Of a DNA stretch of 40,018 nucleotides, positions 1 to 40,018 are shown one piece after another; positions within the stretch are counted from its first letter, which is position 1; every line of letters begins with the position of its first letter. The stretch lies in assembly GCA_028288515.1 (NCBI GenBank), contig JAQBNP010000195.1:1-40018 (forward strand). Direction: 5' to 3'. Made by a program: the position numbers and the translations under genes. This DNA comes from Flaviaestuariibacter sp. (GTDB lineage: Bacteria > Bacteroidota > Bacteroidia > Chitinophagales > Chitinophagaceae). Below the pieces are notes generated by a model. The model did not search any database and was not told the DNA's origin. It saw nothing but the letters and a program-made list of their open reading frames with translations.

Positions 1-332
1 GGACCGTTGTTTTCGGCAATGTCATTCGTGCCCGCGAGGATCACGACCACCGCCGGCTTCAGCTCGATGACGTCCGCGCGGAACCGCACCAGCATCTGCG
101 CCGTCGTTTGCCCGCTGATGCCGCGGCCGATATAGCCCTTGGTGAAGAAGGCGCTGTCGGCCTTCACCCATCCCTCGGTTATGGAATTGCCCATGAACAC
201 CACGCGCCGCTCGCCTTTGGCCGGCGCACGGAGCGCCTGGTTGGCAGCCGCATAGCGATTGAGGCCGGCCCAGTCGTGGCCCTGCGCTCCACAGGCGAGG
301 CAGGCAATAAGGAAAAAGGGGAGAAGCTTCAT
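1..332 (-). CDS. SGNH/GDSL-family hydrolase, C-terminus cut by window edge
   Basis: This is the first 110 or so residues of a secreted SGNH-fold hydrolase; the rest lies beyond base 1. The start at 332 gives a hydrophobic signal peptide (MKLLPFFLIACLACGAQ). Block I is GNSITEGW with the nucleophile Ser at residue 50, block II is GRGISGQTT, and block III begins with GTNDIAENNG at the window edge. This pattern is typical of the platelet-activating-factor acetylhydrolase-like GDSL lipases/esterases. In pectin loci such proteins often remove acetyl groups, but the substrate cannot be read from this fragment. The gene lies 47 bp downstream of the LacI-family gene on the same strand, so the two may be co-transcribed. 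It differs from the CE12 pair further on, which have GDST and GHND blocks. Confidence 0.85.
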   Translation of the reverse strand, partial: MKLLPFFLIACLACGAQGHDWAGLNRYAAANQALRAPAKGERRVVFMGNSITEGWVKADSAFFTKGYIGRGISGQTTAQMLVRFRADVIELKPAVVVILAGTNDIAENNG

Positions 333-379
333 GTGCAGCGGGCGGCTCTTGTGCCGTGCCTCAAGATAGCAAACCTGCG

Positions 380-1414
380 CTAGGTGGCGCTCTTCTTCAC
401 TGACGATTCACGGATCATCAGCTGCGTATCCAGCTGCCTTGTTTCGAAATCCGTCACCGGCCTCTTGCTCTCGATGATCTGCACCAGAAGCTCCGTGGCC
501 GTTTGCCCGATCTCGAAGGCCGGCTGGCGGATGGCGCTGAGCGAGGGCGAGAAAAGATCGGCGAGGTTGGTATTGGTGAAGCCGATAAAGCCGGCTTCCT
601 TCTTCTGGTTCATGCGCTTGAGAATGCCGTAGCACACGGTTGTGAGGCGATCGCCGGCCGTGAAAACGGCATCGGGCTTGGCTTTGCCTTTGAACAGGCT
701 GGCGATGGCGTCCTCGACCTCTTCGGAGATCATGCCACCGCGGTTGCAGTAGCGGATCAGCGCATCGTTATAGGCGATGCCGTGCTTTTCGAGGGCGTCG
801 CGGTAGCCGTTGAGGCGCTCTTTTGTAATGGAGAGATAGGGAGAGCTCGTCACGTGGGCGATCTTCTTGAAACCGCCGTAGATCAGGTGCTCCGTGGCAT
901 GGTAGGCGCCGAGGTAGTTGTTGGCGATGACCTTGTGCGTTTCGATCTCGTCGCTGATGCGGTCGAAGAAGACGATGGGCAGGCCTTTTTCGTGCAGCTC
1001 CTTGATGTATTCGATCTCTTCGGATTCGGAGGAGAGCGAGACCAGCAGCCCATCGACGCCGCGCGACGCGAGATGCTGCACGTTGACCTTCTCGCGTTCC
1101 TGCGACTCATGGCTTTGCGTGATGATGACGTGGTAGCCGCGGTTATAAGCGATGGATTCGATGCCGTTGATGGCCTGGGAAAAGAAATTGTTCGCGATCT
1201 CGCTCACCACAACGCCGATCGCCCGCGTACGGCGCTCCTTCAGGCTGAGGGCGATGGGGTTGGGGCGGTAATTGATCTTTTCCGCATACTCGAGGACGAG
1301 TTTCTTCGTTTCTGCACTGATCTCGTAGCTGCCGCGAAGCGCCCGCGACACGGTCGACGTGGACAGATTCAGCGCTTTACCGATGTCTTTTATCGTTACA
1401 CTGTCAAACTTCAT
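380..1414 (-). CDS. LacI-family transcriptional regulator, likely regulator of the pectin locus
   Basis: A full-length LacI/GalR regulator of 344 residues. The N-terminal helix-turn-helix (about residues 6-28, VTIKDIGKALNLSTSTVSRAL) is followed by the hinge region near RPNPIALSLKERRT and then a periplasmic-binding-protein-like effector domain from about residue 60, starting AIGVVVSEIANNFF. It is divergent from susC and sits next to a perfect inverted repeat (1486-1509) whose near copy lies before the GH28 operon, which makes it the obvious candidate to bind both. LacI-family KdgR of Bacillus controls ketodeoxygluconate genes, so a pectin-derived ketosugar acid is a reasonable effector, but that is inference. 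No hybrid two-component or SusR-type regulator is present in the locus. Its own start is about 72 bp from the repeat, so autoregulation is possible. Confidence 0.93.
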   Translation of the reverse strand: MKFDSVTIKDIGKALNLSTSTVSRALRGSYEISAETKKLVLEYAEKINYRPNPIALSLKERRTRAIGVVVSEIANNFFSQAINGIESIAYNRGYHVIITQSHESQEREKVNVQHLASRGVDGLLVSLSSESEEIEYIKELHEKGLPIVFFDRISDEIETHKVIANNYLGAYHATEHLIYGGFKKIAHVTSSPYLSITKERLNGYRDALEKHGIAYNDALIRYCNRGGMISEEVEDAIASLFKGKAKPDAVFTAGDRLTTVCYGILKRMNQKKEAGFIGFTNTNLADLFSPSLSAIRQPAFEIGQTATELLVQIIESKRPVTDFETRQLDTQLMIRESSVKKSAT

Positions 1415-1485
1415 GAAGTCCGGAACTTTTGAAACGGGAGGTTAATGCCTTAAAAGTATCGAATTCCGCACACTTGCCTGCAACT

Positions 1486-1509
1486 GCAAACGTTGTCGGT
1501 AACGTTTGC
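1486..1509. promoter_or_regulatory. Operator-like inverted repeat upstream of susC
   Basis: GCAAACGTT (1486-1494), spacer GTCGGT, AACGTTTGC (1501-1509): a perfect 9-bp inverted repeat. Palindromes built on AACG/CGTT are usual for LacI-family regulators. Bases 1489-1521, which include most of the repeat and the following GTAAATAAATCC, match 23694-23726 at 31 of 33 positions. It lies in the divergent region between the LacI-family gene and susC, about 70 bp upstream of the predicted transcription start of susC. Confidence 0.72.
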
Positions 1510-1551
1510 GTAAATAAATCCCTACCCGCGGCGGGACGGGTCCGAATATCT

Positions 1552-1565
1552 GAGTAGACTTGTTA
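1552..1565 (+). promoter_or_regulatory. Predicted susC promoter -7 region (shared with GH28 operon)
   Basis: GAGTAGACTTGTTA is identical to 23757-23770 and at the same distance from the operator-like repeat in both places. TAGACTTG (1555-1562) differs at one base from the Bacteroidota -7 consensus TANNTTTG. At this copy no TTTG is present at the expected -33 position (1532-1535), so the promoter may need an activator. The predicted start is near 1568, giving a leader of about 130 nt before the ATG at 1698. No terminator-like hairpin is seen in that leader, although GAAGCGCTTC near 1648 is a short perfect palindrome. Confidence 0.6.
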
Positions 1566-1697
1566 AAGAAAGGGCGACCGCCCGCCCGCTTTGCCATTCC
1601 GGCGAATGAGGCGCCGGGCTCCCCCCACAATGACTACGTTTGACTGTGAAGCGCTTCATGCGCCTGGTTCGACTGACCGTAAACTTTAAGCTTGTAT

Positions 1698-4600
1698 ATG
1701 AAACAAAAAGCCTTGCTATCCTTCCTGCTCATGCTGTGTTTTAGCTTCGCGTGGAGCCAATCCCGGACCGTGAGCGGTAAGGTAACGAAAGAGAACTCGA
1801 CCGAAGGGCTGGCGGGCGTGTCGGTGACCGTCAAGGGCACCCGCACCGTCACCACCACCGACAACAGCGGCCAATTCCAGGTCACTGCCCCCGACAAAGC
1901 TACGCTGGTCTTTACCTCCATCGGCTTCAAAGCCAGGGAGATCGCCGTGTCGGGCAGGTCAACCATCGACGTGGCTCTGGCGGAAGACGTGACCTCCCTC
2001 AACGACGTCGTGGTGGTTGGCTACACGTCCATGCGCCGCCGCGACGTGACGACCTCCGTGTCCTCTGTCAGCGCGCGCGACCTCAAGGACATTCCCCTGA
2101 ACTCGGCCGCTGAGGCCATCACCGGCCGCCTGGCAGGTGTGAACGTGACAACGACCGAAGGCCGCCCCGGCGCCGACGTCCTGATCCGTGTTCGCGGTGG
2201 CGGTTCTATCACCCAGGACAACACTCCTTTATATATCGTTGACGGGATCCAGGTTGAGAATGCCCTGTCGATCCTCTCCCCGCAGGAGATCCAGTCCATC
2301 GACGTACTGAAAGACGCCGCCTCCACCGCCATCTACGGCGCCCGCGGCGCGAACGGTGTTGTCGTCATCACCACGAAAGGCGGACGCGAAATGAAAACGC
2401 AGGTGACCTATAACGGGTTTGCCGGCGTTCGCAGCATTGCTAAAAAGCTCGACGTGCTGAAGCCCTACGACTACGTTCTCTACCAGTACCAGCGCTATAA
2501 TGGCAGCGTGGACGACCGCGCCGCCTTCCAGAACCGCTATGGCCGCTGGGAAGACCTCGACATCTATAAGAATGTTCCGTTCGTCGACTGGCAGGACCGC
2601 GTGTTCGGCCGCGACGCCCTCAGCCAGACACATAACCTAAACCTGACCGGCGGAACGAAGACCACCAGCTTCAACCTGACCCTCAACCAGGCAAACGAGG
2701 AAGGCATCATGCTCGAGTCCGGCTACCGCCGCTCCCTCGCCTCCTTCAAGTTCGACCACCGCGTCAGCGACCGCTTCCGTGTCGGCTTCAACACACGCTA
2801 CAGCCGCCAGCGCATTGAAGGCGTGGGCACATCGGCAACAGGCTCCCAAAGCAATAACCGCCTCCGCAACACCGTCCGCTATATTCCCTACATCGCGCCC
2901 GGCCAGGAAAGCATCGTCGACCAGTTTGATGCCGACTACGCCAACCTCACGAACCTGACCAGCCCGGTGCTCCTCGCCCATAACGAGCTGCGCTACGATC
3001 ACCGCAACGACGTTAACATCACCGGGTACGCCAGCATCGACATCATCAAGGGCCTGACCTTCAAATCGACAGCGGGCATGACAAATACGGACACCCGCGT
3101 CAATGCATACAACGGCTCGGTGACCAGCGTCGCCCGCCAGAACGCAAACCTCCCCGTTGTCGTGATCAACACCGGCAACGGTCTCTCGATCACCAATTCA
3201 AACACACTCAATTACAAGAAGACCCTCAGCGGCGCACACAATGTATCGGTGCTCGTAGGCCAGGAGATCTACCAGACGAAGTCAAGCTCCTTCAATGCCA
3301 CAACCAAGTGGATGTCTCCGGACCTGACGCCTGACCAGGCGTTCGCGCAGCTCGATAAGTTCACGGCCCCGACCGGCGGTATCCAGGATAAGCCGACGAC
3401 CAGCCAGTCGGAGACGCACCTGGCCTCTTTCTTCGGCCAGGCGTACTATTCCTACAAAAGCAAGTACACGGCTTCGGTTGCCTTTCGCCGTGACGGCTCC
3501 TCTCTCTTCGGGCCTTTGAACCGCTGGGGCAACTTCCCGTCGGCAGCCCTTGCCTGGCGCCTGTCGCAGGAGAAGTTCATGGAGAATGTCCGCTTCGTAT
3601 CAGACCTGAAGCTTCGTTTTTCCTACGGCGCATCGGGTAATAACCGCCTGCCGGTGGACGCATACAAGACCATGTTCGGAACGAATACATCCAGCTACGC
3701 GTTCGATGAGTCGGTACAGACCGGTATCGCCGCGCAATCCTTCCTTTCGAACCCGAGCCTCCAGTGGGAGACGACGGTATCGCGGAACCTCGGCCTTGAC
3801 TTCTCTCTCTTCAAGAATCGCATCAGCGGCTCCTTCGACGCCTATATCAACAACACGAAGGACCTCCTGATCCTGGCGCTGATCAACGGCACAACAGGCT
3901 ATGCAAACCAATACCAAAACACCGGCAAGACGGAGAACAAGGGAGTGGAGCTGCAACTGAATGCCGACGTCGTGCGCGGAAACAAGCTTACCTGGAATGT
4001 CGGATTCAACATCGCTCACAACCAGAACAAGATCGTGAGTCTCGGCACGGCCGCGGACGGCACGCCCCTGAAATCCTACAAGGTGCAGTCGGGCTGGGTC
4101 AACGCTCTCGAAGATTTCTATGTCGAGGTGGGCAAGCCGATCGGCCAGTTCTATGGCTATGTAACGGACGGCTTCTATACGCCTGCAGATTTCAACTACG
4201 ACCCCGCCACACAGCGCTATACACTGAAAGCCGGTGTCGCCAACAGCAGCGCCGCAGCGCTCGGCAACCGCGCCCCCCAGCCCGGCGACCTGAAGCTGAA
4301 GCGCCTCGCCGGCGATTCGCTGATCGGTGAAAAAGACAAGACGGTTCTCGGTAATGCACAACCGAAGTTCACCGGCGGCTTCAGCACCCAGGTTCGCTAC
4401 GGCAGCTTCGACCTGAGCCTCCTTGCCAACTTCTCCTACGGAAACAAGGTCTATAATGCAAACAACCTGGAGAACACCACCACCTACCAGTATAAGGACA
4501 ATAATATGCTGGCGATCATGGCCGACCGTTACAAGCTCTTCGATGCCAACGGCGTTCGCGTCACCGATCCGGCGGAGCTCGACAAGATGAATGCAAACGC

Positions 4601-4904
4601 GAAATACTGGACGCCGAGCCTCGGCAACTATTTCCTGCATTCGTTCGCGATCGAGGACGGCTCGTTCCTGCGCATCAGCAATATCACGATCGGCTATACG
4701 CTGCCCGCATCGATCGTGAAGAAGACCCGCGTCATCTCCGCGTTCCGCGTCTATGCAACGGTTAACAACCTGTATACGTTTACGAAGTACACGGGCTACG
4801 ATCCGGAGGCCAACACGCGCCGCTCGCCGCTCACGCCGGGTGTCGACTACGCCGCCTACCCGCGCAGCCGCTTTATCCTGGCCGGTGTGAACGTTACCTT
4901 TTAA
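1698..4904 (+). CDS. SusC-family TonB-dependent outer-membrane transporter
   Basis: A 1068-residue SusC/RagA-type TonB-dependent receptor that should import pectic oligosaccharides across the outer membrane together with the SusD protein downstream. The ATG at 1698 gives a clean signal peptide (MKQKALLSFLLMLCFSFAWSQ); a TTG two codons earlier is less likely. The mature protein begins with a carboxypeptidase-regulatory-like beta-sandwich (about residues 22-100), then a TonB-box-like stretch (LNDVVVVGYTS), the plug with the family hallmarks GRLAGVNVTT and PLYIVDGIQ, and the 22-strand barrel ending in an aromatic C-terminus (LAGVNVTF). There is no N-terminal STN domain, so no sign of anti-sigma signalling. 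susD starts 18 bp downstream. Sugar specificity is inferred from the neighbouring enzymes. Confidence 0.95.
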   Translation: MKQKALLSFLLMLCFSFAWSQSRTVSGKVTKENSTEGLAGVSVTVKGTRTVTTTDNSGQFQVTAPDKATLVFTSIGFKAREIAVSGRSTIDVALAEDVTSLNDVVVVGYTSMRRRDVTTSVSSVSARDLKDIPLNSAAEAITGRLAGVNVTTTEGRPGADVLIRVRGGGSITQDNTPLYIVDGIQVENALSILSPQEIQSIDVLKDAASTAIYGARGANGVVVITTKGGREMKTQVTYNGFAGVRSIAKKLDVLKPYDYVLYQYQRYNGSVDDRAAFQNRYGRWEDLDIYKNVPFVDWQDRVFGRDALSQTHNLNLTGGTKTTSFNLTLNQANEEGIMLESGYRRSLASFKFDHRVSDRFRVGFNTRYSRQRIEGVGTSATGSQSNNRLRNTVRYIPYIAPGQESIVDQFDADYANLTNLTSPVLLAHNELRYDHRNDVNITGYASIDIIKGLTFKSTAGMTNTDTRVNAYNGSVTSVARQNANLPVVVINTGNGLSITNSNTLNYKKTLSGAHNVSVLVGQEIYQTKSSSFNATTKWMSPDLTPDQAFAQLDKFTAPTGGIQDKPTTSQSETHLASFFGQAYYSYKSKYTASVAFRRDGSSLFGPLNRWGNFPSAALAWRLSQEKFMENVRFVSDLKLRFSYGASGNNRLPVDAYKTMFGTNTSSYAFDESVQTGIAAQSFLSNPSLQWETTVSRNLGLDFSLFKNRISGSFDAYINNTKDLLILALINGTTGYANQYQNTGKTENKGVELQLNADVVRGNKLTWNVGFNIAHNQNKIVSLGTAADGTPLKSYKVQSGWVNALEDFYVEVGKPIGQFYGYVTDGFYTPADFNYDPATQRYTLKAGVANSSAAALGNRAPQPGDLKLKRLAGDSLIGEKDKTVLGNAQPKFTGGFSTQVRYGSFDLSLLANFSYGNKVYNANNLENTTTYQYKDNNMLAIMADRYKLFDANGVRVTDPAELDKMNANAKYWTPSLGNYFLHSFAIEDGSFLRISNITIGYTLPASIVKKTRVISAFRVYATVNNLYTFTKYTGYDPEANTRRSPLTPGVDYAAYPRSRFILAGVNVTF

Positions 4905-4922
4905 CAGCTAAGCAACTTCTAT

Positions 4923-6752
4923 ATGAAACATACATCATTCTTCGTTCTTTCTGCAGCCGTGCTGGGCATTGCCCTGAGCTCCTGCAAGAAATACCTCGAG
5001 ATCGAGAACCCGTCGACCATCTCCGAAAAGCAGGTGTTCGAAACGGTCAACAATACCAACTCGGCCGTCATTGGCGTCTACGCGATGCTGATCGGTGACA
5101 ACGGCTACGGAAGCCGTATCGCCACGCTGTTCCCGCAATCGGCAGACGACTTCAAGACGTCGGGCGATTACAACCCGGCCGACCGTCGCGGCATCAGCAC
5201 GTACGGTGCCAGCGCCGACAACTCCGACCTCCCGAACCCGTTCCTGCAGCTGTTCCGCGGTATCGAGCGCGCCAACCTGTGCATCAAGTATATCCCTCAA
5301 TCGACCCCGTATAACAGCGGGTCGGCAACCGAAAAAGCCGCCATGCGCCGCTCGCTCGGCGAAGCGCTGACACTTCGTGCGCAGTTTTATTATGAGGCGA
5401 TCCGCAACTGGGGCGACCTGCCCGCGCAGTTCGTGCCGGCCGAGGACCTGCCGGACCTCAACCTGCCGAAAACAGACCAGGACAGCCTCTACAACCATCT
5501 TCTTGCCGACCTCGCACAGGCCGAGGATATGGTTCCCTGGCGTTCGGAATCGGGTAGTTCCGACCTGGCGACCCGCGTGACCAAAGCGTACACGAAAGGC
5601 CTTCGTGCCCGCATTGCACTGGCCCGCGGCGGCTACAAGCTCAATGGAACGACGCATACGATGCAGCGCACGTCCGACTACAAGAACTACTACCAGATCG
5701 CACTCCAGGAGTGCAAGGAGATCATGGATCATCCCGAGCAGCACGACCTGAACCCGGTCTACGAGAATATCTTCAAGTCCCTTCACACCTCTACCCGCAC
5801 CGACCCGACGCATGAAATGATCTTTGAAGTGGGCGCCTACGGAAGCAATGCGGCAACAGACAGCAAGCTTGGCTATTACAATGGCCTTCGCCACAACACA
5901 TCGTCCCGCTTCGGTGGCGGCGGTGGCGGCATCAACGCCATTCCGACCTATTTCTATGAGTTCGACTCAATCGGCGATGTGCGCCGCGACGTAACGATCA
6001 ACTTCTTTGAGATCGATGCCAGCAGCAAGAAGATCGCCAACACGGCCGCAGCGATGACCGACGGAAAGTTTCGCCGGTCGTGGACAGCCATCGGCGGCAC
6101 CTCGCAGAACCTGGCCGTCAACTGGCCCATCCTGCGCTTTGCAGACGTTCACCTGATGTATGCCGAATCCGACAACGAGGTCAACGGCAGCCCGTCAGCG
6201 ACTGCGAAGAACGCGCTTGACAAGGTGCGCCGCCGCGCCTTCGTTGGCAACGAAACCCGCATGGCGCCGATCCCATCCGATTACAACGGTTTCTTTAATG
6301 CGATCGTCCAGGAGCGCCTGCTCGAATTTGGTGGTGAGGGCATTCGCAAGTATGACCTGATCCGCTGGAATATGCTGGCCTCCAAGATCACTGAGACACG
6401 CGCGAAGCTGACCGACTTCATGAACGGCGCCGGTCGCTATGCCAACGTGCCGCTTTATATCTATACGAAACCAGCCGATTACAATGTGCTGCCGACGGCG
6501 CAGGAAATGGCGACGATGGATCTGTACGGCGGCCCTGTATCGAAGGTGTTGTTCGAGCCGGGACTCGGCTCAAACACAGCGCCGGCAGGCTATACCGTGA
6601 AAGCCTGGCGCAACGCGGTGAACCAGGACTATATCACCGGCGACCTGAAAGGATTCGCGCGCTATTTCGAGGCAAACAAGAAAGAGGTGTTCCCGATCCC
6701 AAGCTCGGTGCTTCTCGCCAATAACAAGCTGACACAAAATTTCGGTTATTAA
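4923..6752 (+). CDS. SusD/RagB-family surface glycan-binding lipoprotein
   Basis: A 609-residue SusD-type lipoprotein that forms the lid over the SusC barrel and binds the glycan at the cell surface. The signal peptide ends in a lipobox with Cys21 (ALSSC), followed by KKYLEIENPSTISEKQ, the usual SusD N-terminus. The TPR-like helical core carries family stretches such as RAQFYYEAIRNWGDLP (around residue 155) and FGGEGIRKYDLIRWN (around residue 470), and the C-terminus is KKEVFPIPSSVL followed by LTQNFGY, typical of the family (IP near the end, then NPGY-like). It immediately follows susC. A glycine-rich run (FGGGGGG) near residue 330 is unusual but in frame. Ligand identity (homogalacturonan or rhamnogalacturonan oligomers) is inference from context. 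Confidence 0.95.
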   Translation: MKHTSFFVLSAAVLGIALSSCKKYLEIENPSTISEKQVFETVNNTNSAVIGVYAMLIGDNGYGSRIATLFPQSADDFKTSGDYNPADRRGISTYGASADNSDLPNPFLQLFRGIERANLCIKYIPQSTPYNSGSATEKAAMRRSLGEALTLRAQFYYEAIRNWGDLPAQFVPAEDLPDLNLPKTDQDSLYNHLLADLAQAEDMVPWRSESGSSDLATRVTKAYTKGLRARIALARGGYKLNGTTHTMQRTSDYKNYYQIALQECKEIMDHPEQHDLNPVYENIFKSLHTSTRTDPTHEMIFEVGAYGSNAATDSKLGYYNGLRHNTSSRFGGGGGGINAIPTYFYEFDSIGDVRRDVTINFFEIDASSKKIANTAAAMTDGKFRRSWTAIGGTSQNLAVNWPILRFADVHLMYAESDNEVNGSPSATAKNALDKVRRRAFVGNETRMAPIPSDYNGFFNAIVQERLLEFGGEGIRKYDLIRWNMLASKITETRAKLTDFMNGAGRYANVPLYIYTKPADYNVLPTAQEMATMDLYGGPVSKVLFEPGLGSNTAPAGYTVKAWRNAVNQDYITGDLKGFARYFEANKKEVFPIPSSVLLANNKLTQNFGY

Positions 6753-6782
6753 TCAAGAAACGACTTCTTCAAAATACGTATC

Positions 6783-8381
6783 ATGACAAAGCAAAAAGGA
6801 TCGGTCATCAACCTTCTGTGGGTCTTGCTGGCATTCGCCGGGATGACAGCCTGCCACAAGGAACCTTCGACGGAATTCAACCAGATCCGCATGTTCAAGC
6901 CCGGCGACATCAAGGTCACGAGCGCGGAAACGCAGGCCGTTCTCGAATGGAGCCCCTCCCTGTTCACCACGGGCCGCGCGGTGAAATACACTGTGGAGCT
7001 TTCCCAGGATTCCACCTTCCAGGTTGGCGTCACATCGCGGATCGTCGATACGTCAAAGATCACGTACACCGATGCGGAGCTGGCCGTTCGCCAGAAATAT
7101 TATGCACGCGTGAAGGCCAATGCCTATGATAATATCCCCGAGTCGGGATGGGTCCGCAGCGCAGCGTTCGGAATCTCCGGTGAGCAGATCTTCCTGCCGG
7201 TACTGTCAACCGACATCATAGACAATGCCGTTCTTTTAAAATGGAGAACGACGCCGGCACTGGTGAAGATCGTCATCACGCCGGCAACGGGCGCGGCCAT
7301 CACGATCCCGCTGACACCGACGGATATCACGAATGAAAAGAAACTTATCTCCGGCCTTCAGCCTTCAACGCTCTATTCAGCCGAGATCTTCGACGCGACC
7401 CGCAGCAAGGGCTTTTTGACCTTCACAACGAAGGCCGCCCTTACAGGCAATCTCATCGACCTGCGCGGCATCACCGGCCGCCCGTCCGTCCTGACGGATA
7501 CCCTCGCAACGATCGCCGCCGGCAGTACGGTTGTTCTTCGCCGTGGGGAGACATATATCGTCAGCGCCACCGCCAACCTGAGCAAGGCAGTCAAGATCAT
7601 CAGCGGCTCCGACCTGACCAATCCCGCCCAGGCCACGATCGAGATGCCGTCGAACTTCAACATTGTGGCCGGCAGCAATATCGACTATATCGATTTCGAG
7701 GATGTCTACCTGAAGGGAACTGATTATGCGTCGAAATACGTGTTCAATGTCAGCAATGCCTGCACGATCGGCCGCATCAGCTTTGAAAGCTGCCGCGCCG
7801 AGTTCTTCCGCGGCGTCGCGCGCCTGCAGACAGCAGTGATCAACGTAACCGACTTCAAGGTGAACAACTGCATCATGGACAGCATTTCAAACTATGGCAT
7901 CATCAACGTTGACAACGTGAACTGCAAGGTGGCCAATATCGCGCTCACCAACAGCACGATCTATAAAGCGGAGAAAGTGGTCACCAGCCGCCAGAACTCC
8001 ACATCCGTGCTCATCGACGCCTGCACATTCAACGAGGCGCCCTGGGGCGGAAGCACCAACTACCTGGTCGACTACAGCACGTCCGGTACCAACACGGTGA
8101 GTGGCGGCATCACCATCAAGAACTGCATTTTCGGAATTGCCAAGCCGAACGGGGGCAACGTGACAACGCGCGGTATCCGCACCAACGCGGCCACGCCGAT
8201 CATCGCTACGAACAACTACAAGACGACCGACTACCTGTCGGCAGGGAACGATATTCCGAACCTGATCCCATACAACGGCAGCATGCTCACGCTCTGGCAG
8301 AGCCCGCTGACCGGCAACTTCAAGATCATCGATAACTCATTCGCCGGAAAGGCGACCACCGGCGATCCGCGCTGGCGTTAA
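6783..8381 (+). CDS. Beta-helix surface lipoprotein with FN3-like N-terminus (DUF4957/DUF5123-like)
   Basis: A 532-residue predicted lipoprotein in the position where SusE/F-type surface glycan-binding proteins usually sit. The signal peptide ends at Cys24 (FAGMTAC). Two fibronectin-III-like segments follow (about 38-125 and 135-220; the first has AVLEWSPS and YYARVKA, the second ALVKI and SGLQPSTLYSAEI), then a right-handed beta-helix-like region from about 228 to 520 with repeated short N-rich turns (INVDNVNCKVANIALTNSTI). The layout resembles the Bacteroidota DUF4957/DUF5123 proteins found in pectin loci. I see no pectate-lyase or polygalacturonase catalytic motif, so binding of pectin rather than cleavage is the better guess. 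The gene is 30 bp after susD and is followed by a hairpin that may reduce read-through. Confidence 0.75.
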   Translation: MTKQKGSVINLLWVLLAFAGMTACHKEPSTEFNQIRMFKPGDIKVTSAETQAVLEWSPSLFTTGRAVKYTVELSQDSTFQVGVTSRIVDTSKITYTDAELAVRQKYYARVKANAYDNIPESGWVRSAAFGISGEQIFLPVLSTDIIDNAVLLKWRTTPALVKIVITPATGAAITIPLTPTDITNEKKLISGLQPSTLYSAEIFDATRSKGFLTFTTKAALTGNLIDLRGITGRPSVLTDTLATIAAGSTVVLRRGETYIVSATANLSKAVKIISGSDLTNPAQATIEMPSNFNIVAGSNIDYIDFEDVYLKGTDYASKYVFNVSNACTIGRISFESCRAEFFRGVARLQTAVINVTDFKVNNCIMDSISNYGIINVDNVNCKVANIALTNSTIYKAEKVVTSRQNSTSVLIDACTFNEAPWGGSTNYLVDYSTSGTNTVSGGITIKNCIFGIAKPNGGNVTTRGIRTNAATPIIATNNYKTTDYLSAGNDIPNLIPYNGSMLTLWQSPLTGNFKIIDNSFAGKATTGDPRWR

Positions 8382-8387
8382 TATCAC

Positions 8388-8417
8388 AAAGGTGAGGCTG
8401 GAAACGGCCGCACCTTT
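8388..8417 (+). terminator. Intercistronic hairpin, possible partial terminator
   Basis: AAAGGTG (8388-8394) pairs perfectly with CACCTTT (8411-8417), and after one mismatch GGC pairs with GCC inside, leaving an eight-base loop. The 3' side is followed by CCTCTTCTTACT, pyrimidine-rich but not a clean T run. It lies in the 66-bp gap between the beta-helix lipoprotein gene and the PL1 lyase gene, both plus strand. It may stabilise the susCD message or terminate part of the transcripts. Confidence 0.5.
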
Positions 8418-8447
8418 CCTCTTCTTACTATTCATCATCAATCGAAC

Positions 8448-9872
8448 ATGAAATTTGCAGGGTTGATCGGCTTGCTGTGGTTCGGCGGAACATTGTTGTC
8501 CTGTGCGCAGCAGAAGAAGCTGCCCGCAACGCCGGCAGAATCCTCGCGTGCCATCGCATTCCCCGGTGCGGAAGGGTTTGGAAAATACACGACCGGCGGC
8601 CGCGGCGGCCGTATCGAGGTGGTCACGACCCTGGACGACAGCGGCCCGGGAAGCCTCCGCGATGCCCTGCGCGGCAAAGAGCCCAAGCTCGTTGTCTTCG
8701 CCGTCTCCGGCACGATCCACCTGCAGTCCCGCCTTCTCGTTTCTCCAAATACCACCCTGGCCGGGCAGACGGCTCCGGGTGACGGCATCTGTCTTGCCGA
8801 CTACCCGGTATCGCTTGGTGGCGACAATATCATTGTCCGCTACATGCGCTTCCGCATGGGCGATAAGAACCAGAAGGGCGGCATGGTCAATGGCAACGGC
8901 AGCGACGACGCCTTCGGTGGCACAGGCCGCAAGAACATCATCGTCGACCATTGCAGCATGAGCTGGAGCACCGACGAGGTGTTTTCCGTTTATGGCGGCG
9001 ACAGCGTCACCCTGCAATGGAACCTCGTTGCCGAGCCGCTCAATTATTCCTATCATTTTGAGACCGGCGACACCGGCTACGAGCACCACGGCTACGGTGG
9101 GATCTGGGGAGGCCGGCACCTGACGGCACACCACAACCTGCTGGCACACTGCGCCAGCCGCAACCCCCGGTTCGAGGGGACCCGCAATAACCCCGAGGAA
9201 CTCGTCGACTACACCAATAATGTCCTGTACAACTGGGGCCACAACAATGTCTACGGCGGCGAAGGCGGCCAGTACAACGTGGTCAATAACTATTACCGCC
9301 CTGGCCCGCAAACGGCAAAGAATGTAAGGTCGCGCATCGTCAATCCATCGAAGCAGAAGAAACCGGTGATCCCTTTCGGAAAATACTATGTGGCCGGCAA
9401 CGTGGTGGAAGGCGACGATGCCGTGACGGCCGACAACCGCATCGGCGTTCACATGGGCGACGGTACACAGGCTGACAAAGAGGAAGCACTCGTGGCAACA
9501 GCTTTTCCGTCCGTCTCTGTGCCGCCCGAGCCGGCCGCGCGAAGCTTCGCTTTGGTGCTGGCAGGTGTGGGCGCTTCGTTTCGCCGCGACACGCTGGACG
9601 CCCGGATCATCGAGGATGTGAAGAAGGGCCGCGGCCGCTTTATCGACGTGCAGGGAGGCTACCCGCACGGTACTCCCTACGAAGCCACCGCCAACGCATG
9701 GCCGGCGCTTCGATCACTTCCCGCGCCGGTCGACTCGGACCGCGACGGTATGCCCGATTCATGGGAAAAGGCCAATGGCCTCAACCCGGCAAGCGCGGCA
9801 GACGCGTCGCTCACCACGCTCGACCGCCACTACACGAATATTGAAGTCTACATCAACCAGATCATTCGCTGA
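8448..9872 (+). CDS. Pectate lyase, polysaccharide lyase family 1, lipoprotein
   Basis: A 474-residue PL1 pectate lyase that cuts demethylated homogalacturonan by beta-elimination with calcium, giving 4,5-unsaturated products. The signal peptide ends in LLSC (Cys19), so it is probably membrane-anchored and may be surface-exposed. The Bacteroidota PL1 pattern is clear: AFPGAEGFGKYTTGGRGG at the N-terminus, NTTLAGQTAPGDGI, IIVRYMRFRMGD, the calcium-site stretch NIIVDHCSMSWSTDE, and SRNPRFEG with Arg238 and Arg241, the expected catalytic region. The C-terminus (DSDRDGMPDSWEKANGLNP) is a calcium-binding thrombospondin-3-like loop. The same architecture recurs as the first catalytic domain of the giant protein downstream, with closely matching motifs. 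The next gene begins one base after the stop. Confidence 0.94.
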   Translation: MKFAGLIGLLWFGGTLLSCAQQKKLPATPAESSRAIAFPGAEGFGKYTTGGRGGRIEVVTTLDDSGPGSLRDALRGKEPKLVVFAVSGTIHLQSRLLVSPNTTLAGQTAPGDGICLADYPVSLGGDNIIVRYMRFRMGDKNQKGGMVNGNGSDDAFGGTGRKNIIVDHCSMSWSTDEVFSVYGGDSVTLQWNLVAEPLNYSYHFETGDTGYEHHGYGGIWGGRHLTAHHNLLAHCASRNPRFEGTRNNPEELVDYTNNVLYNWGHNNVYGGEGGQYNVVNNYYRPGPQTAKNVRSRIVNPSKQKKPVIPFGKYYVAGNVVEGDDAVTADNRIGVHMGDGTQADKEEALVATAFPSVSVPPEPAARSFALVLAGVGASFRRDTLDARIIEDVKKGRGRFIDVQGGYPHGTPYEATANAWPALRSLPAPVDSDRDGMPDSWEKANGLNPASAADASLTTLDRHYTNIEVYINQIIR

Positions 9873-9873
9873 T

Positions 9874-10629
9874 ATGAAACGAGTAGCCGCTTTCCTCAGT
9901 CTTGCACTGCTTTCCTTCGGGATGCCACCGGCCAAGAAGATCAAGGTCTGGCTCGTCGGCGATTCTACCTGTGCAAACAAGGAGGTCCGAGCGTACCCGG
10001 AAACCGGTTGGGGCATGCCGTTCAGCTCCTTCTTCGATTCGACGATCACCGTCGATAACCGCGCGAAGAACGGCCGCAGCACCAAGTCGTTCCGCGCCGA
10101 AGGCCTGTGGGCACCGGTGCTGAACCAACTGTCCGAAGGCGATTATGTCTTCCTTCAATTTGGTCACAACGACGAGGGCAAGGAAAAGGTCGGGCGCTAC
10201 ACGACGCCCGAAGAATTCAAGGCCAACCTGCTTCAATATGTCATGGAGGCCCGCGCGAAGAAGGCTCTCCCCGTGCTCCTGACGCCGGTTGCCCGACGCA
10301 CCTTCGATGCCAATGGAAACGTGACCGAGTCCCATCCCGTTTATTCCGACGTCGTTCGGGCGGTTGCCCGGGAAGCCCAGGTGCCGCTGATCGATCTCGA
10401 TGCTCAGAGCATGGCCCTTCTTCAGTCAATGGGCAAAGACGCATCTGCGTATCTCTACAATCACCTGGCTCCAGGCGAGCACCCCAATTATCCCGACGGC
10501 CGTTCCGATGACACGCACTTCAACGAGCTCGGGGCACGGAAGATGGCCGGCCTCGTGCTGGCGGGCATTCGCGAGCTGAAGCTCGGCCTGGCCGATCACA
10601 TCTCTAAACCGGTTGCGAAGAAGCCATGA
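9874..10629 (+). CDS. Rhamnogalacturonan acetylesterase, CE12 family (first copy)
   Basis: A 251-residue SGNH-fold esterase of the CE12 rhamnogalacturonan acetylesterase type, removing acetyl groups from pectin backbones. The start at 9874, one base after the previous stop, gives a signal peptide (MKRVAAFLSLALLSFG). Block I is VWLVGDST with Ser31, then GWGMPFSSFF, DNRAKNGRSTKSF (block II), FLQFGHND (block III) and DDTHFNELGA with Asp212 and His215 (block V). The stop overlaps the next start by four bases (ATGA), so the two are translationally coupled. It is a diverged tandem copy of the next gene. Periplasmic location is likely; there is no lipobox Cys. Confidence 0.92.
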   Translation: MKRVAAFLSLALLSFGMPPAKKIKVWLVGDSTCANKEVRAYPETGWGMPFSSFFDSTITVDNRAKNGRSTKSFRAEGLWAPVLNQLSEGDYVFLQFGHNDEGKEKVGRYTTPEEFKANLLQYVMEARAKKALPVLLTPVARRTFDANGNVTESHPVYSDVVRAVAREAQVPLIDLDAQSMALLQSMGKDASAYLYNHLAPGEHPNYPDGRSDDTHFNELGARKMAGLVLAGIRELKLGLADHISKPVAKKP

Positions 10630-11414
10630 GAATGCGATCAAACAATATCGTGCAGAAGGCCTGTCTTGCGATCATGGCAATGATGATGGTTCTTTCATTT
10701 GCCACGCCACCCGTGAAGAAGACGAAGGTGTGGCTGGTGGGCGATTCCACCATGTGCGAATACGAGCCGCAGCGCTCGCCACTGACGGGATGGGGCATGC
10801 CCTTCGCCACCTTTTTCGATTCATCTGTGGTCATCGACAACCGGGCCAAGGGCGGTCGCAGCACGCGTACGTTTTTAGCGGAAGGGCGCTGGCAGCCTGT
10901 TGCAGACAGCGCATCGGAAGGCGACTGGGTACTGATCCAGTTCGGCCATAACGACGAAGCAAAGGAAGAAAAGTACAAAGACCGCTATACGCCGGTCACC
11001 GATTACAAGACCAACCTGCTTCGCTTCATCCGCGAAGCCCGTGCGCGAAAAGCGAACCCCGTACTCATTACGCCCGTGTCACGCATGCGCTTCGACAAAC
11101 AAGGCAAGGCGATGGAGACCCACGCCGACTATACCGCTGCCATGATCGAAGTGGCGCAGCAGGCTGGCGTTCCTTTGATCGACCTTGATCAAAAGAGCCG
11201 CAGGCTGTTGGACGAATACGGCCCCGCATATGCCAAGCTTCTCTTCATGCAGCTCGTGCCGGGAGAGCACCCGCACTACCCGGAAGGGCAGACCGACAAC
11301 ACACACTTCAATGAGTACGGCGCACGAAAGATCGCCGAGCTCGTTCTATCCGGAATTAAAGAACAAGGCCTCGGACTGGCGCAGCAGATCGCCAGGCCGC
11401 CGGTAAAAAAATAA
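10626..11414 (+). CDS. Rhamnogalacturonan acetylesterase, CE12 family (second copy)
   Basis: A 262-residue CE12-type acetylesterase, the tandem partner of the preceding gene. The N-terminus has a hydrophobic signal segment (IVQKACLAIMAMMMVLSFA). The catalytic blocks are VWLVGDST (Ser41), DNRAKGGRSTRTF, IQFGHNDEAKE and DNTHFNEYGA with Asp224 and His227. The two proteins share the same block order and C-terminal tail (PVKK/PVAKK), but differ around block I (CANKEVRAYPETG against MCEYEPQRSPLTG) and in the insertion after GHND, which suggests different acetyl positions or chain lengths. It starts within the stop of the first copy. A 28-bp gap separates it from the giant gene. Confidence 0.92.
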   Translation: MRMRSNNIVQKACLAIMAMMMVLSFATPPVKKTKVWLVGDSTMCEYEPQRSPLTGWGMPFATFFDSSVVIDNRAKGGRSTRTFLAEGRWQPVADSASEGDWVLIQFGHNDEAKEEKYKDRYTPVTDYKTNLLRFIREARARKANPVLITPVSRMRFDKQGKAMETHADYTAAMIEVAQQAGVPLIDLDQKSRRLLDEYGPAYAKLLFMQLVPGEHPHYPEGQTDNTHFNEYGARKIAELVLSGIKEQGLGLAQQIARPPVKK

Positions 11415-11442
11415 ACGTTCCTGCCAAATCAACACACTGTTT

Positions 11443-14400
11443 ATGAATCAATTTTACGCCTCCCGGTACAGAGCAACCGCATCGTTTCTCACGATTCTCG
11501 GCCTGCTCGTTTTTTCCTGCTTCTCCCTGCAAGCACAGCAGCCGGCATTCCCGGGCGCAGAGGGCGCGGGCAAATTCACGACGGGCGGTCGTGGCACTGT
11601 GTCCACCGCCACGACGGTCTTCGAAGTGACAAACCTCAGTGACGACGGTCTGGCCGGAAGCCTGCGGTATGCGGTCACGACAGCGGCAACCTATCGCACG
11701 GTTGTTTTCCGCGTGTCGGGAACGATCCATCTCAACTCGAAGCTGAACATCAAGGCAAATACGACACTGGCAGGCCAGACGGCGCCGGGGGCGGGCATCT
11801 GCGTGGCGGACCATCCCGTTGTCATCAACGGCGACAACGTGATCGTCCGGTATATGCGGTTCCGGATGGGAGACAAGAACCAGAAGAAGGTTGACGGCAG
11901 CGGCAACCCGGTTGACGGGAGCGGCGGCGACGATGCCCTCGGCGGAACCGGGGTCAGCAATATCATCATCGACCATTGCTCCGTTAGCTGGAGCGACGAT
12001 GAAGCCCTGACCATCTATCGCGGAGACAACCTTTCCATCCAATGGTGCTTCATTACCGAGCCTCTGAATTATTCCTACCACTGGGAAACCGGCGATACGG
12101 ACTGGGAGCGCCATGGCTACGGCGGCATCTGGGGCGCCAAGCGGGGCACAATGCACCACAACCTGCTGGCTCATTGCCAGAGCCGCAACCCACGCTTCGC
12201 CGGCATCAGCACCTACACGCCCGCAACGGTTGGCGTGGAGAACGTTGACCTGCGCAATAACGTGATCTATAACTGGGGGATCAACACCGTCTATGGTGGC
12301 GAGGGCGGCAATTACAACGTCGTCAATAATTATTATAAGTACGGCCCTGCGACATCATCAGGCGTGCGCTACCGGATCTGCAACCCCGGCTATACGGTCA
12401 CCAATAACGTGGTCACGATCCCCTACGGAAAATGGTATGTGAATGGAAACTATGTTGATGGCTCCTCCGCCAACACGCTCAACAACTGGAAAGGTGTGGT
12501 GATGCAGGGAACAGCGGCAGATACAACGCAGGCAAAGGTCACTGTGCCTTTCGACCTCGGCTACCCGGTAACAACACATACGGCGCAGGAAGCCTACGAA
12601 TATGTGCTCCAGGGTGCAGGCTGTACGCTGCCGGTCCGCGATACGCTCGACCAGCGCATCGAGCAGAATGTGCGCAACCGCACCGGCCAGATCATCGATG
12701 TGCAGGGCGGATATCCACACGGAACTCCCTATGCATCCACGGTCAATGCCTGGCCTGCCCTCGCTTCAACGACGCCCCCCGCGGATGACGACCATGATGG
12801 CATGCCCAATGCGTGGGAGACATCCAACGGCCTCAACCCAGCCGATGCGTCCGACCGGAACGCATATGCCCCGAATGGCTATACGAACCTGGAGAACTAC
12901 CTGAACTCCCTGACGAACCCGGCCGTGATCACTGCGCCGACTATTTTTGCCAACGGCGCCCTGGCCAGTTTCAGCCAGACCGTCGGCACGCCGTCAACAA
13001 CACAGAGCTTCCTGATCTCGGCCATGAATCTTACTGCGCCGATGACAGTCACACCACCGGCCGGGTACGAGATCTCCGCAAACGGCGGCTCCACCTGGGC
13101 CACAAGCTCGAGCCCTCTCGTGCTGACACCAGCGAGCGGTACCATTGCATCAACAACCATTACCGTGCGCCTGAATGCAGCTACGGTCGGAAACTATTCC
13201 GGCTCGATCTCGGCCACAAGCACCGGCGCATCGAACGTTCTTGTTCCCGTCAGCGGAACGACCTCGCTCGTCTCCCAGATCCAGAGCATCGGTTCTTTCC
13301 CTGAAATGGATGGCGGCTTCGAGCGCCAGCCGGCGGGAGCGACGACCACAAGCTCGACACACACCTCGACAACGAAATGGGAATCATCGACCGCCTTCAA
13401 TATCGATTCTCTCTCGGCGCGCACCGGCCTCAAATCCATGCATTGGAACGGGGCGAGCACGAGCAATAAGTATCTGTTCACTCCTGTTCTTTCGAGCAGT
13501 GTTCTGCAAAGCAGCACGACATACGTCGTTCAATTCTGGTACCGTCTTCCTGCGCCACTGGCGGCCAATATCGCCGGCACAAGTGACCTCAAGCTGTACG
13601 GCTGGTCGACCATGATCGGCGCCACCGGTGGAACAGGCAGCACGATCTCCGCGCCACTCACACTGAACAGCGGAAGTCCCTCCGGCCCCGGATGGACTCT
13701 CTTCTCTACGACCCTGACGACCACCGCTGATGCGCCGACATCGACATATGCAGGACTTCGCGTGACCTACCCGCAGGCGCCGTATTTCGACGTCGACGAC
13801 TACGTGGTGTATGCGGGAAGCGCGGTGGACAATACAGCACCTGATCCAGTGACGGCCCCGGTTGCCACGGGCGACGAAGCAACATCGTCCATCGCTCTTT
13901 CCTGGACGGCCCCCGCAACAGGCGTCGATGGTGGCGGCTACATGATCGTCCGCAGCGCATCGGCAACGGTTCCGGTACCTAATACAAAAGGCGTGTACAA
14001 TACCGGCAACAAGATCGGCTCCGACACGATCCTTTACATCGGCACGTCAACCAGCTATACCGATTTCGCCGTGTCTCCCGGCGTTACCTATTATTATACG
14101 ATCTACACGGTTGATAAGGCATACAACTATTCAACGCCCGTGCAGAAGCAGGGCATCATTGCGGCCGACCCGGCAACGATCATTACATCGGGTACCGTCA
14201 ACCCGTTCAGCCAGGCTGTTGGCGCGCCGAGCGCATCCCAGACATATACCGTCAGTGCAACGAACCTGTCGGGCAACCTTTCCATCACACCGCCAAGCGG
14301 CTTCGAAGTCTCTGCAAATGGTGGCGCCACCTGGTTCAGCAGCACGCCGTTGACGCTTTCGCCGACAGGCGGCACCATCGCTTCCATGCCGATCAGCGTT

Positions 14401-17400
14401 CGCCTCAACGCAGGATCTGCAGGCACATACAGCGGCGCCATCACTCATGCCAGCGCCGGTGCAACGACTGTCAACGTGGTCGTGAATGGCACGGCCACGA
14501 GCGTCACGACGCCGCCAGCCGGAACGAACGTGATCGTCGCGCGTGATGGGTCGGGGAACTTTTCGTCCATCCAGGCGGCCATCGATGCGGCGCCGACAGG
14601 CCGTACGACGCCCTATATCATCTTCATCAAGAACGGCAAATACCGCGAGAAGCTGACCATTCCTTCCAACAAGCCTTTCATCCACCTGATCGGCGAGAGC
14701 GTTGCGGGTACCGTCCTGTCATGGGATGATTACTCAGGCAAGCCCATGCCGGGAGGCGGAACCTATGGCACGAGCAATTCGGCGACACTGATCATCAATG
14801 CAACCGACTGCTTCCTGTCAACGCTGACCGTTGAGAATACGACGGGCGACGCTCCCCAGGCCCTTGCGATCAACGTGAATGCCGATCGCGTGGTGCTGGT
14901 CAACTGCCGCTTCCTGGGAGGACAGGATACTGTGCTCACAAACGGTACCGGGCGCAACTACTTCAAGAATTGCTATATTGACGGAACCGTCGACTTCATA
15001 TTCGGCAGCGCGAAAGCGATCTTCGATTCGACCATCATCTACCCGAAGACGCGCCAGGACGGGCTTACCGGGTCCTACATCACGGCGGCAAACACGCCGG
15101 CAGGCCAGGCATACGGCTATGTATTCCGCGACTGCACCATCCCGCGCAACCAGGGGATCACATCCTATGTACTCGGCAGGCCCTGGCAAAATGACGGCAC
15201 CACCGTTCCTGTTGCCAACAACAAGGTGGTGTTCATCAACACGATCATGGGACCGAATATCGTCAAGCCCGAAGGCTGGTCGACATGGTCCGCCGGCACC
15301 AACACGAGCCTGATCTATTACGGCGAATACCTGAGCCGCTCGTTCGACGGCACTCCCGTCAGCGTTGCGCAACGTGTGCCATGGTCATACCAGCTGACGG
15401 CTGCCGAAGCGGCGTCATATACGTTTGCCAATGTGTTCGGAAGCTGGGATCCCTGCACCGTGTCTCCTTCTGTCTGCGCAGGACCTGCACGGCCCGTTGC
15501 CGTCTCGAATTTCCGTGGCAACAAAGGCACGCCTACCGTGCCGTCCACGCTGAGCTGGAACCTGAGCTGGGCCATGCCGGGCATCTCGTTCCAATTGTTC
15601 CGGAGTTCGGACAACGTGAGCTTCTCACAGATCAGCCAATCCCTGTCACCGAACGATTCGGCCTATAGCTTCTCATCATTCGATGCGGTCCCGCCTGCCG
15701 GCACCACTTACTATTACTACCTGAAAGCATCAAAAGCAGGACTGGCCACGCACATCACAGATACCATCCAGATCTCCAGCACGCAGACCATCGTGACAAC
15801 AGGCACGATGAACCCGTTCCTGCAGGGCGTTGGTCTTCCATCGGGCGCACAGACCTATGTAGTATCGGGCAGCAACCTGACCGATAACATCACGATCACG
15901 GCCCCTGCCGGCTACGAAATCTCTTCCAACGGGGGCACGACGTGGAACAATTCCGCGATGCCAATTGTGCTGACACAGACGAACAACACGATCGCCAATA
16001 CAACGATCTCCGTGCGGCTGAACGCGGCCACGCCCGGGACCTATGCCGGCAATATTGTTCACACGAGCGCCGGCGCCGTTTCGGTAAACGTTCCGGTGAC
16101 CGGAACCGTGCAAGCCACGCCACTGGCGGTGTCCGTCGTGCTGCAACACTGGCCGATGACACTCAGTAATGCCGACAGCGCCGCCATCCGCTCTGCGGGC
16201 GTAACGGCAAGCACACCAACATTCAAGAACTTCTATTCATCAAATGGTACGACTGTCGCTGTCGTACCGGCCTATTCGACAGCGCGCGGCCAGGCATTCG
16301 GACCGGGCACGACAGGCGATGGCACCTGGGGCACGCCATCAGGTCCGGGCGGCAACCTGTCCCGCGTCTATTATGAGCAGTTCACGGTAACGGCGAGCAG
16401 CGGCTATTTCGTCCGTGTCGACAGCATCATCGCGACGTCTGCCTTCTACAATACGTCCAGCAATACGAAGCTGGCAGTCGTGTACTCGCTCAGCAACTTC
16501 GTTTCCGACTCGGCAGATGTTTCTGCTGCAGCGGGACCGTTCGCAACGCCGATCGCACTCACCAACCAGACGGCGGGTCCGACCGTCGTTTACGCCATGT
16601 CCGTCAACGGCGCGACAGGCATCACGGTGCCGGCCGGCCAAACGCTGACCTTCCGTCTCTACTATAGTTGCGGCAGCACGACGGCAGGGCGCTATGCGCT
16701 GCTGAAAGATGTAAAGGTGAAAGGCCTTGCCACCGTTGCAAGCGCGCCTCCGACACTGGCAGCCACAGCAACTCTTAACCCGTTCACACAGACAGCCGGC
16801 GCTCCGGGGCCTGTGCAGACATACACACTGACAGGAACCACACTAGCCGGAAATGTGACGGTCACACCTCCGGCCGGATTCGAAGTCTCTGCTGACGGCA
16901 CGACCTGGTTCGGCAATGCGACGCCATTGTCGATCACGCCGGTGAGCGGTTCCGTCAACCAAACCATCTCCGTGCGCCTCAACGCGGCAACCAGCGGCAG
17001 CTACAGCGGCTCCATCGTCCATGCGTCTACCGGTGCAACGTCGGTAACAGTGGCGGTGTCGGGCACAACGGTTCCGGCTCCGTCGATCACGATGACGGGT
17101 ACGCTAGCCGGGTTCGCCCAGACGGCGGGCGTGCCATCCGCCGTGCAGACCTATACGGTTTCCGGCAGCAACCTGTCAGGCTCGATCCTCATTACCCCGC
17201 CCGCAGGATACGAAGTGTCGGCGAATGGCGGCCTGAACTGGTTCACGACGGCATCGCCTCTGACACTGACACCAACTGCAGGCGCCGTTGCAACAACAAC
17301 AATCAGCGTTCGCCTCAATGCAGCAACGTCCGGTACCTATTCCGGCTCGATCGCGCATGTGAGCAGTGGTGCGACGACTGTCAACCAACCGGTAACCGGT

Positions 17401-18984
17401 ATTACGGTTGCCGCTCCGCAGATCAATACAACCGGAACGCTGACAAGCTTCGCGCAAACCGTGGGCGCTCCATCGGCAACACAGACCTATTCAGTTTCCG
17501 GCGCCGGCCTCACGGGCGCCATCACCATCACACCGCCTGCAGCCTATGAAGTATCGGCGGACGGCGGCGCTACCTGGTCCACATCGGCCGCGCCACTTGT
17601 ACTGGCTCCCACCGCGGGGGTGGTGGCAGCAACCACCATTACGGTCAGGCTGAACGCTGCCACAGCGGGCGTTTACAGCGGCTCGATCACGCAATCAAGC
17701 CCGGGCGCAACAACGGTTTCGATCGCGGTGACTGGCACAACCGTGCCACCGCCGGCGATTGTCGTAACAGGCGCCCTTGCGGCCTTCGCGCAAACAGTCG
17801 GCACACCGTCGGGCGTACAGACCTATACCATCTCCGGAACAAACCTGACCGGCGCCCTCACGATCACGCCACCTGCTAACTACCAGGTATCGTCGAACGG
17901 CGGCACAACATGGTTTGGCTCCACAGCGCCTCTAGTGCTGACGCCGACCGGCGGATCGATCGCATCGACAACGATCAGCGTTCGTCTGAATGCAACAGCA
18001 CCCGGAACGTTTGCAGGCAATATCACGAACACAACCGCCGGCACGGCAACAGCGAATGTTGCTGTAACGGGAACGGTCGTGCCAGCGCCTTCCCTGACGA
18101 TCACGGGCACGGTCACGCCGTTCGCGCAAACGATCGGCAACCCGTCGGCAATCAAGACCTATACGGTTGCCGGCGCCAACCTTGTTGGCAATGTCACGTT
18201 GACAGTGGCTGCACCTTTTGAGATCTCAACCGATGGCGTGACCTGGTCCACATCGGTCAGCCTCACACCGGTATCCGGCACCATTGCAGGCTCGACGATC
18301 AGCGTTCGGATGAATGCAACGACCGCGGGCGTCTATAGCGGGCAGATCGCGCACGCCACAAGCGGCGCAGCCTCGGTTCTCCTGGCGCTCTCCGGCACGG
18401 CAGTTCCACCGCCAGCCCTCACGGTAACCCAGGCATTGACACCGTTCGAGCACCTGCGCGGAACGCCGTCAGCCGTGCAGACCTACACCGTCGCCGGAGC
18501 CAACCTCGTTGGCAACGTGACGGTGACTCCGCCGCTCCGCTATGAGATCTCTCTCAACGGATCGACCTGGCAAACGACGCCTCTGACACTGGCACCTTCT
18601 GCCGGCACCCTTGCGGCCACGACGATCAGCATCCGGCTGAACGGGGCTGTTCCGGGTCCGTATAATGGAACGATCGTGCATGCAACGAGTGGCACCAGCT
18701 CCGTGCTTGTGCCGGTCACCGGGTTTACACGGGTGAACACGCCGGTGCCGGTAACGCTGTATCCTGTACCTGCAACGAGAACACTGTTTGTGGCGCATCC
18801 GCAAATGGCGACGCGCACGGCCCTGGTGATCTATTCATCATCCGGCCAGAAGGTATCGGTGTCAACGATCGAGGCAAATACATTCGAGACAAGGATCGAC
18901 GTTTCCCACCTCGTGCAGGGAATCTATACGATCGTCATTGGAACGGGCAGCGAGCAGCAAACGCTTCGCTTCATTAAAGGATAA
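11443..18984 (+). CDS. Giant secreted PL1 pectate lyase - CE8 pectin methylesterase fusion with T9SS tail
   Basis: A 2513-residue multidomain exoenzyme. Layout by residue: signal peptide 1-31 (ends LQA); PL1 pectate lyase about 34-440 (AFPGAEGAGKFTTGGRG, NIIIDHCSVSWSDDEA, SRNPRFAG); calcium loop DDDHDGMPNAWE near 450; Ig-like repeat 1, 500-606; jelly-roll-like module 607-794; fibronectin III 795-912; repeat 2, 914-1018; CE8 pectinesterase 1027-1345 with Gln1139, Gln1161-Asp1162, Asp1184 (DFIFGSA) and Arg1246 (LGRPW), the full expected active site; FN3-like 1347-1446; repeat 3, 1447-1559; unrecognised beta-rich module 1560-1764; repeats 4-9 in tandem 1769-2430; T9SS type A sorting domain 2431-2513 (VTLYPVPATRTLFV ... 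LVQGIYTIVI). Demethylation by CE8 would create substrate for the attached lyase. It should be secreted by T9SS and attached or released at the surface. A strong terminator follows. Confidence 0.93.
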   Translation: MNQFYASRYRATASFLTILGLLVFSCFSLQAQQPAFPGAEGAGKFTTGGRGTVSTATTVFEVTNLSDDGLAGSLRYAVTTAATYRTVVFRVSGTIHLNSKLNIKANTTLAGQTAPGAGICVADHPVVINGDNVIVRYMRFRMGDKNQKKVDGSGNPVDGSGGDDALGGTGVSNIIIDHCSVSWSDDEALTIYRGDNLSIQWCFITEPLNYSYHWETGDTDWERHGYGGIWGAKRGTMHHNLLAHCQSRNPRFAGISTYTPATVGVENVDLRNNVIYNWGINTVYGGEGGNYNVVNNYYKYGPATSSGVRYRICNPGYTVTNNVVTIPYGKWYVNGNYVDGSSANTLNNWKGVVMQGTAADTTQAKVTVPFDLGYPVTTHTAQEAYEYVLQGAGCTLPVRDTLDQRIEQNVRNRTGQIIDVQGGYPHGTPYASTVNAWPALASTTPPADDDHDGMPNAWETSNGLNPADASDRNAYAPNGYTNLENYLNSLTNPAVITAPTIFANGALASFSQTVGTPSTTQSFLISAMNLTAPMTVTPPAGYEISANGGSTWATSSSPLVLTPASGTIASTTITVRLNAATVGNYSGSISATSTGASNVLVPVSGTTSLVSQIQSIGSFPEMDGGFERQPAGATTTSSTHTSTTKWESSTAFNIDSLSARTGLKSMHWNGASTSNKYLFTPVLSSSVLQSSTTYVVQFWYRLPAPLAANIAGTSDLKLYGWSTMIGATGGTGSTISAPLTLNSGSPSGPGWTLFSTTLTTTADAPTSTYAGLRVTYPQAPYFDVDDYVVYAGSAVDNTAPDPVTAPVATGDEATSSIALSWTAPATGVDGGGYMIVRSASATVPVPNTKGVYNTGNKIGSDTILYIGTSTSYTDFAVSPGVTYYYTIYTVDKAYNYSTPVQKQGIIAADPATIITSGTVNPFSQAVGAPSASQTYTVSATNLSGNLSITPPSGFEVSANGGATWFSSTPLTLSPTGGTIASMPISVRLNAGSAGTYSGAITHASAGATTVNVVVNGTATSVTTPPAGTNVIVARDGSGNFSSIQAAIDAAPTGRTTPYIIFIKNGKYREKLTIPSNKPFIHLIGESVAGTVLSWDDYSGKPMPGGGTYGTSNSATLIINATDCFLSTLTVENTTGDAPQALAINVNADRVVLVNCRFLGGQDTVLTNGTGRNYFKNCYIDGTVDFIFGSAKAIFDSTIIYPKTRQDGLTGSYITAANTPAGQAYGYVFRDCTIPRNQGITSYVLGRPWQNDGTTVPVANNKVVFINTIMGPNIVKPEGWSTWSAGTNTSLIYYGEYLSRSFDGTPVSVAQRVPWSYQLTAAEAASYTFANVFGSWDPCTVSPSVCAGPARPVAVSNFRGNKGTPTVPSTLSWNLSWAMPGISFQLFRSSDNVSFSQISQSLSPNDSAYSFSSFDAVPPAGTTYYYYLKASKAGLATHITDTIQISSTQTIVTTGTMNPFLQGVGLPSGAQTYVVSGSNLTDNITITAPAGYEISSNGGTTWNNSAMPIVLTQTNNTIANTTISVRLNAATPGTYAGNIVHTSAGAVSVNVPVTGTVQATPLAVSVVLQHWPMTLSNADSAAIRSAGVTASTPTFKNFYSSNGTTVAVVPAYSTARGQAFGPGTTGDGTWGTPSGPGGNLSRVYYEQFTVTASSGYFVRVDSIIATSAFYNTSSNTKLAVVYSLSNFVSDSADVSAAAGPFATPIALTNQTAGPTVVYAMSVNGATGITVPAGQTLTFRLYYSCGSTTAGRYALLKDVKVKGLATVASAPPTLAATATLNPFTQTAGAPGPVQTYTLTGTTLAGNVTVTPPAGFEVSADGTTWFGNATPLSITPVSGSVNQTISVRLNAATSGSYSGSIVHASTGATSVTVAVSGTTVPAPSITMTGTLAGFAQTAGVPSAVQTYTVSGSNLSGSILITPPAGYEVSANGGLNWFTTASPLTLTPTAGAVATTTISVRLNAATSGTYSGSIAHVSSGATTVNQPVTGITVAAPQINTTGTLTSFAQTVGAPSATQTYSVSGAGLTGAITITPPAAYEVSADGGATWSTSAAPLVLAPTAGVVAATTITVRLNAATAGVYSGSITQSSPGATTVSIAVTGTTVPPPAIVVTGALAAFAQTVGTPSGVQTYTISGTNLTGALTITPPANYQVSSNGGTTWFGSTAPLVLTPTGGSIASTTISVRLNATAPGTFAGNITNTTAGTATANVAVTGTVVPAPSLTITGTVTPFAQTIGNPSAIKTYTVAGANLVGNVTLTVAAPFEISTDGVTWSTSVSLTPVSGTIAGSTISVRMNATTAGVYSGQIAHATSGAASVLLALSGTAVPPPALTVTQALTPFEHLRGTPSAVQTYTVAGANLVGNVTVTPPLRYEISLNGSTWQTTPLTLAPSAGTLAATTISIRLNGAVPGPYNGTIVHATSGTSSVLVPVTGFTRVNTPVPVTLYPVPATRTLFVAHPQMATRTALVIYSSSGQKVSVSTIEANTFETRIDVSHLVQGIYTIVIGTGSEQQTLRFIKG
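16747..18732 (+). repeat. Six tandem in-frame coding repeats of about 324-336 bp
   Basis: Six consecutive copies within the giant gene start at 16747, 17074, 17410, 17746, 18082 and 18406, with lengths of 327, 336, 336, 336, 324 and 327 bp. Each encodes a beta-sandwich-like unit with the pattern PxPxxxxTGTLxxFAQTxGxPS, QTYTVSG, ITPPAGYEVS, TTISVRLNA and a closing VxVTGT. Three more copies of the same family are scattered earlier in the protein (about 12940-13260, 14182-14496 and 15781-16120). The copies have diverged at the protein and DNA level, so this is an old array, though still a place where recombination or assembly collapse could change copy number. Confidence 0.88.
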
Positions 18985-18989
18985 GTTCA

Positions 18990-19019
18990 GCGGTGGGCTG
19001 CGAGGCCCGCCGCTTTTTT
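18990..19019 (+). terminator. Rho-independent terminator after the giant gene
   Basis: GCGGTGGGC (18990-18998) pairs with GCCCGCCGC (19005-19013) with one G-U pair, loop TGCGAG, followed directly by six T. It lies just after the stop at 18984 and before the next gene at 19035, so it should end the susC-to-giant-gene transcript. The genes downstream then need another start point or read-through. Confidence 0.88.
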
Positions 19020-19034
19020 ACAGATTCATAAAAC

Positions 19035-20003
19035 GTGAGGACAGAAACCAGGAATCGAAAGAAACGTTTGTGGCGCCGACAGGCATCGCTTTTTGCGGCC
19101 GTCTTTGCGTTCGCGATCATGCAGGCTGGCGCGCAGGAGTTTATCCCGCTGTGGCCTGCTGGAAAGAAGCCAAACAGCAAGGGGCGGGCCGTAACGGATT
19201 CAATTGCCAACGAGCGCATTTGGCGCGTCGGGACGCCGGGCATTTATGCATTCCCGGTGCCGAAGTCGGAGAACAAGGGAACAACGGTCCTTATCTGTCC
19301 CGGCGGCGGCTACGAGCGCGTCTCGTATATCTACAACGGCTTCCAGTTCGCGCGTTGGTTCAATGCGCATGGCATCAACGCATTCGTGTTGATCTACCGT
19401 CTTCCGCAGCAACCCGACCTCGGTAACAGGCAGCTGGCACCTTTGCAGGACGCGCAACGGGCAATGCGGATCTTGCGGGCGAACCGCGGCCGCTGGGGCC
19501 TTCGCGATGGCGCGATCGGTGTCATGGGGATCAGCGCCGGCGGGCATGTTGCCTCGATGCTGGGAACACATACAACCGATGAATCAGCTGTCGGCGATTC
19601 GGTTGATGCAGCTGCTTTCCGACCCGACTTCATGCTCCTCCTGTCGCCTGTGATCTCGATGGGGGAGTTTGCACACCCGGGTAGCCGGCGCTTGTTTCTT
19701 GGCGCAGATACTTCTGCCGCCATGGTGCAGGCTTACTCCACGGACAAGCAGGTCAGCGCGGCAACGCCACCAACATTTCTCGTGCATGCGCAGAATGACA
19801 GCTCCGTTAATGTTCGCAACAGTCTCCTCTTTTTCAATGCCCTCATCCGTCAAAATATCTCGGCCAGCATTCACGTCTTCCCGCAGGGTGGTCACGGCAT
19901 CGCGCTCGTAGACAACCCCGGCTCAACGGACCTGTGGCTGGACCTCCTTGAGCGCTGGATGCTCGAGCAAAAATTCACCCAACCCCTAAAGAAATCACCA
20001 TGA
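19035..20003 (+). CDS. Secreted alpha/beta-hydrolase esterase (acetylesterase-like)
   Basis: A 322-residue alpha/beta-hydrolase of the carbohydrate-esterase-like type often annotated near xylan and pectin loci. The oxyanion-hole region is TTVLICPGGGYERVS, the nucleophile elbow GISAGG with Ser167, the acid Asp255 (VHAQNDSSV), and the base His287 (PQGGHGIAL): a complete catalytic triad. The start is a GTG at 19035; no upstream in-frame ATG fits after the terminator. A signal segment (ASLFAAVFAFAIMQAGAQ) follows an Arg/Lys-rich N-terminus. Its place directly before a pectin methylesterase, overlapping it by four bases, suggests removal of acetyl groups from pectin, but the family also includes xylan and other acetylesterases. 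Confidence 0.85.
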   Translation: MRTETRNRKKRLWRRQASLFAAVFAFAIMQAGAQEFIPLWPAGKKPNSKGRAVTDSIANERIWRVGTPGIYAFPVPKSENKGTTVLICPGGGYERVSYIYNGFQFARWFNAHGINAFVLIYRLPQQPDLGNRQLAPLQDAQRAMRILRANRGRWGLRDGAIGVMGISAGGHVASMLGTHTTDESAVGDSVDAAAFRPDFMLLLSPVISMGEFAHPGSRRLFLGADTSAAMVQAYSTDKQVSAATPPTFLVHAQNDSSVNVRNSLLFFNALIRQNISASIHVFPQGGHGIALVDNPGSTDLWLDLLERWMLEQKFTQPLKKSP

Positions 20004-20965
20004 AGCTTTTTCTCACGCTGGCCGTTTCAATGACGCTCCTTGTGTGTGCGCAGGCGCAAAAAAAACAGAAGACGATCGTCGTTGCGCAGGACGGAAGCGG
20101 CCAGTACCGTACGGTGCAGGCAGCCCTCAATGCAGTGCCGGAAGGAAACAAAAAGCCGGTCACCATCCGGATCAGGAAAGGGATCTACAAAGAAGTAGTG
20201 ATCGTTGACGCGACAAAGAATTTTGTGCGCCTTGTCGGTGAAGACCCAAAAACGACAGTGATCACCTTCGACAACCATGCCGGCACAAAAGCATCCAACG
20301 GCGATACGCTCAATACATGGACATGTCCGTCAGTCTTTGTTTATGGGAGTGATTTTACCGCGGAGGGACTCACATTCAACAATGCGGCCGGCTTTACAGC
20401 TGGCCAGGCGGTGGCACTTCGCGTGGAAGGCAACCGTGCTGCGTTCCGCAACTGCCGCATGACGGGCAACCAGGATGTCCTGTTCCTGAGCGGCTCCGGT
20501 GTCAAGCACTATTTTCGCGATTGTTATATCGAAGGAACAACGGACTTTATTTTCGGGGCGGCCACGGCCGTGTTCTCGAACTGCCACATTCACAGCAAAA
20601 AGAATTCGCACGTAACGGCCGCTTCCACCAACAGTATTATTCCATTCGGCTTTGTCTTCTTTGACTGCAAGCTCACGGCAGACAGCGCCTTCAAGAAGGT
20701 GTCACTCGGGCGGCCGTGGAGCCCGACGGCTTCCGTTACCTATATCCGTTGCTGGATGGGCGACCACATTCTCCCGGAGGGATGGAATAACTGGAAGAAC
20801 CCCGCCAATGAAGCAACCGCCCGGTTCGCCGAATACAAAAGCACGGGCCCTGGCGCCAACCCGACGGCACGCGCTCCGTGGACAAAGCAGCTCACGGACG
20901 AGCAGGCATCCAGGTATACGCTCAAAACGATCCTGGGTACCTGGGATCCGGAGAAATTGTGGTAA
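20000..20965 (+). CDS. Pectin methylesterase, CE8 family
   Basis: A 321-residue pectinesterase that hydrolyses methyl esters of homogalacturonan, preparing it for lyases and polygalacturonases. The signal peptide is MKLFLTLAVSMTLLVCAQAQ. The right-handed beta-helix has the family motifs GIYKEVV, GQAVALRV, GNQDVLF with Gln158-Asp159, DFIFGAA with Asp182, and LGRPW with Arg238; all catalytic residues are present. The C-terminus (ILGTWDPEKLW) is also standard. The start overlaps the preceding esterase stop (ATGA), giving a methyl/acetyl de-esterification pair. It is a free-standing counterpart of the CE8 domain in the giant protein and probably works in the periplasm on imported oligomers. Confidence 0.95.
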   Translation: MKLFLTLAVSMTLLVCAQAQKKQKTIVVAQDGSGQYRTVQAALNAVPEGNKKPVTIRIRKGIYKEVVIVDATKNFVRLVGEDPKTTVITFDNHAGTKASNGDTLNTWTCPSVFVYGSDFTAEGLTFNNAAGFTAGQAVALRVEGNRAAFRNCRMTGNQDVLFLSGSGVKHYFRDCYIEGTTDFIFGAATAVFSNCHIHSKKNSHVTAASTNSIIPFGFVFFDCKLTADSAFKKVSLGRPWSPTASVTYIRCWMGDHILPEGWNNWKNPANEATARFAEYKSTGPGANPTARAPWTKQLTDEQASRYTLKTILGTWDPEKLW

Positions 20966-20974
20966 ATCTGCGCC

Positions 20975-22018
20975 ATGCAAACGATCAATACAGCGTTGCT
21001 TTCATTCGGCATGTCGGGATGGGTCTTCCATGCGCCCTTTCTCTCGGTCCATAATGGCTTCACATTCGCCGGCGTGTGGGAGCGCACGAAGAATCTTGCA
21101 CAAGAGCGCTACCCCGGTGTCAGGACATTTCGAACGCTCGACGAGCTGCTGGCAGACCCGTCCATCGAGCTGGTCGTGGTAAACACGCCAAACTATACGC
21201 ACTTCGATTATACGCGGCGCGCGCTGCTGGCGGGCAAGAACGTCGTGGTGGAGAAACCATTCACCGTCACTGTTGCGGAAGGAGAAGAGCTGCTCGCCCT
21301 GTCGCAGCAAAAAGGACTCCTGCTATCGGTCTACCACAATCGTCGTTTCGACAGCGACTATAAGGTAGTCAGGCGCGTGGTGACCGAAGGCATGCTCGGG
21401 TCCATTGTTGAAGCCGAGTTCCATTTCGACCGTTACAAGGAAGACCTGAGCCCGAAGGTTCATAAGGAATCGCCTGGTCCCGGCACGGGCGCCCTGTACG
21501 ATCTCGGCTCGCACCTGGTCGACCAGGCCCTGCAGCTGTTCGGTATGCCTGACGCGGTGTTCGCGGATATCCGGATCGTCAGGCAGGTTTCGCAAGTCGA
21601 CGACTATTTTGAGCTTCTTCTCTATTACCCCGACAAGCGCGTTCGTCTTCGATCCAGCTATCTCGTGCGGGAAGCGCTTCCCGCTTACATCCTGCACGGC
21701 ACGAAAGGCTCTTTTATCAAGTCAAAATCAGATGTACAGGAGACGGCGCTGCAGGCCAACCAATCGCCTGCCGACCCGTCGTGGGGGCCGGAGCCCGAAT
21801 CTGAAAGAGGTCTTCTCCACACCGAAAGAAACGGAACGATCATCCGTGAATTCCTGCCATCGGAACATGGACATTACGGTGCCTATTACGAGGGCATTTA
21901 CCAGGCACTACGACACGAAGGTCCCAACCCGGTTCCGGCAGCCGACGGTCTCAACGTGATCCGTGTCATCACCGCCGCATTCGAAAGCAATGAAACGAAA
22001 CAGGTCATATCGATGTAG
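20975..22018 (+). CDS. Gfo/Idh/MocA-family NAD(P)-dependent oxidoreductase
   Basis: A 347-residue cytoplasmic oxidoreductase without a signal peptide. The N-terminal Rossmann domain has a GMSGWVFHAPFL signature close to that of the YhhX/YdgJ branch, VVVNTPNYTHFDYTRRAL, and the EKPF motif (KNVVVEKPFTVT, near residue 95). The C-terminal alpha/beta domain has the expected FHFDRYKE, and GALYDLGSHLVDQALQLFG with the usual substrate-site His. The family oxidises or reduces sugars and sugar derivatives, and the actual substrate is not predictable here. It is nine bases after the CE8 gene and its last 29 bases overlap the GH43 start, so it belongs to that operon. A role with a uronate or arabinose product is a guess. 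Confidence 0.9.
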   Translation: MQTINTALLSFGMSGWVFHAPFLSVHNGFTFAGVWERTKNLAQERYPGVRTFRTLDELLADPSIELVVVNTPNYTHFDYTRRALLAGKNVVVEKPFTVTVAEGEELLALSQQKGLLLSVYHNRRFDSDYKVVRRVVTEGMLGSIVEAEFHFDRYKEDLSPKVHKESPGPGTGALYDLGSHLVDQALQLFGMPDAVFADIRIVRQVSQVDDYFELLLYYPDKRVRLRSSYLVREALPAYILHGTKGSFIKSKSDVQETALQANQSPADPSWGPEPESERGLLHTERNGTIIREFLPSEHGHYGAYYEGIYQALRHEGPNPVPAADGLNVIRVITAAFESNETKQVISM

Positions 22019-23615
22019 CCTCCTTCTTTTACTTCTTCCCCTGTGCGCCTCCGCGCAGACGCCGTACGTATCGAAGGTGTGGGTTGCGGACCAGGGCAAT
22101 GGCAGCTACAAGAACCCGGTTCTGAACGCCGACTATTCCGATCCGGATGTGATCCGTGTCGGCGCTGATTTCTACCTCGTGTCCTCATCGTTTGAGGATA
22201 TGCCCGGCCTGCCGATCCTTCATTCAAAGGACCTGGTGAACTGGACGATCATCGGGCATGCGCTGCCACGCCAGGTGCCGCTCGCGCACTTTTCGGTTCC
22301 CCGTCACGGTGATGGCGTTTGGGCGCCGTCGCTGCGGTACCACAATGGGCGCTTCTATCTCTATTATCCCGATCCGGATTTCGGCATCTATCTTCTCACC
22401 GCTACGAATGCGGCCGGTCCCTGGAGCGAGCCCGTTCTCGTGGAAGCGGGCAAAGGACTGATCGATCCATGCCCGCTCTGGGATGACGATGGCCGCGCGT
22501 ACCTCGTTCATGGATTTGCAGGAAGCCGCGCCGGCATCAAGTCGGTGATCGCCGTCAAACGCCTGTCTGTCGACGGGACGAGCGTTCTGGACGCAGGGAC
22601 ACTCGTCTATGACGGGCACGACACCGACCCGACCATCGAGGGTCCGAAATTCTATAAGAGAAACGGTTACTATTACATCTTCGCGCCGGCAGGCGGTGTG
22701 CCCACCGGCTGGCAGCTGGTGCTGCGGTCAAAACATGTTTACGGGCCGTATGAGCGAAAGGTCGTAATGGACCAGGGCAGCTCCCCCGTGAACGGCCCCC
22801 ACCAGGGCGCCTGGGTCACGACGCAGACGGGCGAAGACTGGTTCCTTCATTTCCAGGACAAGGAGGCGTATGGCCGTGTTGTTCACCTGCAACCGATGAA
22901 GTGGATAAAGGACTGGCCCGTGATCGGCGTGGATGCCGATGGCGACGGGAAAGGCGAGCCGGTGCTGACCTATCGCAAGCCCAATGTGGGCCTCATATGG
23001 CCGGTAGAGACGCCTGTGGAATCCGATGAATTCAATGGACCGACGCTGGGGATGCAATGGCAATGGATGTCGAACCCCAAAGCGACCTGGCTGTATCCGT
23101 ACCCGGCCAAAGGCGTGCTGCGCCTGTATTCGGAGCCTACGGACTCGGCCCGCAATCTTTGGGAGACGGGCAGCGTGCTGTTGCAAAAGTTCCCGGCGGA
23201 TCAATTCTCGGCAACAACCAAACTGCATTTCGCGCCGAACCCAAAGCTCGAAGGTGAGCGATGCGGGCTTGTCATCATGGGACTGAGCTACGCGGGCATC
23301 GGCCTGAAACAAACGAAGACGGGCATCCAGCTTGTTTCGTTTGCAGCGGCCGACGCTGGCAAGGGACGACCCGAAACCGAGACCGTGCTTCTACAGCAGG
23401 CAGGTCCGGACGTTGTCCTTCGTGTGCACGTTGCAGCGGGCGGTGTATGCACGTTCAGTTATAGTGTGGATGGTCGCTCGTTCACACCTGTGGAAGGCGT
23501 TTTCAGGGCTGAGGTCGGAAAATGGAAGGGAGCGAAAATGGGTCTTTTTTGCTCCCGCAACACCACGACGAATGACAGCGGCTGGGCGGATATCGACTGG
23601 TTCCGTGTTGATTGA
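21990..23615 (+). CDS. Glycoside hydrolase family 43, two-domain
   Basis: A 541-residue GH43 enzyme. The start at 21990 gives a typical signal peptide (MKRNRSYRCSLLLLLLPLCASAQ). The five-bladed propeller carries the three expected acids: Asp51 (base, in NADYSDPDVI), Asp159 (pKa modulator, GLIDPCPLWDDDG) and Glu217 (acid, TIEGPKFYKRNGYYY). From about residue 350 (VESDEFNGPTLGMQWQW) a concanavalin-like beta-sandwich of the GH43 C2/DUF1349 type follows. Family members are arabinofuranosidases, xylosidases or galactosidases; in this setting trimming of pectin side chains is likely, but the specificity is open. The gene overlaps the oxidoreductase gene by 29 bases. A short hairpin GCCGC-GAAA-GCGGC (23653-23666) follows, without a good T tract. 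Confidence 0.92.
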   Translation: MKRNRSYRCSLLLLLLPLCASAQTPYVSKVWVADQGNGSYKNPVLNADYSDPDVIRVGADFYLVSSSFEDMPGLPILHSKDLVNWTIIGHALPRQVPLAHFSVPRHGDGVWAPSLRYHNGRFYLYYPDPDFGIYLLTATNAAGPWSEPVLVEAGKGLIDPCPLWDDDGRAYLVHGFAGSRAGIKSVIAVKRLSVDGTSVLDAGTLVYDGHDTDPTIEGPKFYKRNGYYYIFAPAGGVPTGWQLVLRSKHVYGPYERKVVMDQGSSPVNGPHQGAWVTTQTGEDWFLHFQDKEAYGRVVHLQPMKWIKDWPVIGVDADGDGKGEPVLTYRKPNVGLIWPVETPVESDEFNGPTLGMQWQWMSNPKATWLYPYPAKGVLRLYSEPTDSARNLWETGSVLLQKFPADQFSATTKLHFAPNPKLEGERCGLVIMGLSYAGIGLKQTKTGIQLVSFAAADAGKGRPETETVLLQQAGPDVVLRVHVAAGGVCTFSYSVDGRSFTPVEGVFRAEVGKWKGAKMGLFCSRNTTTNDSGWADIDWFRVD

Positions 23616-23691
23616 GACTGCGCGGCGCCAAAAGGCCCGTCAGGCTTAAATTGCCGCGAAAGCGGCCCCTCCTTTCTCCCGGCACTTTTCG

Positions 23692-23714
23692 GCAACGTTT
23701 TCGGTAACGATTGC
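23692..23714. promoter_or_regulatory. Operator-like repeat upstream of the GH28 operon
   Basis: GCAACGTT (23692-23699), spacer TTCGGT, AACGATTGC (23706-23714). It is an imperfect version of the inverted repeat before susC, keeping CGTT-N6-AACG at the core. Bases 23694-23726, including the downstream GTAAATAAATCC, match 1489-1521 at 31 of 33 positions. The LacI-family regulator at the left of the locus is the likely binder. Confidence 0.7.
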
Positions 23715-23736
23715 GTAAATAAATCCGGGTTCCCAG

Positions 23737-23770
23737 TTTGCCGGCCCGGATTAAGGGAGTAGACTTGTTA
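23737..23770 (+). promoter_or_regulatory. Predicted Bacteroidota promoter of the GH28/uronate operon
   Basis: TTTG (23737-23740), 19 bp, TAGACTTG (23760-23767): this fits the Bacteroidota promoter form TTTG-N19-TANNTTTG with one mismatch. GAGTAGACTTGTTA (23757-23770) is identical to the block before susC and at the same 51-bp distance from the operator half-site start. The predicted transcription start is about 23773, leaving a leader of about 100 nt before the ATG at 23873. Confidence 0.65.
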
Positions 23771-23817
23771 TTCGAAGAAGCTGTCGCTTTAATCAGGCAT
23801 TCGCAATCGTTTATACC

Positions 23818-23851
23818 GGCTGCACCATTTCGTCTGGTGTAGCCTTTTTTT
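23818..23851 (+). terminator. Intrinsic terminator in the GH28 operon leader (possible attenuator)
   Basis: GGCTGCACCA (23818-23827) pairs with TGGTGTAGCC (23835-23844), all ten positions with one G-U pair, loop TTTCGTC, followed by seven T (23845-23851). This is a textbook Rho-independent terminator, placed after the predicted promoter and 21 bp before the GH28 start codon. It would stop transcripts entering from the GH43 gene and also those from the local promoter unless overcome. I see no obvious anti-terminator partner upstream. Confidence 0.8.
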
Positions 23852-23872
23852 ACAGCTTCCCGGCTTTACTAT

Positions 23873-25513
23873 ATGAAAAAAAATCTGCTCCTTGCGTCCG
23901 TTCTGCTGGCCTGCCTTTGCGCAGCCGCGCAGGCGCCGAAGATCCCGGCCGCGACCCTTCCCGTTTTCCGGAAAGACAGTTTTCTCATTACCCGTTTCGG
24001 CGCCATCGCCGATGGACAGAAGCTCAATACAAAATCAATCAACGATGCCATCGATGCGTGCAGCCGAAAGGGCGGCGGCGTGGTGGTGATCCCCAAAGGA
24101 ATGTGGCTCACGGGCCCCATTGTTCTGAAGAGCGGCGTCAACCTTCACCTGCAGAAAAATGCGTTGCTTCAATTCACAACCGACTTCAGCCAATACCCGC
24201 TTGTCAAAGGCAACTGGGAAGGGCTTAACCAGATGCGGAACCAGTCGCCCCTCTCAGCAGAGAACGCAACGAATATTGCGATCACGGGTTATGGCATCAT
24301 CGACGGCGCGGGCGATGCGTGGCGCATGGTGAAAAAGGATAAGCTGACCGAATCGCAATGGAAAAAGCTGGTTGCATCCGGCGGCCTGCTCAGCGAGGAT
24401 AAGAAGACATGGTACCCGACTGAAAAAACAATGAAGGGCTCGAAGCTCAAAAACCCGGGCGAGATCACACCCGAAAAGACCGACGAGTTTTACGAGTCGA
24501 TCAAGGATTTCCTCCGCCCCAACCTGCTGGTGCTGACACGCTGCAAAAAAATATTACTGGAAGGTGTGACCTTCCAGAACTCGCCCGCCTGGTGCCTTCA
24601 CCCCTTGATGAGCGAGGACATCACGATCCGCAACATCTACGCGAAGAACCCCTGGTACGCCCAGAATGGCGATGGCATCGACCTTGAAAGCTGCAGCAAC
24701 GTTCTTCTCGAGAACAGCACCTTCGACGTCGGCGATGACGGCATCTGCATCAAGTCCGGACGTGACGAAGCCGGTCGCAAGCGCGGCATGCCCACGCAAA
24801 ATGTGTGGGTCCGTAATTGCACGGTTTACCATGCTCACGGCGGGTTCGTTGTCGGTAGCGAGATGAGCGGCGGCGCGCGCAATATCCGAGTGGATGACTG
24901 CACATTTATTGGTACCGACATTGGCCTTCGCTTCAAGACGACGCGCGGCCGCGGCGGCATCGTGGAGAATATCTACATCAACAATACCGTGATGAAGGAC
25001 ATCGTCGGCGAGGCCATCCTGTTCGATATGTATTACGCGGCGCAGGATCCGATCGCCCTTGCCGGTGAGCGGCGTGAGCCACCCAAAGTGGAAACACTGC
25101 CGGTATCGGAAGCGACGCCGCAGTTCCGCAATATCTACGTCAACGGCGTCGTTGCGAACGGGGCTGCCAAAGCCATCTTTGTACGCGGCCTGCCGGAAAT
25201 GAACGTGAAGAATATCGTGATGGAGAACATGACCATCGAAGCCACCGAAGGCCTCGACATGACCGAAGGAACCGCGATTACGCTGCGCAACGTACGGCTT
25301 CTCGTCCGGCAGACCAACCCTGTCCTGAACATCCACAACAGCCGAGACATCACGCTCGACCGGGTGACCTACAGCAAAGACGCCGAGCTTCTCCTTAACG
25401 TGAGCGGCGAGAAGAGCAAAGGCATTCGTCTGAATGGTACGGACATAAAGGGAGCACGCAAAGGAATTGAATTTACATACGGCGCTACGGAAGCTGCCGT
25501 TGGAATGAAATAA
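23873..25513 (+). CDS. Polygalacturonase-type glycoside hydrolase family 28
   Basis: A 546-residue GH28 enzyme hydrolysing alpha-1,4 galacturonosyl (or related) links in pectic oligomers. The signal peptide is MKKNLLLASVLLACLCAAAQ. The beta-helix begins with FGAIADGQKLNTKSINDAID and carries the four family motifs: NGDGID with Asp267, GDDGICIKSG with Asp288 and Asp289, HGGFVVGSE with His322, and RFKTTRG with Arg353 and Lys355. The catalytic set is complete. It is longer than simple polygalacturonases, with an extra stretch at about 150-215 (KKDKLTESQWKKL...) seen in many Bacteroidota members, which are often exo-acting on short oligomers. It is the first gene of the operon that continues into cytoplasmic uronate metabolism. 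Confidence 0.95.
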   Translation: MKKNLLLASVLLACLCAAAQAPKIPAATLPVFRKDSFLITRFGAIADGQKLNTKSINDAIDACSRKGGGVVVIPKGMWLTGPIVLKSGVNLHLQKNALLQFTTDFSQYPLVKGNWEGLNQMRNQSPLSAENATNIAITGYGIIDGAGDAWRMVKKDKLTESQWKKLVASGGLLSEDKKTWYPTEKTMKGSKLKNPGEITPEKTDEFYESIKDFLRPNLLVLTRCKKILLEGVTFQNSPAWCLHPLMSEDITIRNIYAKNPWYAQNGDGIDLESCSNVLLENSTFDVGDDGICIKSGRDEAGRKRGMPTQNVWVRNCTVYHAHGGFVVGSEMSGGARNIRVDDCTFIGTDIGLRFKTTRGRGGIVENIYINNTVMKDIVGEAILFDMYYAAQDPIALAGERREPPKVETLPVSEATPQFRNIYVNGVVANGAAKAIFVRGLPEMNVKNIVMENMTIEATEGLDMTEGTAITLRNVRLLVRQTNPVLNIHNSRDITLDRVTYSKDAELLLNVSGEKSKGIRLNGTDIKGARKGIEFTYGATEAAVGMK

Positions 25514-25525
25514 GAACACAACCGC

Positions 25526-27460
25526 ATGACCGCGACAATGCCGATGAAACGATTCTTGCTCAGTATGGCCCTTGGAGCGGCAGCCTGCACCGCGTTCGCG
25601 CAGCGCCCGGCCTCGCCTGCGGCTGCCATTGCACAAACGGCGATGACGATCTGGAAAGACTCATTCGCGCTCGAGGGCGACAAGACCGCAAAGTGGCGTT
25701 ACGACCAGGGCGTGGTCTTAAAAGGCATCGAAGGATTGTGGAAGGCAACCGGGGACGCACGGTATTTCCAATACATCCAGAAGAGCATGGACTTCTATGT
25801 GGGCGAAGACGGGTCCATCCGCGGCTACCGCCCCGACGAATACAATATCGACCACGTGAACAACGGTCGCATGCTGCTGCTGCTCTACAACGTGACAGGA
25901 AAAGAAAAATACCGCAAGGCAGCGCAACTTCTTCGCAAACAACTGGAGACGCACCCACGGACGACCGAAGGAAGCTTCTGGCACAAAAAGATCTATACGA
26001 GCCAGGTCTGGCTGGACGGCCTCTATATGGGCCAGCCCTTTTATGCGGAGTACGCTTTTCTCTTTCACGAGGACACCGTGTTCGCAGACATTGCGCGGCA
26101 GTTCAGTGCCGTCGAGCGTCACACGCGGGACCCCAAGACCGGGCTGTTGTATCATGGCTGGGATGAAAGCCGAGAGCAGGCATGGGCAGACAAGCAAACC
26201 GGTCGCTCGGCGAATGCATGGGGCCGCGCAATGGGCTGGTACGGCATGGCTCTGGTCGATGTCCTGGATCATTTTCCAGCCAACCATCCCGGGCGCGATT
26301 CCATCGTTCGCATCCTCAATCGCTTTGCTTTCGCGGTGAGCGCGGCACAGGATAAGAAGAGCGGTCTTTGGTTTGACGTGATGAACGTACCCGCGGCACC
26401 AAAAAATTACCTTGAGGCGTCGGCGTCCTCCATGTTCGTCTATGCGCTCGCCAAGGGCGTTCGCAAGGGGTACCTGCCTGCAGCTTTCTTTGCGGTAGCG
26501 AAGAAGGGCTATGATGGCATCCTCGCCATGTTTGTGAAGACGGAAGGAGGGCAGGCAAACCTGCATGGCACAGTCAGCGTTTCCGGACTGGGCGGCAAGC
26601 CCTACCGCGATGGCAGCGTGGCTTATTACCTCGGCGAGCCCGTCATCGTCAACGATCCAAAAGGGATGGGCGCTTTTATCCAGGCGGCAAACGAGATGGA
26701 GATGGCGGCCACGCGCACGGTTGGCAAAGGGAAGACGGTCCTGCTTGACAATTTTTTCAATGCTGAAACAAGAAAGGATGCATCAGGCGCGGACGCCCCC
26801 TACCACTACGTTTGGAATGAGCAGGATAACGGCGGCTTCTCCATGCTGGGCGGCATCTTTGAGCGATACGGCGTACAGCAAAAAACGCTTGGCGTTGCGC
26901 CCTCGGCAACAACATTAAAAGGCGATGTCTACATCATCGTCGATCCCGATACAGAAAAGGAAACGGCGCACCCGCACTTGATCCAGCCAGAGCATATTCA
27001 GGCGATCTACGACTGGGTGCGAGGTGGTGGTGTCCTGTGGCTGTTGGGCAACGATACCGGCAATGTGGAGTTTACGCATTTCAACCAGCTCGCAGCCAGG
27101 TTTGGTGTCCAGTTCAACAAGGACAGCCGCGGACGTGTCACCGGCAACCAGTTTGAAATGGGGACGCTCGCTATTCCGGCCGGCAACGAAGTTTTCCCAA
27201 CAACAAAAAAAGTGTACATCAAGGAGTGGGCATCGCAAGCACTTTCCGGGGCGGCGCGCCTGGTGCTCGCCGATAGTGGCGCGGTTGTCGTGTCCATCAC
27301 GAAGGTCGGCAAGGGCGCGGTCTTCGCGGTGGGCGACCCATGGTTCTACAACGAATATGTCGACGGGCGAAAGCTTCCCGCGGGCCTCGAAAATTACAAG
27401 GCCGCTGAGGATCTTGTGCGCTGGTCGATCAGTCAATCTAAAAAAGGACGCGGGAAATGA
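25526..27460 (+). CDS. GH105 unsaturated rhamnogalacturonyl/galacturonyl hydrolase with C-terminal extension
   Basis: A 644-residue protein. Residues 30-375 form an (alpha/alpha)6 barrel of GH105 (YteR/YesR type), which removes 4,5-unsaturated uronate from the non-reducing end of lyase products. Visible landmarks are WRYDQGVVLKGIEGLWKATGD, GYRPDEYNIDHVNNGRMLL, VWLDGLYMGQPFYAEYA with the probable catalytic Asp164, and GRSANAWGRAMGWYGMALVD. From about 400 to 640 a second domain follows (GKTVLLDNFFNAE, GDVYIIVDPDTEKE, WVRGGGVLWLLGND, GKGAVFAVGDPWFYNE) with the look of a GATase1/DUF4350-like fold. The signal peptide is MKRFLLSMALGAAACTAFAQ, so the ATG at 25544 is an equally good start. The stop overlaps the next gene by four bases. 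Confidence 0.92.
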   Translation: MTATMPMKRFLLSMALGAAACTAFAQRPASPAAAIAQTAMTIWKDSFALEGDKTAKWRYDQGVVLKGIEGLWKATGDARYFQYIQKSMDFYVGEDGSIRGYRPDEYNIDHVNNGRMLLLLYNVTGKEKYRKAAQLLRKQLETHPRTTEGSFWHKKIYTSQVWLDGLYMGQPFYAEYAFLFHEDTVFADIARQFSAVERHTRDPKTGLLYHGWDESREQAWADKQTGRSANAWGRAMGWYGMALVDVLDHFPANHPGRDSIVRILNRFAFAVSAAQDKKSGLWFDVMNVPAAPKNYLEASASSMFVYALAKGVRKGYLPAAFFAVAKKGYDGILAMFVKTEGGQANLHGTVSVSGLGGKPYRDGSVAYYLGEPVIVNDPKGMGAFIQAANEMEMAATRTVGKGKTVLLDNFFNAETRKDASGADAPYHYVWNEQDNGGFSMLGGIFERYGVQQKTLGVAPSATTLKGDVYIIVDPDTEKETAHPHLIQPEHIQAIYDWVRGGGVLWLLGNDTGNVEFTHFNQLAARFGVQFNKDSRGRVTGNQFEMGTLAIPAGNEVFPTTKKVYIKEWASQALSGAARLVLADSGAVVVSITKVGKGAVFAVGDPWFYNEYVDGRKLPAGLENYKAAEDLVRWSISQSKKGRGK

Positions 27461-28488
27461 AGCAGCTCACCACCATTGTGCTTGGCTGCCTGCTTCTTTT
27501 CGCGCAGTGTTCCGTCGGCCGGCCCCGGCAGGCACGTGCGATCGTGGTGGACAGGAACGGCGGTGGCGACTTTACGTCGATCCAGCAGGCGATCAACAGC
27601 CTGTCGGACTCAGCTTCCACCCAACGCGTCATTCACATCCGCCCGGGTACCTACAACGAAAAGATCTTCCTGAGCAAGCACCACATCGTGCTGGAAGGAG
27701 AGGATCGGGAAACGACGATCATTACCCAGGACATCGCCCGGGATGAATGGCGCTGTGGTCATCCCGACGACTGGGGCGTGGCGACACTCAACGTCAACGG
27801 TGACGACATCACATTGAAGAACCTGACGATCGCAAATGACTATGGCTTTCATTTCAAGGAGCCGCGTGTCATCGATTGTCCATCCGATACGGCGACGCAT
27901 AAAAAAACGATCACGATGGGCGGCCACCAGATGGCTCTTCGCAGCATCACGGCCACGCGCCTGAGCGCCGTCAACTGCCGGTTTCGCGCCTATGCCGGCG
28001 ACACTGTCAGTCCTTGGAATCTCCAGGATGGCATGTTCTATTTCCGCGACTGCATCATCGAAGGCGGCGTCGATTTCTTCTGCCCCCGCGGCTGGTCGTA
28101 TGCTGAAAACTGCACCTTCTATGCCAACACCGGCCCGGCAGCCATCTGGCACGACGGGTCCGGCAACCCTGATTTCAAGACAGTGCTGAAGAACTGCAGC
28201 TTCGATGGCTACAGTGGCTTCAAGCTCGGTCGCTATCATAAGGACGCGCAATTCTACCTGGTCGATTGCAGGTTTTCGAAGAACATGTCCGATACCGATA
28301 TTTATCTTGTCCCGACGGCCAACAAGGTCAACTGGGGCCGGCGCGTGTATTATTCCGGCTGTCACCGCGAAGGCGGCGATTATGCATGGTTCCAGGATAA
28401 CCTGGCTTCGGCATCCGGCGCACCGAAAGCCTCTCAACTCAATTCCCAATGGGTGTTCAACGGAGCATGGCACCCTGAAAACGATTAA
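27457..28488 (+). CDS. Divergent pectinesterase-family (CE8-like) protein
   Basis: A 343-residue secreted beta-helix protein of the CE8 family but with an altered active site. The N-terminus has a hydrophobic segment ending FAQC (Cys18), possibly a lipoprotein. Family features are VVDRNGGGDFTSIQQAIN, HIRPGTYNEKI and HQMALRS with Gln158. The usual GQDT motif is AGDTVSP (Asp182 kept, preceding Gln replaced by Gly), DFIFGxA is DFFCPRG (Asp206 kept), and LGRPW is LGRYHKD (Arg259 kept). The catalytic aspartates and the arginine remain, so it may still be an esterase with a different substrate, for example a methyl ester on a rhamnogalacturonan or unsaturated end. It overlaps GH105 by four bases and precedes uxaB by 12 bp. 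Confidence 0.85.
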   Translation: MKQLTTIVLGCLLLFAQCSVGRPRQARAIVVDRNGGGDFTSIQQAINSLSDSASTQRVIHIRPGTYNEKIFLSKHHIVLEGEDRETTIITQDIARDEWRCGHPDDWGVATLNVNGDDITLKNLTIANDYGFHFKEPRVIDCPSDTATHKKTITMGGHQMALRSITATRLSAVNCRFRAYAGDTVSPWNLQDGMFYFRDCIIEGGVDFFCPRGWSYAENCTFYANTGPAAIWHDGSGNPDFKTVLKNCSFDGYSGFKLGRYHKDAQFYLVDCRFSKNMSDTDIYLVPTANKVNWGRRVYYSGCHREGGDYAWFQDNLASASGAPKASQLNSQWVFNGAWHPEND

Positions 28489-28500
28489 AGCGATGTGTGT

Positions 28501-30021
28501 ATGATCCTGTCCAGATTCAGTCTCAGAAATGTCAACCCGGAGCCGGTCGTGCTCCCGGACGAGGCCCTCTTCGAGCTGCCGGAGAAAGTTCTCCAGTTCG
28601 GCACCGGTGTCCTGCTGCGTGGACTTCCCGACTATTTTATTGATAAGGCAAACCGCCAGGGCCTGTTCAACGGTCGCATCGTAGTGGTGAAGTCAACGGC
28701 TCAGGGCGACTCGTCCGCATTCGACAAGCAGGACGGCCTCTATACGATGTGCATCCGGGGTGTTGCCCAGGGAGAAAAGGTTGAAGAGAATATCGTCAAC
28801 GCGTCGATCAGCCGTGTGCTGAGCGCTTCGGAAGACTGGGAACAGATCCTCGAGTGCGCCCACAATCTTGCCTTGCAGATCGTCATCTCCAACACGACGG
28901 AGGTGGGCATCCAGCTGGTCAATGATGATATCCGACACCATCCTCCCAAGTCATATCCCGGCAAGCTGCTGGCGTTTCTGTATGAGCGCTTCCAGGCCTT
29001 CGGCGGCAGTGAGCTCAGCGGCATGGTCATCGTGCCGACCGAGCTGATCCCCGATAACGGGCGCAAGCTCGAATCCATCGTGCTGGAGCTCGCTCACCTG
29101 AATGGGCTCGAGGATGAATTCATCCAGTGGCTCGAAGAGCACAATCATTTCTGCAACTCCCTTGTTGACAGGATCGTTCCGGGCAAGCCCGAAGCCACGA
29201 CCAAGGCAGGTGTGGAGGAAGAGCTTGGCTATACAGACAACCTCATGATCGTATCGGAGGTTTATCGCTTGTGGGCGATCGAAGGCGATGCACACGTGCG
29301 CAGCATTCTTTCGTTTGCCGCGGCCGATAAGGGCGTCGTGATCCAGCCCGATATCAACGCGTTTCGCGAGCTCAAGCTGCGCCTGCTGAATGGCACACAT
29401 ACACTGAGCTGCGGCCTCGCGTTTCTTGCCGGTTTCGAGACAGTGAAGGAAGCGATGGACGATGAGGCGGTGTCGACTTATATCTCCGACCTGATGCAAA
29501 CCGAGATCGCCCCGGCAATCCCGTATGATCTTCCGCTTTCCGAGGCACAGGCCTTTGGCCGTGATGTTCTCGACAGGTTTCGCAACCCGCACATCCGGCA
29601 CCAGTGGCTCAGCATCACGCTGAACTACAGCTCCAAGATGAAGATGCGGTGCCTGCCGGTGCTCCTGGAACATTATAAGAAAAGCGGCAACGTACCCGAG
29701 CTGATGGCAGCTGGCTTTGCCGCGTATCTCTGCTTCATGAAAGCTGTGCGCCACGCGGACGGCATCTATTGGGGCGAGAGCAATGGCCAGGAATACCCGA
29801 TCCAGGACGAAATGGCCGAGGTCTTTTACAAGCGCTGGGCTGGCCTGACGGTTGCCGGCATGGTGCAAGACGTCTTTCGCGACACAGCCTTCTGGGGCAC
29901 GGACCTCAACCTGCTTCCCGGCTGGACCGAAGCCGTGGTAGAAAAAGTAAACGCAATCCTGAATGGCGGCGTACGCGAGGCGCTCGAATCAAGTACTCTA
30001 AAAAAAGTGAAAGCAGCATAA
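28501..30021 (+). CDS. uxaB: Tagaturonate reductase (altronate oxidoreductase)
   Basis: A 506-residue member of the mannitol dehydrogenase/UxaB family, which reduces D-tagaturonate to D-altronate with NADH in the cytoplasm. The Rossmann region is VLQFGTGVLLRGLPDYFID (about residues 31-50); other family landmarks are VKSTAQGDSSAFDKQDGLYT, ISNTTEVGI, NFLxDRI-like CNSLVDRIVPGKPE and KLRLLNGTHTLSCGLAFL (the Lys/Asn-His region of the catalytic site). I use the ATG at 28501; a GTG two codons upstream is in frame. Length and order (uxaB, uxaA, uxaC) fit the galacturonate branch rather than the fructuronate (UxuB) branch. The stop overlaps the uxaA start by one base. Confidence 0.93.
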   Translation: MILSRFSLRNVNPEPVVLPDEALFELPEKVLQFGTGVLLRGLPDYFIDKANRQGLFNGRIVVVKSTAQGDSSAFDKQDGLYTMCIRGVAQGEKVEENIVNASISRVLSASEDWEQILECAHNLALQIVISNTTEVGIQLVNDDIRHHPPKSYPGKLLAFLYERFQAFGGSELSGMVIVPTELIPDNGRKLESIVLELAHLNGLEDEFIQWLEEHNHFCNSLVDRIVPGKPEATTKAGVEEELGYTDNLMIVSEVYRLWAIEGDAHVRSILSFAAADKGVVIQPDINAFRELKLRLLNGTHTLSCGLAFLAGFETVKEAMDDEAVSTYISDLMQTEIAPAIPYDLPLSEAQAFGRDVLDRFRNPHIRHQWLSITLNYSSKMKMRCLPVLLEHYKKSGNVPELMAAGFAAYLCFMKAVRHADGIYWGESNGQEYPIQDEMAEVFYKRWAGLTVAGMVQDVFRDTAFWGTDLNLLPGWTEAVVEKVNAILNGGVREALESSTLKKVKAA

Positions 30022-31667
30022 TGCGAAATGTGACGAAAGTGCATCCAGACGATAATGTGATCGTGGCCCTCACCAACCTCGAGGAAGGCGACCTGGTCAC
30101 GTACGATGGAACCGAATACAGGTTGCCCGGCCGCGTGCCTGCCAAGCACAAGTTTGTGACGCAGGACCTCCAGCCTGGCGATGAGGTCATGATGTATGGC
30201 GTGCTTGTTGGCAAGGCCGCGAAGCCGATCAGCAAGGGTGGCGTCATTACGACGTCCAACCTAAAACATGCAGCCAACGGCTTTACGGTTGGGGAGCGAA
30301 AGATCTCCTGGCAGGCGCCCGATGCATCGCGTTTTGCCGGCAAGACCTTTCGCGGGTTTCACCGCGCCGACGGCAAAGTAGGGACGGCAAACTACTGGCT
30401 CGTCATCCCGCTCGTTTTTTGCGAGAACCGCAATCTCGACGTGCTTCGCGAAGCGCTCGTAGAGGAGCTTGGATACGGCCGCAACCGGCAGAACAAGATC
30501 GAAGTGGCGCAGCTGATCGAGATGTACAGGCGCGGAAGCGGTCCCGAAGAGATTCTGCAGGCCGACCTCGGTACGCGTCAGAAGGAAGCGCGCGCACGCC
30601 TCTTCCCGAATGTCGATGGCATTAAATTTCTCAACCACGACGGTGGGTGCGGTGGCATCCGGCAGGACGCGCAAACGCTGTGTGGACTGTTGGCCGGCTA
30701 TATCACGCATGCCAATGTTGCCGGCGCAACGGTGCTCAGCCTGGGATGCCAGAACGCGCAGGTGCAGATGCTGCAGGAAGAGATCGCAAAACGCGACGCT
30801 CATTTCAGCAAGCCTCTCTATATCCTGGAGCAGCAAAAGATCGGTACCGAGTCAGAACTCATCTCTCAGGCCATCAAGCAAACGTTTGCGGGCCTCGTAC
30901 AGGCAAACAAAATGGAGAGGCAGCCGGCGCCATTAAGTAAATTGTGCATCGGGCTCGAGTGCGGCGGATCGGATGGCTTCAGTGGTATTTCGGCGAACCC
31001 TGCGATCGGCTATACGTCCGACCTGCTTGTTGCGCTGGGCGGCTCCGTGATCCTGTCCGAGTTCCCCGAGCTCTGCGGCGTCGAGCAGAATATAAGCGAC
31101 CGCTGTGTCAGCGTTGAAGCGGCACAACGATTCGGAAGCCTGATGAAGACCTATGCGCAACGCGCCGTGGAAGCGGGTTCCGGCTTCGACATGAACCCGT
31201 CGCCCGGCAATATCAAGGATGGCCTGATCACCGATGCGATCAAGTCGGCGGGGGCAGCGAAGAAAGGCGGCACGTCGCCGGTCGTGGACATCCTCGATTA
31301 CCCGGAGATGGTGACGAAGCCAGGGTTGAACCTCCTCTGCACGCCGGGTAACGACGTGGAAAGCACGACGGCCGAGGTTGGTTCCGGGGCGACCGTGGTT
31401 CTCTTTACCACCGGCCTCGGCACACCTACGGGCAACCCGGTTGCACCCGTAGTGAAGCTGGCGAGCAACACGACGCTTTATAACAAGATGCATGATATCA
31501 TCGACATCAATACCGGCACGATCATCGAAGGAAGCGAGACCATCGAACAGGCCGGCGAGCGCATCCTCGATTACGTGATCCAGCTTGCCAGCGGCGAGGT
31601 GGAAGCGGCCTCGGTGCGAAACGGGCAGGACGATTTTATTCCCTGGAAACGCGGCGTTTCCCTATAA
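30021..31667 (+). CDS. uxaA: Altronate dehydratase
   Basis: A 548-residue altronate dehydratase that converts D-altronate to 2-keto-3-deoxygluconate. The N-terminal SAF-like domain (about 8-95: KVHPDDNVIVALTNLEEGD, KHKFVTQDLQPGDEVMMYG) is fused to the larger catalytic domain (about 105-540) with GFHRADGKVGTANYWLVIP, FLNHDGGCGGIRQD, LECGGSDGFSGISANPAIG and STTAEVGSGATVVLFTTGLG. The Cys-rich GGCGG and ECGGSD stretches are those expected for the metal site. The ATG at 30021 overlaps the uxaB stop (TAATG); translation is probably coupled. The protein ends with the usual DFIPWKRGVSL. Confidence 0.95.
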   Translation: MRNVTKVHPDDNVIVALTNLEEGDLVTYDGTEYRLPGRVPAKHKFVTQDLQPGDEVMMYGVLVGKAAKPISKGGVITTSNLKHAANGFTVGERKISWQAPDASRFAGKTFRGFHRADGKVGTANYWLVIPLVFCENRNLDVLREALVEELGYGRNRQNKIEVAQLIEMYRRGSGPEEILQADLGTRQKEARARLFPNVDGIKFLNHDGGCGGIRQDAQTLCGLLAGYITHANVAGATVLSLGCQNAQVQMLQEEIAKRDAHFSKPLYILEQQKIGTESELISQAIKQTFAGLVQANKMERQPAPLSKLCIGLECGGSDGFSGISANPAIGYTSDLLVALGGSVILSEFPELCGVEQNISDRCVSVEAAQRFGSLMKTYAQRAVEAGSGFDMNPSPGNIKDGLITDAIKSAGAAKKGGTSPVVDILDYPEMVTKPGLNLLCTPGNDVESTTAEVGSGATVVLFTTGLGTPTGNPVAPVVKLASNTTLYNKMHDIIDINTGTIIEGSETIEQAGERILDYVIQLASGEVEAASVRNGQDDFIPWKRGVSL

Positions 31668-31678
31668 GCGATACGACA

Positions 31679-33118
31679 ATGAAACAATTTCTCGACGATC
31701 ATTTTTTACTGCAGACGAAAACGGCCGAGCGCCTCTACCATGAGTTCGCGAAGGAAATGCCGATCATCGATTACCATTGCCACCTTCCGCCGGACCAGAT
31801 CGCGGCGGATCTGAACTTCGGGAACCTCACGCAGGTTTGGCTATACGGCGATCATTACAAATGGCGCGCGATGCGCACGAACGGGGTGAGCGAACGCTTC
31901 TGCACCGGCGATGCGCCCGACTTCGAGAAGTTCCTGAAATGGGCGGAAACAGTACCTTATACGCTTCGCAATCCCCTCTATCATTGGACGCACCTCGAGC
32001 TGCGCCGGTACTTCGGCGTCAACGACATCCTCAACGCATCGACAGCCGCGCGCATTTACGAAACATGCACGGCGCAACTGCAGGAGCCCGGCTTTTCCGT
32101 TCGCAACCTGCTTCGCAAGATGAACGTAAACGTGGTGTGCACAACAGACGATCCGATCGACTCCCTCGGTCATCACCAACAACTCAAAGCCGACGGCTTC
32201 GAGATCCGGGTGCTGCCGGCGTTCCGTCCAGACAAAGCCATGAATGTCGACGACGCCGTTTCGTTCAACGACTACCTCGCCAAACTGGAGCTTGCCTCCG
32301 ATACCACGATCGCTACCTACAGCGATTATCTCGATGCACTGAGGAACCGGCATGACTATTTCGCAGAAAACGGCTGCTCCGTTTCAGACCACGGCCTAGA
32401 GCAGGTCTACGCGGAAGACTATACTGAAGCCGAGATCGAGGCGATCTTCCGAAAGATCCGCTCCGGCAAAGACCTTACGCAGGACGAGCGACTGAAGTTC
32501 AAGTCGGCCGCTCTTGAGATCTTCGCCGTGTGGGACCATGAGAAGGGGTGGGTGCAGCAATACCACCTTGGCGCCCTGCGCAATAACAACTCGCGCATGA
32601 TGCGCCGCCTCGGCGCGGATACAGGCTGGGATTCGATCGGGGACTTCTCCCAGGGTAAGGCACTGGCGCGGTTCCTGGACCGTCTCGATACGAAGGACCA
32701 GCTCGCAAAGACCATTTTGTACAACCTCAACCCCGCGGACAACGAGCTCATGGCCACCATGATCGGCAACTTCAACGATGGCTCTGCGGCGGGCAAGATC
32801 CAATGGGGCTCCGGCTGGTGGTTCCTCGATCAAAAAGACGGCATGACGAAACAGCTCAACGCATTGTCCAATATGGGCCTGCTCAGCAAGTTCGTAGGCA
32901 TGCTGACGGATTCGCGGAGCTTTCTTTCATACCCAAGACACGAATATTTCCGACGCATTCTCTGCAACCTGTTCGGGGACGAGATCGAGAACGGCGAGCT
33001 GCCGGCAGACATTGACTGGACCGGAAGCGTCATCCAGGACATCTGCTACCGCAATGCGAACCGCTATTTCAACTGGGAGACTGCCGGTCATCAACAACCG
33101 TTAACTGCTGCACGATGA
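31679..33118 (+). CDS. uxaC: Uronate (glucuronate/galacturonate) isomerase
   Basis: A 479-residue uronate isomerase, which turns D-galacturonate into D-tagaturonate (and D-glucuronate into D-fructuronate). It is a distant member of the amidohydrolase superfamily. Visible family stretches are MPIIDYHCHLPPDQIAADLNF with the metal-binding His-x-His, WLYGDHYKWRAMRTNGV, PLYHWTHLELRRYFGV, VVCTTDDPIDSLGHH, VLPAFRPDKA, and near the end LTDSRSFLSYPRHEYFRRILCNL. Length agrees with the family. It is 11 bp after uxaA and overlaps kdgK by four bases. It is the entry step for galacturonate set free by GH28 and GH105. Confidence 0.96.
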   Translation: MKQFLDDHFLLQTKTAERLYHEFAKEMPIIDYHCHLPPDQIAADLNFGNLTQVWLYGDHYKWRAMRTNGVSERFCTGDAPDFEKFLKWAETVPYTLRNPLYHWTHLELRRYFGVNDILNASTAARIYETCTAQLQEPGFSVRNLLRKMNVNVVCTTDDPIDSLGHHQQLKADGFEIRVLPAFRPDKAMNVDDAVSFNDYLAKLELASDTTIATYSDYLDALRNRHDYFAENGCSVSDHGLEQVYAEDYTEAEIEAIFRKIRSGKDLTQDERLKFKSAALEIFAVWDHEKGWVQQYHLGALRNNNSRMMRRLGADTGWDSIGDFSQGKALARFLDRLDTKDQLAKTILYNLNPADNELMATMIGNFNDGSAAGKIQWGSGWWFLDQKDGMTKQLNALSNMGLLSKFVGMLTDSRSFLSYPRHEYFRRILCNLFGDEIENGELPADIDWTGSVIQDICYRNANRYFNWETAGHQQPLTAAR

Positions 33119-34125
33119 GTAAGGTCCTTTGCTTCGGTGAGCTCCTGCTGCGGTTTTCGCCGCAATTGAACGGCTCCTGGATCGACCAGGCTTCGATGCC
33201 CGTCTTTGTCGGCGGGGCCGAGCTCAACACCGCAACGGCCCTGGCCCGCTGGGGGATTGAGGCATCTTATGGAACGGCCTTGCCCGATAATTATTTGGCG
33301 CACGAGATCGTCGATGAGATCAGGAGGCGCGGTGTCGACCCGTCACCCATCCGCTTTTCAGGCGATCGTGTCGGAACCTATTACCTGCCACAAGGCGCTG
33401 ACCTCAAAGCCGCCGGCGTCATCTACGACCGCGCGCATTCTTCTTTTGCGAGCCTCAAGCCGGGCCAGATCGACTGGCCGCAGGTGTTCGCAGGGGTGAG
33501 CTGGTTTCATTTCAGTGCCATCAGCCCGGCATTGAACCAGGACGCGGCACTTGTCTGCGCTGAAGCGCTGCAGGAAGCGACGCGACGCGGGATCTTTGTT
33601 TCCGTGGATCTCAATTACCGCGCAAAGCTGTGGCAGTATGGGGTTGAGCCAAGCGACGTCTTGCCCGCTCTCGTCGATCATTGCGACCTCGTGATGGGCA
33701 ACCTGTGGGCTGTGGAAAAGATGCTGGGCATTGCCCTTCCGGACCTGGGCGATGCAACGACGGAGGACTATGTGCAGGCTGCGGGCCGGTCAGCGGCCGC
33801 CGTAACGGCTGCCTTCCCGAAGTGTAAGCAAGTGGCATATACGTTCCGGTTCGACCGGGATGGCGGCATCGATTATTTCGCCTCCCTGTACAAGCACGGT
33901 CATCTGTATCTTTCCGCAACGCACCGTGCGGAGAGCATCGTTGATAAAGTAGGGAGTGGAGACTGCTTCATGGGCGGCCTGGTCTATGGAAATGTGAGTG
34001 GGCTGTCAGCCCAGGAAACGATCGACTTTGCGGCCTCTGCGGCCGTCAACAAATTATTCATCAAAGGCGACGCTACAACAGCGGGCGTCGAGGAAATACG
34101 GAAAGGATATCCCAGCTATGCATAA
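33115..34125 (+). CDS. kdgK: 2-keto-3-deoxygluconate kinase, PfkB family
   Basis: A 336-residue PfkB-type sugar kinase. N-terminal FGELLLRFSP and VGGAELNTATALARWG are the substrate-side motifs; KVGSGDCFMGGLVYG is the C-terminal signature with the catalytic Asp. The sequence and its place between uronate isomerase and KDPG aldolase make it 2-keto-3-deoxygluconate kinase, producing KDPG with ATP. PfkB kinases can be hard to assign by sequence alone, so the neighbours carry much of the weight. Its start overlaps the uxaC stop (ATGA), and the eda start lies within its last eight bases. Confidence 0.92.
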   Translation: MSKVLCFGELLLRFSPQLNGSWIDQASMPVFVGGAELNTATALARWGIEASYGTALPDNYLAHEIVDEIRRRGVDPSPIRFSGDRVGTYYLPQGADLKAAGVIYDRAHSSFASLKPGQIDWPQVFAGVSWFHFSAISPALNQDAALVCAEALQEATRRGIFVSVDLNYRAKLWQYGVEPSDVLPALVDHCDLVMGNLWAVEKMLGIALPDLGDATTEDYVQAAGRSAAAVTAAFPKCKQVAYTFRFDRDGGIDYFASLYKHGHLYLSATHRAESIVDKVGSGDCFMGGLVYGNVSGLSAQETIDFAASAAVNKLFIKGDATTAGVEEIRKGYPSYA

Positions 34126-34786
34126 GAAAGACCAGGCCCTGCGCGTTTTGGAGGAGCAAAAGCTGCTGCCTTTGTTTTATCATGACGATGCCGCCGTAAG
34201 CGTTTCGGTGCTACGCGCACTTTACGAGGCCGGCATACGTACGGTTGAATACACGAATCGGGGGGACGCAGCCCTTTCCAATTTTGCCGTGCTGAGAAAA
34301 GAGGTTGATGCAGGCATGCCCGGGCTTCTGTTGGGAATCGGAACGATCAAGAACGAAGCGCAGGCCCGCAGCTATATCGATGCCGGCGCAGACTATATCG
34401 TTTGCCCGTCCACACACCCCGGCGTTGCCGCTGTCACGCATGAGGCAGGCCTGCTGTGGATACCGGGATGCATGACACCCACCGAAATAGCGGCAGCCGA
34501 GAACGCAGGCGCCGCTCTTGTCAAAATATTTCCCGGTAACCTGCTTGGGCCTTCCTATATCAGCTCCGTGAAGGACCTGTTCCCCGGCCTGCGATTCATG
34601 CCGACCGGCGGAGTCGAGGCTGAGGAAAGCAACCTGAAAGGCTGGTTCGGCGCCGGTGTGGTGGCTGTGGGCATGGGCAGTAAGCTGATCACAAAATCGG
34701 TTGTGGAGAAGCGTGACTGGACGGCGCTGCGCGATCTTACTTCGACAGCCCTGGAACTGGTGCGGCGTGCCGCCAAGACCGAATGA
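34118..34786 (+). CDS. eda: KDPG/KHG aldolase
   Basis: A 222-residue class I aldolase that splits 2-keto-3-deoxy-6-phosphogluconate into pyruvate and glyceraldehyde 3-phosphate. The start at 34118 overlaps the kdgK stop by eight bases; an in-frame upstream extension exists but would run through kdgK. Catalytic residues visible are Glu44 (TVEYTNRG) and the Schiff-base Lys136 (LVKIFPGNLLG). GIGTIKNEAQA, YIVCPSTHPGV and MPTGGVEAEESNLKGWFGAG are the family phosphate- and substrate-site stretches. The VEYTNRG variant (in place of VEVTLRT) is common in Bacteroidota members. It completes the pathway to central metabolism. Confidence 0.95.
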   Translation: MHKKDQALRVLEEQKLLPLFYHDDAAVSVSVLRALYEAGIRTVEYTNRGDAALSNFAVLRKEVDAGMPGLLLGIGTIKNEAQARSYIDAGADYIVCPSTHPGVAAVTHEAGLLWIPGCMTPTEIAAAENAGAALVKIFPGNLLGPSYISSVKDLFPGLRFMPTGGVEAEESNLKGWFGAGVVAVGMGSKLITKSVVEKRDWTALRDLTSTALELVRRAAKTE

Positions 34787-34818
34787 TCCTGGAAACAGGC
34801 AACGATTAAAACCTTGTT

Positions 34819-36240
34819 ATGATTGCTTCTGAAATGACTTCCCCTGCATCCGCCACGTCAAGCGATTCCCGCCTGGGAGGACCGGTTGGCAATTACCGTT
34901 GGACGATCTGCGCTCTCCTGTTTTTTGCAACTACGGTCAACTACCTTGACCGGCAGGTACTGAGCCTTCTTGCGCCCAGTCTCTCGAAGGAGTTCAACTG
35001 GAGTAATACGGATTATGCCAATATCACGGCGATCTTCCAGTTCGTGTATGCCATCTCGATGCTGTTCGCCGGCCGGTTCATCGATAAGCTGGGTACAAAG
35101 AAGGGCTTTGTTCTCGCCATCGTGATCTGGTCGCTCGGCGCGATCATGCACGCCTACTCGCTTCCCGTGGGCACCGCTGTTTCTCACTTCCTCGGCTGGA
35201 TCGGTATGGCGGCGATCCCGGTTTCGATCATTGGCTTCATGGTATCCCGGGGCGTGCTTGCTGTGGGTGAGTCCGGGAATTTCCCCGCCGCGATCAAAGC
35301 CACGGCGGAATACTTTCCGAAAAAAGAGCGCTCACTGGCGACAGGTATCTTTAATTCCGGGTCGAACGTTGGTGCCATCCTCGCACCACTCACGGTTCCC
35401 TGGATCGCCTTGAACTGGGGGTGGCAGGCGGCTTTTCTGATCATTGGAGCGATCGGCTTCGTCTGGCTGATCTTCTGGCTGCTGCTCTACAAGCGCCCAA
35501 CGCAACAGAAGCGCCTGTCGGCAACCGAGCTGGCTTATATCAACAGTGACAGCCACGATACAATCACGGTTGCCGAGCAGCCCGGAACGAAAGGAAAAGT
35601 GCCCTGGTTCCGGCTGCTTGGCTATCGGCAGACATGGGCCTTCGTGTTCGGAAAATTCATGACCGACGGCGTCTGGTGGTTCTTTCTTTTCTGGCTTCCG
35701 AAATACCTCGATGCGCAGTATGGAATGACAGGTACGGCGATCACGATACCGCTGGCTGTCCTGTACAGCATGACTATGTTCGGCAGCATCGGCGGGGGCT
35801 GGTTCCCGGTCTACTTTATTAAGAAAGGATACACACCTTACGACGGCCGCATGAAAGCAATGCTGATCATTGCCCTGTTCCCGTTGGTTGTTCTTCTGGC
35901 GCAACCGCTGGGTGGCTCGAGCTTCTGGATCCCGGTGTTACTCATTGGTGTAGGTGCTTCTGCGCACCAGGCCTGGTCCGCTAATATCTTTACGACGGTC
36001 TCCGATATGTTCCCCAAAAAAGCAGTTGGCTCGGTCATCGGCATCGGGGGCATGGCGGGCGGACTCGGTGGTGTTCTCATCTCGAAGGTAGGCGGCGCCC
36101 TGTTCGATCATTACAAGGCGCTCGGTCATATACAGACCGGGTACAGCATCATGTTTGCTGTGTGCGCTCTCGCCTACCTGGTTGCCTGGGTCGTGATGAA
36201 GAGCCTCGTTCCGCACTACCGGCCGATCACGGACCTGTAA
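34819..36240 (+). CDS. exuT: MFS hexuronate transporter, ExuT-like
   Basis: A 473-residue major-facilitator protein of the anion:cation symporter family, with about 12 membrane segments. The start of helix 1 has TTVNYLDRQVLSLLAPSL, almost the ExuT signature; FAGRFIDKLGTKKG is MFS motif A; GVLAVGESGNFPAAIKATAEYFPKKERSLATGIFNSGSNVG is typical of the hexuronate group. It should carry galacturonate (and perhaps glucuronate) from the periplasm to the cytoplasm. It lies 32 bp after eda in the same direction. A hydrophilic N-terminus of about 25 residues precedes helix 1; ATG codons at 34819 and 34834 are both possible starts. Confidence 0.92.
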   Translation: MIASEMTSPASATSSDSRLGGPVGNYRWTICALLFFATTVNYLDRQVLSLLAPSLSKEFNWSNTDYANITAIFQFVYAISMLFAGRFIDKLGTKKGFVLAIVIWSLGAIMHAYSLPVGTAVSHFLGWIGMAAIPVSIIGFMVSRGVLAVGESGNFPAAIKATAEYFPKKERSLATGIFNSGSNVGAILAPLTVPWIALNWGWQAAFLIIGAIGFVWLIFWLLLYKRPTQQKRLSATELAYINSDSHDTITVAEQPGTKGKVPWFRLLGYRQTWAFVFGKFMTDGVWWFFLFWLPKYLDAQYGMTGTAITIPLAVLYSMTMFGSIGGGWFPVYFIKKGYTPYDGRMKAMLIIALFPLVVLLAQPLGGSSFWIPVLLIGVGASAHQAWSANIFTTVSDMFPKKAVGSVIGIGGMAGGLGGVLISKVGGALFDHYKALGHIQTGYSIMFAVCALAYLVAWVVMKSLVPHYRPITDL

Positions 36241-36259
36241 CGCCGGGATTGAACATTCT

Positions 36260-36267
36260 TATCTTTG
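36260..36267 (+). promoter_or_regulatory. TATCTTTG, possible -7 promoter element for kduI
   Basis: A perfect TANNTTTG match in the 68-bp gap between the hexuronate transporter and kduI, about 42 bp before the kduI ATG. No TTTG is found at the matching -33 position, which falls in the end of the transporter gene, so the element is only suggestive. It lacks the AACG operator block found before susC and GH28. Confidence 0.4.
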
Positions 36268-36308
36268 CGCGACATTCAGATGAATTCGGACTAAATTCTC
36301 TCCCATCA

Positions 36309-37139
36309 ATGAAGACCCTTTACAGCGTACATCCCGAAGATTTCAAAGCATACCAGACCGAACGTATCCGCGAGCGCTTCCTTCTCGATTCACTAGTAAA
36401 GCCGGGCGGTGCGGAATTCGTTTATACACATTACGATCGCATGATTGTCGGCGCTGCAAGCCCGTCGTCATCGGAGGTGATCCTGGAAAACGACGAGGCG
36501 CTGAAAGCTGCGTCATTCCTGGAACGCAGGGAAATGGGCGTGATCAACGTCGGCGCAGGCGGAACCATCCGCGTGGGCGACAGGTCTTTTGCGCTTGACA
36601 AGCTCGACTGCCTCTACATCGGCAGGGGCGAAACCGATATTTCTTTCTCGAGTAACGATGCTTCACAACCGGCCGTCTTCTTCATCCTGTCGGCGCCGGC
36701 ACATGCCACTTACCCGACCTCCCTTCTAAAGGCGGCCGATGCGACCCCCGCCGCACTCGGCTCCAAAGAGACAAGCAACGAGCGCACCATCTACAAGTAT
36801 ATCCACAAGGACGGCATTCAAAGCTGTCAACTGGTCATGGGGCTCACCATCCTGCAGCCCGGCAGCGTCTGGAACACGATGCCGCCACACACGCACGACC
36901 GGCGCATGGAAGCCTATTTTTATTTCGATGTGCCTGAAACCGGCGCAGTCTTTCACTACATGGGCCAGCCCGGCGAGACGCGTCATGTACTCGTCAAGAA
37001 TTACGATGCCGTGGTGTCACCTCCCTGGAGCATACATGCGGGCAGCGGCACATCCAACTATGGCTTTATCTGGGGAATGGCCGGCGAGAACATGGCCTTC
37101 ACGGACATGGATGCGATCGACATCCGGCACCTTCGCTAA
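36309..37139 (+). CDS. kduI: 5-keto-4-deoxyuronate isomerase
   Basis: A 276-residue cupin-fold KduI, which isomerises 5-keto-4-deoxyuronate (formed spontaneously from unsaturated galacturonate) to 3-deoxy-glycero-2,5-hexodiulosonate. The ATG at 36309 gives the standard N-terminus (MKTLYSVHPEDFKAYQTERIRERFLL); a longer in-frame start would run into the transporter gene. Zinc ligands are in place: His194, His196 and Glu201 in PPHTHDRRMEAYFYFD, and His243 in WSIHAGSG. The length is that of the family. The next enzyme, KduD, usually beside kduI, is not in this window. The end faces a minus-strand kinase gene across 32 bp with no terminator visible. Confidence 0.96.
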   Translation: MKTLYSVHPEDFKAYQTERIRERFLLDSLVKPGGAEFVYTHYDRMIVGAASPSSSEVILENDEALKAASFLERREMGVINVGAGGTIRVGDRSFALDKLDCLYIGRGETDISFSSNDASQPAVFFILSAPAHATYPTSLLKAADATPAALGSKETSNERTIYKYIHKDGIQSCQLVMGLTILQPGSVWNTMPPHTHDRRMEAYFYFDVPETGAVFHYMGQPGETRHVLVKNYDAVVSPPWSIHAGSGTSNYGFIWGMAGENMAFTDMDAIDIRHLR

Positions 37140-37171
37140 CGACATACAGCAACCGCATATGAACGGGCATC

Positions 37172-38503
37172 TTAGTGATCCAGCGTGATGCTGAACGCGG
37201 TTCCGCGGCCCTCCACGGACTGTACCTGCAGGTTGCCGCGGTGCAGCATCACGATCTGCTTGCAGAGGCTCAAACCGATGCCGCTTCCGCTTTTCTTCGT
37301 GCTGAAAAAGGGAATGAAGATCTTGTCCAACACCTCCTCAGGAATACCAGGGCCGTTGTCGGCCACCTTGAGTACGATTTTCTGGTTGGGCAGCTGCTCG
37401 GCCGACAGCACGATGCGCGGCTCATGGACATCTTTCACTGCCTCCATCGCATTGACAATGAGGTTGATCAGCACCTGCTCCATCAGGCTCGAATCGGCTT
37501 CCACAAAGAGGTCTGTATCGCGGAGGATGATCTCCAGGTCCACGCCTTTTTGCTCGAACGTCGGCAGCATCAGCTGGTTGAGATTTCCGAACAACTCGCG
37601 GATAAAGACCTTCTGCTTGTTGAGTGTGGTGATCTTATTGAGGTTGCGGTAGGTCTCGGCAAACTTGAGGAGCCCTTCGCTACGCCGCTTGATCGTGTCG
37701 ATGCCCAGCTCGAGGTCCTCGAAGGTGGACTCGTCTTTTTGGGCCAGCCGGTTCTTGAGCGTTTCGGCGAGAGAGGAGATGGGTGCAATGGAATTCATGA
37801 TCTCGTGCGTCATAACGCTCAGGAGCTTTTGCCACGCGCGCGATTCGGTTTCGTCCAGTGCTTCATTGACATTCTGGAAGGCGATGAGCTTGTATACCTT
37901 GTTGTCGGTTTGGAATGCCGTGGCCGACAGCAGCACTTTAAAGAATGATTTCTCCAGGTGTGCGGTGGCGATTCTTGATTCACCTGCGCGCAACGTCCGG
38001 ATCTCTTCATACAGCAGCCTGTCGCGTTTCTCGAGAGATTGTACGGTTTTGAGATAGGGAAGCTGCAGCATGCGCTTCAGCGAATCGTTCATCCACACAA
38101 CGGAGCCGCTTTCCACCTCGAAGGAAAGGATGCCGGTATCGACCAGCTCGAGGATCTTTTGGAGGTATTGGTACTGTGTCTCTTTTTCCTTGCTGATTAC
38201 CTTGAAGGTCGTATTGATCTCGTTGAACCCTTTGCGAAGTGATTGCAGGTCGGACGGGGCATGCTTCACATCAAAGTAGCGGGAGAAGTCCCTGTAATGA
38301 ACGGCTTCCACGAACTGGTTCAGCTCCTCCTGTGTTTTGTTCTGGAACCTGATGAACTCGATCAGCTGCCAGCACACGAGCGGTGCCAACAGGGCCAGGT
38401 AAAGCGCCCAGCCCTTCACAAGGAAAAAGGACGCGGCGGCAAGCACAAGAAACAGGGCGAGCACGCGCAGCAGGAGCCGTGACTGGAACGTGTTAAATGT
38501 CAT
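37172..38503 (-). CDS. NtrB-type sensor histidine kinase
   Basis: A 443-residue membrane histidine kinase. I choose the ATG at 38503 (MTFNTFQSRLLL); a longer in-frame start would extend deeper into the regulator gene. Two membrane segments lie at about residues 8-50 (VLALFLVLAAASFFLV and LYLALLAPLVCWQLIEF), followed by a HAMP-like or coiled segment, a PAS-like domain (about 110-200, GILSFEVESGSVVWMNDSLKRML), the dimerisation/phosphoacceptor H-box (LLSVMTHEIMNSIAPI), N-box (LINLIVNAMEAV), G1 (DNGPGIP) and G2 (GSGIGLSLCKQIV). There is almost no periplasmic loop, so the signal is probably intracellular or in the membrane. It overlaps the response regulator gene by 11 bases, so the two are a pair. 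The controlled genes are unknown. Confidence 0.92.
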   Translation of the reverse strand: MTFNTFQSRLLLRVLALFLVLAAASFFLVKGWALYLALLAPLVCWQLIEFIRFQNKTQEELNQFVEAVHYRDFSRYFDVKHAPSDLQSLRKGFNEINTTFKVISKEKETQYQYLQKILELVDTGILSFEVESGSVVWMNDSLKRMLQLPYLKTVQSLEKRDRLLYEEIRTLRAGESRIATAHLEKSFFKVLLSATAFQTDNKVYKLIAFQNVNEALDETESRAWQKLLSVMTHEIMNSIAPISSLAETLKNRLAQKDESTFEDLELGIDTIKRRSEGLLKFAETYRNLNKITTLNKQKVFIRELFGNLNQLMLPTFEQKGVDLEIILRDTDLFVEADSSLMEQVLINLIVNAMEAVKDVHEPRIVLSAEQLPNQKIVLKVADNGPGIPEEVLDKIFIPFFSTKKSGSGIGLSLCKQIVMLHRGNLQVQSVEGRGTAFSITLDH

Positions 38504-39851
38504 ATTTGTTAAGGCGGCGATACAATGCCGTTCTGGTGATGCCAAGCTCCTTGGCAGCCTTCGATATATTTCCGTTATGCTTTTCGATCACGCGCAGGAT
38601 CGTATTCTTCTCAAGCGTGCCGAGGTTCGTATGCACGACCTCCTCCATGACCGTGGCCGTTTCGATCGGAGAGAAGATGATATCGCGGCCGCTCAGGACG
38701 GGTCCATCAGCCATGATAACGGCACGCTCGATGCTGTACTGCAGCTCGCGGACATTGCCGGGGTAATGATAGTTGAGAAGCTTTTCCACTGCCTTCTCAT
38801 CGAGCTCCAGTGCGGGTTTCAGGTATTTATTGCTGTACACTTTCGCGTAGTGCCGCGCGAGCAGAAGGATGTCCCTGCCGCGTTTACGAAGGGGGGGGAG
38901 CACGATCTCCACCGTATTGATCCGGTACACGAGGTCCTTGCGAAACCGTGACTCATTCGCCAGTTCCGCGAGCGGAATATTGGTCGCGCAGACCAGGCGG
39001 ATATCGATCGGATGCGGCTCATTGGTGCCGAGACGCGTTACCTGTCGGTTCTGCAGCACCGTGAGCAGCTTGGCTTGCTGGTGCAGTGAAATATTACCGA
39101 TCTCGTCGAGGAACAGGGTGCCGGTGTTGGCGGATTCAAAGCGTCCGGTGCGGTCCTCGCGGGCATCCGTAAACGCTCCCTTGCGGTGCCCGAACAACTC
39201 GCTTTCAAAGAGAGATTCGGTCAGGGCGCCGACATCCACCTTTACAAACGGGCGGCTTGCCCTGTTCGAGAATTGATGGATGGCACGGGCGATCAGCTCC
39301 TTGCCGGTTCCGTTCTCGCCGAGGATCAGGATGTTGGCGTCGGTGGGCGCGATCTTGCGGATCTTGTAAAAGATGTCCTGCATGGGCTCCGATTCTCCCA
39401 GCAGCTCGGTATCGAAGATCGATGAGGCATTGTCGGCAGGATCGGGGGCGCCCTTTGATGTCTTGCGCTTCACGGCTTCCTTTACAGTTGCCAGGAGACG
39501 GTCGTTATGCCACGGCTTGACCATGAAATCGAACGCGCCTTCTTTGAGGGACCGGATCGCAAGATCGATGTCGCCATAAGCGGTGATCATGATCACGGCG
39601 GCCCGCGACTTGAATTCTTCCTTGATCTTTTTCAGCCAGAAAATGCCTTCGTTGCCCGTGTTGATCGAGCTGTTGAAATTCATATCAAGGAGGATCAGGT
39701 CGAATTCCTGCCTGGCAAGAATGGACCTGATGTTCTCGGGATTCTTTTCAGTGACGATCTCCTTGACCTCCGGCCGCAGCAGCAGGCGAACGGCGGTCAG
39801 CACATCGACATCATCGTCAATTACAAGAATGGAAGCAGTTTTAAGCGACAT
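38493..39851 (-). CDS. NtrC-type sigma-54-dependent response regulator
   Basis: A 452-residue three-domain regulator. Receiver 1-125 with acidic pocket IDDD (12-14) and phosphoacceptor Asp56 (LILLDMNF), followed by the Bacteroidota-style insertion NSSINTGNEG. AAA+ sigma-54 activation domain about 148-380 with Walker A GENGTGKE, the sigma-54 contact loop as GAFTDA instead of GAFTGA, Walker B GTLFLDEIG and the arginine-finger region RFRKDLVYR. A Fis-type helix-turn-helix closes the protein (NISKAAKELGITRTALYRRLNKYDI). It is transcribed first, with the kinase gene overlapping its end. It points away from the pectin genes and there is no reason to link it to them. Confidence 0.95.
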   Translation of the reverse strand: MSLKTASILVIDDDVDVLTAVRLLLRPEVKEIVTEKNPENIRSILARQEFDLILLDMNFNSSINTGNEGIFWLKKIKEEFKSRAAVIMITAYGDIDLAIRSLKEGAFDFMVKPWHNDRLLATVKEAVKRKTSKGAPDPADNASSIFDTELLGESEPMQDIFYKIRKIAPTDANILILGENGTGKELIARAIHQFSNRASRPFVKVDVGALTESLFESELFGHRKGAFTDAREDRTGRFESANTGTLFLDEIGNISLHQQAKLLTVLQNRQVTRLGTNEPHPIDIRLVCATNIPLAELANESRFRKDLVYRINTVEIVLPPLRKRGRDILLLARHYAKVYSNKYLKPALELDEKAVEKLLNYHYPGNVRELQYSIERAVIMADGPVLSGRDIIFSPIETATVMEEVVHTNLGTLEKNTILRVIEKHNGNISKAAKELGITRTALYRRLNKYDI

Positions 39852-40018
39852 GGTTTGATTCGTTCTGGCTCAACGAAGCTAAGAATAATGCCAGTCCCGC
39901 AACGGGTTGAAAATGAGTTGCTCACCTCAAGCCCATGACCCGGCATCCTGTATCGAAACCGGACAGTTTTTGTTCGTATGCGAACAAGTTCGTACGTGCC
40001 GTTTTTTCTAAAGGATTG
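39852..40018. other. Region upstream of the response regulator with an 18-bp palindrome
   Basis: No open reading frame of note is seen in these 167 bases. They include TTGTTCG-TATG-CGAACAA (39970-39987), a perfect inverted repeat with 7-bp arms, followed by a second related TTCGTACG. It may be an operator for the response-regulator gene or for a gene beyond the window edge. No good sigma-54 element with GG-N10-GC spacing was found on the minus strand. Confidence 0.45.

Follow-up and report, generated by a model that had tools for sequence, protein, structure and literature searches.

Our study examined a window of 40,018 nucleotides, which is the whole of one contig (JAQBNP010000195.1) of a Flaviaestuariibacter sp. 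assembly (GCA_028288515.1), and revealed a full pectin PUL. The locus brings together a SusC/SusD pair, GH28, GH88, GH43, CE8 and PL1 enzymes, GDSL esterases and families of galacturonate catabolism. A LacI-type regulator is followed by SusC, SusD, a DUF5123 protein, a free PL1, two GDSL esterases and a gene that fuses a PL1-type lyase to a CE8 methylesterase. Beyond the fusion lie a BD-FAE-type esterase, a free CE8, a GFO/IDH/MocA protein, GH43, GH28 and GH88-family enzymes and a divergent CE8, and then a mannitol-dehydrogenase-family oxidoreductase, a galactarate/altronate dehydratase, UxaC, a PfkB kinase, a KDPG-type aldolase, an MFS transporter and KduI. The locus closes on the opposite strand with a histidine-kinase-type ATPase protein and a sigma-54 response regulator. 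The genes around the fusion that are referred to below are as follows.

380..1414, minus strand: LacI-type regulator
1692..6752, plus strand: SusC-like and SusD-like transporter pair
8448..9872, plus strand: free PL1 of 474 residues, a putative lipoprotein (phmmer match with the PL1 of the fusion at 399 bits; lipobox LLSC, by eye)
20000..20965, plus strand: free CE8 of 321 residues, with a signal peptide that lacks a good lipobox (PF01095, E 1e-67)
27457..28488: third, divergent CE8

The divergent CE8 had been missed by the earlier note on this DNA.

The fused PL1–CE8 protein is real: positions 11443 to 18984 of the plus strand form an uninterrupted frame with an ATG start that encodes 2513 residues (ORF check). 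Its modules, from the N-terminus to the C-terminus and all on the plus strand, are given below.

11443..11535: predicted signal peptide, about residues 1–31 (...FSLQAQ/QPAF), by eye from the sequence
11533..12642: PL1-type pectate lyase domain, residues 31–400 (PDB 9buj, NCBIfam PelZ, residue counts)
12640..12936: lyase C-terminal segment with the DDDHDGMPNAWE motif, residues 400–498 (71 BLASTP hit rows)
12937..13266: Ig-like repeat, copy 1, residues 499–608 (repeat HMM built here, E 4.5e-49)
13276..13842: beta-sandwich resembling CBM4/CBM22, residues 612–800 (BLASTP, AlphaFold, Foldseek, VIA)
13846..14145: FN3 module, residues 802–901 (PF00041 below threshold; conserved in fused proteins)
14173..14499: Ig-like repeat, copy 2, residues 911–1019 (repeat HMM)
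14506..15477: CE8 pectin methylesterase domain, residues 1022–1345 (PF01095; PDB 1qjv and 1gq8; residue counts)
15478..15783: second FN3-like module, residues 1346–1447 (124 BLASTP hit rows)
15784..16113: Ig-like repeat, copy 3, residues 1448–1557 (repeat HMM)
16114..16749: second beta-sandwich module, residues 1558–1769 (117 BLASTP hit rows, AlphaFold, VIA)
16750..18732: tandem array of six Ig-like repeats, residues 1770–2430 (repeat HMM)
18757..18984: predicted T9SS type A C-terminal sorting domain and stop, with PF18962 at residues 2439–2509 (PF18962, TIGR04183)

The PL1 domain (to about residue 400) and the CE8 domain (from residue 1022) are some 620 residues apart, close to the 590 or so of the earlier note, and the gap is filled by the lyase C-terminal segment, an Ig repeat, the first beta-sandwich, FN3 and a further Ig repeat. 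The same note was silent on all that follows CE8, namely the FN3-like module, the third Ig copy, the second beta-sandwich and the six tandem Ig repeats. A cysteine within the signal peptide of the fusion (VFSC) makes a poor lipobox by eye.

Residues 33–361 match a solved structure titled 'Pectate lyase' (9buj, E 8.2e-51; profile E 1.2e-88). The domain also matches NCBIfam PelZ (E 2.9e-21), far under the equivalog cut-off of 840 bits. Pfam PF00544 scored below threshold on the isolated domain (E 0.004; 17.2 bits, cut-off 24), was absent from the whole-protein Pfam scan at E≤1 and matched 5 of 23 A2 members at E≤1 (best 1.4e-5); the PL1 name is therefore based upon homology to 9buj and PelZ and upon conserved residues. 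These residues (R248, R251, E187, D164, D177 and H178) are all present in the window protein, and they are taken to include the catalytic arginines and the acidic calcium-site residues of the family. In an alignment of listed relatives that left out fragments of <280 residues, including the PL1 of locus L154, which a contig end truncates, five of the six were kept in 78/78 PL1 domains and in all 27 that come from fusions (26 forward and 1 reversed), and D164 was kept in 74/78 and in 26/27, respectively. The DDDHDGMPNAWE motif looks like a calcium loop by eye, and the segment that carries it was found in fused proteins and in PL1 proteins with a tail of their own. The PL1 domain is predicted to be calcium-dependent and to favour demethylated substrate, on the strength of these residues and by analogy with ErPelPL1, a Bacteroidota PL1 subfamily 2 enzyme with an optimum at 1 mM Ca2+ in the available portion of its report (PMC10992097).

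The CE8 assignment was made by PF01095 at residues 1029–1330 (E 4.2e-54, 183.7 bits against a curated cut-off of 27). The domain was aligned with the solved CE8 enzymes 1qjv and 1gq8, which we take to be those of Erwinia and carrot, and the catalytic set Q1139, Q1161, D1162, D1184, R1246 and W1248 is present; the roles of these Gln, Gln, Asp, Asp, Arg and Trp residues are assumed to be those of the plant and Erwinia enzymes. All six residues are kept in every one of the 99 listed CE8s of the clade, including all 28 that are fused (27 forward, 1 reversed). With catalytic residues kept in both domains, both enzymes look competent, by sequence, in the window protein and in its aligned relatives.

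The Ig repeat of about 109 residues occurs nine times in the window protein, the highest number among the PL1/CE8 proteins scanned, with eight the next highest, and the array of six is a probable spacer or stalk. The FN3 module at residues 802–901 matched PF00041 below the cut-off (E 0.0062) and is conserved across fused proteins, and the second FN3-like module is conserved after CE8 in both split and fused proteins. The distribution of these modules was surveyed by BLASTP in our own set of PL1/CE8 proteins of >500 residues, in which the beta-sandwich at residues 612–800 gave 18 hit rows, duplicate loci included, every one of them in a fused protein. No Pfam family matched the window copy of this module, and one of its 15 relatives matched CBM_4_9 (E 3.9e-5). 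Its AlphaFold model (pLDDT 79) matched CBM22, CBM16 and CBM4 in Foldseek (best E 2.3e-5, TMq 0.53) and CBM4-2 in VIA (Z 13.3, rmsd 2.8, 149 aligned). The top VIA row was a GH51 enzyme (Z 14.1), and beta-sandwich chains other than CBMs also scored, at Z 10–13, among them meprin at 11.1 and a phage baseplate protein at 13.0. The modelled fold resembles CBM4/CBM22, and the module is a candidate for carbohydrate binding. The second beta-sandwich, by comparison, is common to split and fused proteins with a CE8 and a tail. Its model (pLDDT 91.4) gave no Foldseek match at E≤0.001, the window copy matched no Pfam family, and VIA scored it at a Z of about 10 to CBM22 and CBM4 (Z 10.3, rmsd 4.0 and 146 aligned for CBM22, tying with meprin). 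On this modelling we class it no further than as resembling a CBM or a galactose-binding fold. Row 50 of the VIA matches was 8x8h (Z 8.9), a carbohydrate-binding domain that belongs to a putative pectate lyase.

The C-terminus was found to carry a sorting tail by two models, PF18962 (E 5.5e-10; 39.8 bits, cut-off 27) and TIGR04183 (E 6.6e-10; 38.8 bits, cut-off 23). The source genome (303 contigs, completeness 84 %) encodes SprA in two contig pieces (2053 and 327 bits) and a PorU-type sortase (1299 bits). Sorting-tail matches number 36 in this genome, 34 of them above the cut-off and the fusion among these. Judged by these sequence features, the fusion is apparently a T9SS type A substrate. 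The central claim of the earlier note, that PL1 and CE8 domains intact in their catalytic residues share one protein that is predicted to be a T9SS substrate and is encoded within a pectin PUL, was borne out by the domain search and the residue counts.

Across 294 Chitinophagaceae genomes, 128 hold a relative of the CE8 at E≤0.001 and 31 hold a member of its clade at ≥290 bits (32 if genome G047 is counted, in which the frame scores 357 bits). From 40 fetched regions, the PL1–CE8 fusion was identified in 15 of the 294 genomes, that is, the window and 14 others. Of 18 genomes from the genus of the window, five carry the fusion, counting the window itself, and in one of the five the contig stops short of any tail; the genus can thus do without the protein. 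A phylum-wide set of 395 genomes gave a CE8-profile match in 77 and a clade member at >500 bits in four, including that of the window. Named records were scanned over the best 80 loci of at least 345 confirmed relatives. Fused genera were Niastella, Terrimonas, Paraflavitalea, Chitinophaga, Gynurincola, Lacibacter, Paraflavisolibacter and Flaviaestuariibacter within Chitinophagaceae, and Flectobacillus, Arcicella, Flavilitoribacter and one record labelled Cellulophaga elsewhere.

The clade comprised 117 CE8 rows above 290 bits, which reduced to 99 distinct entries. Among these 99 listed CE8s, 27 are fused as PL1–CE8 and one as CE8–PL1; in the split state, 23 lie no more than 500 bases from a tailed PL1 gene and six have one farther off in the locus (two of the six share a single locus, L168). 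A further 17 lie at contig ends and were left unclassed, and 25 have no tailed PL1 found in their locus, so the pairing is not obligatory. Within the 27 forward fusions, the PL1 of L154 is cut by a contig end and L167 shows no tail. L126 has the reversed, CE8–PL1 order and L123 joins two lyase domains to one CE8. Of 20 further regions fetched, four (L187, L196, L197 and L198, under one family and genus code) hold PL1 and CE8 in a single frame in reverse order, with weak tail scores in L197 and L198. L199 joins a PF00544 lyase to CE8, and L200, of 682 residues and with no sorting-tail match, joins CE8 to a PL10-type lyase (PF09492).

Phylogenetic inference indicated that the fused state has changed repeatedly. 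On the quick trees the fused label needs eight changes for CE8, at least six of them forced by well-supported branches, and eight for PL1, at least seven of them so forced. A quick method under a simpler model was used for the PL1 phylogeny and for the tree behind the CE8 AU test. AU tests rejected a single fused clade for PL1, with all 27 fused domains (p 4.8e-46) and with the 26 forward ones (p 6.3e-6). A single clade of the 27 forward fusions was likewise rejected for CE8 (p 5.1e-6), on 88 rows made up of 82 clade members and six free CE8s, the 17 contig-end CE8s being left out; the fused label takes nine changes on this set. More than one PL1 lineage is joined to the CE8 clade, and in the PL1 tree the Flectobacillus-type PL1 stands apart from the main fused group and adjoins a split protein consisting of PL1 and a tail. 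Fusions most likely originated through the joining of neighbouring PL1-tail and CE8-tail genes, and the separate forms persist in relatives. The reverse-order proteins L187, L196, L197 and L198 are presumably independent, because of their domain order and lower CE8 scores.

The earlier note had raised the prospect, as a point against its own reading, that the same fusion was already widespread and described. This proved to be partly the case, as the survey of other genomes shows a widespread fusion and the pairing of a lyase with a methylesterase is in print in other settings. An Antarctic Pseudoalteromonas is reportedly the source of a bifunctional lyase/methylesterase, but the titles listed in the literature search did not bear this out, and no argument here depends on it. 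Butyrivibrio is a Firmicute, and neither T9SS nor SusC/D is expected in it. The PmeC5 protein of Butyrivibrio fibrisolvens, in the available excerpt of PMC12109409, is a large secreted protein of 2089 residues in which CE8 is joined by a pectate lyase and by adhesin-like domains, although its lyase is a PL9 rather than a PL1. Excerpts of PMC2930009 and PMC4081043 describe CE8-PL1-Doc proteins of Ruminococcus flavefaciens (ORF02371 of strain FD-1 and counterparts in two other strains). These likewise hold CE8 and PL1 in one multimodular protein with a signal peptide, but CE8 comes first and a cellulosome dockerin takes the place of the T9SS tail. The same portion of PMC4081043 records a PL10-CE8 in R. 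albus. A Bacteroidota PUL enzyme from Maribacter combines a pectate lyase with CE8, the lyase being PL10 instead of PL1 (excerpt of PMC8072126), and PEL3 of Clonostachys rosea holds CE8 and PL1 in one protein, as here, but is fungal and has no T9SS (excerpt of PMC6223089). Large T9SS-linked multimodular enzymes are themselves known from Ca. Paraporphyromonas polyenzymogenes, where they are cellulases and not pectinases (excerpt of PMC5831590). Among the titles listed in a search of CC-licensed literature, no account of a T9SS PL1–CE8 protein was found, and there was none in the available portions of PMC10807430, PMC9599418, PMC3534657, PMC10927867, PMC2721979, PMC4769552, PMC3079729, PMC9606717 and PMC8056085. 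The fusion is a well-formed, widespread variant of a known theme.

To live on methylated pectin, bacteria have to remove the methyl groups as well as cleave the chain. Our preferred interpretation, to which we give a probability of roughly 0.75, is that the fusion is a T9SS-exported dual pectinase working within a homogalacturonan-degrading PUL, with co-delivery as its benefit. Outside the cell, the CE8 domain would strip methyl esters from pectin, and the calcium-dependent PL1 domain would then cut, by beta-elimination, wherever the chain had been demethylated. One or two of the CBM-like modules may grip the polymer, whose identity as their ligand is presumed, and the Ig/FN3 array may keep the enzymes apart from each other or from the cell to which the protein is presumably attached. 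The oligomers would pass through SusC/D to GH28, the GH88-family enzyme, the free CE8 and the free PL1, and their products would enter the galacturonate pathway through UxaC, altronate dehydratase, the PfkB kinase and the KDPG-type aldolase. Any synergy would probably lie in the co-delivery of both activities by one export event at a 1:1 ratio, and not in a precise channel.

The fusion might alternatively be neutral, with adjacent tailed genes joining and splitting by simple mutation and with no functional gain. The 23 listed clade CE8s whose tailed PL1 neighbour is at most 500 bases away are in keeping with this, as are the eight label changes on each domain tree with their forced minima. However, fusions recur across several lineages and in both orders, other lyase families are also paired (PL10-CE8 and PL9 with CE8), and CBM-like and FN3 modules occur in some fused subclades, whereas BLASTP found none in split PL1-tail proteins. 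We consider neutrality unlikely.

A broader proposal is that Bacteroidota have convergently and repeatedly built covalent T9SS lyase–methylesterase machines, in both orders, from several PL1 lineages and with CBM-like and Ig modules, in which fusion improves cell-surface attack on methylated pectin. This is put forward tentatively, at a little under even odds, and if true it would make these proteins the T9SS counterpart of the dockerin-borne CE8-PL1 enzymes.

A second alternative is substrate channelling, in which a fixed arrangement of CE8 and PL1 would let one domain hand the demethylated chain straight to the other. In its favour, both sets of active-site residues are intact, and in the window protein the stretch from PL1 to CE8 includes CBM-like and Ig modules. 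Yet the PL1-to-CE8 linker ranges from 91 to 632 residues among the 27 listed forward fusions, the order is reversed in L126, L187, L196, L197 and L198, and 29 listed clade CE8s instead have a separate tailed PL1 nearby. Fixed-geometry channelling is not favoured, given this variation in linker length and domain order, and appears improbable; the variable linkers, both orders and the frequent split pairs argue for co-delivery over a fixed channel. It is very improbable that one domain has lost its catalysis and instead acts by binding pectin: CAZyme domains can in general lose activity, and beyond this general possibility no point in its support was found, whereas the window protein retains every residue taken to be catalytic or calcium-binding in the two families, and the catalytic set of its relatives is complete, with D164 kept in all but one of the fused PL1s. 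An assembly or reading artefact fusing two genes, for which the window being an entire contig of a fragmented genome (303 contigs) might speak, is ruled out by independent genomes, as the identical architecture recurs in 26 further distinct loci, one truncated at a contig end, and these include loci of the named strains Niastella soli, Chitinophaga tropicalis and Lacibacter luteus.

The fusions are candidate bifunctional pectinases, and the natural split and fused versions in both orders provide a comparative set for asking whether covalent coupling of lyase and esterase helps. The earlier note had also suggested a parallel, cell-bound set of enzymes for imported oligomers, formed by the free PL1 and the free CE8, and this was upheld in part. 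In its favour, the LLSC lipobox of the free PL1 is plausible, and free enzymes often accompany the fusion: among the 27 fused loci a free PL1 is present in 15, a free CE8 in 16 and both in 11, counts that are limited by the ends of the loci. Against it, the free CE8 of the window is more likely periplasmic, since its signal peptide (LLVCAQAQ) offers no good lipobox by eye, and a suitably placed cysteine was seen by eye in 9 of 16 distinct free PL1 N-termini, that of the window included, and was absent from the other seven.

PL1 and CE8 domains were also found fused in the reverse order, with the CE8 first, in four proteins:

L187:4574-8347, CE8-PL1 fusion
L196:4952-9076, CE8-PL1 fusion
L197:4503-11789, CE8-PL1 fusion
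L198:7435-14721, CE8-PL1 fusion

These come from a Bacteroidota family other than that of the window and carry T9SS C-terminal sorting tails, which are weak in L197 and L198, and CBM6 modules were present in the three that were searched with Pfam (L187, L196 and L197). Judged by domain order and their lower CE8 scores, the four fusions look independent of the clade that contains the CE8 of the window's fusion.

A longer chain was seen in Gynurincola endophyticus:

L123:4592-13126, multi-enzyme protein, 2844 residues

This single chain joins three predicted enzymes: a lyase domain matching PF00544 at residues 731-893, a second lyase domain at 1023-1375 that is a PL1 like that of the window's fusion, and a CE8. 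It also carries a sorting tail.

The window's own genus also encodes two large tailed proteins (2325-2355 residues), each with a divergent PL1 at its N terminus; the search of genomes of this genus returned no CE8 match in either:

L215:2135-9112, tailed PL1 protein
L216:9055-16122, tailed PL1 protein

The fusion in the record named Cellulophaga sp. BC115SP (L117) closely resembles that of Flectobacillus longus (L118), with equal length and short tree branches, and the organism label of the former may be wrong.

Further esterases were identified within the window:

27457-28488, +, third CE8-like protein, PF01095 match
9775-11414, +, two tandem GDSL esterases, PF13472

The Pfam match of the CE8-like protein is limited to profile positions 2-131. 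On visual inspection its second catalytic Gln is substituted (AGDT) and GRYH occupies the RPW motif site, so the protein is possibly a divergent CE8 or one with altered activity. The tandem GDSL esterases, presumably of the CE12 type, share similar N-terminal motifs and are probably pectin/rhamnogalacturonan acetylesterases; the true start of the first may be 9874 instead of 9775.
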